DNA of 41,041 bases from a virus, in IMG/VR virus record IMGVR_UViG_3300022602_000198, positions 1 to 41,041 of that record. The stretch is one strand, 5' to 3'. The notes under the pieces were generated by a model, which saw nothing but the letters and a program-made list of their open reading frames with translations, did no database searches and was not told the origin of the DNA. The translations under genes were made by a program, and so were the position numbers. Positions 1-41,041 of the stretch are shown in pieces (position 1 is the first letter of the stretch; the number at the start of each line of letters is the position of its first letter).

Positions 1-68
1 ATATTGCCATTCCACTCTTCCCAAGTCATATAGTCTGGGATAAACGGGAAAAACGGTTGGGTCGACAT
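1..68 (-). CDS. Partial small structural-region protein (N-terminus only)
   Basis: A leftward gene begins at 68 and runs off the left edge of the window. Its ATG overlaps the stop codon of the nozzle-like gene in a TAATG junction, so it is translationally coupled to it. The 22 visible residues start MSTQPFFPFIPDYMTWEEWNGN, rich in aromatic residues. This type of short 'TWEEWNGN' protein is familiar beside tail genes of aquatic phage genomes, but its function is unknown to me. Confidence 0.6.
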   Translation of the reverse strand, partial: MSTQPFFPFIPDYMTWEEWNGN

Positions 69-1939
69 TAAGGCCTTTCGTCCCCATATTCAGCGGTAAT
101 GAGAATGCGTCCCATTTCGTAATTGCCACCAAGGGTATTAGAGCTAAACTGCAAACTCATTTCCCTGTGTTCTACCCGCATATCAATTTTACCGGTATCT
201 GGAGCAAAGGTAAAGGGGCCAGAATCTTCTGAACTGCTTTGAGCAAATTTATAGCCCACAATTGTTAAAGTCATATCACCAGCTTGCACAAAGTCTGGCT
301 CTAAGCGACGTAAATGCATCCGACGGTTTGCGCCACTAGAAGTATCTTGTGATGGATCACCACCAACCCAACTAATATCACAAGTTGTAAAACTGGAACT
401 GACAGCTGTTTCACCAAAAAATGAAATCTTATTGTACCCAAATTCATGTTGCCAAATGGGATACCCGCCAGAAATAATAAATGCTGTAGCACCAACCGCA
501 GGCGTTGGGCTAAGAACTGGAGATACAGTTATTAATGTGGCGTCATACGTTAAACTGTATGATGCGTTTGTTATTAAATATACTGGTTTACCAGTAGTGT
601 TGTTAAAACACGTATATGTTCCAATGGCAAACAAAGTGGTTTGATTGCCACTTAAATAAAATTGGTTTGTTGCCGGTGCTGGTGCACCACTTGGGGTTGC
701 AATAACATAGCTTGGCACACTGTAAGAAACTTCATAATTCCAATCAGCCCAAATTGGCGTTGGGAAAATCTCTGTGGTCCAACCGGCAGAACGTTGCGCG
801 CCGACCGCTTGACCGGCATCGTACCAGATTTTATCTTTAACGTTGTAGATAATTGCATCAGTACATTCTGTTGCATCACCTCTAGGATAAAAGAACCAAA
901 TCTCGTTATAGCGCGGAACCTTGGTGGCCCATACTTTTTGGCGTTGTGTAAAGTTAATGTTATCAAATAGCCAGTTTACGTTTTTATCATTTGGCAGAAC
1001 ACTTACTTGACCGTTATAAACATAAAAACGATCAACGCCCATCCAGTAATACGCGCCGTCCATCTCAACAAAACAACTAGATGACATGGTGGAGATTTGG
1101 CTAGAAATAATATCGTAACGCCAGTACAATGGCGCTGTGCCAGTAAACGTTACGCGAATCAAACTGTCTGTTGCCCAAAACAAACCCGCTGGTGAATTAG
1201 TACCACCGCGCATTGGAATGCCTTTAACAACCTTACTAGAAGCCATATTGACTTGGTTGGCGGTTGCGCCATTCCAGTCAGTTAAAGTTTGTGATCCGTA
1301 TGTAGTCTCAACGTGGTTGTTTGCAATATAGCCGTTTGAACCATACACAAAAATGTAAGGATACAGAACACAAACACCACCGTCTACAGAGATTGGTCGA
1401 TTGGTTGGGTTTTGGCCTGTAGTATCTGCCAATCCAATAAAGTTCCAAACACCAGGAGAAGACGGCTCGATGTTACCATACATCACTTGAGTCGGTATGC
1501 CGTTATCAATATTAGATAAATTTAACCCTGGATGCGCTAAAACTTTAAGTTCTCCGCCAACGGGGGAATACTGTAAGTCAAACTGCCACAGATTACGGGA
1601 ATCTGGTGTAAATGCGCTTGACAAGTTTGCTGAAAAAGGCCCCGTTCCAACACCGAATGTGGTGCCGGTGGTAAATACGTCAATGCCTGAAGATATGCCA
1701 GAAAAAACGTAATTTATACCGTTAAATGCATTAGCAACCATACCGCGTGAAATACCATTGAACGTGCCAAACAATTGTTTGTAGCCGCCCATTTTCTTTG
1801 GCGTGCCACGTTGGAATCGACACCACACACCATCGCTGTATTCACGTGCTTCAAAGCGTGTACCATCGCGTTTAATCCCTGGCTGTACCGCCAAAGTATA
1901 AACAAGATTATATTGATCGGGTAATTGTTGATCCGCCAT
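68..1939 (-). CDS. Tail nozzle / packaged-DNA stabilisation-like protein (623 aa)
   Basis: A 623-residue protein with no signal peptide, membrane segment or coiled coil, made of many short beta-rich segments. The N-terminus (RDGTRFEAREYSDGVWCRF, residues 24-42) opens onto repeated small strands. Around residues 270-370 comes a part about an instrument-like surface (EMDGAYYWMG, followed by a conserved-looking EIWFFYPRG). The C-terminus ends on a strand-rich segment, EMGRILITAEYGDERP. The architecture and its place after two neck/adaptor genes match the P22 gp10 family, a beta-propeller nozzle that closes the short tail after packaging. Sequence similarity to P22 itself is weak, so the call rests on pattern and synteny. 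It is coupled by TAATG to the genes on both sides. It could instead be another tail-tube protein. Confidence 0.5.
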   Translation of the reverse strand: MADQQLPDQYNLVYTLAVQPGIKRDGTRFEAREYSDGVWCRFQRGTPKKMGGYKQLFGTFNGISRGMVANAFNGINYVFSGISSGIDVFTTGTTFGVGTGPFSANLSSAFTPDSRNLWQFDLQYSPVGGELKVLAHPGLNLSNIDNGIPTQVMYGNIEPSSPGVWNFIGLADTTGQNPTNRPISVDGGVCVLYPYIFVYGSNGYIANNHVETTYGSQTLTDWNGATANQVNMASSKVVKGIPMRGGTNSPAGLFWATDSLIRVTFTGTAPLYWRYDIISSQISTMSSSCFVEMDGAYYWMGVDRFYVYNGQVSVLPNDKNVNWLFDNINFTQRQKVWATKVPRYNEIWFFYPRGDATECTDAIIYNVKDKIWYDAGQAVGAQRSAGWTTEIFPTPIWADWNYEVSYSVPSYVIATPSGAPAPATNQFYLSGNQTTLFAIGTYTCFNNTTGKPVYLITNASYSLTYDATLITVSPVLSPTPAVGATAFIISGGYPIWQHEFGYNKISFFGETAVSSSFTTCDISWVGGDPSQDTSSGANRRMHLRRLEPDFVQAGDMTLTIVGYKFAQSSSEDSGPFTFAPDTGKIDMRVEHREMSLQFSSNTLGGNYEMGRILITAEYGDERP

Positions 1940-3198
1940 TAAAACGATCCGCCAGAAATCAAACTTGCATTAAATATTGCTGGTGTACTAACAATTGGGT
2001 TAGAAGGATTAGAGTTGTTAAGGCTTAACATTTCAACGCTATTTGCTGTAAGTCCCAAAATGCCAACACCTTGTAAATACATACCAGTTGTGGTGTCATT
2101 GGTAAAAGTAAAGGATGGCGCGCCAGCGGAACCATTTTGACCATAAAAATTGTTAACAGCAACTTGGGTTAAAACATAAATAAAATTACCATCACAAAGA
2201 ACGGTTGCTGCGGTTCCATTAGGAATAATTACCGGAGTTTGAGAACTTCCAGAAATTTGAAATGACAGATTGTATGCTGATGTACCGGTTGAATTGAGAA
2301 TAACATATAATTGCGTTGTTCCCGGCAATAATACTTTTAAATCGGTTGTTCGAGTACCAGACAAAGCAACGTATGTTTGAATGGTTGGGGCAAAAGAAAC
2401 CAAACTAAACGTAGCACCACTGATAGAATCAACGTCATAGTTTGCTGAAGATAGCGTAACGTTAGATGGAGAAGACCCGCCAACAGTAAAAAAGTCACCG
2501 GTGTCTTGCTTAAATATAATGTACCCAGAATTACCTGGGGGAGCGGTCAAAGAACCCGTAGCATTAATTTGAGAACCACTAGGAGGCGTAATGGCCAAAT
2601 TGCCAGAACCATTGTTTCTGTAAGCAATAAACCAACCAGCATTTAATCCAGAAACTGCGGGTAATGTTAATGTGCCGTTACCTGCAGTCCAAACATATGT
2701 GGTTGCGCGGTTAGCTTCAGTTAGCGTTGGAGTTGCGCTGATTTCAACAATATTATCTGTAACTGCCAGTTTGCCAGCAATTGCTGCCAAACCCGGACCT
2801 GCCAATGATGCGGCATCTGCTGAAGAAGACCCTGCGCCAAAAGTAATATTTTGCCAAACACCTGCAGGAGTTGTATTATCGGACAAATAGAAGTATTTAA
2901 CTTCTCCAACACCTACGGTTGCAGATAGATTGCCGGTAAAATCTTTAACGTAAAATGGTTCTGCGCCCATGTTACGGATAAAGATATCAGTACCAACAGA
3001 ACCCTGGGTTGCATCTGGCAATAGAATGCTAAAACCAATGCCTAACGCAACGCAATCCATAATACGAGCAGCCGGAACTTGGGTTGGGTTAACAACCAAA
3101 GGCCAATACAACTGAACGTCTGAGCTAAAATTTAACTCAAAGTAAGTGACATCAGTTTGTTGGACAACGTCGCCAGTAAATGGTGATACGTATGACAT
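1939..3198 (-). CDS. Fibre-like / tail-associated structural protein (419 aa)
   Basis: A Ser/Thr/Asn/Gly-rich, beta-rich protein of 419 residues with low charge, typical of phage fibres. Near residues 355-385 it carries a GSAGAPSFTFTNDTTTGMY stretch; this 'PSxxFxxDxxTGMY' signature is common near the C-terminal end of phage fibre proteins, often ahead of a chaperone domain, which is absent here. The N-terminal 100 residues resemble no domain I know. It lies between the adaptor genes and the nozzle-like gene, 27 bp after the upstream gene and TAATG-coupled to the next. The role is inferred to be a tail appendage or tip protein; it is not certain that it binds a receptor. Confidence 0.55.
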   Translation of the reverse strand: MSYVSPFTGDVVQQTDVTYFELNFSSDVQLYWPLVVNPTQVPAARIMDCVALGIGFSILLPDATQGSVGTDIFIRNMGAEPFYVKDFTGNLSATVGVGEVKYFYLSDNTTPAGVWQNITFGAGSSSADAASLAGPGLAAIAGKLAVTDNIVEISATPTLTEANRATTYVWTAGNGTLTLPAVSGLNAGWFIAYRNNGSGNLAITPPSGSQINATGSLTAPPGNSGYIIFKQDTGDFFTVGGSSPSNVTLSSANYDVDSISGATFSLVSFAPTIQTYVALSGTRTTDLKVLLPGTTQLYVILNSTGTSAYNLSFQISGSSQTPVIIPNGTAATVLCDGNFIYVLTQVAVNNFYGQNGSAGAPSFTFTNDTTTGMYLQGVGILGLTANSVEMLSLNNSNPSNPIVSTPAIFNASLISGGSF

Positions 3199-3225
3199 GG
3201 ATTAATCTTTTAACCTTTATGGGTT

Positions 3226-3846
3226 TTACGGCTCAATTACTGCAGTATTTCTATCGATACGACGCAACTGATCTTCTGTTTTGAGCGCGGTTAAACAATC
3301 TTGATAGTATTGTTTCCAAACTGGTAGTTTGTCCAGCGCTTTTAAATAACCTTGTGCTTGTAATAGCGTGCCAAATAACATGGCTTGGGGCGCAACTTGA
3401 GTAAACAAATTCGTTTGGTTAGTTGAGTCCAAAGGTTGTACCAAGCTGTAATAAATAATTTCTACTGGATACTCTTGGTCTGGAATGGGAGCAAAGTTCC
3501 AGTTGTTATAGTCATACTCAGAATAGTAGAGTGGACGACTTGGAGTAGATTCACTTTGATATTGCGCCACATAATCTTGTGAGCGCAATAATATTGGCTT
3601 ACCATTAATTTTCATGGAGATGGTTTTTCTCCAGCGAGTTGGTTTAACCAAAATATCCTGCGCAGCAGCCAAAGTAGTTTCCACTACTACTAATTGGAGA
3701 AGTGACTTTAACTCTGCAGCAATAGCAGACTCTGCCAAACCAATCAATGAAGGGATTTGCGCAATAAAACCAGCGTCATCACGCTCCATGTAGGTGATAA
3801 CATCAGCTACAAGGTTATCATAGGTTTGAACGTATGCTGAGGTCAT
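3226..3846 (-). CDS. Head-tail adaptor-like protein (206 aa)
   Basis: A 206-residue mostly helical protein. The N-terminal segment with 'IAQIPSLIGLAESAIAAELKSLL' spacing (residues 27-50), then a short beta part (WRKTISMKINGKPILL) and a helical C-terminus ending KTEDQLRRIDRNT, is the pattern of the SU10-type phage adaptor family that sits below the portal in short-tailed phages. It overlaps the upstream 354-aa gene by 4 bp (ATGA), suggesting coupled expression of two neighbouring neck proteins. The family assignment is from memory of the pattern, not from a search. Confidence 0.55.
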   Translation of the reverse strand: MTSAYVQTYDNLVADVITYMERDDAGFIAQIPSLIGLAESAIAAELKSLLQLVVVETTLAAAQDILVKPTRWRKTISMKINGKPILLRSQDYVAQYQSESTPSRPLYYSEYDYNNWNFAPIPDQEYPVEIIYYSLVQPLDSTNQTNLFTQVAPQAMLFGTLLQAQGYLKALDKLPVWKQYYQDCLTALKTEDQLRRIDRNTAVIEP

Positions 3847-4907
3847 CGTGTGTAGTAGCTAATGTTAGGTTGGAAGTAAATAGGTGACTTATCGCGGTCT
3901 TCTTCAGACGCTTGCATAAATAACTTTTCTGCTTGTTGTTCTAAATATCCCACACGAGTCATATCAATATTAGGCAATTGCAAAGACAATTTGTGTGATA
4001 GGGAAGCTTGTACGGAAGCAATCCAACGATCTGGAACATAAATTTGATTTGTCAATGAACCAACATCTTGCATCTGTACTTCTACAACTAACTGGAACAT
4101 CTGAAAATCGTTATTGGGAACGGGCCATAAATACATAGACGGATCAATAGTACGATCAAACCAATACTGCAAAGAACGCTGGCTTGGAAATTGTTTGTTT
4201 GGTAGATTCCAATAATCATCGCGGTTTAGACGCGCTAATGGGATGACTTGTTGACTGGTTGAAAATACAATCTCACGAATCTCAAATGAAGTCAGTACTG
4301 TTTCACGTAAACGGTAAAACAAATGTGGCTCAGTGATGGCAATATTAAAATATGCCCACTCGCGGTCGTTTAGCGTTGTGGCAGGTAATTGTTCTTTTAG
4401 TTTCCAAGTAATGCCATCGTCACTATACTCATACGCAAAATTGTAGGTTACTGAACCTGCGTTTGAATATGCATTAAAACCAACGTAATAAACGCTTTGT
4501 TTTTGTTGGTATTGAATGCCAAAATAGTTTTCACCGCTAGTAGAAGTAGCTGGTGTATCTAAGCTTTGGTCAAAAGCAGCGGGTGATTGGGGGTTGTCTA
4601 AAGGCAAATACTCAGCAGCTTGGGTATTAATAACATACACCCAGTTTGCTTCTCTAACATCAATCGTTGTTGCTGGAAGCACCAATTGTTGCTGTTGAGT
4701 TAACGCACCGTATAATTGGTTTTCTAACAACCACAAATTTACACCGCGGTTAGATAGATTCTGTAAATTATAAAAAAGTGCTTGTTTAGCTGCGTCAATA
4801 TATTCAGGCGTAATTTCTTCTGCCGTTTTACCAGCGTCACGAAATGCGTATGAAATTAATTGGTCAACATTGATTTTTGTTTGGCCAGTAGTGCCTGAAT
4901 AAGCCAT
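3843..4907 (-). CDS. Neck / tail connector protein (354 aa)
   Basis: A 354-residue soluble protein. Residues 14-60 are a helical part (ISYAFRDAGKTAEEITPEYI). A central beta region of about 90 residues (from about 125) may be an insertion resembling a discoidin-like sandwich. The C-terminal third (LNRDDYWNLPNK, then YLWPVPNN, then VPDRWIASVQASLSHKLSL) follows a pattern seen in phage connector proteins encoded next to the adaptor. It directly follows a 55-aa gene (stop and start adjacent) and overlaps the 206-aa adaptor-like gene by 4 bp. I infer a connector or tail-completion role. Confidence 0.5.
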   Translation of the reverse strand: MAYSGTTGQTKINVDQLISYAFRDAGKTAEEITPEYIDAAKQALFYNLQNLSNRGVNLWLLENQLYGALTQQQQLVLPATTIDVREANWVYVINTQAAEYLPLDNPQSPAAFDQSLDTPATSTSGENYFGIQYQQKQSVYYVGFNAYSNAGSVTYNFAYEYSDDGITWKLKEQLPATTLNDREWAYFNIAITEPHLFYRLRETVLTSFEIREIVFSTSQQVIPLARLNRDDYWNLPNKQFPSQRSLQYWFDRTIDPSMYLWPVPNNDFQMFQLVVEVQMQDVGSLTNQIYVPDRWIASVQASLSHKLSLQLPNIDMTRVGYLEQQAEKLFMQASEEDRDKSPIYFQPNISYYTR

Positions 4908-5075
4908 TTAGCGTCCTCTGCCAGCTGCTCGCTTGGTTACGGTTTTTGGTAGATTTGGTTTGGCTTTACCCGCTTTAACAAACTCTTTGCCAACCTTTTT
5001 AGGTATACCGAGGGTAGACTTACCAGCCGCCGCAGCGTACATGGCTTTCATTTGTTGTTTGGATTCCATTGGCAT
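4908..5075 (-). CDS. Small basic protein (55 aa)
   Basis: This gene starts with ATG at 5073-5075 and stops with TAA at 4908-4910, one base before the next ATG. The protein is 55 residues and strongly basic, with the segment [20 protein letters not shown] at residues 14-33. It is TAATG-coupled to the upstream 125-aa gene. Short proteins of this '[14 protein letters not shown]' kind recur near neck genes of aquatic phages; the function is unknown. The tight packing between two genes on the same strand and the good coding character support a real gene. Confidence 0.75.
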
Positions 5076-5452
5076 TATTTTTTACCTCGTTTAACTTTAC
5101 CGCCCCGTTTGTATGCACGTTGTGACGGAGTCACAATGACATCGGGTCCCAGTTTACGTTGCAATTCTGCTGCAGCGTCTTCCATTCTAGATGAGCGGCG
5201 TGGCGCCATTTCTGCAGGTGCGCTAGACTTATTGCTAAAGTAATTTGCAATTCGAGTCATCGTTGCTGCAGGTTGTTGCTCTGGAGTTGGATTGACCGGA
5301 ACGCCTTCCCGTTGCATTCTGCGAGATTCGGCTTGGGTTTGTTCCAATGTGTTGCTAACAGCACCGCCGTCAGCATATTTCTTAACCTTGCCGCCACCAC
5401 AGTAATGTGAGCCAGAAGCGCTCATTTTGGTGTTTTGTTTAAAGTCTTTCAT
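5075..5452 (-). CDS. Gly/Lys-motif small protein (125 aa)
   Basis: A 125-residue basic, probably disordered protein. It opens with [20 protein letters not shown], followed by VKKYADGG, and closes with [11 protein letters not shown]. Its start is closely similar to that of the upstream gene product (MDGFKQNPKM), so the two are likely paralogues. The ASGSH word recurs in the 70-aa protein at 24124-24336. It overlaps the neighbouring genes by one base on each side (TAATG). The repeated GG-x-VKK-x-ADGG pattern is widespread in uncultured aquatic phages; no function is established to my knowledge. Confidence 0.7.
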
Positions 5453-6225
5453 TAGCAGACCTTACCACCGCGCTTACGAGCAATGTTTTGCATACCAGGT
5501 TGACCAACCGGTGCTGTTGGTGCAGCAGCTGGGGTAGAGATACCTGCAGCAGCAGGGCTTTGATTAATCAATTGACTTTGCATTGCAGGACCTAAAGTCA
5601 TTGCGCGCTTCATTTTTTCCATGGCGCGTTGTTGATCTAAAGCCATTAAACGACGTTCTACATCGCTAACGGCGCCTTGACCAGTCATACCACCATCTGC
5701 CATCTTTTTAACCATGCCGCCTTTTTTGTACTTGTTTGGGCCGCCTTTAGCGCCTGATGGAGTAGCTGCTGTTTTGGCATCTTCAGATACTTTTTTAACT
5801 TTAGAAGAACCGGAAGGCATTTTGTTTGTTTTAGCAACATCGCTGCCGGCAAATGCAGGTCGCTCAGATCCCTTGGATGGAGCGGCTGCTTTGGCAGGTT
5901 TGATTTCTTTGGTTTTTTGGATATTGCTGATGTCGCCAGATTTTTTCTTGGCTTCATAGACGTTGGTGACAGAGCCGCCGGCTTTGTATTTTTTGACTGT
6001 ACCGCAATCTTTTTTAGCGCGGCCACCTTTTTTGAGTTTGGACAGATCGGTGTGCTCACCCTTATGCTCTTGGCTGTCATGCATCTTAAATGCTTTTTTG
6101 ATAATCTGCTTATCTTGGTTGATGTCAGCAGCTACTTCTTCTTTGTGCTCTTTGCGGGTTTCGTACTTTACTTGACCGCCTTCTTTAAAGCACTGCATTT
6201 TAGGGTTTTGTTTAAAGCCGTCCAT
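5452..6225 (-). CDS. Lysine-rich repeat protein with GG-motifs (257 aa)
   Basis: A highly basic, low-complexity protein of about 257 residues. It contains at least four GG-containing short motifs: FKEGGQVKYETR near the N-terminus, KKGGRAKKDCGTVKKYKAGG, KKGGMVKKMADGG, and KRGGKVC at the C-terminus. A longer frame begins at 6270, but I prefer the ATG at 6223-6225: it has an AGGA ribosome site 7 bases upstream, and its first residues, MDGFKQNPKM, match those of the next gene ([10 protein letters not shown]). The 6270 ATG coincides with the predicted transcription start of the adjoining promoter and would need leaderless translation. Function unknown; a DNA-binding or internal virion role is only a guess. 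Confidence 0.7.
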   Translation of the reverse strand: MDGFKQNPKMQCFKEGGQVKYETRKEHKEEVAADINQDKQIIKKAFKMHDSQEHKGEHTDLSKLKKGGRAKKDCGTVKKYKAGGSVTNVYEAKKKSGDISNIQKTKEIKPAKAAAPSKGSERPAFAGSDVAKTNKMPSGSSKVKKVSEDAKTAATPSGAKGGPNKYKKGGMVKKMADGGMTGQGAVSDVERRLMALDQQRAMEKMKRAMTLGPAMQSQLINQSPAAAGISTPAAAPTAPVGQPGMQNIARKRGGKVC

Positions 6226-6267
6226 GGGGGTTCCTCGAGGTTGTGGGGGTTTGGGATGATCAATTCC

Positions 6268-6309
6268 CATATATCTACTAATGCATAAAATGAGGCGTTT
6301 ACGCCCCTA
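6268..6309 (-). promoter_or_regulatory. Bipartite phage promoter, copy A
   Basis: On the minus strand TAGGGGCG (6302-6309), a 16-bp spacer, TGCATTAGT (6277-6285), then a TATA tract whose last A is at 6270. It is one of four copies with identical 16-bp spacing. The upstream box lies in the last codons of the endolysin gene. It heads the Gly/Lys protein, neck and tail unit. A small hairpin, GGCG-TAAA-CGCC, lies in its spacer region and could end transcription from upstream. Confidence 0.7.
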
Positions 6310-6817
6310 AAAATAACGCTCTTTCGCGTTCTCTGCGTTTTTGGAGCACTTCTGGCTTGTTCCACATCAAAATGGCATCTGCTGCACCTTGGTAGTCGTT
6401 TTCGTTCAATTTACGAACTACGGTAGACTTAGCAAAGTTAGTTCCTCCAATATTAAAACAAAGGCTGTATAGGGCGTCAAATTGGTTCTGGGTAAGGGGC
6501 ACCTTAACGGAACTCTCAACGGCGTGGCTGCACCACTCTAAATCTTTTCTAAGTAGGTCTTCTACCTGCGCATCGGTCAATACGGCGCTTAATAGTTCTT
6601 TTTCGCTGTCTTTAATCAGATGGCCTACGCCAATCGTCCAAAGTCCCTTAGTGTCTTTATACGCCTTATTGCGAGCACCCTCTTCTTTGGTAATAAAGTC
6701 TAATGTTGATTTTGCAATTGCCATAAGATTTTCTTCAATTTTGGTGTATTTATCGGTAAAATGGATGACGGCTGCAATGCCTAACACCCACAAAAGTACT
6801 ACAATTAGGGTCTTCAT
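6299..6817 (-). CDS. Endolysin, T4-type lysozyme (GH24) with N-terminal hydrophobic segment
   Basis: A 172-residue muramidase that cuts the glycan backbone of peptidoglycan at lysis. The GH24 catalytic triad is intact: E46, D55 and T61 in EEGARNKAYKDTKGLWTIGV, with the same spacing as T4 lysozyme E11-D20-T26. Residues 4-20 (LIVVLLWVLGIAAVIHF) form an uncharged hydrophobic stretch, so this is likely exported by a signal-arrest-release or signal-anchor mechanism rather than relying on a large-hole holin. An AGGAG ribosome site lies 5-6 bases before the ATG. It is the last gene of the lysis cassette, and promoter A overlaps its 3' end. Confidence 0.92.
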   Translation of the reverse strand: MKTLIVVLLWVLGIAAVIHFTDKYTKIEENLMAIAKSTLDFITKEEGARNKAYKDTKGLWTIGVGHLIKDSEKELLSAVLTDAQVEDLLRKDLEWCSHAVESSVKVPLTQNQFDALYSLCFNIGGTNFAKSTVVRKLNENDYQGAADAILMWNKPEVLQKRRERERALFLGA

Positions 6818-6832
6818 TTTGGCTCCTTTCTT

Positions 6833-6849
6833 TGTGGCATATTACCACA
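6833..6849 (-). other. Short hairpin before the endolysin ribosome site
   Basis: TGTGG-TAATATG-CCACA on the minus strand, a 5-bp stem with a 7-nt loop, located between the stop of the 50-aa membrane gene and the AGGAG of the endolysin gene. It may affect endolysin mRNA translation or stability, but a 5-bp stem can arise by chance. Confidence 0.3.
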
Positions 6850-6857
6850 TTAGGGGG

Positions 6858-7010
6858 TCATTTCTCTTTTTTGTTCCATAAATCAAACAAAACTTTAACT
6901 TTTTCTTCCAGTACAGCAACTCGATTGTCTGTCTTGGCAAGTACAATTACTAGCGATACAAACGCCAATAAGAGCGGCCAGATTTTAGCTAGGATGTCTA
7001 AGGTGTCCAT
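6858..7010 (-). CDS. Small membrane protein of the lysis cassette (50 aa)
   Basis: The ATG at 7008-7010 overlaps the Rz stop in TAATG; the TGA is at 6858-6860. The product is one transmembrane helix (about residues 7-25, ILAKIWPLLLAFVSLVIVL) followed by a charged heptad-like segment (RVAVLEEKVKVLFDLWNKKEK). This single-helix plus coiled-coil plan resembles XhlA-like holin accessory proteins and small phage holins. Lying between spanins and endolysin, a role in lysis is likely; which cassette protein is the true holin cannot be told from sequence. Confidence 0.7.
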   Translation of the reverse strand: MDTLDILAKIWPLLLAFVSLVIVLAKTDNRVAVLEEKVKVLFDLWNKKEK

Positions 7011-7420
7011 TATTTACTTAATGCGTCGTATTGTTGGTAGCAGGCTGAGAGGCTGGTGCGGAGCTGGTCGGCTCTGGCAGCTTCCCTAATAAGAAATTCT
7101 GCATCCTCGGCAGAAAGGGCTCGCCCAGTTCCGTCTTGTCCATTTGCGGTGTCTTGGGCGCGATTGGGACGGCTACGCAACTGGCTAACAGCGTCAAGCA
7201 GCTGATTGTTAATAGAAGCAATTTGAGCATCTTTTTCTTTCCTTATTTGGTCAGCGGCGGCTTGGTGTTCTTCTTGGGCTTTTTGGGTGGCAGCCTGTTG
7301 TTGCGCCTTATAGCGATCGAATCGAGCAGCTTCCAAAGAGTAGCCAAGATAGCCAGCGCCGCATACGAGTACAACAAGAAGTCCAGCTTTGACATAAAAT
7401 AGTATTGGTAAGGGAAACAT
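7010..7420 (-). CDS. Rz: i-spanin (Rz-like, inner-membrane subunit)
   Basis: A 136-residue protein with an N-terminal transmembrane anchor (about residues 8-28, FYVKAGLLVVLVCGAGYLGY) followed by a long charged coiled coil (residues 32-80), the Rz arrangement. It spans the periplasm together with the lipoprotein encoded in another frame inside this gene, and fuses inner and outer membranes at the end of lysis. The nested lipoprotein gene makes the call secure despite low sequence conservation in this family. It is coupled to the 118-aa membrane gene upstream. Confidence 0.88.
   Translation of the reverse strand: MFPLPILFYVKAGLLVVLVCGAGYLGYSLEAARFDRYKAQQQAATQKAQEEHQAAADQIRKEKDAQIASINNQLLDAVSQLRSRPNRAQDTANGQDGTGRALSAEDAEFLIREAARADQLRTSLSACYQQYDALSK
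7018..7230 (-). CDS. Rz1: o-spanin lipoprotein (Rz1-like), nested in Rz
   Basis: A 70-residue frame lying wholly within Rz but read in a different frame. It has an N-terminal signal (LKLLLLTISCLTLLASC) ending in the lipobox L15-A16-S17-C18, so the mature protein would be anchored to the outer membrane by a lipid on Cys18. The rest is proline-rich (VPIAPKTPQM, KLPEPTSSAPASQP), typical of Rz1. Embedded Rz1 genes are a known arrangement in lambda-like lysis cassettes. Confidence 0.85.
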   Translation of the reverse strand: MLKLLLLTISCLTLLASCVAVPIAPKTPQMDKTELGEPFLPRMQNFLLGKLPEPTSSAPASQPATNNTTH

Positions 7421-7776
7421 TATTTTGTTGTGGTAATAGTGTCAGTGCCTTTAGTCACTGTTACTTTATCGCCGTCAACAGTAACCGACATTGGGGGTTC
7501 TTTATCGGCAAGATGGTCCAATTTTTCAATTAAGTTTTGGATAACCATAAACTCTGGACGCTCTTCTTTTTCAGTAGTGCCCGATACAGCATTCATCATA
7601 TTGATAATGGCCATAATGGCGCCACCGGCCATACCAATTACTGCGGCAATTTTAGCAGCATCTAAAAAGATACTAGCTGCTACGCTGATCACAATAATGG
7701 CGGTAATGTAGGCAAGACCATGTTTACCGATTGATTTACCAGCGACTTCTTTAGCGGTTTCTAATTGTTCATTCAT
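7420..7776 (-). CDS. Holin candidate with two transmembrane helices (118 aa)
   Basis: Residues 20-40 (GLAYITAIIVISVAASIFLD) and 42-64 (KIAAVIGMAGGAIMAIINMM) are two closely spaced hydrophobic helices, followed by a charged and then beta-like soluble tail (MSVTVDGDKVTVTKGTDTI). Two-helix small membrane proteins directly upstream of spanin genes are often class II holins. The gene overlaps the 78-aa membrane gene by 8 bp and touches Rz. The hairpin-like pair of helices makes this one of the better holin candidates, but the neighbouring small membrane proteins compete. Confidence 0.6.
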   Translation of the reverse strand: MNEQLETAKEVAGKSIGKHGLAYITAIIVISVAASIFLDAAKIAAVIGMAGGAIMAIINMMNAVSGTTEKEERPEFMVIQNLIEKLDHLADKEPPMSVTVDGDKVTVTKGTDTITTTK

Positions 7777-8005
7777 TATTTGTGTTTTCCGGTTCGGCTT
7801 TTGATTTCATGGCCACACTAGCACCGCCCGCAGCTGAGACAATGCCAAGCGATTCGGCAAGCTCACGGATGCTGACAGTGTTGTGTAGTACTTCATAGAA
7901 GGCTAAGGCAATCACGGCAACCATACTGATGAGCCAAGTAACGCGGCCAATGTCGTAGGTTGCGTTGTCTTTGCCAGTAAGGAGTTGGCGTAGAATTTCG
8001 GTCAT
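7769..8005 (-). CDS. Small membrane protein, holin-like (78 aa)
   Basis: It opens with a 'LLTGKDNATYDIGRVTWLI' segment (residues 8-26), a signature I associate with small phage lysis-region membrane proteins, then a hydrophobic helix (about 24-42) and a second weaker Gly/Ala helix (about 52-66), ending in a charged tail. The function is not established; it is probably a holin or a holin partner. It overlaps both neighbours by 4-8 bp, so its stoichiometry is linked to theirs. Confidence 0.6.
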   Translation of the reverse strand: MTEILRQLLTGKDNATYDIGRVTWLISMVAVIALAFYEVLHNTVSIRELAESLGIVSAAGGASVAMKSKAEPENTNNE

Positions 8006-8238
8006 TGCTTTTCAGTAATGCGATCTAGCTTGTCTTCAATGCGGTGAACGGCTTTGAGAACTTCTTCCCAACGATCTGAAAAATCATCCTTGTGCATGTA
8101 GTTCTCAGCAAGGTGGGTACGTAAGTCATGTAGGTCAATTTTAAGAGACTGGACAGCCGTCCAGAGCTCTTTTAAGAACCAACCAATCGCCACAAAAACC
8201 AGTGGCAGTATCATGTTAAAAAATGCTTGGAAGTCCAT
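8002..8238 (-). CDS. Membrane-anchored coiled-coil protein, XhlA-like (78 aa)
   Basis: One transmembrane helix at the N-terminus (about residues 6-26, FFNMILPLVFVAIGWFL) and then a long charged helix (VQSLKIDLHDLRTHLAENY, continuing to HRIEDKLDRITEKQ). This is the layout of XhlA-type and related holin-associated proteins, but there is no diagnostic motif. It is the first lysis-cassette gene after the fibre-chaperone gene at 8241, separated by 2 bp. Confidence 0.6.
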   Translation of the reverse strand: MDFQAFFNMILPLVFVAIGWFLKELWTAVQSLKIDLHDLRTHLAENYMHKDDFSDRWEEVLKAVHRIEDKLDRITEKQ

Positions 8239-8240
8239 AA

Positions 8241-8504
8241 TTATCCGATAAGGGCTTTGATTTCGTCTTGGGTTAAACCCAATGCGGCTAGTTTTGCAGT
8301 AGCAGAAGCCTTTGCGGTTGTTTGTGCTTGTTGTTGCTGTGCTTCAACATTAGGGATGTTTGCAATAGCAACATTTATTTCATCTTCCGTTGGCTTAGGA
8401 ATGTTTTCATCAAGCCATTCGAGGTCGGCATAAGTATTGCCACGAAGTGTCCATTGAGCGCCCGCTTTTAAATTGTGTAGCGCTTTAACTAGATCGTTAA
8501 TCAA
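8241..8504 (-). CDS. Fibre-assembly chaperone-like protein (87 aa)
   Basis: An 87-residue protein with GAQWTLRGNTYADLEWLDEN at residues 15-34, a segment I recognise from small proteins following phage tail-fibre genes (XkdW/assembly-chaperone-like). The middle is a Gln/Ala-rich helix and the C-terminus ends AALGLTQDEIKALIG. It overlaps by 4 bp the 178-aa fibre gene, forming the third of three fibre-plus-small-gene pairs. Role inferred from position and pattern. Confidence 0.55.
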   Translation of the reverse strand: MINDLVKALHNLKAGAQWTLRGNTYADLEWLDENIPKPTEDEINVAIANIPNVEAQQQQAQTTAKASATAKLAALGLTQDEIKALIG

Positions 8505-9037
8505 TTTGCCACCTCCATAATAGTTATAACAATAGCATATAAATTAAATGAAACATTTGAATTGGCGGTTCCGCCCAATACATTAAATGCTCTACTTGCG
8601 GTTGAAGTATTAGAAGTAGCACATACTAAATTTGCATTTGCTGCAATAGATTGAGCGTACGTTGAAGAATATTGGTAGCTCCAGATATATCCTGTTTGAC
8701 TAAGATTTGTACCACCAGAAGTTGCTATATTGTAGTACCCGTAAATACCTCCAGCGGGGTATCCTGTAGAAGGGTATAAATAGCAATATGCTGACATGAA
8801 AAAATACAATGTTGAGTTTGAACTTGTTGGCGTAAAGTTAAAACTCGAAGCGTTCATTGCAACTGGACCACCCGATGTGGTGGTTGAACCGCTGTCAATA
8901 TAGTTTTGAACTTTTAATACTGTGCCGGTTGGTAGATAACTTGTTGGCACTTTTCCATTAACTACAGCAGAAGTATTCTGTACCGAACTATCTGGAAAAG
9001 TAATAGCACTGCTTGTGCCGTTAATTATGGTACTCAT
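8501..9037 (-). CDS. Short tail-fibre protein (178 aa)
   Basis: The N-terminal segment (STIINGTSSAITFPDSSVQN, residues 2-21) is a typical start of phage fibre proteins that stack on a longer fibre, followed by a Ser/Thr/Tyr/Asn-rich beta domain without charge clusters. The Tyr-rich centre (GIYGYYNIATSGG) would suit a carbohydrate-binding tip. It lies after a 54-aa gene (4-bp overlap) and before the 87-aa chaperone-like gene (4-bp overlap). It likely contributes to host recognition; the target is unknown. Confidence 0.65.
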   Translation of the reverse strand: MSTIINGTSSAITFPDSSVQNTSAVVNGKVPTSYLPTGTVLKVQNYIDSGSTTTSGGPVAMNASSFNFTPTSSNSTLYFFMSAYCYLYPSTGYPAGGIYGYYNIATSGGTNLSQTGYIWSYQYSSTYAQSIAANANLVCATSNTSTASRAFNVLGGTANSNVSFNLYAIVITIMEVAN

Positions 9038-9198
9038 TGTGTTACCTCATCTGCAGGTAGGGGTGTGTTGCCTTCGGCTACCCATTTAAGATATTGCTGG
9101 TAGTCTGTGTTGTCAGGATTTGCAGGAATAGCTGTATTGCCATTAAGAATTACTCCAGCAATTTCTTTTCCATCAGGGGACATAAATAATTTATACAT
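9034..9198 (-). CDS. Small fibre-associated protein (54 aa), paralogue of 10313-10486
   Basis: ATG at 9196-9198, TGA at 9034-9036, overlapping the next gene by ATGA. The C-terminal half (AIPANPDNTDYQQYLKWVAE, then GNTPLPADE) matches that of the 57-aa gene downstream of the other fibre. This 'P-x-N-x-DY-x-x-YL-x-W-x-A-x-GN' motif is common at the ends of tail-fibre assembly proteins. It sits between two fibre genes, so I read it as a dedicated chaperone or fibre-tip cap for the 369-aa fibre. Confidence 0.7.
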   Translation of the reverse strand: MYKLFMSPDGKEIAGVILNGNTAIPANPDNTDYQQYLKWVAEGNTPLPADEVTQ

Positions 9199-9199
9199 A

Positions 9200-10309
9200 T
9201 TACAGTTCCGCAGTTAAGGTTATATTATTTGAGCCAGACGTAGGAATTTGTATTCCACACCCATAACCAGTTGCACCAACAGCACCATTTGCAAAATCAC
9301 ACATTCCAGCAGATAAACCAAGATATGATGCTGAAAGAGAAGATATTGCTCCTGTGGCGCCTGGCACATCAATATAAATTGTTCCAGCATAAGCTAATGT
9401 TGGTAATGTTCTCATGCTGGGATAAGAAAACCAAATTCTTGCCGAAGTTGTGCTTGTTTGCCTTCCAGAACCAAATCCTTGAAGTCCTATTGCTCCATTA
9501 TAAATTTGAAAATAACGCTGACACAAAGCCAACTCTTGCTGATACTGACGATATTCAAATCCAGTGGCACTACTTCCTACTTCTAGTTGAACACCAGTAA
9601 TGTAGAAGGTTGCTCCGTTTGTTCCTACTACGGATGTTGCGCCTGTGGCTGATTGATAGTTTGAGCCAGACCAAGACCCAGCAGTCCCACTATAAGTAGA
9701 GCCTACGCCTAATCCAAATATAAGAGTTATTCCTATGCCATTTGTTGTCAGCCATGTTCCTGTTGTATCACCAGCAATGGTTACAGAAATAGTGGTCCAA
9801 GTGTTTGCTACTGGAATTGAATAAGTAAATGGATAAGAACGATTAGCAGAAGAATTTTGAATTGCACCGCCAAAAGTTCCTGTCAATGAAGAATACACTT
9901 GGAATGACAAGGTAACAGTTTTAGCGTTAGCTGTTCCCCATCCTAAATCATATACATTTAAACCTTCAATATATTGACCAAAAGTAAATACTTCAGAAGC
10001 GCCTACTGTATATGCGCTTAAAGAAGTAATGCCAGCATAATTTTTAAAACCAATTGGCGGTGTAACTGAACCAGCATTTTGCTGAACGCTAAATTTAGAA
10101 GCGGCTGAACCATAAGCAAACCATCTATCTAAAGTGTATGTGGTTGCCCCTGTATTGGTAATGGTTACACTAGCACCAGCATTTCTTTGGTCAATAACCA
10201 TCGCACCATTAATAATGCGGTTCTTCATCAAACTAGCATTGCCAGCACCTAATGAAGTATTTGCTACGCTTGTGCCGATTACATCGGCTTGAACTGTTCC
10301 GTATGCCAT
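9200..10309 (-). CDS. Tail-fibre / receptor-binding protein (369 aa)
   Basis: A beta-rich fibre protein. Residues 29-42 (KNRIINGAMVIDQR) and the DRW motif near residue 62 begin a carbohydrate-binding-module-like sandwich that ends with FYITGVQLEVGSSATGFEYR and ELALCQRYF (about residues 236-268). About 100 C-terminal residues form a separate variable beta domain, the likely receptor-binding tip. The same sandwich, with a different tip, is present in the 361-aa fibre at 10489, so the two are paralogues that have diverged at their ends. Each is followed by its own small chaperone-like gene. Confidence 0.75.
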   Translation of the reverse strand: MAYGTVQADVIGTSVANTSLGAGNASLMKNRIINGAMVIDQRNAGASVTITNTGATTYTLDRWFAYGSAASKFSVQQNAGSVTPPIGFKNYAGITSLSAYTVGASEVFTFGQYIEGLNVYDLGWGTANAKTVTLSFQVYSSLTGTFGGAIQNSSANRSYPFTYSIPVANTWTTISVTIAGDTTGTWLTTNGIGITLIFGLGVGSTYSGTAGSWSGSNYQSATGATSVVGTNGATFYITGVQLEVGSSATGFEYRQYQQELALCQRYFQIYNGAIGLQGFGSGRQTSTTSARIWFSYPSMRTLPTLAYAGTIYIDVPGATGAISSLSASYLGLSAGMCDFANGAVGATGYGCGIQIPTSGSNNITLTAEL

Positions 10310-10312
10310 ATA

Positions 10313-10486
10313 TTAAGCTCCTGTCGCTGGTTCATCAGCGGGTAAAGGTTCGTTGCCCGCAGCTAGCCAAGCAAGGTATTGCTGGTAGTCGGAATTTGCT
10401 GGGTCGAATGGAATAAATGCGTTGTCTGATAAGCGAATAATTGCGTCAACTTTAACGCCATCTCGCAATGGAAATTCTTTATACAT
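10313..10486 (-). CDS. Small fibre-associated protein (57 aa), paralogue of 9034-9198
   Basis: ATG at 10484-10486, TAA at 10313-10315. The C-terminal half reads [20 protein letters not shown] then [14 protein letters not shown], closely related to the 54-aa product. It lies 2 bp after the 361-aa fibre gene and 3 bp before the 369-aa fibre gene, with the same role inferred: a fibre-folding partner or tip protein. Confidence 0.7.
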
Positions 10487-10488
10487 AA

Positions 10489-11574
10489 TTAAAGCTCCGA
10501 AGATGCGGTTACAGAAATACTAATCATGCTTATTGGCTGACTTGATGCCCAATTACCACCTGATTTTGTGCAAGAAATACCATAGGTATCTACCGAAGCA
10601 TAAGTAGTTGTATATGATGATATTGCATAAGCGCCGCCACTATTATCATAAGCATTCGCTCCTCCTGTTACAACTACTGTAGGAGAACTTCTTTTTGTTA
10701 CGTGCCATGAAAAATCAGGACACATTCTATAGGATGGGTTATCGTATATGTTTGGATAAAACCAACAACTTCCTATAGAAGCTGTTTCATAGTAGCGCTG
10801 ACACAACGCCAATTCAGTACCAATGCTACGAACGTCGAATGATGTTGCCTGTGAGCCTAGTTCGAGCTGGACGCCGGTAAGTTGGAATTGCGCACCATTA
10901 ATGACGTTATTATTACCGTTATTAAAAATAACTCCAAGGCTTAAAGCATTACTTGGTACAGTAACTGTTAATGATGCTTTTGTCCAAGTTGTAGTATTTG
11001 CCAATACTACGGAAGAAATTGATGTTCCATTACCACCATAAACTTTTGCGTTATTTGAGGTATTATACGATACACCAACGTTCCATTGACTTGTCCAGTT
11101 AACAGGAACTTTATACCAAAAAGAAACTGTTACTGTTTGCCCAAGTAGATCAACGGAATTAATAGACTCAATGGTTTGAGAGAAATTAATGTTTGTATAA
11201 GTTGTTGAATTTGCTTGAATCTGAACGTAATTGTTAAATCCAGCTGGTGGGGATGCTGACAACTGTTGTACTGTATATCCGTTTTGCGCAGATCCGTAAG
11301 TATCGGTATACCACCTATCAATTGGATATTGGTTACCACCCGGCGCAACTGAATTTGTACCGTTGTATTGGCTAATAATAAAATTACCATTAATTAAACG
11401 GTTCTTAAAACCAAACGTATTAGATGCGTTGATGGTGTTTGGAAAACTAACACCGCTAGAGCTAACAGTTAATCCGGTTGTGCCGTTACCCTGAATCTGT
11501 AAGATTCCGCTATTGTCAGCGGTGGTAATTACGCCACCAGCGCCGGAGGTTGTAGCATTGATTGTAGATGCCAT
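10489..11574 (-). CDS. Tail-fibre / receptor-binding protein (361 aa)
   Basis: The N-terminal 40 residues form a coil-like adaptor ([20 protein letters not shown]). Residues 53-66 ([14 protein letters not shown]) begin the same beta sandwich as in the 369-aa fibre, ending with [20 protein letters not shown] and ELALCQRYY; a Tyr/Ser/Cys-rich tip follows (about 275-361), ending TASSEL (the paralogue ends TAEL). The sandwich is conserved and the tips are not alike, the usual sign of host-range diversification. Located after the 242-aa collagen-like fibre with a 9-bp gap. Confidence 0.75.
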
Positions 11575-11583
11575 AAATTTTCC

Positions 11584-12312
11584 TTATAAAACTACCCAGC
11601 GTTGACCGCTGGAAACTGTTACTGTTGTGCCGGATGTTACGCTAACTGGACCTACCGACATTGCATTAAAGCCTGTGCCAACGGTGTAATTGCTTGTTAT
11701 TGAATCACTGTTAACCACCAAGCCGTTGGTAGAGACCATTTCTTGTGATTGTAACTCACCGGTAGATGGTTTGTAAAGGTATTTAGCGTTGCTAGTATAT
11801 ATGGTTGTTGGATATCCTGTTGTGGTATCTACAAACAAAGGATATCGGTTTGTTGCTGTACTGGTGTCATTAACAATACTGGCTGAACTGCCATTAGTAC
11901 CGCTATAACCACTGATGCCTGAGAAACCACTGTAACCACTAATGCCTGAGAAACCGCTATAACCACTAATGCCTGAGAAGCCACTGAAACCTGAGAAACC
12001 ACTAAAACCAGAAAAGCCAGAAAAACCGCTATATCCACTCACACCACCAGTACCGTTAGCGCCGCTATATCCACTATACCCGCTGACACCATCGGAGCCA
12101 CTATGGCCACTGTAACCGCTATAACCGCTAATGCCGCTGTAACCACTAAGCCCAGCTAAGTTTTTTACTACGCCAGAGGTATTTTTATAATACAAATACC
12201 CATCGGCAATGTTTATTGCCAGTTCACCGGTAGTTAAATTGGCGGCCGAAGGCTGAGCACCCGGTGTGGTGCTGTGATATAGCGATATAGGGGTAAAACC
12301 GGTTTGGGCCAT
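11584..12312 (-). CDS. Collagen-like tail fibre (242 aa)
   Basis: The N-terminal domain (residues 1-55, with TTGELAINIADGYLYYKN) is a common virion-attachment start. Residues about 56-146 are Gly-X-Y triplets with almost only Ser in the Y position (GYS, GIS, GFS), a collagen-like shaft. The C-terminal domain (about 147-242) ends VTVTVSSGQRWVVL and is clearly homologous to the end of the 896-aa fibre (same IYTSNAKYLYKPSTGELQ segment). Probably trimeric. It starts 3 bp after the glycosyltransferase gene at 12316, an unusual junction between fibre and sugar-transfer genes. Confidence 0.85.
   Translation of the reverse strand: MAQTGFTPISLYHSTTPGAQPSAANLTTGELAINIADGYLYYKNTSGVVKNLAGLSGYSGISGYSGYSGHSGSDGVSGYSGYSGANGTGGVSGYSGFSGFSGFSGFSGFSGFSGISGYSGFSGISGYSGFSGISGYSGTNGSSASIVNDTSTATNRYPLFVDTTTGYPTTIYTSNAKYLYKPSTGELQSQEMVSTNGLVVNSDSITSNYTVGTGFNAMSVGPVSVTSGTTVTVSSGQRWVVL
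11890..12145 (-). repeat. Collagen-coding nucleotide repeats of the 242-aa fibre
   Basis: Degenerate 9- and 18-bp tandem repeats encoding Gly-X-Ser triplets, minus strand. They contain the word GCATTAGT twice in coding phase, unrelated to the promoters. Confidence 0.8.
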
Positions 12313-12315
12313 ATT

Positions 12316-12753
12316 TTATACCTTGTTTAAATGCTCTAATACTTCTTTTGGTTTTACAAACCGGTCATTTTGGTGCTCTACATATTCCCACCAGAGGAAT
12401 TGATTTTTTGCTAAATATGACCGGTCTTTTAATAAATTAATATTTTGCGGATGTCCAAAAATCAACGGATCCGAAACACTCCATAGCACAATGCCCGGTT
12501 TGCCTTCATCCCAAGCTAAATGCTGAAAAAAACTATCGCAAGATATCCAAGTCCTGCATTCTGCCAACAACTTACGTAACTCACTAATTGGCAGGTTTAC
12601 TCTAAAATCTGGAACTAACTGCTTTTCTCCACTAATCCCTATTTGTACTATGGGCTCGTTAATGCTAGCAATCAACTCTTCCCAATATGGATAATTTTTT
12701 GGGTTTTGTTTACCACTCATTAATGCTTTAGCATATGGTGAAATAATGATCAT
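12316..12753 (-). CDS. GT9-like glycosyltransferase C-terminal half (145 aa)
   Basis: Only 145 residues, about half a glycosyltransferase. It begins IIISPYAKALMSGKQNPKNY and has CRTWISCDSFFQHLAWDEGK (residues 65-84) and VSDPLIFGHP (about 92-101), the GT-B fold C-terminal half of heptosyltransferase-like (GT9) enzymes that bind the nucleotide sugar. The missing N-terminal half appears fused to the end of the upstream 322-aa protein (GLGDHIVFSHVLPAI). The two genes overlap by ATGA, so a split enzyme is made from coupled genes, or translation shifts frame there. Substrate unknown. Confidence 0.65.
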   Translation of the reverse strand: MIIISPYAKALMSGKQNPKNYPYWEELIASINEPIVQIGISGEKQLVPDFRVNLPISELRKLLAECRTWISCDSFFQHLAWDEGKPGIVLWSVSDPLIFGHPQNINLLKDRSYLAKNQFLWWEYVEHQNDRFVKPKEVLEHLNKV

Positions 12754-13718
12754 AGATATAACTTTCTATAAGCATTTTCCAAACTGTCAGTCCACTTCCA
12801 CTGATCCATTTTGCTGTAAATACTAAACGGCTCTAAATCACCAAATAGCTGGTGTGCTTCGTTTATCGATCTACCGGGAACCACTTCAGGGTAACAACTA
12901 AAAACTTCAGCGTTACGGATTGCAGGCAATACATGACTAAATACAATGTGGTCGCCGAGCCCGCAATTAAGAACCACAATGGTTTTGTCACGGTACGCAA
13001 GCACATTTCTAAAAATTTGCTCGTCATGATCATACATCTCTTTCTTTGTTTCGCTACGAATCCCACCTTGCGGATTCTTCATATGCCAGGTTACTGCATT
13101 TGGCACTGCTAAAATCTGATAACCTTTACGGTGCAAACCGTATGTGAACAAGGTCTCTTCTCTGTGGGCAACACGCGATAACCCAAGATTATAATCACAG
13201 ATACCAGCGCGATACAAAAAACTGCAGTGTAAATGTTCAACTTCTTTTACTCTTTCAATAACACCCCATTGGATGTTTGGTTCTGAGTCAATGTGGTCAA
13301 TCAAACCAGTTACCGTACTGGTATTTGGCATATACGGCGGGGTTAATACTGAACCACCAACTGCGCCTATGTTATTACCAATATGCTTTAATAAATTCTC
13401 GAGCACATTTGGTTCTGGAACTGCATCATCGTCACAGCGCCAAACCCAATCATAACCAGACCTATTGGCTCGTTGGTGAATGTGGTGCTGACCTTTTTTC
13501 TCAGCGAACAGCCATTCCCACTCAATCCCTTTTGCGTCTAACATCTGAAAAAAGTAGCTATAAATCAACTCTTTTCGCATGTCTTGCGGCTCATCGTTAT
13601 CATCAAAAATGACCAGCTTATCGACTGGGCGCGTTTGATTAATAATTGCGTTTAATACTAATGGCAAGGTGGTAAAGTAACGACCCCTGGTTGCTACAGA
13701 ACAAAGTATTTTACTCAT
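12750..13718 (-). CDS. Glycosyltransferase family 2 with GT9 N-terminal half (322 aa)
   Basis: Residues 1 to about 240 are a GT-A fold (GT2) domain: an N-terminal beta-alpha unit (ILCSVATRGRYFTTLPLVLN), the metal- and nucleotide-sugar-binding WRCDDDAVPEP (about residues 92-102) and a later HREE segment. From about residue 250 the protein changes to a GT-B Rossmann start: IVVLNCGLGDHIVFSHVLPA, then EVFSCYPEVVPG, ending AYRKLYL. This is the N-half of a GT9-like enzyme whose C-half is the following gene. It overlaps the GT2-methyltransferase gene upstream by 8 bp. It could decorate fibre or host surface sugars; acceptor not known. Confidence 0.8.
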   Translation of the reverse strand: MSKILCSVATRGRYFTTLPLVLNAIINQTRPVDKLVIFDDNDEPQDMRKELIYSYFFQMLDAKGIEWEWLFAEKKGQHHIHQRANRSGYDWVWRCDDDAVPEPNVLENLLKHIGNNIGAVGGSVLTPPYMPNTSTVTGLIDHIDSEPNIQWGVIERVKEVEHLHCSFLYRAGICDYNLGLSRVAHREETLFTYGLHRKGYQILAVPNAVTWHMKNPQGGIRSETKKEMYDHDEQIFRNVLAYRDKTIVVLNCGLGDHIVFSHVLPAIRNAEVFSCYPEVVPGRSINEAHQLFGDLEPFSIYSKMDQWKWTDSLENAYRKLYL

Positions 13719-14937
13719 TGTCCCACCTGCAAATCATCAAGTTACTGGGATTGCTGCCCGACACCGGAACCAAGGTGTCTGATATATCACCATTGTGGCT
13801 AATATAATTAAACTTAAATCCCGGAAAGTCCTTTTCAGTCAATCCGTGCAACTTGTGGTGTTCGCCCCAAAAGCCTTTTGGCTCATTATGCGGTACTGTA
13901 ATCAACAGCCGTTTGCAGTGCTGTTTTAGCTTTTCTACAATCTCTAAGCCGTTATCAAGGTGCTCAATTACTTCAAAGGCGATGATGGTGTCGTAGTCAC
14001 CTAAAATAAACTGATTAATGTCTCCGCTAACAAATAGGTTGTTAGGTCCGTCCCAGTTTTGCTCTTTGGCAACCTCAACAATAATTGGGTCATAGTCTAA
14101 CCCAAGGTAGTTAATGTAGTTATTAAAAAACTGCCTACCATAGCCGGTCGAGCAACCAATTTCAAATACACTATTGCCTATAATATTTTTCCGTGCCCAT
14201 TCGTATCTTTGCGTTTCTCTTGGAAACACTGGATCACCTTTTAGAAACACAGCGCGCTCGTAGTTATTTGACAAGCGCCACTTATACCATTCAAGATTGT
14301 ATTTCTTTGCTAACTTGAGTTCATTTAGCAAAAAGGTATTATCCCAATTTTGTACCAACTCTGGGTCATGTACCGTACCCTCAGCCTTGTGGTAGATTGG
14401 GAACGTACCGTCATCCCAGTTGGCTGCAATTTTGAAGCCTAACTTTTCAGCCTTGTAGCAGAACTCAATGTCTTCACAGCCACCAACACCGTAAGATTCG
14501 TTCAGTAAACCAACCTCGTCAAATACTTTTTGGTCAATCATTACACAAAAAAATACAGCAAAACGGCGCTGGGTAATGTGTGAGTACTGCGTCCACACCG
14601 CTGAAATATCGCTACCAGTGTCTAGCTTTTCTAACCAATCAAAAGCTAGTATAATTGTGTCGTTATTTAAGAGAACAATCTTATCGCCGTTACAAACCCG
14701 AATGCCGTTGTTGGTTGCTTGGGCAAACCCCAGCGGGCTTACATTCCAAACAGTGTGCAGATTTGGCACCGCTGTTTTTAGGTATGTCAAATAGTCTAAC
14801 GTATTGTCTGTGCACCCATTGGCGCTCACAATCAGCTCTACGTCATCCATATTGCTGTGTTTGATAATTGAATCAATGCACGGCTTTAAATACTTCTCAC
14901 AATGGTTATACGTTGGTATAACAATGCTGTATTTCAT
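13711..14937 (-). CDS. Fusion of GT2 glycosyltransferase and SAM-dependent methyltransferase (408 aa)
   Basis: Residues 1 to about 225 are a GT2 domain (YSIVIPTYNHCEKYLKPCID, VELIVSANGCTDNTLDYL, LLNNDTII as the DxD-like position, and CEDIEFCYKAEKLG). Residues about 250-400 are a class I SAM methyltransferase (NSVFEIGCSTGYGRQFF as motif I, LGLDYDP as motif II, YDTIIAFEVIEHLDNG as the following acidic strand). The predicted product would transfer a sugar and then methylate a sugar or acceptor. It is the first of three coupled glycan genes between two fibre genes. The ATG has GGGAG 6 bases upstream and a candidate extended -10 promoter lies 30 bp upstream. Confidence 0.85.
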   Translation of the reverse strand: MKYSIVIPTYNHCEKYLKPCIDSIIKHSNMDDVELIVSANGCTDNTLDYLTYLKTAVPNLHTVWNVSPLGFAQATNNGIRVCNGDKIVLLNNDTIILAFDWLEKLDTGSDISAVWTQYSHITQRRFAVFFCVMIDQKVFDEVGLLNESYGVGGCEDIEFCYKAEKLGFKIAANWDDGTFPIYHKAEGTVHDPELVQNWDNTFLLNELKLAKKYNLEWYKWRLSNNYERAVFLKGDPVFPRETQRYEWARKNIIGNSVFEIGCSTGYGRQFFNNYINYLGLDYDPIIVEVAKEQNWDGPNNLFVSGDINQFILGDYDTIIAFEVIEHLDNGLEIVEKLKQHCKRLLITVPHNEPKGFWGEHHKLHGLTEKDFPGFKFNYISHNGDISDTLVPVSGSNPSNLMICRWDNE

Positions 14938-14966
14938 AACACTCCCAAGGGTTTTTACAAACCTAT

Positions 14967-14975
14967 ATTATAGCA
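14967..14975 (-). promoter_or_regulatory. Candidate extended -10 element before the glycosyltransferase genes
   Basis: TGC followed by TATAAT (minus strand), a perfect extended -10 for host sigma70. It overlaps the stop codon of the 896-aa fibre and ends 30 bp before the 408-aa gene, leaving a leader of about 23 nt that holds GGGAG. No -35 box is evident, as allowed for extended -10 promoters. The overlap with coding sequence means it may be accidental. Confidence 0.35.
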
Positions 14976-17658
14976 CTACCCAGCGACTTCCACTTGGTAC
15001 TGTAACAGTGACGCCAGAACTAACTGTAACTGGGCCAACCGATGATGCTCCGTACCCTGACGGTATGGAATAGGTTACTGACACTGTCAAATTGTTTAAT
15101 ACTAAACCGTTGCTTGCCAACAACTCTGAAGCCTGCAGCTCGCCAGTTGATGGTTTAAATAAATGCTTAGCGTTACTGGTATAAATTGTACTAGCAGTAC
15201 CACTGGTTGCTGTTACCGCAACAGGATAAATGTAGCTTGCTGTAGCAACGTCGTTACTGATCGAGATGCTAGATGCAGAGCTGCCAGAGTAGCCAGAAAT
15301 ACCAGAGAAGCCACTGTAGCCAGAGATACCAGATCCGCTGTAACCAGAAATGCCAGAACCGCTGTAACCGCTGATACCAGAGTATCCACTGATACCGGAG
15401 AATCCACTGTATCCACTAATACCGGAGTATCCACTATAGCCGCTAATACCGCTGTAACCACTGATACCGGAGTATCCACTATAGCCGCTAATACCGCTGT
15501 AACCGCTGATACCACTGTAGCCACTGATACCGGAGTATCCACTGTAACCACTGATACCGGAGAAACCGCCGATACCACTGTAGCCACTGATACCAGAAAA
15601 ACCACTGTAGCCGCTTATACCACTTCCGGAGTAGCCTGAAATACCAGAATAGCCAGAGAGGCCGCTATAACCACTATAACCACTATAACCGCTTATACCG
15701 CTTCCAGAGTAACCTGAGAATCCGCTATAGCCCGATATACCGCTACTACCTGTTGCTCCAGAGATGCCTGAGAAACCACTGTATCCGGAGATACCGCTAT
15801 AGCCCGATGTGCCGTTATTACCACTGTATCCGCTATAACCTGATGTGCCAGAATAGCCAGATGTTCCAATACCGCTGTAACCAGAAAAGCCACTATATCC
15901 TGAGATACCGCTGCTACCAGTTGCGCCAGAAATGCCTGAGAAGCCACTGTATCCAGAAATGCCACTGTAACCGCTTATACCGCTGTAACCAGAGATGCCA
16001 GAAAAACCGCTATAACCCGATACGCCAGACCCGCTGTAGCCAGAAATGCCTGAGAAGCCACTGTAACCAGAAATGCCAGAAAAACCGCTATAACCCGATA
16101 CGCCAGATCCACTGTAACCAGAAATGCCTGAGAAGCCACTGTAGCCACTAGTACCGCTGTAACCGGATATTCCAGAGATTCCTGAACCACCGTTTAGTCC
16201 AGAGTAGCCGGAAAAACCGCTGTAACCAGATATACCAGAATATCCAGAAAAACCAGAAATGCCGTTTGCAACCGCAAAAATAATTTGCTGATTGTTAGCA
16301 AATCCGGTTGTGCCAGTTCCAGAAGATGAGACTAGTGAAACCGGAATTGTCCAATAGCTAGATAGGTTTGTTGGTGTTCCAGTAATTGCCCAAGTTTGTT
16401 GGTTTGCGCTATTGGTTTGATCTTGTATAACAACTTCTTCAGTTTTTTGAAGTAAAGCCAAAAATACACTGATATCTACGCCATTAGCAGCAAGTTTGCT
16501 AACGTTTAATTGCGTTGCGCTAGTTTGGGTTGCGTTATTCCACAGTATGTAATCTGTGCCAGGATCTCCACTGGTTGCTGTGGTATTGGCTTTGTAATAG
16601 TAGTAATTACTTGATATACCGCTTGCACCAGAAAAACCGCTATAACCAGAAACACCAGATCCGCTATAGCCAGAAATACCGCTGTAACCGCTGATACCGG
16701 AAAAGCCGCTATAACCTGAAATACCGGAAAAGCCACTGTAACCGCTAATACCGGAAAAGCCACTGTAGCCTGATATACCAGATACGCCACTGTAACCAGA
16801 AATGCCAGAAAAACCGCTGTAGCCTGATATACCAGATACGCCACTGTAACCGCTGATACCGGATACGCCACTGTAACCGCTGATACCGGATACGCCACTG
16901 TATCCTGAGATACCAGACCAACCACTATAGCCACTGTATCCTGAGATACCAGATCCGGAATAGCCAGATATGCCTGAGAAGCCAGAGAGGCCAGAAACAC
17001 CGCTATAACCGCTTATGCCGCTATAGCCAGAAAAACCAGAAACTCCGCTGTAACCAGAGGTGCCAGAAATACCTGACCAGCCGCTGTAACCAGAATAGCC
17101 TGATATGCCGGATCCGGAATAGCCTGATATACCTGAGAAACCAGAAAGACCAGAAACACCGCTATAACCAGAATAACCCGATATACCACTGTATCCAGAA
17201 ATGCCAGAAAAACCTGACGTGCCACTATAACCAGAAATGCCTGAACCACTGTAACCACTTTTACCGCTATAACCGCTAAAACCACTAAAACCACTAAAAC
17301 CAGATTGGCCAGAAAATCCAGAAAAACCTGAATATCCCGAAGTACCTTTTACATTACCAGCGTTAACTGTTGAGCCATTGGTATTGACAAGAATTAAATC
17401 GCCATTGCTGTCAATATATGCACTGGTAAAACCTGGTATTGGGCCAGTTACAGATGTTGTTCCATCACTGTAATAAAAAATTAAATCATATGTTACCGGA
17501 TCTAACACCACGTTGGTAATAAATTTACCGGGCGTAACAGCGTTAGCAATCAGTGCGATGGCTACTTGTTTTGTAACACCATGTTGTACTAGTACTGTTA
17601 CCTCATCGCCATTAACAGTATTGGCAACGGGTAACTGTGTTATCGACTGATCGGCCAT
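14968..17658 (-). CDS. Large collagen-like tail fibre (896 aa)
   Basis: Five parts are visible: an N-terminal head (1-104, starting ADQSITQLPVANTVNGDEVT) that probably attaches to the virion; a Gly-X-Ser collagen-like shaft (about 105-348); a non-collagen central domain (about 349-465, with TWAITGTPTNLSSYWTIPVS); a second shaft (about 466-793); and a C-terminal domain (about 794-896) closely related to that of the 242-aa fibre (SNAKHLFKPSTGEL, ending RWVVL). The triplets use Tyr, Phe or Ile at X and Ser at Y, without proline at X, unusual for a stable collagen helix. Ser side chains offer dense potential modification sites, and glycosyltransferase genes follow immediately. It starts 3 bp before the previous gene's stop and is the longest fibre of the virion. 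Confidence 0.85.
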   Translation of the reverse strand: MADQSITQLPVANTVNGDEVTVLVQHGVTKQVAIALIANAVTPGKFITNVVLDPVTYDLIFYYSDGTTSVTGPIPGFTSAYIDSNGDLILVNTNGSTVNAGNVKGTSGYSGFSGFSGQSGFSGFSGFSGYSGKSGYSGSGISGYSGTSGFSGISGYSGISGYSGYSGVSGLSGFSGISGYSGSGISGYSGYSGWSGISGTSGYSGVSGFSGYSGISGYSGVSGLSGFSGISGYSGSGISGYSGYSGWSGISGYSGVSGISGYSGVSGISGYSGVSGISGYSGFSGISGYSGVSGISGYSGFSGISGYSGFSGISGYSGFSGISGYSGISGYSGSGVSGYSGFSGASGISSNYYYYKANTTATSGDPGTDYILWNNATQTSATQLNVSKLAANGVDISVFLALLQKTEEVVIQDQTNSANQQTWAITGTPTNLSSYWTIPVSLVSSSGTGTTGFANNQQIIFAVANGISGFSGYSGISGYSGFSGYSGLNGGSGISGISGYSGTSGYSGFSGISGYSGSGVSGYSGFSGISGYSGFSGISGYSGSGVSGYSGFSGISGYSGISGYSGISGYSGFSGISGATGSSGISGYSGFSGYSGIGTSGYSGTSGYSGYSGNNGTSGYSGISGYSGFSGISGATGSSGISGYSGFSGYSGSGISGYSGYSGYSGLSGYSGISGYSGSGISGYSGFSGISGYSGIGGFSGISGYSGYSGISGYSGISGYSGISGYSGYSGISGYSGISGYSGYSGISGYSGFSGISGYSGISGYSGSGISGYSGSGISGYSGFSGISGYSGSSASSISISNDVATASYIYPVAVTATSGTASTIYTSNAKHLFKPSTGELQASELLASNGLVLNNLTVSVTYSIPSGYGASSVGPVTVSSGVTVTVPSGSRWVVL
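15280..16260 (-). repeat. Second collagen-coding repeat tract of the 896-aa fibre
   Basis: About 1 kb of tandem degenerate 9- and 18-bp units that encode Gly-Tyr-Ser, Gly-Ile-Ser and Gly-Phe-Ser. Several longer blocks are nearly identical at the nucleotide level (for example around 15,940, 16,045 and 16,115), which favours slippage or recombination and so length variation of the fibre shaft. Confidence 0.8.
16615..17345 (-). repeat. First collagen-coding repeat tract of the 896-aa fibre
   Basis: About 0.73 kb of the same Gly-X-Ser coding repeats, separated from the other tract by a unique segment of about 350 bp. Blocks around 16,760 and 16,820 are near-identical. Confidence 0.8.
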
Positions 17659-17661
17659 GTA

Positions 17662-18285
17662 TTATGTATAAGTAAAGCCACCATGTTTGGTAGCTGTTCC
17701 GAACGGAGAAATTGCAGCAACGTCAACAATACCCGTTACAGGAAATGATGGGGTTGTTGCAACAATTTGTGTTGAGTTCACTAGCGAGAATGTAGCAATA
17801 GCTCCGCCAAATTTAATGGTTGTTACATCAGTAAAGTTAGCACCTACCAATGTAACCAATGTGCCACCAGATTTTGTGCCTGTAGGTGGTGTCACAGTAT
17901 AAATATACGGGAACAATACTTGCGTGTTTGGTGCCACATTACTTGCTGTATTTAAATCGCCTTGAGTGTTTCCACTAAATGGAGAGACACCTTCAATAAA
18001 TACAGAATTACCCGCTTGGAAACCATTTTCAGTCATAATTTGATTGCCACCAATTGGGCCGGTAGCAATAGATACATCTGGACGCGGGAAACGTAATGCG
18101 ATGTTTTCAGTTTGACGAGCTGGCAAACGCCATGGGTCAAAATTGTCTAAATCTTCTTGACAAACTCGCATGCCGGGGAAGTTTGGGTCAGGCATTAAGT
18201 CTACATAAGCAAACTTCCTGTTGCAGCGGTCGCAGACCGCCACAGACAGGACAGAATTACCTCGAGTATCGATGTAGACAGACAT
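17662..18285 (-). CDS. Structural protein: zinc-ribbon-like N-terminus plus IPT/TIG domain (207 aa)
   Basis: Residues 1-60 have a four-cysteine-like pattern (CDRCNRKFAYVDLMPDPNFP at 18-37, then RVCQEDLDNFDPWRLPARQT), which I associate with a conserved N-terminus of aquatic phage structural proteins. The C-terminal part (about 125-207) is an immunoglobulin-like IPT/TIG fold: VTPPTGTKSGGTLVTLVGAN, then IKFGGAIATFSLV, STQIVATTPSFP. These domains often sit on the surface of capsids or tails. It is placed between the fibre and two other beta-rich proteins. Only three Cys are clear, so metal binding is unproven. Confidence 0.6.
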   Translation of the reverse strand: MSVYIDTRGNSVLSVAVCDRCNRKFAYVDLMPDPNFPGMRVCQEDLDNFDPWRLPARQTENIALRFPRPDVSIATGPIGGNQIMTENGFQAGNSVFIEGVSPFSGNTQGDLNTASNVAPNTQVLFPYIYTVTPPTGTKSGGTLVTLVGANFTDVTTIKFGGAIATFSLVNSTQIVATTPSFPVTGIVDVAAISPFGTATKHGGFTYT

Positions 18286-18294
18286 TTATCTGCC

Positions 18295-19113
18295 TTAAGC
18301 GGATTGACCGTCGTTCTTGATTAAAAAACCACCAGCAAAAATACTTGCATAAAAAGGGCCACCTGTATTTGTTTTTAATTGATATTGAATATCTGTTCCA
18401 CCGGGATGTGCAATAGGTACTGTATAAGGAATATTAAAAATTTGAACAAAAGGTGATTGACTTAAAATGTTAGTATTTCCGCTGAAATTTACTAAATAGC
18501 CGTTTTGATTATCTCCGGTAACAGGCAAATTAAATTTATTATATTCAGCAAAAATCATAAAATTGCTGGATGTAAACCCAATGCTTGCGTTTGCTTGAAT
18601 GTAGCTCAAATAAAATGTATAACCGTTTGGAACGGTATATAACGACATTTGAGTTTGACCAATACCGGGGTTAATTTGTGCATAAAGATTTGTGCCATTT
18701 TTGCATGTAATAGTACCAGCATTAACACCGTTTGTTACAAACAATCCATTAATTCTAAAATAAGAGTTAACAGACGTTACTGGTGTTGTACCATTTAATG
18801 TAATATATTCAGACAACAAATTATAATTTGCATCTAATCCTTGGATTTGAACGGTTTGTGTATCTGTGGTAGTAGATACCAAAGTCATTTGAACAGCTGA
18901 ACTTGGATATGCGTATGTACCACCAGATTGCGTTAAACCTTCCCAACATGGGCCTAATGCGGTGCTTCCAACTTGTGTAGAATAGCCAAAAAGTTCAACG
19001 TTTGTGTGTCCGGCAATTTGGTTTCTTCCAACCTGAAGGTCAAATGGTTCGTATGCACCCTGTACTGTAACAGAGGGCATTGCTGCTGGTTGTAGATTTG
19101 TTACTAAAGACAT
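18295..19113 (-). CDS. Beta-rich virion protein (272 aa)
   Basis: A 272-residue uncharged, beta-rich protein of the virion type (Thr/Asn/Gln/Gly/Tyr-rich, with SYIQANASIGFTSSNFMIFA in the centre). I do not recognise a family. No signal, membrane segment or coiled coil is seen. It lies between the 150-aa protein and the IPT protein in the unit driven by promoter B. A capsid decoration or tail-fibre-base role is possible, but not shown. Confidence 0.6.
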   Translation of the reverse strand: MSLVTNLQPAAMPSVTVQGAYEPFDLQVGRNQIAGHTNVELFGYSTQVGSTALGPCWEGLTQSGGTYAYPSSAVQMTLVSTTTDTQTVQIQGLDANYNLLSEYITLNGTTPVTSVNSYFRINGLFVTNGVNAGTITCKNGTNLYAQINPGIGQTQMSLYTVPNGYTFYLSYIQANASIGFTSSNFMIFAEYNKFNLPVTGDNQNGYLVNFSGNTNILSQSPFVQIFNIPYTVPIAHPGGTDIQYQLKTNTGGPFYASIFAGGFLIKNDGQSA

Positions 19114-19166
19114 AATTAATTTCCTTTAATGTTAAATAGGGGGGATTACTCCCCCTAGGTAATTAA

Positions 19167-19619
19167 TTAGTTGTTTGTGTAACCAGAACCGTAAGCAGTG
19201 ATTGTGCCATCAACGTTACGTGGTGTGTAACGAACGCTCAATGTGCCAACTGCACCTGCATCAGCTGTAAAGCTAACAGTTACGTCATTAACGCCAACGT
19301 TTGCCAATAAACCAACAACTGAAGAAGATGAACCAAAAGTGATGTTGTTGATACCAGCTGCATCAGATAATGTGCCAACAGTAGTGCCAGCAACAGTTAC
19401 GTTTGGAGTAGCTGGGGTGTTAGCTGCAGTAGTAAAATAACCTTTAATGTCAGAAATAATTGAACCAGCTGGGATTGTTACAGTGGTTGCTGTGCCGCCA
19501 ACAATTGCTTTTTGAACTGTACACTCAGCTGCGCCAGTGTTGTCTGGAGCGATTACGCCGTTGTTTGTTGGGTTGTTACGCTTGAAAATGCGAATGGGGG
19601 TTGTAAATGTAGATGACAT
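19167..19619 (-). CDS. Small beta-rich structural protein, possible head decoration (150 aa)
   Basis: A 150-residue Thr/Gly/Ala/Val-rich protein with no charge clusters, beginning SSTFTTPIRIFKRNNPTNNG and ending YTPRNVDGTITAYGSGYTNN. Its size, composition and position just after the major capsid gene (apart from the HNH gene) would suit a decoration or trimer-plug protein, but no motif proves it. It is the first gene after promoter B, with a leader of about 90 nt and an AAGGAA ribosome site 6-7 bases before the ATG. The sequence from 19620 to 19706 is untranslated leader. Confidence 0.6.
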   Translation of the reverse strand: MSSTFTTPIRIFKRNNPTNNGVIAPDNTGAAECTVQKAIVGGTATTVTIPAGSIISDIKGYFTTAANTPATPNVTVAGTTVGTLSDAAGINNITFGSSSSVVGLLANVGVNDVTVSFTADAGAVGTLSVRYTPRNVDGTITAYGSGYTNN

Positions 19620-19706
19620 GTTTGATTCCTTATCTTAGTGGGTGTCCCAAGCTGTCTCTAAGTCGTCACTACCGGGAAGGGTCGGCGGTCAGAATGGGAT
19701 TATCTT

Positions 19707-19747
19707 CCTATAACTACTAATGCAAATATAAGGGAAAAGTCGCCCTA
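19707..19747 (-). promoter_or_regulatory. Bipartite phage promoter, copy B
   Basis: Minus strand: TAGGGCG (19741-19747), 16-bp spacer, TGCATTAGT (19716-19724), then AGTTATAGG with the invariant A at 19709. TAGGGCG includes the stop codon of the HNH gene. It opens the structural-fibre-lysis unit, and is the only copy with a long leader (about 90 nt to the first ATG). Confidence 0.72.
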
Positions 19748-20197
19748 AACAGCGTACTTATTGGACTTTTTGACGTTTTCTTCGCCAGGGATGACACGCA
19801 GATTGGAGAAAGTGTGCAGACCGGAAACATTTTTGCCTTGAAGTGGAATAATGTGGTCTACGTGGTGGGGAATGCCAGTTGCTTGGGAAAGCATAGCGGC
19901 AAGTTGATATTTTGCTACGATGAGGTGGGCATCAGGATCCCATTTTGGGGTGCGTTGTAGTTGCATGGCACGACGTTTACCCTCTAAAGCGGCTTTAACA
20001 GGTTTGTTGTTTAAATCCCATTTTCTGTTAATTGCGTTATGTCGTTCACGATTCTCTTCACGCCAATTTGCTTTAGATTTTGAAACTTTTTCTGGATTAG
20101 CTAATGCCCAAGCTTTAGCCCGTTCTTTAGCTAATTCTTTATTACGCAAGTACCATTCTCTTGCTAATCGTTTTTGGTTTTCTTTTGATGTGGCCAT
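19745..20197 (-). CDS. HNH endonuclease (150 aa), homing-type
   Basis: The C-terminal third has the HNH nuclease core: H112-V-D-H115 followed by IPLQGKNVSGLHTFSNLRVI (with N132 near the end of this segment) and N141 in EENVKKSN. The N-terminal two thirds are a basic helix with repeats such as REWYLRNKELAKERAKAW and NWREENRERHNAINRKW, resembling DNA-contacting segments of free-standing phage HNH proteins. I chose the ATG at 20195-20197; a frame opens earlier at a GTG inside the terminator stem and at ATG 20213, but neither has a ribosome site. It lies between capsid and the next structural gene, behind a terminator, and could be a mobile intron-less homing gene. Confidence 0.8.
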   Translation of the reverse strand: MATSKENQKRLAREWYLRNKELAKERAKAWALANPEKVSKSKANWREENRERHNAINRKWDLNNKPVKAALEGKRRAMQLQRTPKWDPDAHLIVAKYQLAAMLSQATGIPHHVDHIIPLQGKNVSGLHTFSNLRVIPGEENVKKSNKYAV

Positions 20198-20213
20198 AAT
20201 AGTATTATACATG

Positions 20214-20242
20214 AAAAAGCCCACCTTGTGAGTGGGCTTTTT
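20214..20242 (-). terminator. Strong Rho-independent terminator after the major capsid gene
   Basis: On the minus strand a stem of 11 bp: AAAAAGCCCAC, loop TCACAAG, GTGGGCTTTTT, with the T-run on either strand so it could act in both directions. It starts 28 bp past the major capsid stop, so it probably trims the capsid transcript and reduces read-through into the HNH gene. Confidence 0.85.
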
Positions 20243-20269
20243 ACATTTACTACTTTTGGTTAAAACCGA

Positions 20270-21187
20270 TTACAGACCTGCTGTACCATACACATTACGT
20301 GCATCGTGCCACCCAGTCGCGTAGCGCTCAGTTGCCTTGTAGCGCATGCTATCTGTTTCGAAGTCGCCCTCCATCGATTTCTCCATTGGACGACGCATAA
20401 CGAGCATGAGACCATTCTCAGCATCAGTCTGAACCCACCAAGCTTTGCTAGAGGACAAACGTGTAACCACGTGTGTGCCTTTAGGCAACATGCCTGTTGA
20501 TTTGATTGGGTTCAAATCGTTGTCAGCTGTACCAGAACGGAGAACTGACTTCAGAATTACTTCTGATTGGAACTCGAGTGCTGGTGGAACAACTAACTGC
20601 TCTGCCTTCAAACGGATACGCTTACCGTTGTTGTCAACAGCAGAACGAATTTGAATCAACATCTGTTCAACAGAAGTTTGGCTCAAAGAAGCAGCTGTAG
20701 ATAACTGGTTAGAGTAAGAAGCGCCGTTAGCGATTGGGTGAGCTGTAGAGATCAAAGTAACACCATCGCCACCAGTGTAGCCGCTTGTGAACGCAAAGTT
20801 CAACAAGTTAGCACACAATGTTTCCTTAGTTTCAATCATAGACTGAGCTAAGTGCTTAGCGAAAGTGCTGCCGATACGGATGTGATCGCCGTCTTCCATC
20901 AAAACTTTAGTCAAGGCATATGCCAAGCCATAGATTTGGTAGATGAATCGGGTGATGTACAATGTACCGCCTTGATCGTAGCTAACTGGAGTGCCGTCAG
21001 GCATCGCAGGAGCTGCGTTCATACCATAAAGCATTACTTCTTCATGGTAGTTACGTGGAATACCTTGGATCTGTTCTACAAATCCTTTCCACTCGTCGTC
21101 GCGTTGTTCATAAACGCCATCAAAGACTTCGTTGATAATCGGCTCGACTACCGCACGAAAGTCCGTACTGCGCATTGGGGTTGCCAT
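20270..21187 (-). CDS. Major capsid protein, HK97-fold (305 aa)
   Basis: A 305-residue protein with the features of a major capsid subunit in aquatic phages: an N-terminal helix (FRAVVEPIINEVFDGVYEQR), a loop region (YDQGGTLYITRFIYQIYGLA), the TAHPIANGASYSN segment around residues 148-160, a spine-like helix (VEQMLIQIRSAVDNN), LVVPPALEFQSEVILKS, then the ADNDLNPIKSTGMLPKGTHV and SKAWWVQTDAENGLMLVMRR, and the C-terminal SMRYKATERYATGWHDARNV. No separate prohead protease is seen, and the scaffold gene lies three genes upstream. The end of this gene is followed closely by a strong terminator, fitting high expression. Confidence 0.85.
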   Translation of the reverse strand: MATPMRSTDFRAVVEPIINEVFDGVYEQRDDEWKGFVEQIQGIPRNYHEEVMLYGMNAAPAMPDGTPVSYDQGGTLYITRFIYQIYGLAYALTKVLMEDGDHIRIGSTFAKHLAQSMIETKETLCANLLNFAFTSGYTGGDGVTLISTAHPIANGASYSNQLSTAASLSQTSVEQMLIQIRSAVDNNGKRIRLKAEQLVVPPALEFQSEVILKSVLRSGTADNDLNPIKSTGMLPKGTHVVTRLSSSKAWWVQTDAENGLMLVMRRPMEKSMEGDFETDSMRYKATERYATGWHDARNVYGTAGL

Positions 21188-21210
21188 TTGCTAGTTCCTT
21201 TCGTTGTTAA

Positions 21211-21873
21211 TTAAACCGAGATCGACGGAGCGACCAATTGGCTGTTAGCGATTTGTACTTGAACGATTGTGTATGCATCGCCCCAAGCGTTGGTTTGACC
21301 AGCTGGGAATGCAGTTTCACGTCCGAGTCCAACAACTTTAACTTGACCTTGAGCGCCTAGAGATACTGAAGTAGCAGCTAGAGCTGTTTGGCTAAAGCCA
21401 GCACCACCGTTACCGATAGAGTAACCTACGGTTGGGTTGTTAGTGGCATCAAAGTTGTACTCTTGTCCGATTGCTGAAGGCAATACGGAACCGTTTACTT
21501 GAGCTTCATAAACGATTGCTGGATCTGTGAAGAGCCAGAATACGATTTGTGTAGAAGCATCAAGAGTTGTTTTAGCAGCCCACTTAGCTACAGAACGACG
21601 ACCTTGTGAGTCGGTGAACTCTACACCGTCGAACACGCCGAAGAAACGGCTTGTTGCGGCAGCAGTAGCTGCGGGAACTAATTGACCAGAACTGTTGATT
21701 TCAACAGGCTGGTATTGGTAAAAAGCCTGACCTGTGGTCAAACCGTAAGGAGCGCTATATGTGTTGTCAGTAGCAGCTTGGAAGCTGTTTGTGCCAACAA
21801 AAGGGGTCGCACGGTCTAAACCACTTGGGTGAAACGCAGGCTTCAGACCAAAGGGTTGATATGTCGTAGACAT
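21211..21873 (-). CDS. Capsid-associated structural protein (220 aa)
   Basis: A 220-residue beta-rich, low-charge protein with YSAPYGLTTGQAFYQYQPVE and ATSRFFGVFDGVEFTDSQGR near the middle; these are features of a conserved protein encoded directly before the major capsid gene in many aquatic phages (possible head decoration or capsid stabiliser). The gap to the capsid gene is 24 bp. Function not shown. Confidence 0.6.
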   Translation of the reverse strand: MSTTYQPFGLKPAFHPSGLDRATPFVGTNSFQAATDNTYSAPYGLTTGQAFYQYQPVEINSSGQLVPAATAAATSRFFGVFDGVEFTDSQGRRSVAKWAAKTTLDASTQIVFWLFTDPAIVYEAQVNGSVLPSAIGQEYNFDATNNPTVGYSIGNGGAGFSQTALAATSVSLGAQGQVKVVGLGRETAFPAGQTNAWGDAYTIVQVQIANSQLVAPSISV

Positions 21874-21900
21874 TAAAATTTCCTTTGTTTTTGAAGAATG

Positions 21901-22458
21901 TTATGAGAAACGAATGTTTTTATTATTCGCCTTTGTGGTTTCCTTTTCCATTTCTAAAAGACCACCCTCCAAGTGGCTACGGCCGCCCTTATTACCTTCA
22001 GCTGCACCACGGACATTTGCTGTAATGTTTCGTTGGTGCTCGAGGGGATCCTCGAGGTGGAGCATGCGCATAACTTCTTGATAGATGTCCTCTGGTAACT
22101 TAAAGAGAACCAATTCGTTACAACTAACACAGCCTTCAAACTTGCCTGAATTCATTTTGCCTAGTCCTTCAAAGCCTTTACCTAATTCCGAAGCTTTAAC
22201 TGGCTCATAACCCAACGCCATACGTTTGTCGATACTGTCGTAAGTATTGGTTGTTGACAACCAACACAAGTGCATCCCGGGAATGATCCCCGCGGGAAGA
22301 TCGGGCAACGCACTATTTGCCCACTTGTCTCTAAACGCATCAAGGCGTTCACGACGTGCAATATCATCGGGATCTGCAGTAATTGCGCGATCCATAACTT
22401 CTTGTGCTCGGTCCGCTAAGCGGTCATCTAAGTCACGTTTAATTCTTGTATTTGCCAT
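21901..22458 (-). CDS. Conserved hypothetical capsid-region protein (185 aa)
   Basis: A 185-residue charged protein. Residues 1-50 are helical (KRDLDDRLADRAQEVMDRAI), followed by GIIPGMHLCWLSTTNTYDSI, a CVSC pair near residue 112 (GCVSCNELVLFKLPEDIYQE) and a basic tail. I recall the 'HLCWLSTTN' type of protein from capsid regions of uncultured phages, without assigned function. It lies 5 bp after the scaffold-like gene. Confidence 0.6.
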   Translation of the reverse strand: MANTRIKRDLDDRLADRAQEVMDRAITADPDDIARRERLDAFRDKWANSALPDLPAGIIPGMHLCWLSTTNTYDSIDKRMALGYEPVKASELGKGFEGLGKMNSGKFEGCVSCNELVLFKLPEDIYQEVMRMLHLEDPLEHQRNITANVRGAAEGNKGGRSHLEGGLLEMEKETTKANNKNIRFS

Positions 22459-22463
22459 TTTGT

Positions 22464-23414
22464 TTATTCCCTATTTTGGCGGTCATACGATGCGTATGCC
22501 CGGATCATTTTGTTTCGTCTTTCTACATCATCCCAAGCACCAGCGTCTTTAATTGCCTGAACACGATCACGTGATAACGTGATGGTTCCAGGTTTTGCTG
22601 ATGCTGTGTTTGCTACTCGGCTAGAAGCTGTTGGGCCTGCCATACGAGATTTTTTACCTTCGCCTTTTCCTGCATAGCGATGGGGCAAACGGGCCTGTAA
22701 ACGATTATCTAACTCTTCCCAATACTCGGAATCACTAGGATCCCAACCATCGGCGGCAAGTTCTTGATCTATTACTTTGGCAATTTTACTATCGGTATCT
22801 CGAGCCTGTGGATCATACCAATCATTTTTCTTTAGCCACTTAGCTGCTTTTTTCTGTACATCTTCCGCTACCGGATTTGGTACATTTTGCTTAGGGGCCT
22901 TAGCTTGCTCAAGTTGTTGTTTCTTGTGATACTGAGCTTGTTGCAGACGTTGCTTAGCTTCTGTCAATTGCTCCAAATAATCAACTTGAGCCGCGGCATC
23001 ACCATTTTGTGCAGCTTGTAGCATCTTCATTTTGGCATACTCAACGCGAGTAGCTTCATCTTCGATAGACTTATCAAGCTGTGCAAATTGGTAAGAAGAT
23101 GCTGTATTTTCTACAGCAGCCAAACGTCTGGCTAATTCTTCATTACGCTTCTCAAGTGCACTAATCTTGTGTTTGGCTGACGCTTCACGTTGCTTAGCTA
23201 ATTCTTTTTTTAGCTTTCGCTCTTCTCTGCGCGCCTCGCGAATTTTATCGCGATCTTCATCGGTTTCTGCATCATCAAGTTCTTGATCTGCAGCTTCCGA
23301 TTCTGCTTTTACTTCTTCTTCTTCCGCTTCTATTTCTTCTGGAAGTTCAACTTTGGCAATTAATGTGCCGTCTTCCAGTTCCTTTACGGGAACATCTTTT
23401 TCTTTATCTGCCAT
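22464..23414 (-). CDS. Scaffolding-like protein (316 aa)
   Basis: A 316-residue highly charged, helical protein. The N-terminal 50 residues are acidic (EIEAEEEEVKAESEAADQEL), the middle is an extended coiled coil (RKLKKELAKQREASAKHKIS and ARRLAAVENTASSYQFAQL), and the C-terminus is basic. It lies between the GroES-like gene and the capsid genes, the usual place of the scaffold, and lacks structural beta domains. The family cannot be proven by motif. Confidence 0.65.
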   Translation of the reverse strand: MADKEKDVPVKELEDGTLIAKVELPEEIEAEEEEVKAESEAADQELDDAETDEDRDKIREARREERKLKKELAKQREASAKHKISALEKRNEELARRLAAVENTASSYQFAQLDKSIEDEATRVEYAKMKMLQAAQNGDAAAQVDYLEQLTEAKQRLQQAQYHKKQQLEQAKAPKQNVPNPVAEDVQKKAAKWLKKNDWYDPQARDTDSKIAKVIDQELAADGWDPSDSEYWEELDNRLQARLPHRYAGKGEGKKSRMAGPTASSRVANTASAKPGTITLSRDRVQAIKDAGAWDDVERRNKMIRAYASYDRQNRE

Positions 23415-23430
23415 ACTTTTCTTTCAAAAG

Positions 23431-23871
23431 TTAATCTACAAACGCTTTCATTTTCTGCGCATATTCAAAATTCTTAATGCGAGAAATAATTTCACGTGCC
23501 TGAAGTGTAATAAACACCACTGGGGCGCCACCATCTTCTGGGTTAACAACAAAACGGTCACCGCCGTACTTGATAGTACGTACTAGATCGCCTTCTTTAC
23601 ACCAAGGACCTTCCGGCCAAGGGGTTAAATCAGCATCTAAGTTACGGTATGCCAAAGGACCAACTTGGATCACTTTTGCAACTGTTTCATTGAATCGTAA
23701 CGTTTGTTTGGTCTCATCAACTAAGATGATTCCACCCTTGCTGGTTGTTTTTTCGCGTCTTAGTTGTACTAAAACTCGGTCACCAGCTACCTCAACACCA
23801 GTGTCCAATACCGGAAAACATTCTTCTTCCGATCTTGTATCTGGTTCGTCTTTTTGGTTTACATCAAACAC
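23431..23871 (-). CDS. GroES-like co-chaperonin (146 aa)
   Basis: A phage co-chaperonin: GDRVLVQLRREKTTSKGG and IILVDETK (residues 30-55) correspond to the start and mobile loop of GroES, which docks to GroEL, and TVAKVIQVGPLAYRN and KEGDLVRTIKYGGDRFVV follow as in the beta-barrel core. At 146 residues it is longer than GroES (about 97), with an acidic N-terminal extension of about 25 residues and an insertion (DLTPWPEGPWCKEG). It uses a GTG start with AGGAG 9 bases upstream; the start lies in the small palindrome CACTGAACAGTG. T4 gp31 is a precedent for a phage replacing GroES for capsid folding, and this gene is next to the scaffold and two genes from the capsid. Confidence 0.85.
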   Translation of the reverse strand: MFDVNQKDEPDTRSEEECFPVLDTGVEVAGDRVLVQLRREKTTSKGGIILVDETKQTLRFNETVAKVIQVGPLAYRNLDADLTPWPEGPWCKEGDLVRTIKYGGDRFVVNPEDGGAPVVFITLQAREIISRIKNFEYAQKMKAFVD

Positions 23872-23892
23872 TGTTCAGTGCTCCTATGACCT

Positions 23893-24084
23893 CTACAGGT
23901 CTTCTTCGTCTTCCGTCAAAATTTCGTTGACGATGTCCAGGGTCAGTTTTAACCCTTCTATTTTGCCGATTAAATACTGGTAATCTTCAAATGTATGAAC
24001 ATTCGTCCCAGCGGTGACGGCTTCCGCCAGTTTTGCTTTTTCATCACGCGTACGCGTAATAACTTCAGAGATAAAGTCCTTCAT
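23893..24084 (-). CDS. Small acidic helical protein (63 aa)
   Basis: 63 residues: FISEVITRTRDEKAKLAEAV then THTFEDYQYLIGKIEGLKLT-type helices and an acidic C-terminus EDEEDL. This kind of small helical protein is common in front of capsid genes of aquatic phages; function unknown. The ATG coincides with the last A of the promoter C TATA tract, so the message may be leaderless or the gene translated from a longer RNA. No ribosome site is seen. Confidence 0.65.
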   Translation of the reverse strand: MKDFISEVITRTRDEKAKLAEAVTAGTNVHTFEDYQYLIGKIEGLKLTLDIVNEILTEDEEDL

Positions 24085-24122
24085 AATTTAACTAATGCAA
24101 AAGAATGAAGGAATCCGCCCTA
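24082..24122 (-). promoter_or_regulatory. Bipartite phage promoter, copy C
   Basis: Minus strand: TAGGGCG (24116-24122), 16-bp spacer, TGCATTAGT (24091-24099), then TAAATTA with the invariant A at 24084, which is also the A of the next gene's ATG. It opens the unit for GroES-like, scaffold and major capsid. Confidence 0.7.
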
Positions 24123-24123
24123 A

Positions 24124-24336
24124 TTAATAGAAATTTCCACCTTTTAATTCGTTCAAGTTCTTACCTGGACCGATTGGCTTGGCATTTTTTAATTTACCTT
24201 GTGCTGCGCCAGTTTTCCAGTTGTTGTCACGATGTGAGCCAGAAGCTCCTTGTTCAACTTTCTGATCTGGGCCGCCGGCATAGCCTGGGGTACCAGTCAT
24301 CTTGTAGGCTTTCTTAAAGCCGAGTTCTTTTTCCAT
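24124..24336 (-). CDS. Small protein with ASGSH motif (70 aa)
   Basis: A 70-residue basic, Gly-rich, probably unstructured protein: GFKKAYKMTGTPGYAGGPDQ, then GASGSHRDNNWKTGAAQGKL. The ASGSH word also occurs in the 125-aa Gly/Lys protein at 5075. It is TAATG-coupled to the portal gene and ends just before promoter C. Function unknown; composition and repeats suggest a virion-internal or DNA-associated protein. Confidence 0.65.
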   Translation of the reverse strand: MEKELGFKKAYKMTGTPGYAGGPDQKVEQGASGSHRDNNWKTGAAQGKLKNAKPIGPGKNLNELKGGNFY

Positions 24337-27167
24337 TATTGTGCTCCTGTTGGGGGTGTTTGGGGTTGTTGTTGTTGGGCTGCTTGTTGTTGCTGTATTA
24401 AAGTTTGTTGATGCTCTTGGTTAGATAATTGAGCTTGTTGTTGAGCATCAATTTGTGCTTTTGCTTGATCAGCTTGTTGCTGAAACATTTGTTGCTCAAC
24501 ACTAATACCATGTTGGCGAATATCCGCTTGAGCTTGGTGTGATGCTTCCATTGCTGTCATGTTTTGCTCGTGCGCAAGTGCCATTTGGTCAGCAGTTAGT
24601 CCAACGTGCGCTTGTAAATTAGCAATACGTTCACGAGATGCGTTATTAATGTCTGCCATAGCAATTTGAGTTGCAGTGCGATTGGCATCAATAGTAGTTT
24701 GAGTTTCGTATTTGGCTTTAAGTTCAGCAACCATACGCTGCAAATCAGCAACACGGAAGTCGTACTCTTGCTTGTCTTTTTGCATATCCAGTTGCATCTT
24801 GGCTTGTGCTTCAGCAGCTTTACGTTGTGTTTCTGCCTGTTGTGTTTGCAAAATAACAGAAGCAGTTGGATCAGACATAGCAGCTTGTTGCATTTGAGCT
24901 TGATGTGCTTGCTGTACTTTTTGAGCCAATTGACTAATTTGTTGTACGTACTGCGCCATATTTTGCTGAGAATCTTGAGAAACCATTTGTGAAGCCAATA
25001 CCAAAGCTTGTTGCGCTTCAATGTTAAGCGGTTTTTCTTGATGCAGTTCTAGCGTATCGCGACCGCCAGCAGCCTGAGCCACATAAGAACGCATGGATTG
25101 CAAATAGTGCAATGTCAAGTGCTGTTTGATGTGTTCCAGTGCATGCGGGGCAAACGCTGGTCCAATAACCGGATTGCCGCCGTATGCCGGATCGTTAGCA
25201 TACGCTAAGTGGATCTTAATGTGAGCAATATGGTCTTGGTCAGGATACGCAGCAGCTGCGTGACCCATAGTCATTGACACGTTCTCAAGTGCTGGATTGG
25301 ATTCGTTTGCACCTAATGGGTTTGGTAATACTTCTTCCAAGTTGGGTACTTTTAATTGCTCTAACACACGACGGTATACCGCACGCATGTCAAATAAACC
25401 AGGTTGAATCTGGTTGCCCTGAGTAGCCATCTGTAAAAGGGCTTGATTCTGTGCAAGACGTTGTGTCTCAGAAAAAATGTTTGGATCAGATACTGGGCGA
25501 ATGTCGTTGTTTGATGCAAAGTCACGAACTTCAATCTCTTCACCAGACTGGTTGTCCATCTCTGGCAAATACCAGTGATTTAAACGAGAGATAATAGCCA
25601 AAGACTTGGCTTGTGAGCGATGCATACGAGCATGAATGCTCGAGAATACTTTAGCGCCTTGTTCGATCAACGCCTGAGCGGTACCAACAGGCATGTTGTT
25701 GTTTGCTTCACCAATCTTCTCTTCAGAAGTAGTAACAACACCTTTAGCAGCATCAGTTAACCAACCAAGCAACTCCATAAGGACTGCGGATGGTGGGTTG
25801 AACGGCATTGGCATGGCGATCTTACGCACATCATCAACACCAGGAGAGCCTTCAATTTCAACTACTTGAGTGGGTTCAATTCGGTCGCTTTGGCCACCAA
25901 TTCGTCCACCTTTGAGTTTAAGCATTGTCTGACTGTTGTTGATATGAGCAGCATCAAGCAGAGAACGTAAAGTGCCAGTAAGAGCAGCAGACAAACCGCC
26001 AATAAGATGGGGGAGGCCAATAGCATAAGCACCGCGCCAAGGAATGAATTTGTACTCAACGTACCAATCCAGTTTTGTGAGTTTTTCATCGCCTGATTCC
26101 CAGTTACGATACAACGCTAAAACTTCACTGGTTGTTTCGTCAATTGTTAAAATGTATGGTGCACGACGGCCTTCGGTTTCAGGATCATCGTCTAAACGAA
26201 TGAAGCAAGTAATCTCATAGATGCGGCGCAATCCATCAATATTTTTAGATGGCTCAGACTTGCCTTCGATTTTGTCGTTAGCTTGTTGTGAACGTGTTTG
26301 TTCTGTGAGTGGCGCATCAGAGCTATATGCGCTATCAATGTCGCGGTAAACACCGGCTTCAACACGTTGTAAGAAAGTGTCTTCAGTAATGTCTTGAACT
26401 TCAGTTACACGAGGAGAAGTGTAGAAGTTTGTTGATGCGTATGGTAGCAAGATATTATCGATTGCAACCCATTCGCAAGTTGGGCGTGCTTGCTCTGCGT
26501 CAAAACGCCATTTGAGAAATTGGGAACCGCCGAGAGGAAGCTGAGTCAACAGCTGTTCCATCTCGTCACGGTATTCTGGGATTTGTTCTGTTAACTGCCA
26601 GTTAAGGAAGTTAACTTTGCGGTCGGCAGTCTCTTCTTTTAATCGGTCTGCTTCGCCTTTGATATTCGACTTAACAACGCCACTAGGCGGGAGAAGTTCT
26701 TTTGAAGCTGAAGCTGCAAAATCAACGCAAGCTTCTGCCATAACTGGGTGCACGACTTTAGAAGCGCCATCAAATGTTGCACCGCCTGGTGCATCTTTGC
26801 CAAGTCCAGTGCGACGTAATCCTTCTTCATATTGTTTATCTCTTTGTTTACGTGACTCTTGATCAACATCAATAAAATCTAAATATTCTTGAGCTAAAGC
26901 GTTAAGAACATCTTCGTCAAACACTTCGGCCAAGTTCTCATAGAACTCTGGGTTTTTGCGCGGACTTTGTTTTTCTTGAAAGTTAATAACTACTGAACCG
27001 TCATCCAATTCAATAACTTCTTGTTCAGCATCTTCTGCATCAAGACCTAACGTATCAGCGTAATACTCTACTTCAGAATCTTTTTCGGCTGCATCTTGGA
27101 TATCTGATTCTTTGTCCAAACTAGGAAGTGCTGCACCGGCTTGAATAGGTAACTGTGGATTTGCCAT
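24336..27167 (-). CDS. Portal protein (943 aa) with long C-terminal helical domain
   Basis: A large portal. The N-terminal 70 residues are acidic. Then come the wing/stem-like regions, with FDGASKVVHPVMAEACVDFA (about 130-150), LPLGGSQFLKWRFD (about 207-220), VAIDNILLPYAS, PLIGGLSAALTGTLRSLLDA-type helices, and the GEANNNMPVGTAQALIEQGA segment near 480. From about residue 714 to the end it is Gln/Ala-rich alpha-helical (such as AQYVQQISQLAQKVQQAHQA), a likely long barrel or internal extension. Canonical portals of short-tailed phages are about 500-750 residues; this is longer. It forms the dodecameric DNA channel where terminase docks. Driven from promoter D together with a 178-aa gene; the 70-aa gene follows. 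Confidence 0.85.
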   Translation of the reverse strand: MANPQLPIQAGAALPSLDKESDIQDAAEKDSEVEYYADTLGLDAEDAEQEVIELDDGSVVINFQEKQSPRKNPEFYENLAEVFDEDVLNALAQEYLDFIDVDQESRKQRDKQYEEGLRRTGLGKDAPGGATFDGASKVVHPVMAEACVDFAASASKELLPPSGVVKSNIKGEADRLKEETADRKVNFLNWQLTEQIPEYRDEMEQLLTQLPLGGSQFLKWRFDAEQARPTCEWVAIDNILLPYASTNFYTSPRVTEVQDITEDTFLQRVEAGVYRDIDSAYSSDAPLTEQTRSQQANDKIEGKSEPSKNIDGLRRIYEITCFIRLDDDPETEGRRAPYILTIDETTSEVLALYRNWESGDEKLTKLDWYVEYKFIPWRGAYAIGLPHLIGGLSAALTGTLRSLLDAAHINNSQTMLKLKGGRIGGQSDRIEPTQVVEIEGSPGVDDVRKIAMPMPFNPPSAVLMELLGWLTDAAKGVVTTSEEKIGEANNNMPVGTAQALIEQGAKVFSSIHARMHRSQAKSLAIISRLNHWYLPEMDNQSGEEIEVRDFASNNDIRPVSDPNIFSETQRLAQNQALLQMATQGNQIQPGLFDMRAVYRRVLEQLKVPNLEEVLPNPLGANESNPALENVSMTMGHAAAAYPDQDHIAHIKIHLAYANDPAYGGNPVIGPAFAPHALEHIKQHLTLHYLQSMRSYVAQAAGGRDTLELHQEKPLNIEAQQALVLASQMVSQDSQQNMAQYVQQISQLAQKVQQAHQAQMQQAAMSDPTASVILQTQQAETQRKAAEAQAKMQLDMQKDKQEYDFRVADLQRMVAELKAKYETQTTIDANRTATQIAMADINNASRERIANLQAHVGLTADQMALAHEQNMTAMEASHQAQADIRQHGISVEQQMFQQQADQAKAQIDAQQQAQLSNQEHQQTLIQQQQAAQQQQPQTPPTGAQ

Positions 27168-27176
27168 GAATTTTGA

Positions 27177-27713
27177 TTAGTTTTGTTGATCCATGATGCC
27201 ATGGATGTATTGGGCGCGGTCGTTTAATTCTTTACCAGAATTATAGATTGGCCACATGCCTTTATTGATTTCTGTTCTCCAGTAATCACGTGCTGTGTCT
27301 GGATCGATAACTTGTTGGTCTACATAACCTGGAACCAAAGCAAATTTGTCTTTATATGGTCCCGCATCCATTTGAACGCCGGTGCTGTAAACTGTAATTG
27401 GTCTGCCTTGTTCATCGTGCCCTGTTGTGCCACCGAACATGGTGTTAAAGTGATGATGCGCAATTTTTTGTTCTTGCGGTGTTAGATTAGCCATGATTTC
27501 CGCAATACTTCCAAATTTTGGAGGTGTACGGCCATTTACCATCAATTCTGCTTCCATCTGTCTTGTGGTTGGGCCACCTTCGGCAAATTTGGGGAGCATG
27601 CCAGATTCCTCAAACAAAAACTGCTTGGGGGTTTTAAGCATGCCGGGAGTATCTGGGTTGATGCCAGCCTCTTCCAAAAGCTTTTGATGGGGAGTTTTAA
27701 GCAGATCGATCAT
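27177..27713 (-). CDS. Small protein with repeated LKTP motif (178 aa)
   Basis: 178 residues. The N-terminus has two copies of a repeat (LLKTPHQKLLEEAGINP and MLKTPKQFLFEESGMLP, residues 4-41), then KFAEGG and a charged globular part ending YIHGIMDQQN. The 'FAEGG' word resembles the GG motifs of the Gly/Lys family near 5-6 kb. Start ATG at 27711-27713 with AGGA 7 bases upstream. Such proteins occur next to portal genes in aquatic phages; function unknown. Confidence 0.65.
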   Translation of the reverse strand: MIDLLKTPHQKLLEEAGINPDTPGMLKTPKQFLFEESGMLPKFAEGGPTTRQMEAELMVNGRTPPKFGSIAEIMANLTPQEQKIAHHHFNTMFGGTTGHDEQGRPITVYSTGVQMDAGPYKDKFALVPGYVDQQVIDPDTARDYWRTEINKGMWPIYNSGKELNDRAQYIHGIMDQQN

Positions 27714-27721
27714 AATTGTGT

Positions 27722-27762
27722 CCTATTTATACTAATGCATAATTATGCTGGTAACCGCCCTA
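27722..27762 (-). promoter_or_regulatory. Bipartite phage promoter, copy D
   Basis: Minus strand: TAGGGCG (27756-27762), 16-bp spacer, TGCATTAGT (27731-27739), ATAAATAGG with the invariant A at 27724. The resulting leader is 11 nt and contains AGGA before the 178-aa gene. TAGGGCG holds the terminase stop codon. A CGCCC-AATA-GGGCG hairpin (27756-27769) overlaps this box and may attenuate read-through from terL. Confidence 0.72.
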
Positions 27763-29202
27763 TTGGGCGTATGGATTAGAAAATCTTTTACCGGCAATAT
27801 CGTCAGCATAGTCATAATCACGTGCAGGGAGGAAATCAAGCTGAAGCCACCCAGAATCCCTAAGAACCCGAAGTGCTTGGGAGAGGGAATCCACATAGTC
27901 ATCGTGACCTTGCATTTCTGGAAACGAGCATACCTGACGGATAAACCGTTTGGCCCAAGAAGCAAACTCGCCTTTTTGTTCAGGATCTTCTGGAATAAAC
28001 ACTTTGCCCTTAGCAACCAGTGGGGCCACAATGTTCAAACGTTGCACTTTGTCAGCGCGCCCAGGATTGTATCCACGGACTGGCACACCAGAACCTTGGA
28101 GTTCTTGGATGAGCGAGATACCCGCCGATTTGTCTTCCATCAGTATGAGGTCTGCTTTACGGCCTTTACCAAAATCATTGTCCGCGCCATACACAACCTC
28201 TTTAAAGTCCGAAATGACTTTACGACGCAGTTCAGGATAGGCAAGGTGTTCGTCCCATGAGTCTAACAGAATAACCGCAGTGCCAGCGTCTTGTTGTTCA
28301 AACACACCCCACACCGTACAAGCAGTTGGGTCGTTCATTGTCTTTTCGCTGGTGGCCGGATCGTATGAAGCAATCACATACTCGAGCGTTGGGGTTGGTC
28401 GATTGGCCGGCCACAGACGGAACTGTTTGCGTTTGATAATACCAGCAGACTCTGGATCTAAAATTTCGCCATAAATTTCCTGACGACCAATGTCGGTGCC
28501 ATCGTACGTCTCTAACTGTTTGAAAAATGTAGCAGACAGGTTATCTTTGTTGTCGTATGAACTGGCATTAACAACATAAACGTCGCCGCCTATCTTACCT
28601 TCATTAAGGTCGACGATGAGTTCCCGAGGTTTGGGGGTTGTAGTGATAATCTGTTGCACCCGAGGGATGCGGGGGTCTTTAAGTCGAAGGGTAAACTGAA
28701 CGCCATCATAAGCGTCGTCGAGGTAATCGAAAGCGCACAGCTCGTCGAACCAGGCTCCATGGTATTGCTTACCTCGATAACGTTCTGGCTCGGAGGCGGG
28801 GATGCCTTGGATAATGGATCCGTTAGTGAGGGTGATTTCAAAGAGAGACTTGTTGTAGTCTCGGATGAGGCTACGTGGGATAATATTAAGGAGTCCGGAA
28901 TCTCCCTCAAAACAAGTCGCTCGTATGTCGTTAGAGGTTGGGGCGGTGACGAGCCAGCGTGTGTTGTCGTACTTCCAAGCGCGAATGCCAATCCAATGGC
29001 TAGCAGTGTGCGTTTTGCCAGATCCGCGACCGGCAAGCATAAGAAAGGTGTCGTATTCTCCATCTTCAGGTTCTTTTTGATGAGGTAGCGCCTGAAGCGC
29101 CCATTTGACTTGCCATAGAGTAGCTTCAAGTTGTTGTTTTGGCCAGTGTTTGTGCGCTTCGGCAAATTTTTTAAGGGTGAGTTCTTGTTTTGGGGTTAAC
29201 AT
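27760..29202 (-). CDS. terL: Terminase large subunit (480 aa)
   Basis: The DNA-packaging motor that docks on the portal. The ATPase half has Walker A AGRGSGKT (57-64), Walker B WFDE (151-154, with D153-E154) and the coupling motif TTTP (187-190). The RNase H-like nuclease half has D281 (ASYDPATS), E356-D357 (LMEDKSAG) and D434-D435/D438 (GHDDYVDSL), all intact. At 480 residues the length is normal for a TerL. No small-terminase gene is obvious; the 102-aa gene upstream is the only candidate. The start overlaps the intein-like gene by 7 bp, and promoter D overlaps its stop. Confidence 0.93.
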   Translation of the reverse strand: MLTPKQELTLKKFAEAHKHWPKQQLEATLWQVKWALQALPHQKEPEDGEYDTFLMLAGRGSGKTHTASHWIGIRAWKYDNTRWLVTAPTSNDIRATCFEGDSGLLNIIPRSLIRDYNKSLFEITLTNGSIIQGIPASEPERYRGKQYHGAWFDELCAFDYLDDAYDGVQFTLRLKDPRIPRVQQIITTTPKPRELIVDLNEGKIGGDVYVVNASSYDNKDNLSATFFKQLETYDGTDIGRQEIYGEILDPESAGIIKRKQFRLWPANRPTPTLEYVIASYDPATSEKTMNDPTACTVWGVFEQQDAGTAVILLDSWDEHLAYPELRRKVISDFKEVVYGADNDFGKGRKADLILMEDKSAGISLIQELQGSGVPVRGYNPGRADKVQRLNIVAPLVAKGKVFIPEDPEQKGEFASWAKRFIRQVCSFPEMQGHDDYVDSLSQALRVLRDSGWLQLDFLPARDYDYADDIAGKRFSNPYAQ

Positions 29203-30188
29203 ACTGCGATAAATCCTTCTCCGACAAGAATTGAATTATTTTCCCCGTCAGTCTCAATGTGAACGCACATACGCGGCGCAACGGGTTTAATCTGCGCAAT
29301 AAATCTGCGACCATAATGTACTTTCACTGGCGGTGAGACCTGATTGTGTACAAGTGGGATGCGAGATTTAAAAGTAACAGTGTAATCTTTCTTCCATTTA
29401 TTATACTCGATAATCGTTTTGCTGCCAAGTGACTCTACCAGACCAGCAACTTGTAAGACAGTGCCATAATGTCCATTCGTAAACCGAAACTCATCGTACT
29501 TTGGCGAATACTGGCGCGATTTGGCGTGCAATATGCCACGCAGCAACTCAATTCGCTGCTCGACGGACGCAAGCAGATAGTTTTCCGGAATTTTGGTCGG
29601 GACATTGGGGATTAACTGGCTGTGAATCGTGGGGCTAACGGAAAACGCGCGATTTTTGGTACGCAGTATCTCGTGATCGCGCACTTTGTAACCATGGTCT
29701 TTGAATTGTTCGCGCACAAATTCCTCTTTGTCCATGGGAGCAGCAAGTTTTCCGGTGGATTGCCGGGCAAAAAACCAAAATCCGAATAGGAAAGGCGGGA
29801 TTGGGAGCGTCTGGTGTGGGAATTGGAGCGGGTGCGCTGTCGGAATGGAGTACAACGACCGGTTAAATCCATTTCGTAGCGGCGTTTCTAGCAGATCATC
29901 GGTCGTGTAATACTTTAACGGCCGTCTGAATTTGCGTTTGCCCTTGTAAGCTAAGAGGCGCTCACGATATTTCTTTGTTTCCAATAGGAAACCAAGCTTG
30001 CTGTCGCCCGTTACCGATAGGTGGTCGTTCAGAATCACCTCGTAGCAGGTCTCTGAGTAGTATTGCTGCACCAGTTTTACTTTTACCAGCTTGCCAGTGT
30101 TGTCAAACAGGTAGTCGCCTTGGATTATTTTGCTAGCGGGTTTCCAATAATCAAGGGTTAGTACTTTTTCGTTTGCTGATATCGCCAT
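29196..30188 (-). CDS. Stand-alone intein-like protein: Hint plus degenerate LAGLIDADG (330 aa)
   Basis: A 330-residue protein not fused to TerL but ending 7 bp inside its start. Residues 5-50 follow the N-terminal intein splicing block (EKVLTLDYWKPASKIIQGD, then YLFDNTGKLVKVKLVQQYYS and CYEVILNDHLSVTGD, where the usual T-x-x-H is not seen). Residues 131-145 (PPFLFGFWFFARQST) and 213-224 (IELLRGILHAKS) line up with the two LAGLIDADG-like motifs, but their catalytic acids are missing. The C-terminus, SILVGEGFIAVC, resembles the end of an intein without the final His-Asn. I read this as a splicing- and cleavage-dead relict or domesticated intein. A completely separate protein of unknown role is possible. 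Confidence 0.6.
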   Translation of the reverse strand: MAISANEKVLTLDYWKPASKIIQGDYLFDNTGKLVKVKLVQQYYSETCYEVILNDHLSVTGDSKLGFLLETKKYRERLLAYKGKRKFRRPLKYYTTDDLLETPLRNGFNRSLYSIPTAHPLQFPHQTLPIPPFLFGFWFFARQSTGKLAAPMDKEEFVREQFKDHGYKVRDHEILRTKNRAFSVSPTIHSQLIPNVPTKIPENYLLASVEQRIELLRGILHAKSRQYSPKYDEFRFTNGHYGTVLQVAGLVESLGSKTIIEYNKWKKDYTVTFKSRIPLVHNQVSPPVKVHYGRRFIAQIKPVAPRMCVHIETDGENNSILVGEGFIAVC

Positions 30189-30459
30189 AAAAGTTTTCTA
30201 AGACCCAACGGTCTAACCAAAGCCCAAGCGGGGCGCGAATTCTATTTTGAATCACGACGGGCAGCTTTTGGATATCCAGATTGGCCGTTGTCACTTTAAG
30301 CCGGAACTCAATGTACTTGGCTGTTTCTTTATCCAATATTTCTACTGGCACATCGACAGAATCAAAATTGTACAAGTCACAAACCAAAACCCGAAGACCG
30401 GTGAGTCTTCCAGCTGTATTTTCCAATGCGCCTTGGATTTGGTAAACATACTTGTTCAT
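30151..30459 (-). CDS. Hypothetical protein upstream of the Hint gene (102 aa)
   Basis: A 102-residue protein: LTGLRVLVCDLYNFDSVDVP, EILDKETAKYIEFRLKVTT and APLGLWLDRWVLENFYGD. I do not recognise it; it could be a small terminase-type or packaging-region protein by position only. I chose the ATG at 30457-30459, which is the first base of the transcript if promoter E fires at its invariant A; a longer frame to 30534 would run through that promoter. Its end overlaps the next gene by 38 bp, unusually long here. Confidence 0.55.
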   Translation of the reverse strand: MNKYVYQIQGALENTAGRLTGLRVLVCDLYNFDSVDVPVEILDKETAKYIEFRLKVTTANLDIQKLPVVIQNRIRAPLGLWLDRWVLENFYGDISKRKSTNP

Positions 30460-30474
30460 ATACCAACTAATGCA
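30457..30474 (-). promoter_or_regulatory. Phage promoter core, copy E (divergent region)
   Basis: Minus strand: TGCATTAGT (30466-30474), then TGGTATA with the invariant A at 30459, also the A of the next gene's ATG. No TAGGGCG is present 16 bp upstream (AACGTCA there instead). It opens the Hint and terminase unit; a 155-bp repeat lies about 60 bp upstream. Confidence 0.6.
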
Positions 30475-30533
30475 AAGAAATCCACGTTTGTGACGTTGTT
30501 TTAAAAATAAATGCGGTGAAGACGGGGTTGTCA

Positions 30534-30688
30534 ATGTATTTTCAACTCCATTTGAGAATATTAAATTTATTTTTATTTATTTTTAAAATAAGTTAAATAA
30601 ACATCGGATACACCGGATACCCCGCAGTGCCTTGATTTCATTGAAGAAAATTTACAAAAATTGTGCGGGGTTGACGGGGAAGACGATG
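30534..30688. repeat. 155-bp duplicated intergenic element, copy 1
   Basis: Aligned with 37609-37764. Left part AT-rich; then 41 bp identical (30594-30634), a 29-nt non-conserved stretch, and 26 bp identical (30663-30688). The arms CCCCGCA (from 30620) and TGCGGGG (from 30664) flank a 37-nt segment in both copies, so an inverted repeat of fixed loop size is conserved while its loop sequence differs. Confidence 0.8.
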
Positions 30689-30712
30689 AAGACGGGGAAG
30701 ACGACGTTTGTT

Positions 30713-30721
30713 TGTGGATAA
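30713..30721. other. Perfect DnaA-box sequence
   Basis: TGTGGATAA, the reverse complement of TTATCCACA. It is 25 bp after the 155-bp element and next to AT-rich DNA. A single 9-mer can occur by chance. Confidence 0.35.
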
Positions 30722-30970
30722 CTCAGGTTTTAATGTTGTAAAAAAGAGACACTTTTTAGGCAGAATTTTTCAAAAAAAAATTTACAAACTTGCGTTTTGA
30801 CCGGGTCCCCGGCCCGGGGGGAGGGGGTCTCCTTTTAAGGGGTATCGACTTTAAAACAAACCCCCTCAATGCCTGCCCGAAAGCATGCTTATATACCGCA
30901 TTGCGAGATTACATTCCGCATTATGAAATGCTAGCGCGCTGCGTTAGTGGGCACTCACTCACTTAGGCTA

Positions 30971-31186
30971 TGCACCACAATGGTGCACTGCGTTGCAGCG
31001 CAGCATGATAGTGAGTACTTACTGACGATGCACCAGGTTGGTGCACTACATTGCGGTGCAGCATAGCAGTATGCCAATGCACCAGTATGGTGCACAGGAT
31101 GGGGGCTAGCATTATGTTAGTGAGCGCATACTAACATAGAGGCAGGGCAGCAGGCCGGCGGTTAGGCAATGCACCAATATGGTGCA
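30971..31186. repeat. Four identical-arm palindromes TGCACCA-N3-TGGTGCA
   Basis: Copies at 30971-30987, 31029-31045, 31078-31094 and 31170-31186. All have perfect 7-bp arms; the 3-nt centres are CAA, GGT, GTA and ATA. Start-to-start spacings are 58, 49 and 92 bp. Likely operators for a dimeric DNA-binding protein; the binding protein is unknown. A transcribed-RNA hairpin role is also possible. Confidence 0.75.
31113..31138. repeat. Inverted repeat with 9-bp arms
   Basis: Arms TATGTTAGT (31113-31121) and ACTAACATA (31130-31138) with an 8-nt loop, between the third and fourth TGCACCA palindromes. Possible operator. Confidence 0.5.
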
Positions 31187-31257
31187 TGAGCTGGTCGCGG
31201 CAATATGGCGGGACGCGTACGCGATGAGGCGGCATTGAGGGTGGGCGGAATACTGTT

Positions 31258-31298
31258 AGATTGTGCAGCGCGGGATATACCACAAGATCCCACAATCT
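31258..31298. repeat. Compound hairpin in the early leader region
   Basis: Outer arms AGATTGTG (31258-31265) and CACAATCT (31291-31298) enclose inner arms GGGAT and ATCCC, with a bulge between them. It lies 35 bp upstream of the early promoter -35. Confidence 0.4.
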
Positions 31299-31309
31299 CC
31301 CACTAAGGG

Positions 31310-31362
31310 TAAACCCTATTAGGGTTTAAAGTTTGAAAACCTAGGGTTTTCCCTAATATACA
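31310..31362 (+). promoter_or_regulatory. Early sigma70-like promoter with two operator palindromes
   Basis: TTGAAA (31333-31338), 18-bp spacer, TATACA (31357-31362); start about 31369. A perfect 19-bp palindrome, TAAACCCTATTAGGGTTTA (31310-31328), sits just upstream of the -35, and GAAAACCTAGGGTTTTC (31335-31351) fills the spacer. The two palindromes share AAACC/GGTTT halves, so one dimeric regulator could bind both. Transcript leads to the GP88-like gene at 31436 with an AGAGGA ribosome site. Confidence 0.55.
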
Positions 31363-31435
31363 TAGCGTATAGATAGCCGTTATATTGTGTATATGGCAGC
31401 AATTAAGCAGCCATTACATAAGAGGATCTAACATT

Positions 31436-32089
31436 ATGAATACTATCAAACTATCGAAGACAAGCAAACTAGACGGCATTATGTCATGGAGCTTGCAAGC
31501 ATTAGACACTTGTCCAGGCAGCAAGGCCGAAGGCGGCGGCCTAGTGCCAGCATGTCAAGGCTGCTATGCCACAACAGGGAATTATAGATTTAAGAATGTC
31601 AAAGCGCCGCGCGAATTCAATCGCGAAGATTGGCAGCGCGCCGAATGGGTTCGCGATATGGTTCAGGCGCTGGATTCGTCCCGTTACTTTCGTTGGCTAG
31701 ATTCAGGCGATCTATATAGTGTAGATCTCGCTCGCAAGGTTTACGAAGTAATGGCCGCGACACCATGGGTTAAGCATTGGTTACCTACTAGAATGTATAA
31801 GTTTGCCAAGTTTGCCGATGTATTGGCGGCAATGGAGGCGCTGCCCAATGTAGTAGTAAGGCGCTCTAGTGATTCAGTAAGCGGCGAGATTGTAAGCGGC
31901 GCGCACTCATCAACCATTATAAGCAGCGCGGAGCAGCTGCCAAGCGGCGCGACATTGTGCCGCGCGTATGAGCATGGCGGCACTTGTAACGGCTGCCGCG
32001 CATGCTATGACAAGGCCGCGCCAATTATTGCTTATATGGCGCATGGCAAAAGCATGGCCAAGGTAATACGTATCATGGCGGCGGCTTAA
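31436..32089 (+). CDS. GP88-like cysteine-motif protein (217 aa)
   Basis: Start chosen at ATG 31436, preceded by AGAGGA 9 bases upstream; a longer frame begins at 31385 inside the leader. The N-terminus opens NTIKLSKTSKLDGIMSWSLQ, followed by the TCP-x12-CQGCYATTG cysteine cluster (C26, C40, C43), the RWLDSGDLYSVDLARKVYEV segment and a C-terminal C-x-GGTCNGCRACYD cluster. This is the pattern of the mycobacteriophage gp88 family; its function is not established, though the cysteines could bind metal or an Fe-S cluster. First gene of the early operon. Confidence 0.75.
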   Translation: MNTIKLSKTSKLDGIMSWSLQALDTCPGSKAEGGGLVPACQGCYATTGNYRFKNVKAPREFNREDWQRAEWVRDMVQALDSSRYFRWLDSGDLYSVDLARKVYEVMAATPWVKHWLPTRMYKFAKFADVLAAMEALPNVVVRRSSDSVSGEIVSGAHSSTIISSAEQLPSGATLCRAYEHGGTCNGCRACYDKAAPIIAYMAHGKSMAKVIRIMAAA

Positions 32090-32091
32090 TC

Positions 32092-32247
32092 ATGGAGGCG
32101 CGTTATATTTTTGTGGTCTTTTACCGGCACCATGGCGAAGATTACAGCGCCGTATTTCAGGGCATGCGCAAGGCGAAGGCCTTCGCGCGTGTCACCGGCG
32201 GCAGAGTAGAAGCACAATTGTCCAATGTATTTAATAGGGAGGTTTAA
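32092..32247 (+). CDS. Small early protein (51 aa)
   Basis: ATG two bases after the previous stop. Product begins EARYIFVVFYRHHGEDYSAV, then KAKAFARVTGGRVEAQLSN. Basic and compact. Unrecognised. Tight packing and a GGGAGG ribosome site for the following gene within its last codons support expression. Confidence 0.6.
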   Translation: MEARYIFVVFYRHHGEDYSAVFQGMRKAKAFARVTGGRVEAQLSNVFNREV

Positions 32248-32249
32248 TC

Positions 32250-32351
32250 ATGCTTAGAATTATGTACTCTTATGTTGTGGATCTATTAGGGTATATCCTA
32301 ATATCATTTATTTGGTGCGGCGTTATTCTTGCACTATTCGATTGTTTATAA
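32250..32351 (+). CDS. Small membrane peptide (33 aa)
   Basis: One predicted transmembrane helix (VDLLGYILISFIWCGVILAL, residues about 10-29). Preceded by GGGAGG. Unknown function; early small membrane peptides often act on host envelope functions, but no evidence here. Confidence 0.55.
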   Translation: MLRIMYSYVVDLLGYILISFIWCGVILALFDCL

Positions 32352-32362
32352 GGGGTTTGATT

Positions 32363-32527
32363 ATGAGAAATTATAGAGTAGTGACTAGGCAATATACTTA
32401 TTTAGTGGCTAATGTTATGGCTAATAGTAAAGAAGAGGCCGGCAAAATCGCCTTAGAATCTGATGCTTTAGACTGGGATTGGTGCGATTATGGCGATTCA
32501 GAAATTGAGTTAGTAGAGGAGGATTAA
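32363..32527 (+). CDS. Small early protein (54 aa)
   Basis: Start at ATG 32363 (AAGGGG upstream) in preference to a longer frame from 32312 that overlaps the membrane peptide. RNYRVVTRQYTYLVANVMAN then EEAGKIALESDALDWDWCDY; acidic C-terminus. The 'V-x-A-x-S-x-EEA' pattern is seen in small phage early proteins of unknown function. Confidence 0.65.
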   Translation: MRNYRVVTRQYTYLVANVMANSKEEAGKIALESDALDWDWCDYGDSEIELVEED

Positions 32528-32529
32528 TT

Positions 32530-32673
32530 ATGTACTACTGCAATGAATTTTGGTTTGATACATACGAAGAGGCGCGCGAATACGCCAATTTTCTAACGCG
32601 TCACGCCGGCATATATCGCGCTATTTTTACCCGCGCTGAAATGATCGCGCATAATATGGAGGCATTATCATGA
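32530..32673 (+). CDS. Small early protein (47 aa)
   Basis: ATG 32530 to TGA 32671-32673, overlapping the next gene by ATGA. YYCNEFWFDTYEEAREYANF begins the product, which ends RAEMIAHNMEALS. A helical, charged small protein; unrecognised. Confidence 0.6.
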   Translation: MYYCNEFWFDTYEEAREYANFLTRHAGIYRAIFTRAEMIAHNMEALS

Positions 32674-32924
32674 GATCAATCCAATCACTAGCCGCGCAAG
32701 CCGGTAGAGAAGCCCGCGCCAATGGTTTACCATGCGATCCCAATGGCGGCACGTATCGCACCCGTACAGATGACGAGCAAGCCCAATATGAGAGCGATCA
32801 AGCATGGTGGGCTCGTCAATCTATTATTAAGTGTTACGGCTCAATGGATAATTATTGCCGCATTTTGCGCCGCCAGCATGGCGTACACGATCACCCAGTA
32901 AAACCACAGGAGCATACAAAATGA
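32670..32924 (+). CDS. Early protein (84 aa)
   Basis: Charged helical protein with SLAAQAGREARANGLPCDPN at the N-terminus and DDEQAQYESDQAWWARQSI in the middle. The 'GREARANGLPC-x-P' start recalls small phage proteins with a 'G-x-A-x-x-x-G-x-P-x-x-P' motif. ATGA-coupled to the genes on both sides. Function unknown. Confidence 0.65.
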   Translation: MRSIQSLAAQAGREARANGLPCDPNGGTYRTRTDDEQAQYESDQAWWARQSIIKCYGSMDNYCRILRRQHGVHDHPVKPQEHTK

Positions 32925-33226
32925 TTGATTTAAACGATATTGAGATTATTGAAGGCGATACAACGGCCACAACCCAGCAATACTATGAATCCATTCAGAA
33001 GGCCATCAACACCGGCTTATGGGGTTTACAGGGCTCTTATGGCCGCACAATGATGGCGGCTATTAACGATGGCTATTGTATGCTAGGCCGCAATGAAGCG
33101 CACGACTACTACGGCAACCATATACCAAGCCGCGACCAAGTGCAAGCCGGTACAAAGGGATCATTTGATTATGTCGCGGCAGAGTGCGGCGAAGGATGGG
33201 CACAACATATGAGCGAGGTGAAATAA
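32921..33226 (+). CDS. Early hypothetical protein (101 aa)
   Basis: Start at ATG 32921 with CAGGAG upstream; overlaps the previous stop. Contains IEGDTTATTQQYYESIQKAI, then GLWGLQGSYGRTMMAAINDG and AHDYYGNHIPSRDQVQAGTK. No known family. TAATG-coupled to the next gene. Confidence 0.65.
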   Translation: MIDLNDIEIIEGDTTATTQQYYESIQKAINTGLWGLQGSYGRTMMAAINDGYCMLGRNEAHDYYGNHIPSRDQVQAGTKGSFDYVAAECGEGWAQHMSEVK

Positions 33227-33402
33227 TGAATGTAGATAAAATTAAAGCAATGGTATCGGATCTTAATTACCAGTATTCTAATTTAGTAGAAGCCTCGGTA
33301 CAAGAGGCAATAGATGGGCAACCCGATGCCGAATGCGACACCATGTTTGCAGAGATTCAAACCTTAGTTAAATTGATATACAAAGAATTGGAGGAGGTAT
33401 GA
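33226..33402 (+). CDS. Small acidic helical protein (58 aa)
   Basis: NVDKIKAMVSDLNYQYSNLV and an acidic second half, ending LVKLIYKELEEV; likely all helix, partly coiled coil. TAATG start at 33226, ending GGAGGAGGTATGATG, where its stop and the next start overlap. Unrecognised. Confidence 0.6.
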   Translation: MNVDKIKAMVSDLNYQYSNLVEASVQEAIDGQPDAECDTMFAEIQTLVKLIYKELEEV

Positions 33403-33650
33403 TGGACAAACTAGAGCAAGCCTATACCATGGATTTATTGGCGCGTCTTACTGAATCGATCGAGACATACCTAGACGATGATCGCTGGGATGGCATAGAC
33501 GCGATGCACAAGGAGATTAAAGAAGCCAATAAGCTAGTACGCAAATACTATAAACGTATGCGTGCACAACAGGCAGCAGAAGAGCAAGACGCGAAGCAGA
33601 CTGAATGGTTACGAAAGGCCAATGCAGCAATTAGAGAAGGGAGCGTATGA
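33399..33650 (+). CDS. Small helical early protein (83 aa)
   Basis: MMDKLEQAYTMDLLARLTES then IDAMHKEIKEANKLVRKYYK and MRAQQAAEEQDAKQTEWLRK. Charged and helical throughout. Two adjacent ATG codons (33399, 33402) follow GGAGG; either may be used. Unrecognised. Confidence 0.6.
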   Translation: MMDKLEQAYTMDLLARLTESIETYLDDDRWDGIDAMHKEIKEANKLVRKYYKRMRAQQAAEEQDAKQTEWLRKANAAIREGSV

Positions 33651-33790
33651 TGACTAGATATACCATCACCATGGAGATTACAGTCGCGGACACAGACGCG
33701 CCGCCGAGCGACTGGATGCCAGTATCAATTGAGGCATTGATGGAAGACGGCGAGACAATCGACTATTTTGTATGTGAGGAGATTAAATAA
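33647..33790 (+). CDS. Small acidic early protein (46-47 aa)
   Basis: ATG at 33647 or 33650, stop TAA at 33788-33790, TAATG with the next gene. TRYTITMEITVADTDAPPSD, then ALMEDGETIDYFVCEEIK: acidic beta-type. Unrecognised. Confidence 0.6.
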   Translation: MMTRYTITMEITVADTDAPPSDWMPVSIEALMEDGETIDYFVCEEIK

Positions 33791-34011
33791 TGAGATACGA
33801 AGTGCAACAAGCTACTATATGCGACGGATGGACAAATACTTGGCATGAGTACGACGATGACAACAACGAAGTACCAATGACCTTCGATACATTCGAGGAG
33901 GCTCTATTGGAGCTAGACGAGTACTTGTACGACATTGAGAAAGCATACAACATGGGAGATATTGATTCACCTGAAGACCGCGACAATTTTAGAATTGTAG
34001 AGGTGAAATAA
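33790..34011 (+). CDS. Small acidic early protein (73 aa)
   Basis: RYEVQQATICDGWTNTWHEY, then FDTFEEALLELDEYLYDIEK and an acidic end. The 'CDGW-x-NTW' segment followed by 'F-x-T-x-x-EA' is common in phage early proteins of unknown function. TAATG-coupled on both sides. Confidence 0.65.
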   Translation: MRYEVQQATICDGWTNTWHEYDDDNNEVPMTFDTFEEALLELDEYLYDIEKAYNMGDIDSPEDRDNFRIVEVK

Positions 34012-34244
34012 TGAAGCGAGAATATACTGTAAATTTATTGGTGCGTCGTTCTGATTCAATTGAACCATGCCAAAAATGCAGCCTCCAATACCAATGCGAT
34101 GCGAATCGCTTAGCATGTACTCAGTTTAGATTTTTTGTAAACACTGGCCGCATGCCAGTCGATAGTGCGCGATATCCAACACGCGAGATTTATATGGATG
34201 TATTTCACAATGAACCAGCAATGACAAGGAGAGCAACATCATGA
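34011..34244 (+). CDS. Cysteine-cluster early protein (77 aa)
   Basis: Residues 20-37 contain CQKCSLQYQCDANRLACTQF, four Cys in a C-x2-C-x6-C-x6-C pattern that could bind zinc. The C-terminal half holds MPVDSARYPTREIYMDVF. Function unknown; ATGA overlap with the following gene. Confidence 0.6.
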   Translation: MKREYTVNLLVRRSDSIEPCQKCSLQYQCDANRLACTQFRFFVNTGRMPVDSARYPTREIYMDVFHNEPAMTRRATS

Positions 34245-34450
34245 GAGTAGGCACAATTTACTATAACAAAAACACCGATACCACCGAAGTTAGATGGTCA
34301 GATAATTTTGTTGTAGACCAATGGATTACTAAAATGGACGTACTAAAAGACGTTCAGGGTATAACATGGATGGCATATGATTATGTACACGACAACCATG
34401 ACAACAAATACAATGGAGACGGGTATATCCCCGAAACATTACAAGGATAA
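34241..34450 (+). CDS. Small early protein (69 aa)
   Basis: RVGTIYYNKNTDTTEVRWSD, then WITKMDVLKDVQGITWMAYD and DNKYNGDGYIPETLQG. A compact beta-alpha type fold by composition; unrecognised. AGGAGAG ribosome site lies upstream of its ATG. Confidence 0.6.
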   Translation: MRVGTIYYNKNTDTTEVRWSDNFVVDQWITKMDVLKDVQGITWMAYDYVHDNHDNKYNGDGYIPETLQG

Positions 34451-34564
34451 ATGATGACACACACAATGAAGTTTAATAATATCAACGAGATGATAGAGTG
34501 GATTGTAGAGAATGAGTTTTACAACCTATTGCCAGTAGACTTAACCATTCATTTAGGAGAATAA
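34451..34564 (+). CDS. Small early protein (37 aa)
   Basis: MMTHTMKFNNINEMIEWIVE and FYNLLPVDLTIHLGE. Small, acidic at the C-terminus. Starts next to the previous stop; GGAGAATAATATG then leads to the next gene. Confidence 0.5.
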   Translation: MMTHTMKFNNINEMIEWIVENEFYNLLPVDLTIHLGE

Positions 34565-34565
34565 T

Positions 34566-34877
34566 ATGTTGCACGAGATCACAATGCGTACTATTGAAGA
34601 TTACTTTCAAAAGCCAACCGATGACATTGACGAGTTAGGTCATATTGACCGAGAGATCAAGCAGCTAGAAAGCAGAGCTCGAGCACTTAAAGCCAGACTG
34701 ATTGAGCGCGGCGTTGGCGTGTATAAAGGTGTACGATTTACCGCCGAAGTGCAACACTATGCACGCGCAACCATTAGCCCCATTTTGGTTAAAGAGTTTG
34801 GCACTACCGACTTTGTCGCGCAGGTAACCCAAGTTAAATCCGTTGATGCTGTTGTAGTTAGAGAAATCGGAGTATAA
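34566..34877 (+). CDS. Early protein with helical N-terminus (103 aa)
   Basis: Residues 14-48 form a charged helix (HIDREIKQLESRARALKARL), then a beta part, VYKGVRFTAEVQHYARATIS and VAQVTQVKSVDAVVVREIGV. It has AGGAG before the ATG. The plan is reminiscent of small nuclease-inhibitor or anti-defence proteins, but nothing diagnostic is seen. Confidence 0.65.
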   Translation: MLHEITMRTIEDYFQKPTDDIDELGHIDREIKQLESRARALKARLIERGVGVYKGVRFTAEVQHYARATISPILVKEFGTTDFVAQVTQVKSVDAVVVREIGV

Positions 34878-34881
34878 TTAA

Positions 34882-35058
34882 ATGCGATTCGTTGGGTTTA
34901 TACTTTTAATCATTGGCGCAAATGCCTATGAACACGATTACTACAATGGAATAGAGGGCATAAGATGGGATACACTTGGCATGGTTATTGTAGGATTTTT
35001 ATTGTTATTCCCGAACTTCATCAGTTTATTCGGGGATAGAAATGTCAAAAGAAAATGA
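34882..35058 (+). CDS. Small membrane protein (58 aa)
   Basis: Two hydrophobic segments: RFVGFILLIIGANAYE (residues about 2-17) and LGMVIVGFLLLFPNFISLF (about 33-51), then a short basic tail. Overlaps the sigma gene by 17 bp in another frame; the sigma ribosome site lies in its last codons. Unknown function. Confidence 0.6.
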   Translation: MRFVGFILLIIGANAYEHDYYNGIEGIRWDTLGMVIVGFLLLFPNFISLFGDRNVKRK

Positions 35059-35617
35059 TTTATTAAGCGACTACCTAAACTCACTATATGGCATTGAACC
35101 ATTGACAACCGAGGAGGAACACGAGCTAGCTGCTCGTATCTCCCAAGGTGATGCACTGGCATTAGACAAACTTATTACCCATAACCTTCGGTTTGTGGTG
35201 TATGTGGTGCGTAAGATGACAGCATGGGCACATGGCAAAGTGCCAGTAGAGGATATGATCGCGATGGGCAATGAAGCGTTATTCAAGGCGGCGCGGCAAT
35301 GGACACCAACCAATAACGCGCGCTTTGCCACCTTTGCAAAATCGTTCATTTTGATGGATGTCAGGCGCAATCTTGACAATACCGCCAATTTGATTCGTTT
35401 GCCTATCAATATCATGGAACAAATTAAGAAACTCAATTACAATGATAGAGTGTTATTTCAGATGCTTGGGCGCAAACCCAAATCGTCAGAATTAGCAAAG
35501 ATCATGGGAATATCGGAATCAAAGGTGCACCAGCTACAAGGGTATATCACACGCGAACCGATATCACTTGATAACATTAACCAAGAAAAATACATTGAGG
35601 AACTTAACGATGATTAA
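35042..35617 (+). CDS. RNA polymerase sigma factor, sigma70-type without region 4 (191 aa)
   Basis: A phage-encoded sigma. Region 1.2/2.1: LSDYLNSLYGIEPLTTEEEH, ELAARISQGDALALDKLITH and NLRFVVYVVRKM; region 2.2-2.4: PVEDMIAMGNEALFKAARQW, NNARFATFAKSFILMDVRRN (the DNA-melting and -10-reading part); region 3: RLPINIMEQIKKLNYNDRVL, KPKSSELAKIMGISESKVHQ and the linker EPISLDNINQE. The protein ends here; a region 4 (the -35 reader and activator contact) is missing, so it would depend on the -10 element and possibly on a partner protein, as in the T4 gp55 situation. It is encoded in the early operon, in place to switch on the bipartite promoters. Confidence 0.88.
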   Translation: MSKENDLLSDYLNSLYGIEPLTTEEEHELAARISQGDALALDKLITHNLRFVVYVVRKMTAWAHGKVPVEDMIAMGNEALFKAARQWTPTNNARFATFAKSFILMDVRRNLDNTANLIRLPINIMEQIKKLNYNDRVLFQMLGRKPKSSELAKIMGISESKVHQLQGYITREPISLDNINQEKYIEELNDD

Positions 35618-35906
35618 ACTGACCGATGAACAACAAAAAGCCTACGACCGCTTTATAAAGGCTAGAAATCGAGTCGGAATTGTAAGAACGGCCAAGCAAT
35701 ACCCGTATGTACCATTAAAGGAAGTAATACAGACAGTTGACCAGGAGCAGTTAGGCCATCCCTTGTTTGAAATAAATATGGAATGGCTGGAGTATTTAGA
35801 GGCATCGCTAGCATGGTGGAAAGTTGAACCATCGTTCAGGCATGACGAGCGTATGCGTATGAGCCGGGGAGATTACGGCGTAGAGGATTCTTGGGAGGAT
35901 CGATAA
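35610..35906 (+). CDS. Early hypothetical protein (98 aa)
   Basis: Starts at ATG 35610, overlapping the sigma stop by 8 bp; a longer frame from 35568 lies inside the sigma gene. KLTDEQQKAYDRFIKARNRV begins a helical N-terminus; ENMEWLEYLEASLAWW-type helices follow; the acidic tail has GDYGVEDSWEDR. Unrecognised, and coupled to the sigma and methyltransferase genes. Confidence 0.65.
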   Translation: MIKLTDEQQKAYDRFIKARNRVGIVRTAKQYPYVPLKEVIQTVDQEQLGHPLFEINMEWLEYLEASLAWWKVEPSFRHDERMRMSRGDYGVEDSWEDR

Positions 35907-37051
35907 TGAAATATTTATCAGTATGTAGTGGAGTTGAAGCTGCTACAGTGGCTTGGCATGATTTAGGCTGGCAACCAGTAGCATTTTCGGAGATTGAAAA
36001 GTTTCCAAGTGAAGTATTAGCGCATCATTATCCTAATGTGCCTAATGTGGGCGATATGACTAAATATAAGGAGTGGAATTTAAATGACTCAATTAACCTT
36101 CTCGTTGGAGGAACACCATGTCAATCCTTCTCCGTCGCAGGACTCAGAAAAGGGCTTGAAGACCCAAGGGGTAACCTCATGCTCACCTATGTTGGAATTC
36201 TTGACAAGTTTAGACCCAAGTGGTGCGTTTGGGAAAACGTGCCAGGTGTCCTCAGTTCAAACGGAGGACGGGATTTTGGTTCCTTCCTCGGGGCGTTGGT
36301 CGAACTCGGGTATGGGTTCGCATATCGGGTGCTTGACGCTCAAAACTTTGGAGTACCCCAGCGCCGCCGTCGAGTCTTCGTTGTTGGATGTCTTGGAGAC
36401 TGGATCAGTCCATCAAAGGTTCTTTTTGAGCCCGACTGCTTGCTCGGGGATTCTAAGAAGAGCCGCAGTAAGAAACAAGGTACTCCCGCCTTTACTTCAA
36501 GCAGCTTTGGAGGCTACAGTGAGGGCGTCGGAACAGTCAGAGCCAGCGGTGGAGATCTCGGTGGCGGATCAGAAACCCTAATTGCTACACCAGACTTAGA
36601 GCACACCATTGATACAACTGGCACGCAAGGTGTTGCGTATGGGTTTACCCAATGCGACGCAGCCCGTGACATTGGTGATGATGTCAGCCCAACATTACGC
36701 TCGGGTGGTGATGGTGGTTATCCTAACCACGCTGTTGCATACTCGATTCGTGAAGACGCTAAAGCAAACAACTTCTCTGCCACAGCGTTAGAGGTGACAC
36801 CAGCGCTCCAGGCGTTACGCCCTTCGGTTCAATCACACCATGCTCAAACTTTCATAGCACAGACCATGGCAGTGCGTCGCCTAACACCAGTGGAGTGTGA
36901 ACGCTTGCAAGGCTTTCCCGACAACTACACCAACATCCCATGGCGTAAAAAAGACGAGGCACCAGACGGCCCACGCTACAAGGCAATGGGTAACTCCATG
37001 GCGGTTCCTGTGATGAAATGGATTGGACAAAGAATAGAGGAGATGGTATGA
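35906..37051 (+). CDS. DNA (cytosine-5) methyltransferase (381 aa)
   Basis: Methylates cytosine C5 in host-modified or phage DNA, probably to escape restriction. The start at ATG 35906 is supported by GGGAGG and TAATG coupling. Motif I: YLSVCSGVEAATVAWHDLGW; motif IV with catalytic Cys72: GGTPCQSFSVAG; motif VI with E110-N-V: WENVPGVL; motif VIII: QRRRRVFVVG; motif IX: VRRLTPVECERLQGFP; motif X: KAMGNSMAVPVMKW. The target-recognition region (about 165-330) is variable and its sequence specificity cannot be predicted. No restriction partner is seen. The gene contains a nested reading frame (see 36084). Confidence 0.93.
   Translation: MKYLSVCSGVEAATVAWHDLGWQPVAFSEIEKFPSEVLAHHYPNVPNVGDMTKYKEWNLNDSINLLVGGTPCQSFSVAGLRKGLEDPRGNLMLTYVGILDKFRPKWCVWENVPGVLSSNGGRDFGSFLGALVELGYGFAYRVLDAQNFGVPQRRRRVFVVGCLGDWISPSKVLFEPDCLLGDSKKSRSKKQGTPAFTSSSFGGYSEGVGTVRASGGDLGGGSETLIATPDLEHTIDTTGTQGVAYGFTQCDAARDIGDDVSPTLRSGGDGGYPNHAVAYSIREDAKANNFSATALEVTPALQALRPSVQSHHAQTFIAQTMAVRRLTPVECERLQGFPDNYTNIPWRKKDEAPDGPRYKAMGNSMAVPVMKWIGQRIEEMV
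36084..36581 (+). CDS. Nested reading frame inside the methyltransferase gene (165 aa)
   Basis: A 165-codon frame read in a different phase from the methyltransferase over motifs IV to about VIII. Its ATG is preceded by AAGGAG with 10-nt spacing. The product, TQLTFSLEEHHVNPSPSQDS, ending RRAAVRNKVLPPLLQAALEA and AVEISVADQKP, has the FFLSPTACSGILRRA segment that I recognise from short phage proteins reported separately in databases. Either it is a real overprinted protein or a shadow of conserved methyltransferase DNA. The clear ribosome site and lack of stops favour the first. Confidence 0.45.
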   Translation: MTQLTFSLEEHHVNPSPSQDSEKGLKTQGVTSCSPMLEFLTSLDPSGAFGKTCQVSSVQTEDGILVPSSGRWSNSGMGSHIGCLTLKTLEYPSAAVESSLLDVLETGSVHQRFFLSPTACSGILRRAAVRNKVLPPLLQAALEATVRASEQSEPAVEISVADQKP

Positions 37052-37242
37052 CGATAATACCTACAGACATTTATGACAAAGAGGGCAATATGCTCCGCAT
37101 TGAATTCCATGACAGCAAGGGTGATTTTGCCTTTCAGGTGTTATGGGATCCAAGAGACGAGCAAACCAGTACTAATTGTGAGGAGTTGCGTAAGTATGCC
37201 TACCGGATGGCTGACCAATTAGGCTATGAGGTGAACAAATGA
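37048..37242 (+). CDS. Small early protein (64 aa)
   Basis: Start at ATG 37048 (ATGA overlap with the methyltransferase); a longer frame from 37018 overlaps its end. TIIPTDIYDKEGNMLRIEFH, ending YRMADQLGYEVNK. Beta-alpha type; unrecognised. Confidence 0.6.
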   Translation: MTIIPTDIYDKEGNMLRIEFHDSKGDFAFQVLWDPRDEQTSTNCEELRKYAYRMADQLGYEVNK

Positions 37243-37340
37243 CCAAGCAGCAACGCTCAGACCTATTGATCAAATGGCTGCTTGTTTTTGCAGCAGCTTA
37301 CTTTCTTGGGCATATTGCCCTATATCTCGTGAGGTTATAA
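37239..37340 (+). CDS. Small membrane peptide (33 aa)
   Basis: One transmembrane helix, WLLVFAAAYFLGHIALYL (residues about 13-30), after a basic N-terminus. ATGA and TAATG overlaps with both neighbours support it as part of the operon. Confidence 0.55.
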   Translation: MTKQQRSDLLIKWLLVFAAAYFLGHIALYLVRL

Positions 37341-37474
37341 TGAAGACACTTATCTGTGCAGTTTGGTTATATGCCGTTTCTTTACCGGTTTTTGCTGATG
37401 TGGTGGTTATTCAGACTCCAACCGGTCCTCAAACCACTTGCATCGTTTTAAAAGGGTTAATTAGCTGCTCATAA
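37340..37474 (+). CDS. Small secreted/periplasmic protein (44 aa)
   Basis: Signal peptide MKTLICAVWLYAVSLPVFA (cut after Ala19, before DVVV) followed by a 25-residue mature part with two cysteines (TTC at about 34 and SC at 43) that could be disulfide-bonded. TAATG-coupled to the membrane peptide before it. An exported small protein from the early operon suggests a role at the envelope, such as superinfection exclusion; that role is inference. Confidence 0.65.
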   Translation: MKTLICAVWLYAVSLPVFADVVVIQTPTGPQTTCIVLKGLISCS

Positions 37475-37498
37475 TCGACTCTGTCCCCATTTAAATCG

Positions 37499-37603
37499 TT
37501 ATAAATCAACGACTTGCGGGGTATCCGATGTTTGTGCGGTGTTTGAAATGAAAAATGCTGAAAAAACCACTTATAAATCAACGACTTGCGGGGTATCCGA
37601 TGT
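37499..37603. repeat. 33-bp direct repeats with TATCCGATG words
   Basis: Two identical 33-bp copies at 37499-37531 and 37571-37603, 72 bp apart. Each contains TATCCGATG (37522-37530, 37594-37602); a third word abuts the second copy (37603-37611) and inverted copies lie at 37678-37686 and 30602-30610. The words look like iterons. Confidence 0.75.
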
Positions 37604-37702
37604 ATCCGATGTATTTTCAAGTCATTCCATATAATATTTATTTTTTATTTTTTATTTTTTAAATAAACATAAATAAACATCGGATACACCGGATACCCCG
37701 CA
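37587..37702. repeat. 26-bp inverted repeat around an AT-rich loop
   Basis: Arms 37587-37612 and 37677-37702 match at 25 of 26 positions. The 64-nt loop is almost all A and T. The right arm's CCCCGCA can also pair with TGCGGGG at 37740-37746, so two mutually exclusive structures exist. Confidence 0.75.
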
Positions 37703-37764
37703 GTGCCTTGTTTTTAAAGGAGATTTTTTGGGAAAATCGTGCGGGGTTGACGGGGAAGACGATG
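37609..37764. repeat. 155-bp duplicated intergenic element, copy 2
   Basis: Partner of 30534-30688, in the same orientation. Identical parts: 37670-37710 (41 bp) and 37739-37764 (26 bp). It lies at the upstream border of the primase promoter, just as copy 1 lies beside promoter E. Confidence 0.8.
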
Positions 37765-37787
37765 TTCATAAAACTGTCACAATTATT

Positions 37788-37802
37788 TTTCACAATGTGA
37801 AA
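37788..37802. promoter_or_regulatory. Palindrome TTTCACAATGTGAAA at the primase promoter
   Basis: Perfect 7-bp arms with a 1-nt centre. It occupies the place where TAGGGCG stands in the late promoters (first 7 bases are 16 bp upstream of TGCATTAGT). Candidate operator or activator site. Confidence 0.5.
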
Positions 37803-37810
37803 CGAGGATT

Positions 37811-37827
37811 TGCATTAGTAAGTATAA
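37811..37827 (+). promoter_or_regulatory. Phage promoter core, copy F (primase unit)
   Basis: Plus strand: TGCATTAGT (37811-37819), AAGTATAA with the invariant A at 37826, giving a leader of 15 nt before the ATG at 37841. No TAGGGCG box; a palindrome sits there instead. Same orientation as the gene it precedes. Confidence 0.6.
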
Positions 37828-37840
37828 CAAAAGAGAAAAA

Positions 37841-40144
37841 ATGATCAAACCGACACCACTACCAGTCCAGTTCAACAGCATACCGATGGAACTCAAGCGC
37901 ATCCCGCGTTGGGTACTTTGGAAGTTTGTTGAAATTGGCGATGAAAGCAATAAACGCTGGTCAAAGATCCCCACACAGGCATCCGGCCAACCTGCCAGCT
38001 CAACCAATCCGGATACATGGACAGACTTTCTGACTGTCCAGCATGAGTATGAAGCCAACCCAAGCAAATACGCAGGCATCGGATTTGTTTTCTCCGGTGA
38101 CGACGATATTATTGGTGTCGATCTGGATGACTGCTACGACCACCTCACCGGCGGTTTCATAAATGCTGCATCGCAGCAATTAGCCTCCAAAATCGATGGC
38201 TATATGGAGATTAGCCCATCAGGCACAGGCGTCAAAATATTCACACGCGCCAATCTGCCAGCCAGCCACGTTGACCATGCCATCGGTTTGGAGATATACC
38301 CCAAATCGCGATTCTTTACAGTCACTGGGCACCACCTTAGCGGCGCTTTACCGAGCGACGTTCAAGACCTGACGACTATCGTGCCACCACGCACGATAAC
38401 TCGGACAGGGGATGCCTTTGCTGACTATGTGCCACCACTCGAAGACTATGACGTGGCGCGGGTCGAGACTGAGATCCTGGCCAATCTACCCCAAGAGATG
38501 TACGGGTATGACGATTGGCTTAAAGTCGGCATGATCATGCATCACCAGTTTGATGGCGACGTTGAAGCGTTAGAAGCATGGGATCGTTGGAGCTCACAAG
38601 GACCGGACTACCACACCGATGCATGTGCCAGCAAGTGGCGAACATTCAAAGGCTCTGGTGCGACATTGCGCTCGCTCTTATTTATTGTCAATCAGGCCAA
38701 ACAGGTCGAGGCGCTCAAACGCGGCGAGATTATCCTTGATCAAAATGTCATGAATCAGGCGCGTGTATTCCTAGACAATACGTACTCCAGTGAAGAAGGC
38801 TATCGTCTTGTGCACTATGCTAGTGACTTTTATATGCATGCCAAGACACACTACGAGATTATCGAAGAGGCCACGATTCGCTCTGAGCTGTACAAGCTCT
38901 TAGACAAATGTCAAAAGACTGGCAAGCAAGGCGCTCTTTTGCCGTTCAATCCAAACCCAGCGTCTGTCTCTGCAGCCCTTGATGCTACTAAATCCATTGT
39001 GCACTTGCCAAACCATGCACATACCAAACCACCGATTTGGTTAGCTGACTATGCTCAGTCCAAACCGGACGCATCTAAATTGATTTCACTGCAAAATGGT
39101 TTATTCCATCTTGAAGACTCAATTTTGCTGCCACACTCACTAGGTTTCTTTACTCAGAACTCATTGCCGTTTGAGTACAACCCACAGGCACAGTGTCCGG
39201 TGTGGATGCAGTTCTTACAATCTGTATGGCCGGACGATCAAGAGTCGATTGTCTGCCTGCAAGAGATGTTTGGTTATATCATCTCAGGCGATACTCGCCA
39301 ACAGAAGTTTTTTAATATCATCGGCCCACGCCGTTCAGGCAAGGGAACTATTAACAAAGTGTTAGTCGAGCTATTGGGGCAACACAACACTGTCGCACCT
39401 GAATTAGGAGAACTTTGTGATACCTTTGGTCTGCAGCCTTGGCTGGGTAAGCTCCTCGCTTCTTTTACTGATGCAAGAGCACCTGACCGCAATCGATCTG
39501 CTGTTGTATCTCAGTTGCTCCGTATTGTGGGCGGCGATACCATTACTGTCAACCGAAAAAACAAAGAGTCTTGGAATGGTTATCTCCCTACTCGCATTGT
39601 TATTTACTCTAACGAGGTTATTCAGCTAACGGAAAACTCCAACGCGCTCACCGGCCGTATGATTATGTTTAAGATGACCAAGTCGTTTTGGAGTAAGGAA
39701 GACACCGATCTGTCATTCAAGCTGCGTGGTGAATTGTCCGGTATCTTTAACTGGGCAATGGAAGGACTCAAGCGCCGCTTAGCCCGTGGCGGTTACTTCA
39801 TTCAGCCTCAGTCTGGTAAAGAGCTTTTAGACCTTGCTGCTAAATCAGGCAATCCGTTCTTGGAGTTTATGGAAGACACACTAGTACTAGATCCAATGGC
39901 ATCGGTTAAGAAGTCTGAGCTGTATGAGTGCTGGAAACACTGGGCGATTAAGAAGGGCATGCCGCCTGGCACCGAGCAGGCGTTCAAGCGTCGCTTTGCA
40001 GCGGCAACACAGGAGAGCGGCATTCAGGCACAAGAGACTCGAGTGAACGGAGAGCGTCTAAATCTATTTGCTGGTGCAAAGTTTACTGAAAGGGCGCAAC
40101 GCCACGTGGATCAGCAGGTAATTTTTGAAGAGGACATTTACTAA
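37841..40144 (+). CDS. Primase-helicase, primase-polymerase plus SF3 helicase (767 aa)
   Basis: Starts phage DNA replication. The N-terminal 200 residues are a primase-polymerase-type domain: D94-L-D96-D97 (GVDLDDCYD), SPSGTGVKIF, LEIYPKSRFFTVTG and WVLWKF near the start. About 210-300 is a PriCT-like region (YGYDDWLKVGMIMHHQ, ACASKWRTFKGSGATLRSLL). The C-terminal half is a D5-like superfamily 3 helicase: Walker A GPRRSGKGT (495-503), acidic LASFTDARA (about 540-548) and IVIYSNEV as the sensor Asn. Length fits phage/plasmid primase-helicases of this type. The TATCCGATG/inverted-repeat region just upstream makes an origin-proximal initiator plausible. It has its own promoter, apart from the early operon. 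Confidence 0.88.
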   Translation: MIKPTPLPVQFNSIPMELKRIPRWVLWKFVEIGDESNKRWSKIPTQASGQPASSTNPDTWTDFLTVQHEYEANPSKYAGIGFVFSGDDDIIGVDLDDCYDHLTGGFINAASQQLASKIDGYMEISPSGTGVKIFTRANLPASHVDHAIGLEIYPKSRFFTVTGHHLSGALPSDVQDLTTIVPPRTITRTGDAFADYVPPLEDYDVARVETEILANLPQEMYGYDDWLKVGMIMHHQFDGDVEALEAWDRWSSQGPDYHTDACASKWRTFKGSGATLRSLLFIVNQAKQVEALKRGEIILDQNVMNQARVFLDNTYSSEEGYRLVHYASDFYMHAKTHYEIIEEATIRSELYKLLDKCQKTGKQGALLPFNPNPASVSAALDATKSIVHLPNHAHTKPPIWLADYAQSKPDASKLISLQNGLFHLEDSILLPHSLGFFTQNSLPFEYNPQAQCPVWMQFLQSVWPDDQESIVCLQEMFGYIISGDTRQQKFFNIIGPRRSGKGTINKVLVELLGQHNTVAPELGELCDTFGLQPWLGKLLASFTDARAPDRNRSAVVSQLLRIVGGDTITVNRKNKESWNGYLPTRIVIYSNEVIQLTENSNALTGRMIMFKMTKSFWSKEDTDLSFKLRGELSGIFNWAMEGLKRRLARGGYFIQPQSGKELLDLAAKSGNPFLEFMEDTLVLDPMASVKKSELYECWKHWAIKKGMPPGTEQAFKRRFAAATQESGIQAQETRVNGERLNLFAGAKFTERAQRHVDQQVIFEEDIY

Positions 40145-40275
40145 TGATTAGTTTATTGACTGCATTTTTTATGTATTATTCCGATGCACCATGGTATTGG
40201 TGGGCTGTATGGATTGTAATCTTCACAGTCCGCAGTCTGTCTCAACTCATCTCTTTGTATATAAAGATGCAATGA
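40144..40275 (+). CDS. Small membrane protein (43 aa)
   Basis: TAATG-coupled to the primase. Two hydrophobic parts: LLTAFFMYYSDAPWYWWAVW and IVIFTVRSLSQLISLYI, aromatic-rich. Overlaps the next gene by ATGA. Unknown function. Confidence 0.6.
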   Translation: MISLLTAFFMYYSDAPWYWWAVWIVIFTVRSLSQLISLYIKMQ

Positions 40276-40547
40276 AATCGTTTCAATTTCCACGCATCGT
40301 CAAACGCAAACTCTTCACCATCATCTTTGGCGGTGTGGGTAAGCGTCGGTATGTGCAGGACTTTATGTCATACACACCAAGCCCACTGACGCGTGTTGTT
40401 GCGCCCCTATCAGTCAAGCGTTTTAAAATGCAGAAGATCCGCCGCGCTCATCAAGGCTGGCGCAACAGAACGTTCGGCACTATTCAGGCAATTAAGATTC
40501 GGCTACAATTTGGCAGACGACCTGTAGTGCCACAGTTTAGGAGATAA
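40272..40547 (+). CDS. Basic hypothetical protein (91 aa)
   Basis: Start at ATG 40272 rather than 40191. KSFQFPRIVKRKLFTIIFGG, then MQKIRRAHQGWRNRTFGTIQ; very basic with many Arg/Lys, probably nucleic-acid binding. Unrecognised. Confidence 0.55.
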   Translation: MKSFQFPRIVKRKLFTIIFGGVGKRRYVQDFMSYTPSPLTRVVAPLSVKRFKMQKIRRAHQGWRNRTFGTIQAIKIRLQFGRRPVVPQFRR

Positions 40548-40548
40548 C

Positions 40549-40746
40549 ATGAAGCTATATAATTTAAAACATGGTGACAACTTCAAGATCATTGATCAAG
40601 AGATCAAGGTGCCACCAGCCGCACCACAACCAGCCGATGACGTAACGTATCACTACACCCACGTTGACGGTATATACGCACCATGCGAAGGCACAGACGG
40701 TGAGCGTTATTATTTTGCCGCATGGACAGAAGTGGAGCTAGTATGA
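40549..40746 (+). CDS. Small protein (65 aa)
   Basis: KLYNLKHGDNFKIIDQEIKV then APQPADDVTYHYTHVDGIYA; a beta-rich fold with GERYYFAAWTEVELV. Unrecognised. Overlaps the next gene by 4 bp. Confidence 0.55.
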   Translation: MKLYNLKHGDNFKIIDQEIKVPPAAPQPADDVTYHYTHVDGIYAPCEGTDGERYYFAAWTEVELV

Positions 40747-40937
40747 GAGACGGCGGCAAGGGTGACAAGCAACGCCCACTTGGCGTACCAAAGGAGCAGT
40801 TTGAGAATAACTGGGACGCTATATTTGGTAACAAGAAAGAAGAGTGGGATCCATACGAGTACCTATGCCCAAACTGTGTATCACCATGGAAGTGCAATGG
40901 ACCACACATACAGGAAGAAAACGATGAACGCAAATGA
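40743..40937 (+). CDS. Small protein with GKGDKQRP and two Cys motif (64 aa)
   Basis: Start at ATG 40743 (ATGA overlap with the previous stop). RDGGKGDKQRPLGVPKEQFE, then NNWDAIFG and CPNCVSPWKCNGPH, a possible zinc-binding part. The 'GGKGDxxRP' start and WD-x-IF segment recur in small phage proteins of unknown role. Confidence 0.65.
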   Translation: MRDGGKGDKQRPLGVPKEQFENNWDAIFGNKKEEWDPYEYLCPNCVSPWKCNGPHIQEENDERK

Positions 40938-41041
40938 ACTAGCTGAACTAATTGAGCACTTAGAAAATGCAAAGTATATTGGTGCAAGTAAAGCTGCCAC
41001 CATGCTACGCCAGCAACAAGCTGAAATAGAGGCGTTGAAAG
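40924..41041 (+). CDS. Partial helical protein at the right edge
   Basis: ATG at 40924, running off the window. Visible product: NANELAELIEHLENAKYIGA, KAATMLRQQQAEIEALK; a helical protein overlapping the previous gene by 14 bp. Function unknown. Confidence 0.55.
   Translation, partial: MNANELAELIEHLENAKYIGASKAATMLRQQQAEIEALK

Follow-up and report, generated by a model that had tools for sequence, protein, structure and literature searches.

The window analysed here is the whole of a 41,041-base linear IMG/VR virus record, a phage contig. Its late genes, among them those for capsid, portal, terminase, lysozyme and glycosyltransferases (identified in Pfam, NCBIfam and PHROG scans of the main window proteins), run leftward up to ~30.5 kb. 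After this point an early operon runs rightward, and is followed by the gene for a primase-helicase (37841-40144, plus strand), the predicted replication initiator. Two related elements mark this part of the genome. Element A, the distal site (30512-30706), lies where late and early genes diverge, with the leftward late genes on one side and the rightward early operon on the other, and element B, the primase-proximal site (37576-37764), lies directly upstream of the P4-family primase-helicase gene. We predict that B is a replication origin, and that A is a second origin or a site resembling the crr of phage P4.

Anatomy of elements A and B

An initial annotation had drawn attention to a repeat with copies at 30534-30688 and 37609-37764 in the same orientation. 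These copies align with 82% identity over 158 columns (E ~1e-37), and the identical blocks of 41 bp (30594-30634 and 37670-37710) and 26 bp (30663-30688 and 37739-37764) are present as described, as is the constant 37-nt interval from CCCCGCA to TGCGGGG. The variable stretch reported between the blocks also exists, but it is 28 nt long, not 29, and the two versions are not unrelated, with matches at 16 of 28 positions compared to 9.3 after shuffling (p 0.003). The extent of the element had been underestimated, and its left arm, core and iteron symmetry overlooked. Each copy is larger, with an AT-rich core and, to either side of it, tandem 9-bp iterons (TATCCGATG, AAGACGGGG, TTGACGGGG) that point inward, those on one side being inverted relative to the other. 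The features previously read as arms around a loop turn out to be the inner and outer iteron groups, both of which lie to the same side of the core. The proposal that selection on the arms, and not simple recent copying, accounts for the pair was right, but it is the 9-bp iterons placed about the AT-rich core, and not the 37-nt loop, that form the main symmetry.

The left arm of B, TGCGGGG-TATCCGATG-TATCCGATG (37587-37611, plus strand), and its right arm (37678-37702, minus strand) form a near-perfect inverted repeat. The right arm reads CATCGGATA-CACCGGATA-CCCCGCA and thus carries the inverted iterons TATCCGATG and TATCCGGTG. Between the arms is the AT-rich core (37608-37678), and the right-hand block continues with an outer group, TGCGGGG-TTGACGGGG-AAGACGATG (37740-37764, plus strand). 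A perfect IHF consensus, AATCAACGACTTG (37576-37588, plus strand), precedes the left arm. The second perfect IHF site in the window (37504-37516) belongs to a third, partial copy (37499-37531, plus strand), where it precedes TGCGGGG and one TATCCGATG. The palindrome TTTCACAATGTGAAA (37788-37802) is strongly enriched beside the elements in relatives, and two other palindromes, TTTCACANTGTGAAA and TGCACCANNNTGGTGCA, are also found near the elements.

In A, the left arm (30512-30536) has diverged; its iterons, AAGACGGGG and TTGTCAATG (30519-30536, plus strand), were assigned from the sequence and from the 9-bp register seen in relatives. The AT-rich core (30531-30601) is followed by a right arm with the inverted iterons TATCCGATG and TATCCGGTG and CCCCGCA (30602-30626, minus strand), and then by an outer group, TGCGGGG-TTGACGGGG-AAGACGATG-AAGACGGGG-AAGACGACG (30664-30706, plus strand), the last two iterons of which (30689-30706) are additional to those of B. 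A near-consensus IHF site, AATCAAGGCACTG (30625-30637, minus strand; one mismatch), lies within the 37-nt spacer of A, which may thus be an IHF-bent link between the inner and outer iterons.

The cores of B and A rank first and second for low duplex stability in the entire 41 kb (z 4.3 and 4.1 for their 70-bp stretches; the next stretch has 3.0), and both are predicted unwinding elements. GC skew, which had been suggested as a sign of where replication begins, has no clean switch at either site. Two of only three DnaA boxes in the window adjoin the copies. We dropped the idea that these boxes matter, as they are not conserved in relatives, where enrichment is only 2-fold, and as the box at B belongs to a conserved palindrome. 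A search for tRNAs found none, and a search of phage DNA records returned scattered gene-level matches only.

Conservation of the pair and turnover of the iteron word

Relatives were collected via the primase, giving 80 IMG/VR loci with 61-99% identity, together with two contigs from betaproteobacterial MAGs (non-identical ones, 61-73%). Pairs were called from BLAST of each locus against itself, since automatic detection with coding and GC filters had lost real pairs, and the second copy was found 5-13 kb upstream of the primase-proximal one. Among the 45 loci with at least 7 kb upstream of the primase, about 38-39 carry the pair: 34 within the locus, one (L079) weakly, and four (L012, L013, L095 and L101) on searching the full contig. 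The six others (L086, L093, L098, L099, L100 and L106) are on contigs that end before or near the distal place of their closest relatives. Relatives with one copy or none, which the initial annotation had named as counting against its proposal, were sought and were not found on any contig clearly reaching the expected place. The pair is also present in L007 and L009, two near-identical contigs that reach both places. Gene order is conserved, with terL, g29196 and g30151 pointing leftward, then A, then the early genes, among them a sigma-like gene and g37018, pointing rightward, then B and the rightward primase gene; in L065, L077, L084 and L087, some genes intervene between the proximal element and the primase.

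The 9-bp organization extends to these relatives. Of 64 elements, 54 have repeats at a lag of 9 (481 windows, compared to 1.1 in shuffled sequence); the multiple, 18, is comparable, a few fall at 11, and no other lag is prominent. A scan for the pattern of an AT core with inverted tandem 9-mers, which is independent of the similarity between A and B, matched these elements alone in the 33 loci with mapped pairs. An IHF consensus (WATCAANNNNTTR) lies beside 30 of 50 elements, for a total of 51 sites compared to 2.2 after shuffling. For the distant Proteus RS10pmA and Marinobacter PS6, which have related primases, no 9-bp architecture was detected in the parts scanned.

The iteron word itself differs between lineages. 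It is TATCCGATG in the window, TTGCAGGGG in L017, TCTGCTGGG in L038, TTGCTAGGG in L044, TAGTCACAG in L053, TTGCGGGGG in L062 and TAGTACTAG in L065. Within a genome, the proximal and distal elements share iterons with a mean of 0.63 (above 0.2 in 29 of 32 genomes), and sharing between phages with 66-85% primase identity is 0.01-0.05. None of 20000 permutations reached the observed within-genome match, a statistic that is biased upward because most distal copies were first located via their similarity to the proximal copy. In about a dozen loci, the pattern-only scan also arrived at the distal elements independently. Judged from these sequences, the recognition words of both sites change in step, apparently to fit each phage's own primase-helicase.

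The primase-helicase and its C-terminal domain

A fused primase-SF3 helicase with PriCT_2, D5_N and DUF5906 domains is the candidate initiator. It scores 157.5 bits against TIGR01613, the NCBIfam model for P4-family primases (cut-off 108.7), and is 21% identical to P4 alpha over 282 aa (E 1e-15). Its N-terminal part matches PrimPol-type primases of the archaeo-eukaryotic kind (PDB 6a9w and 7ola), with 4e-40 for the primase profile against 7ola, the SaPI5 protein.

When corrected for overall primase distance, iteron distance tracks residues 716-767 of the primase-helicase best (partial r 0.31; threshold 0.197 by maximum-window permutation in a 24-residue scan). Residues 591-640 come second, and the N-terminus and helicase core show little. 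The C-terminal block ranks first in every leave-one-clade-out run and with one genome per 85% cluster, and first, second, fourth and sixth in narrow distance bins. For sigma and five or six other neighbouring proteins, the partial correlation with iteron distance is at most 0.14. At the level of single columns, covariation is not specific to the C-terminus and is confounded by phylogeny. An apparent link of residue 741 (N or P) with G at iteron position 6 is an anecdote only.

The covarying residues are part of a C-terminal domain (residues 648-767; 39782-40141, plus strand) that is modelled as a winged helix with pLDDT ~90 over the domain, in which an invariant FKRRF helix is followed by a variable two-stranded wing. 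A full-length model was set aside for its poor helicase core (mean pLDDT 71). A sequence search of PDB with the C-terminal profile found no match, but fold comparison did, the best being the DNA-binding domain of RFX1 (1dp7, Z 11.0); the origin-binding domain of phage P4 (1ka8) matches with Z 8.2 over 84 of 100 residues at an rmsd of 3.0. In RFX1, major-groove contacts are made by the wing and not by the helix (PMC8998557), and a contact of this kind would fit the invariant helix and variable wing seen here. The C-terminal winged helix is the predicted iteron reader, with support that is correlational, a shared fold being no proof of binding. Initiator and iterons appear to evolve together in this family.

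A predicted bipartite origin and alternative explanations

Replication origins were among the roles first proposed for the repeats, and comparative evidence now strongly supports this prediction. We consider it probable (roughly 0.8) that A and B together form a bipartite replication origin of the same type as P4 ori/crr, each element being one half, and that this origin is bound by the phage's own primase-helicase. This reading builds on the computed repeat anatomy, 9-bp iterons, core instability, pair conservation, matched turnover, and C-terminal covariation and fold. Most likely, the pair is a variant of the P4 plan that is built from two homologous sites and kept across an uncultured phage family.

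We made the comparison with P4 on its annotated sequence record, where ori (9086-9809) and crr (4291-4590) are ~4.8 kb apart and have 8-bp type-1 repeats in common. The crr site adjoins the alpha gene, and in it a pair of type-1 repeats 9 bp apart is separated from inverted counterparts by a 35-bp core that is 69% AT. As in P4, where ori and crr are both needed in cis, the window has two separate sites with the same iterons, one beside the initiator gene and the other at a divergent region, together with a P4-family helicase and a winged-helix origin-binding fold; in crr, too, repeats lie at a distance of 9 bp and are inverted on the two sides of an AT-rich core. Unlike ori and crr, which share iterons alone, A and B share an extended homologous architecture. 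P4 alpha binds the type-1 repeats with a winged-helix domain and has a primase of the TOPRIM type (PMC4234260), whereas the primase domain here resembles archaeo-eukaryotic PrimPols. Given that primase type is a feature of alpha and not of the site pair, we count the phage without a TOPRIM domain as a variant of the plan. These phages are not P4 satellites, since capsid, portal and terminase are all encoded in the window itself.

Two other systems bear comparison. The oriL and oriR of the Bacillus phage SPP1 are similarly organized origins ~13 kb apart that are bound by one phage initiator, gp38, and combine direct repeats with an AT-rich unwinding element; the second origin may cause forks to stall and set off the switch to concatemers (PMC6316719). 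However, SPP1 has a separate initiator, loader and DnaB-type helicase, with oriL inside the initiator gene, and in the window the candidate initiator is the fused protein and not such a set. The D5-family Rep helicases of staphylococcal elements recognize iterons via their C-terminal domain (PMC7581432), as is predicted here, but SaPI and SCCmec elements have one origin downstream of rep with 5-nt iterons, compared to two upstream sites with 9-bp iterons in the window.

In the mechanism we propose, the primase-helicase would bind the 9-bp iterons through the wing of its C-terminal RFX-like winged helix and assemble as hexamers on the inward-facing arms at both sides of the core. It would then melt the AT-rich core and prime synthesis, and IHF would bend the flanking DNA, allowing the inner iterons to cooperate with the outer ones. 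Both sites might be able to fire; alternatively, replication might start at only one of them, with the other required in cis as a partner or serving to control forks, as P4 crr and SPP1 oriR do.

The sites could instead be operators, at which the primase-helicase or another regulator binds the iterons and controls the early, late and primase promoters, possibly by looping the DNA between A and B. Initiators commonly autoregulate, both elements are in intergenic promoter-bearing regions, and the further palindromes TTTCACANTGTGAAA and TGCACCANNNTGGTGCA are nearby. Nevertheless, operators do not need an extremely unstable 65-bp core between inverted arms, sigma-70 matches in the intergenic region of A are no better than chance, and the covariation indicates the replication initiator, not the sigma factor or other neighbours. 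We regard this explanation as unlikely in place of an origin, though operator looping is a possible side function of the origin pair.

It is very improbable that the copies serve in recombination, resolution or packaging, or that they stem from a recent duplication of a mobile element. Two direct repeats flanking an operon would invite this reading, and recombination sites had been suggested at the outset, but the suggestion finds no support in the gene content. Scans of the main window proteins with Pfam, NCBIfam and PHROG detected no integrase or resolvase, on a contig that is linear and possibly incomplete. The relative orientation of the copies also varies between relatives, and the best distal matches are inverted in L016, L058, L067, L068 and L072, an ill fit to a conserved deletion site. 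The syntenic positions of the pair across relatives with 61-73% primase identity argue against a recent insertion.

Equally improbable is a parS-like role in partition or incompatibility, or an RNA structure formed by leader transcripts: iterons occur at centromeres too and the inverted arms could pair in RNA, but there is no ParA or ParB among the proteins scanned and no Rfam match, a hairpin with an AT loop of ~65 nt would be poor, and tandem 9-mers are unnecessary for a hairpin.

For the predicted bipartite origin, a more specific claim is also conceivable, although we would put it at somewhat less than even odds: that this uncultured freshwater phage family keeps two complete, matched origins whose 9-bp words turn over by lineage together with the wing of the initiator's RFX-like domain. 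We found no report on the origins of this phage group in the open-access literature that was searched. Knowledge of bipartite origins such as ori/crr of P4 and oriL/oriR of SPP1 comes from one model phage each. In the present family, this plan recurs across dozens of natural genomes, and its constrained parts are therefore directly readable. The spacing of 9 bp, the inverted arms, the unstable core, the IHF site and the position stay the same, and the iteron word changes, at both sites together. Why there are two sites, how both remain matched, and how the wing of a winged helix reads an iteron become testable questions. If the proposed co-evolution is correct, these phages would be a natural series of mutually orthogonal initiator/origin pairs that could be read as a recognition code, and such orthogonal pairs may be a barrier between co-infecting phages.

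Palindromes beside the paired elements

Between element A, the distal member of the pair of predicted replication origins (30512-30706), and the early operon, the palindrome TGCACCANNNTGGTGCA occurs four times without a mismatch in a stretch of 216 bp (window 30971-31186), against a chance expectation of 0.02 copies in the whole window. Many relatives also carry TGCACCANNNTGGTGCA, in one to three copies each, mostly a few hundred bases to the right of the distal element. The cluster is likely an operator or partition-type site for some protein. A different palindrome, TTTCACAATGTGAAA, is found at 37788-37802, beside the primase-proximal element B (37576-37764), and also beside the elements in relatives. 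The TTTCAYANNRTGAAA pattern had 24 matches flanking 50 elements, with an average of none in shuffled sequences, and its density beside the elements was 130 times that elsewhere in the loci.

Genes of the early operon and late region

The early gene at 35042-35617 encodes a sigma-70-like protein in which regions 1.2, 2 and 3 are present and region 4 was not found. The gene is conserved, lying between both elements in nearly all relatives. The window has a C-5 cytosine methyltransferase gene (35891-37051) that is shared with the L010-L016 group of related loci but was found in none of the other relatives in the gene-order comparison around the element pair; given this confined distribution, the early operon appears to carry it as cargo. 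Among the late genes, the ORFs at 14968-17658 and 11584-12312 are made up of 9/27-nt repeats, and probably encode Gly-rich collagen-like tail or fibre proteins.

Fur-box-like sequences in relatives

The Fur-box-like sequence GAGAATGATTATCATT, of which the window has none, was detected near the elements in L017 (3704-3720), L044, L051, L060, L074, L089 and L090. It is possible that the early region of these relatives is subject to iron-dependent control.
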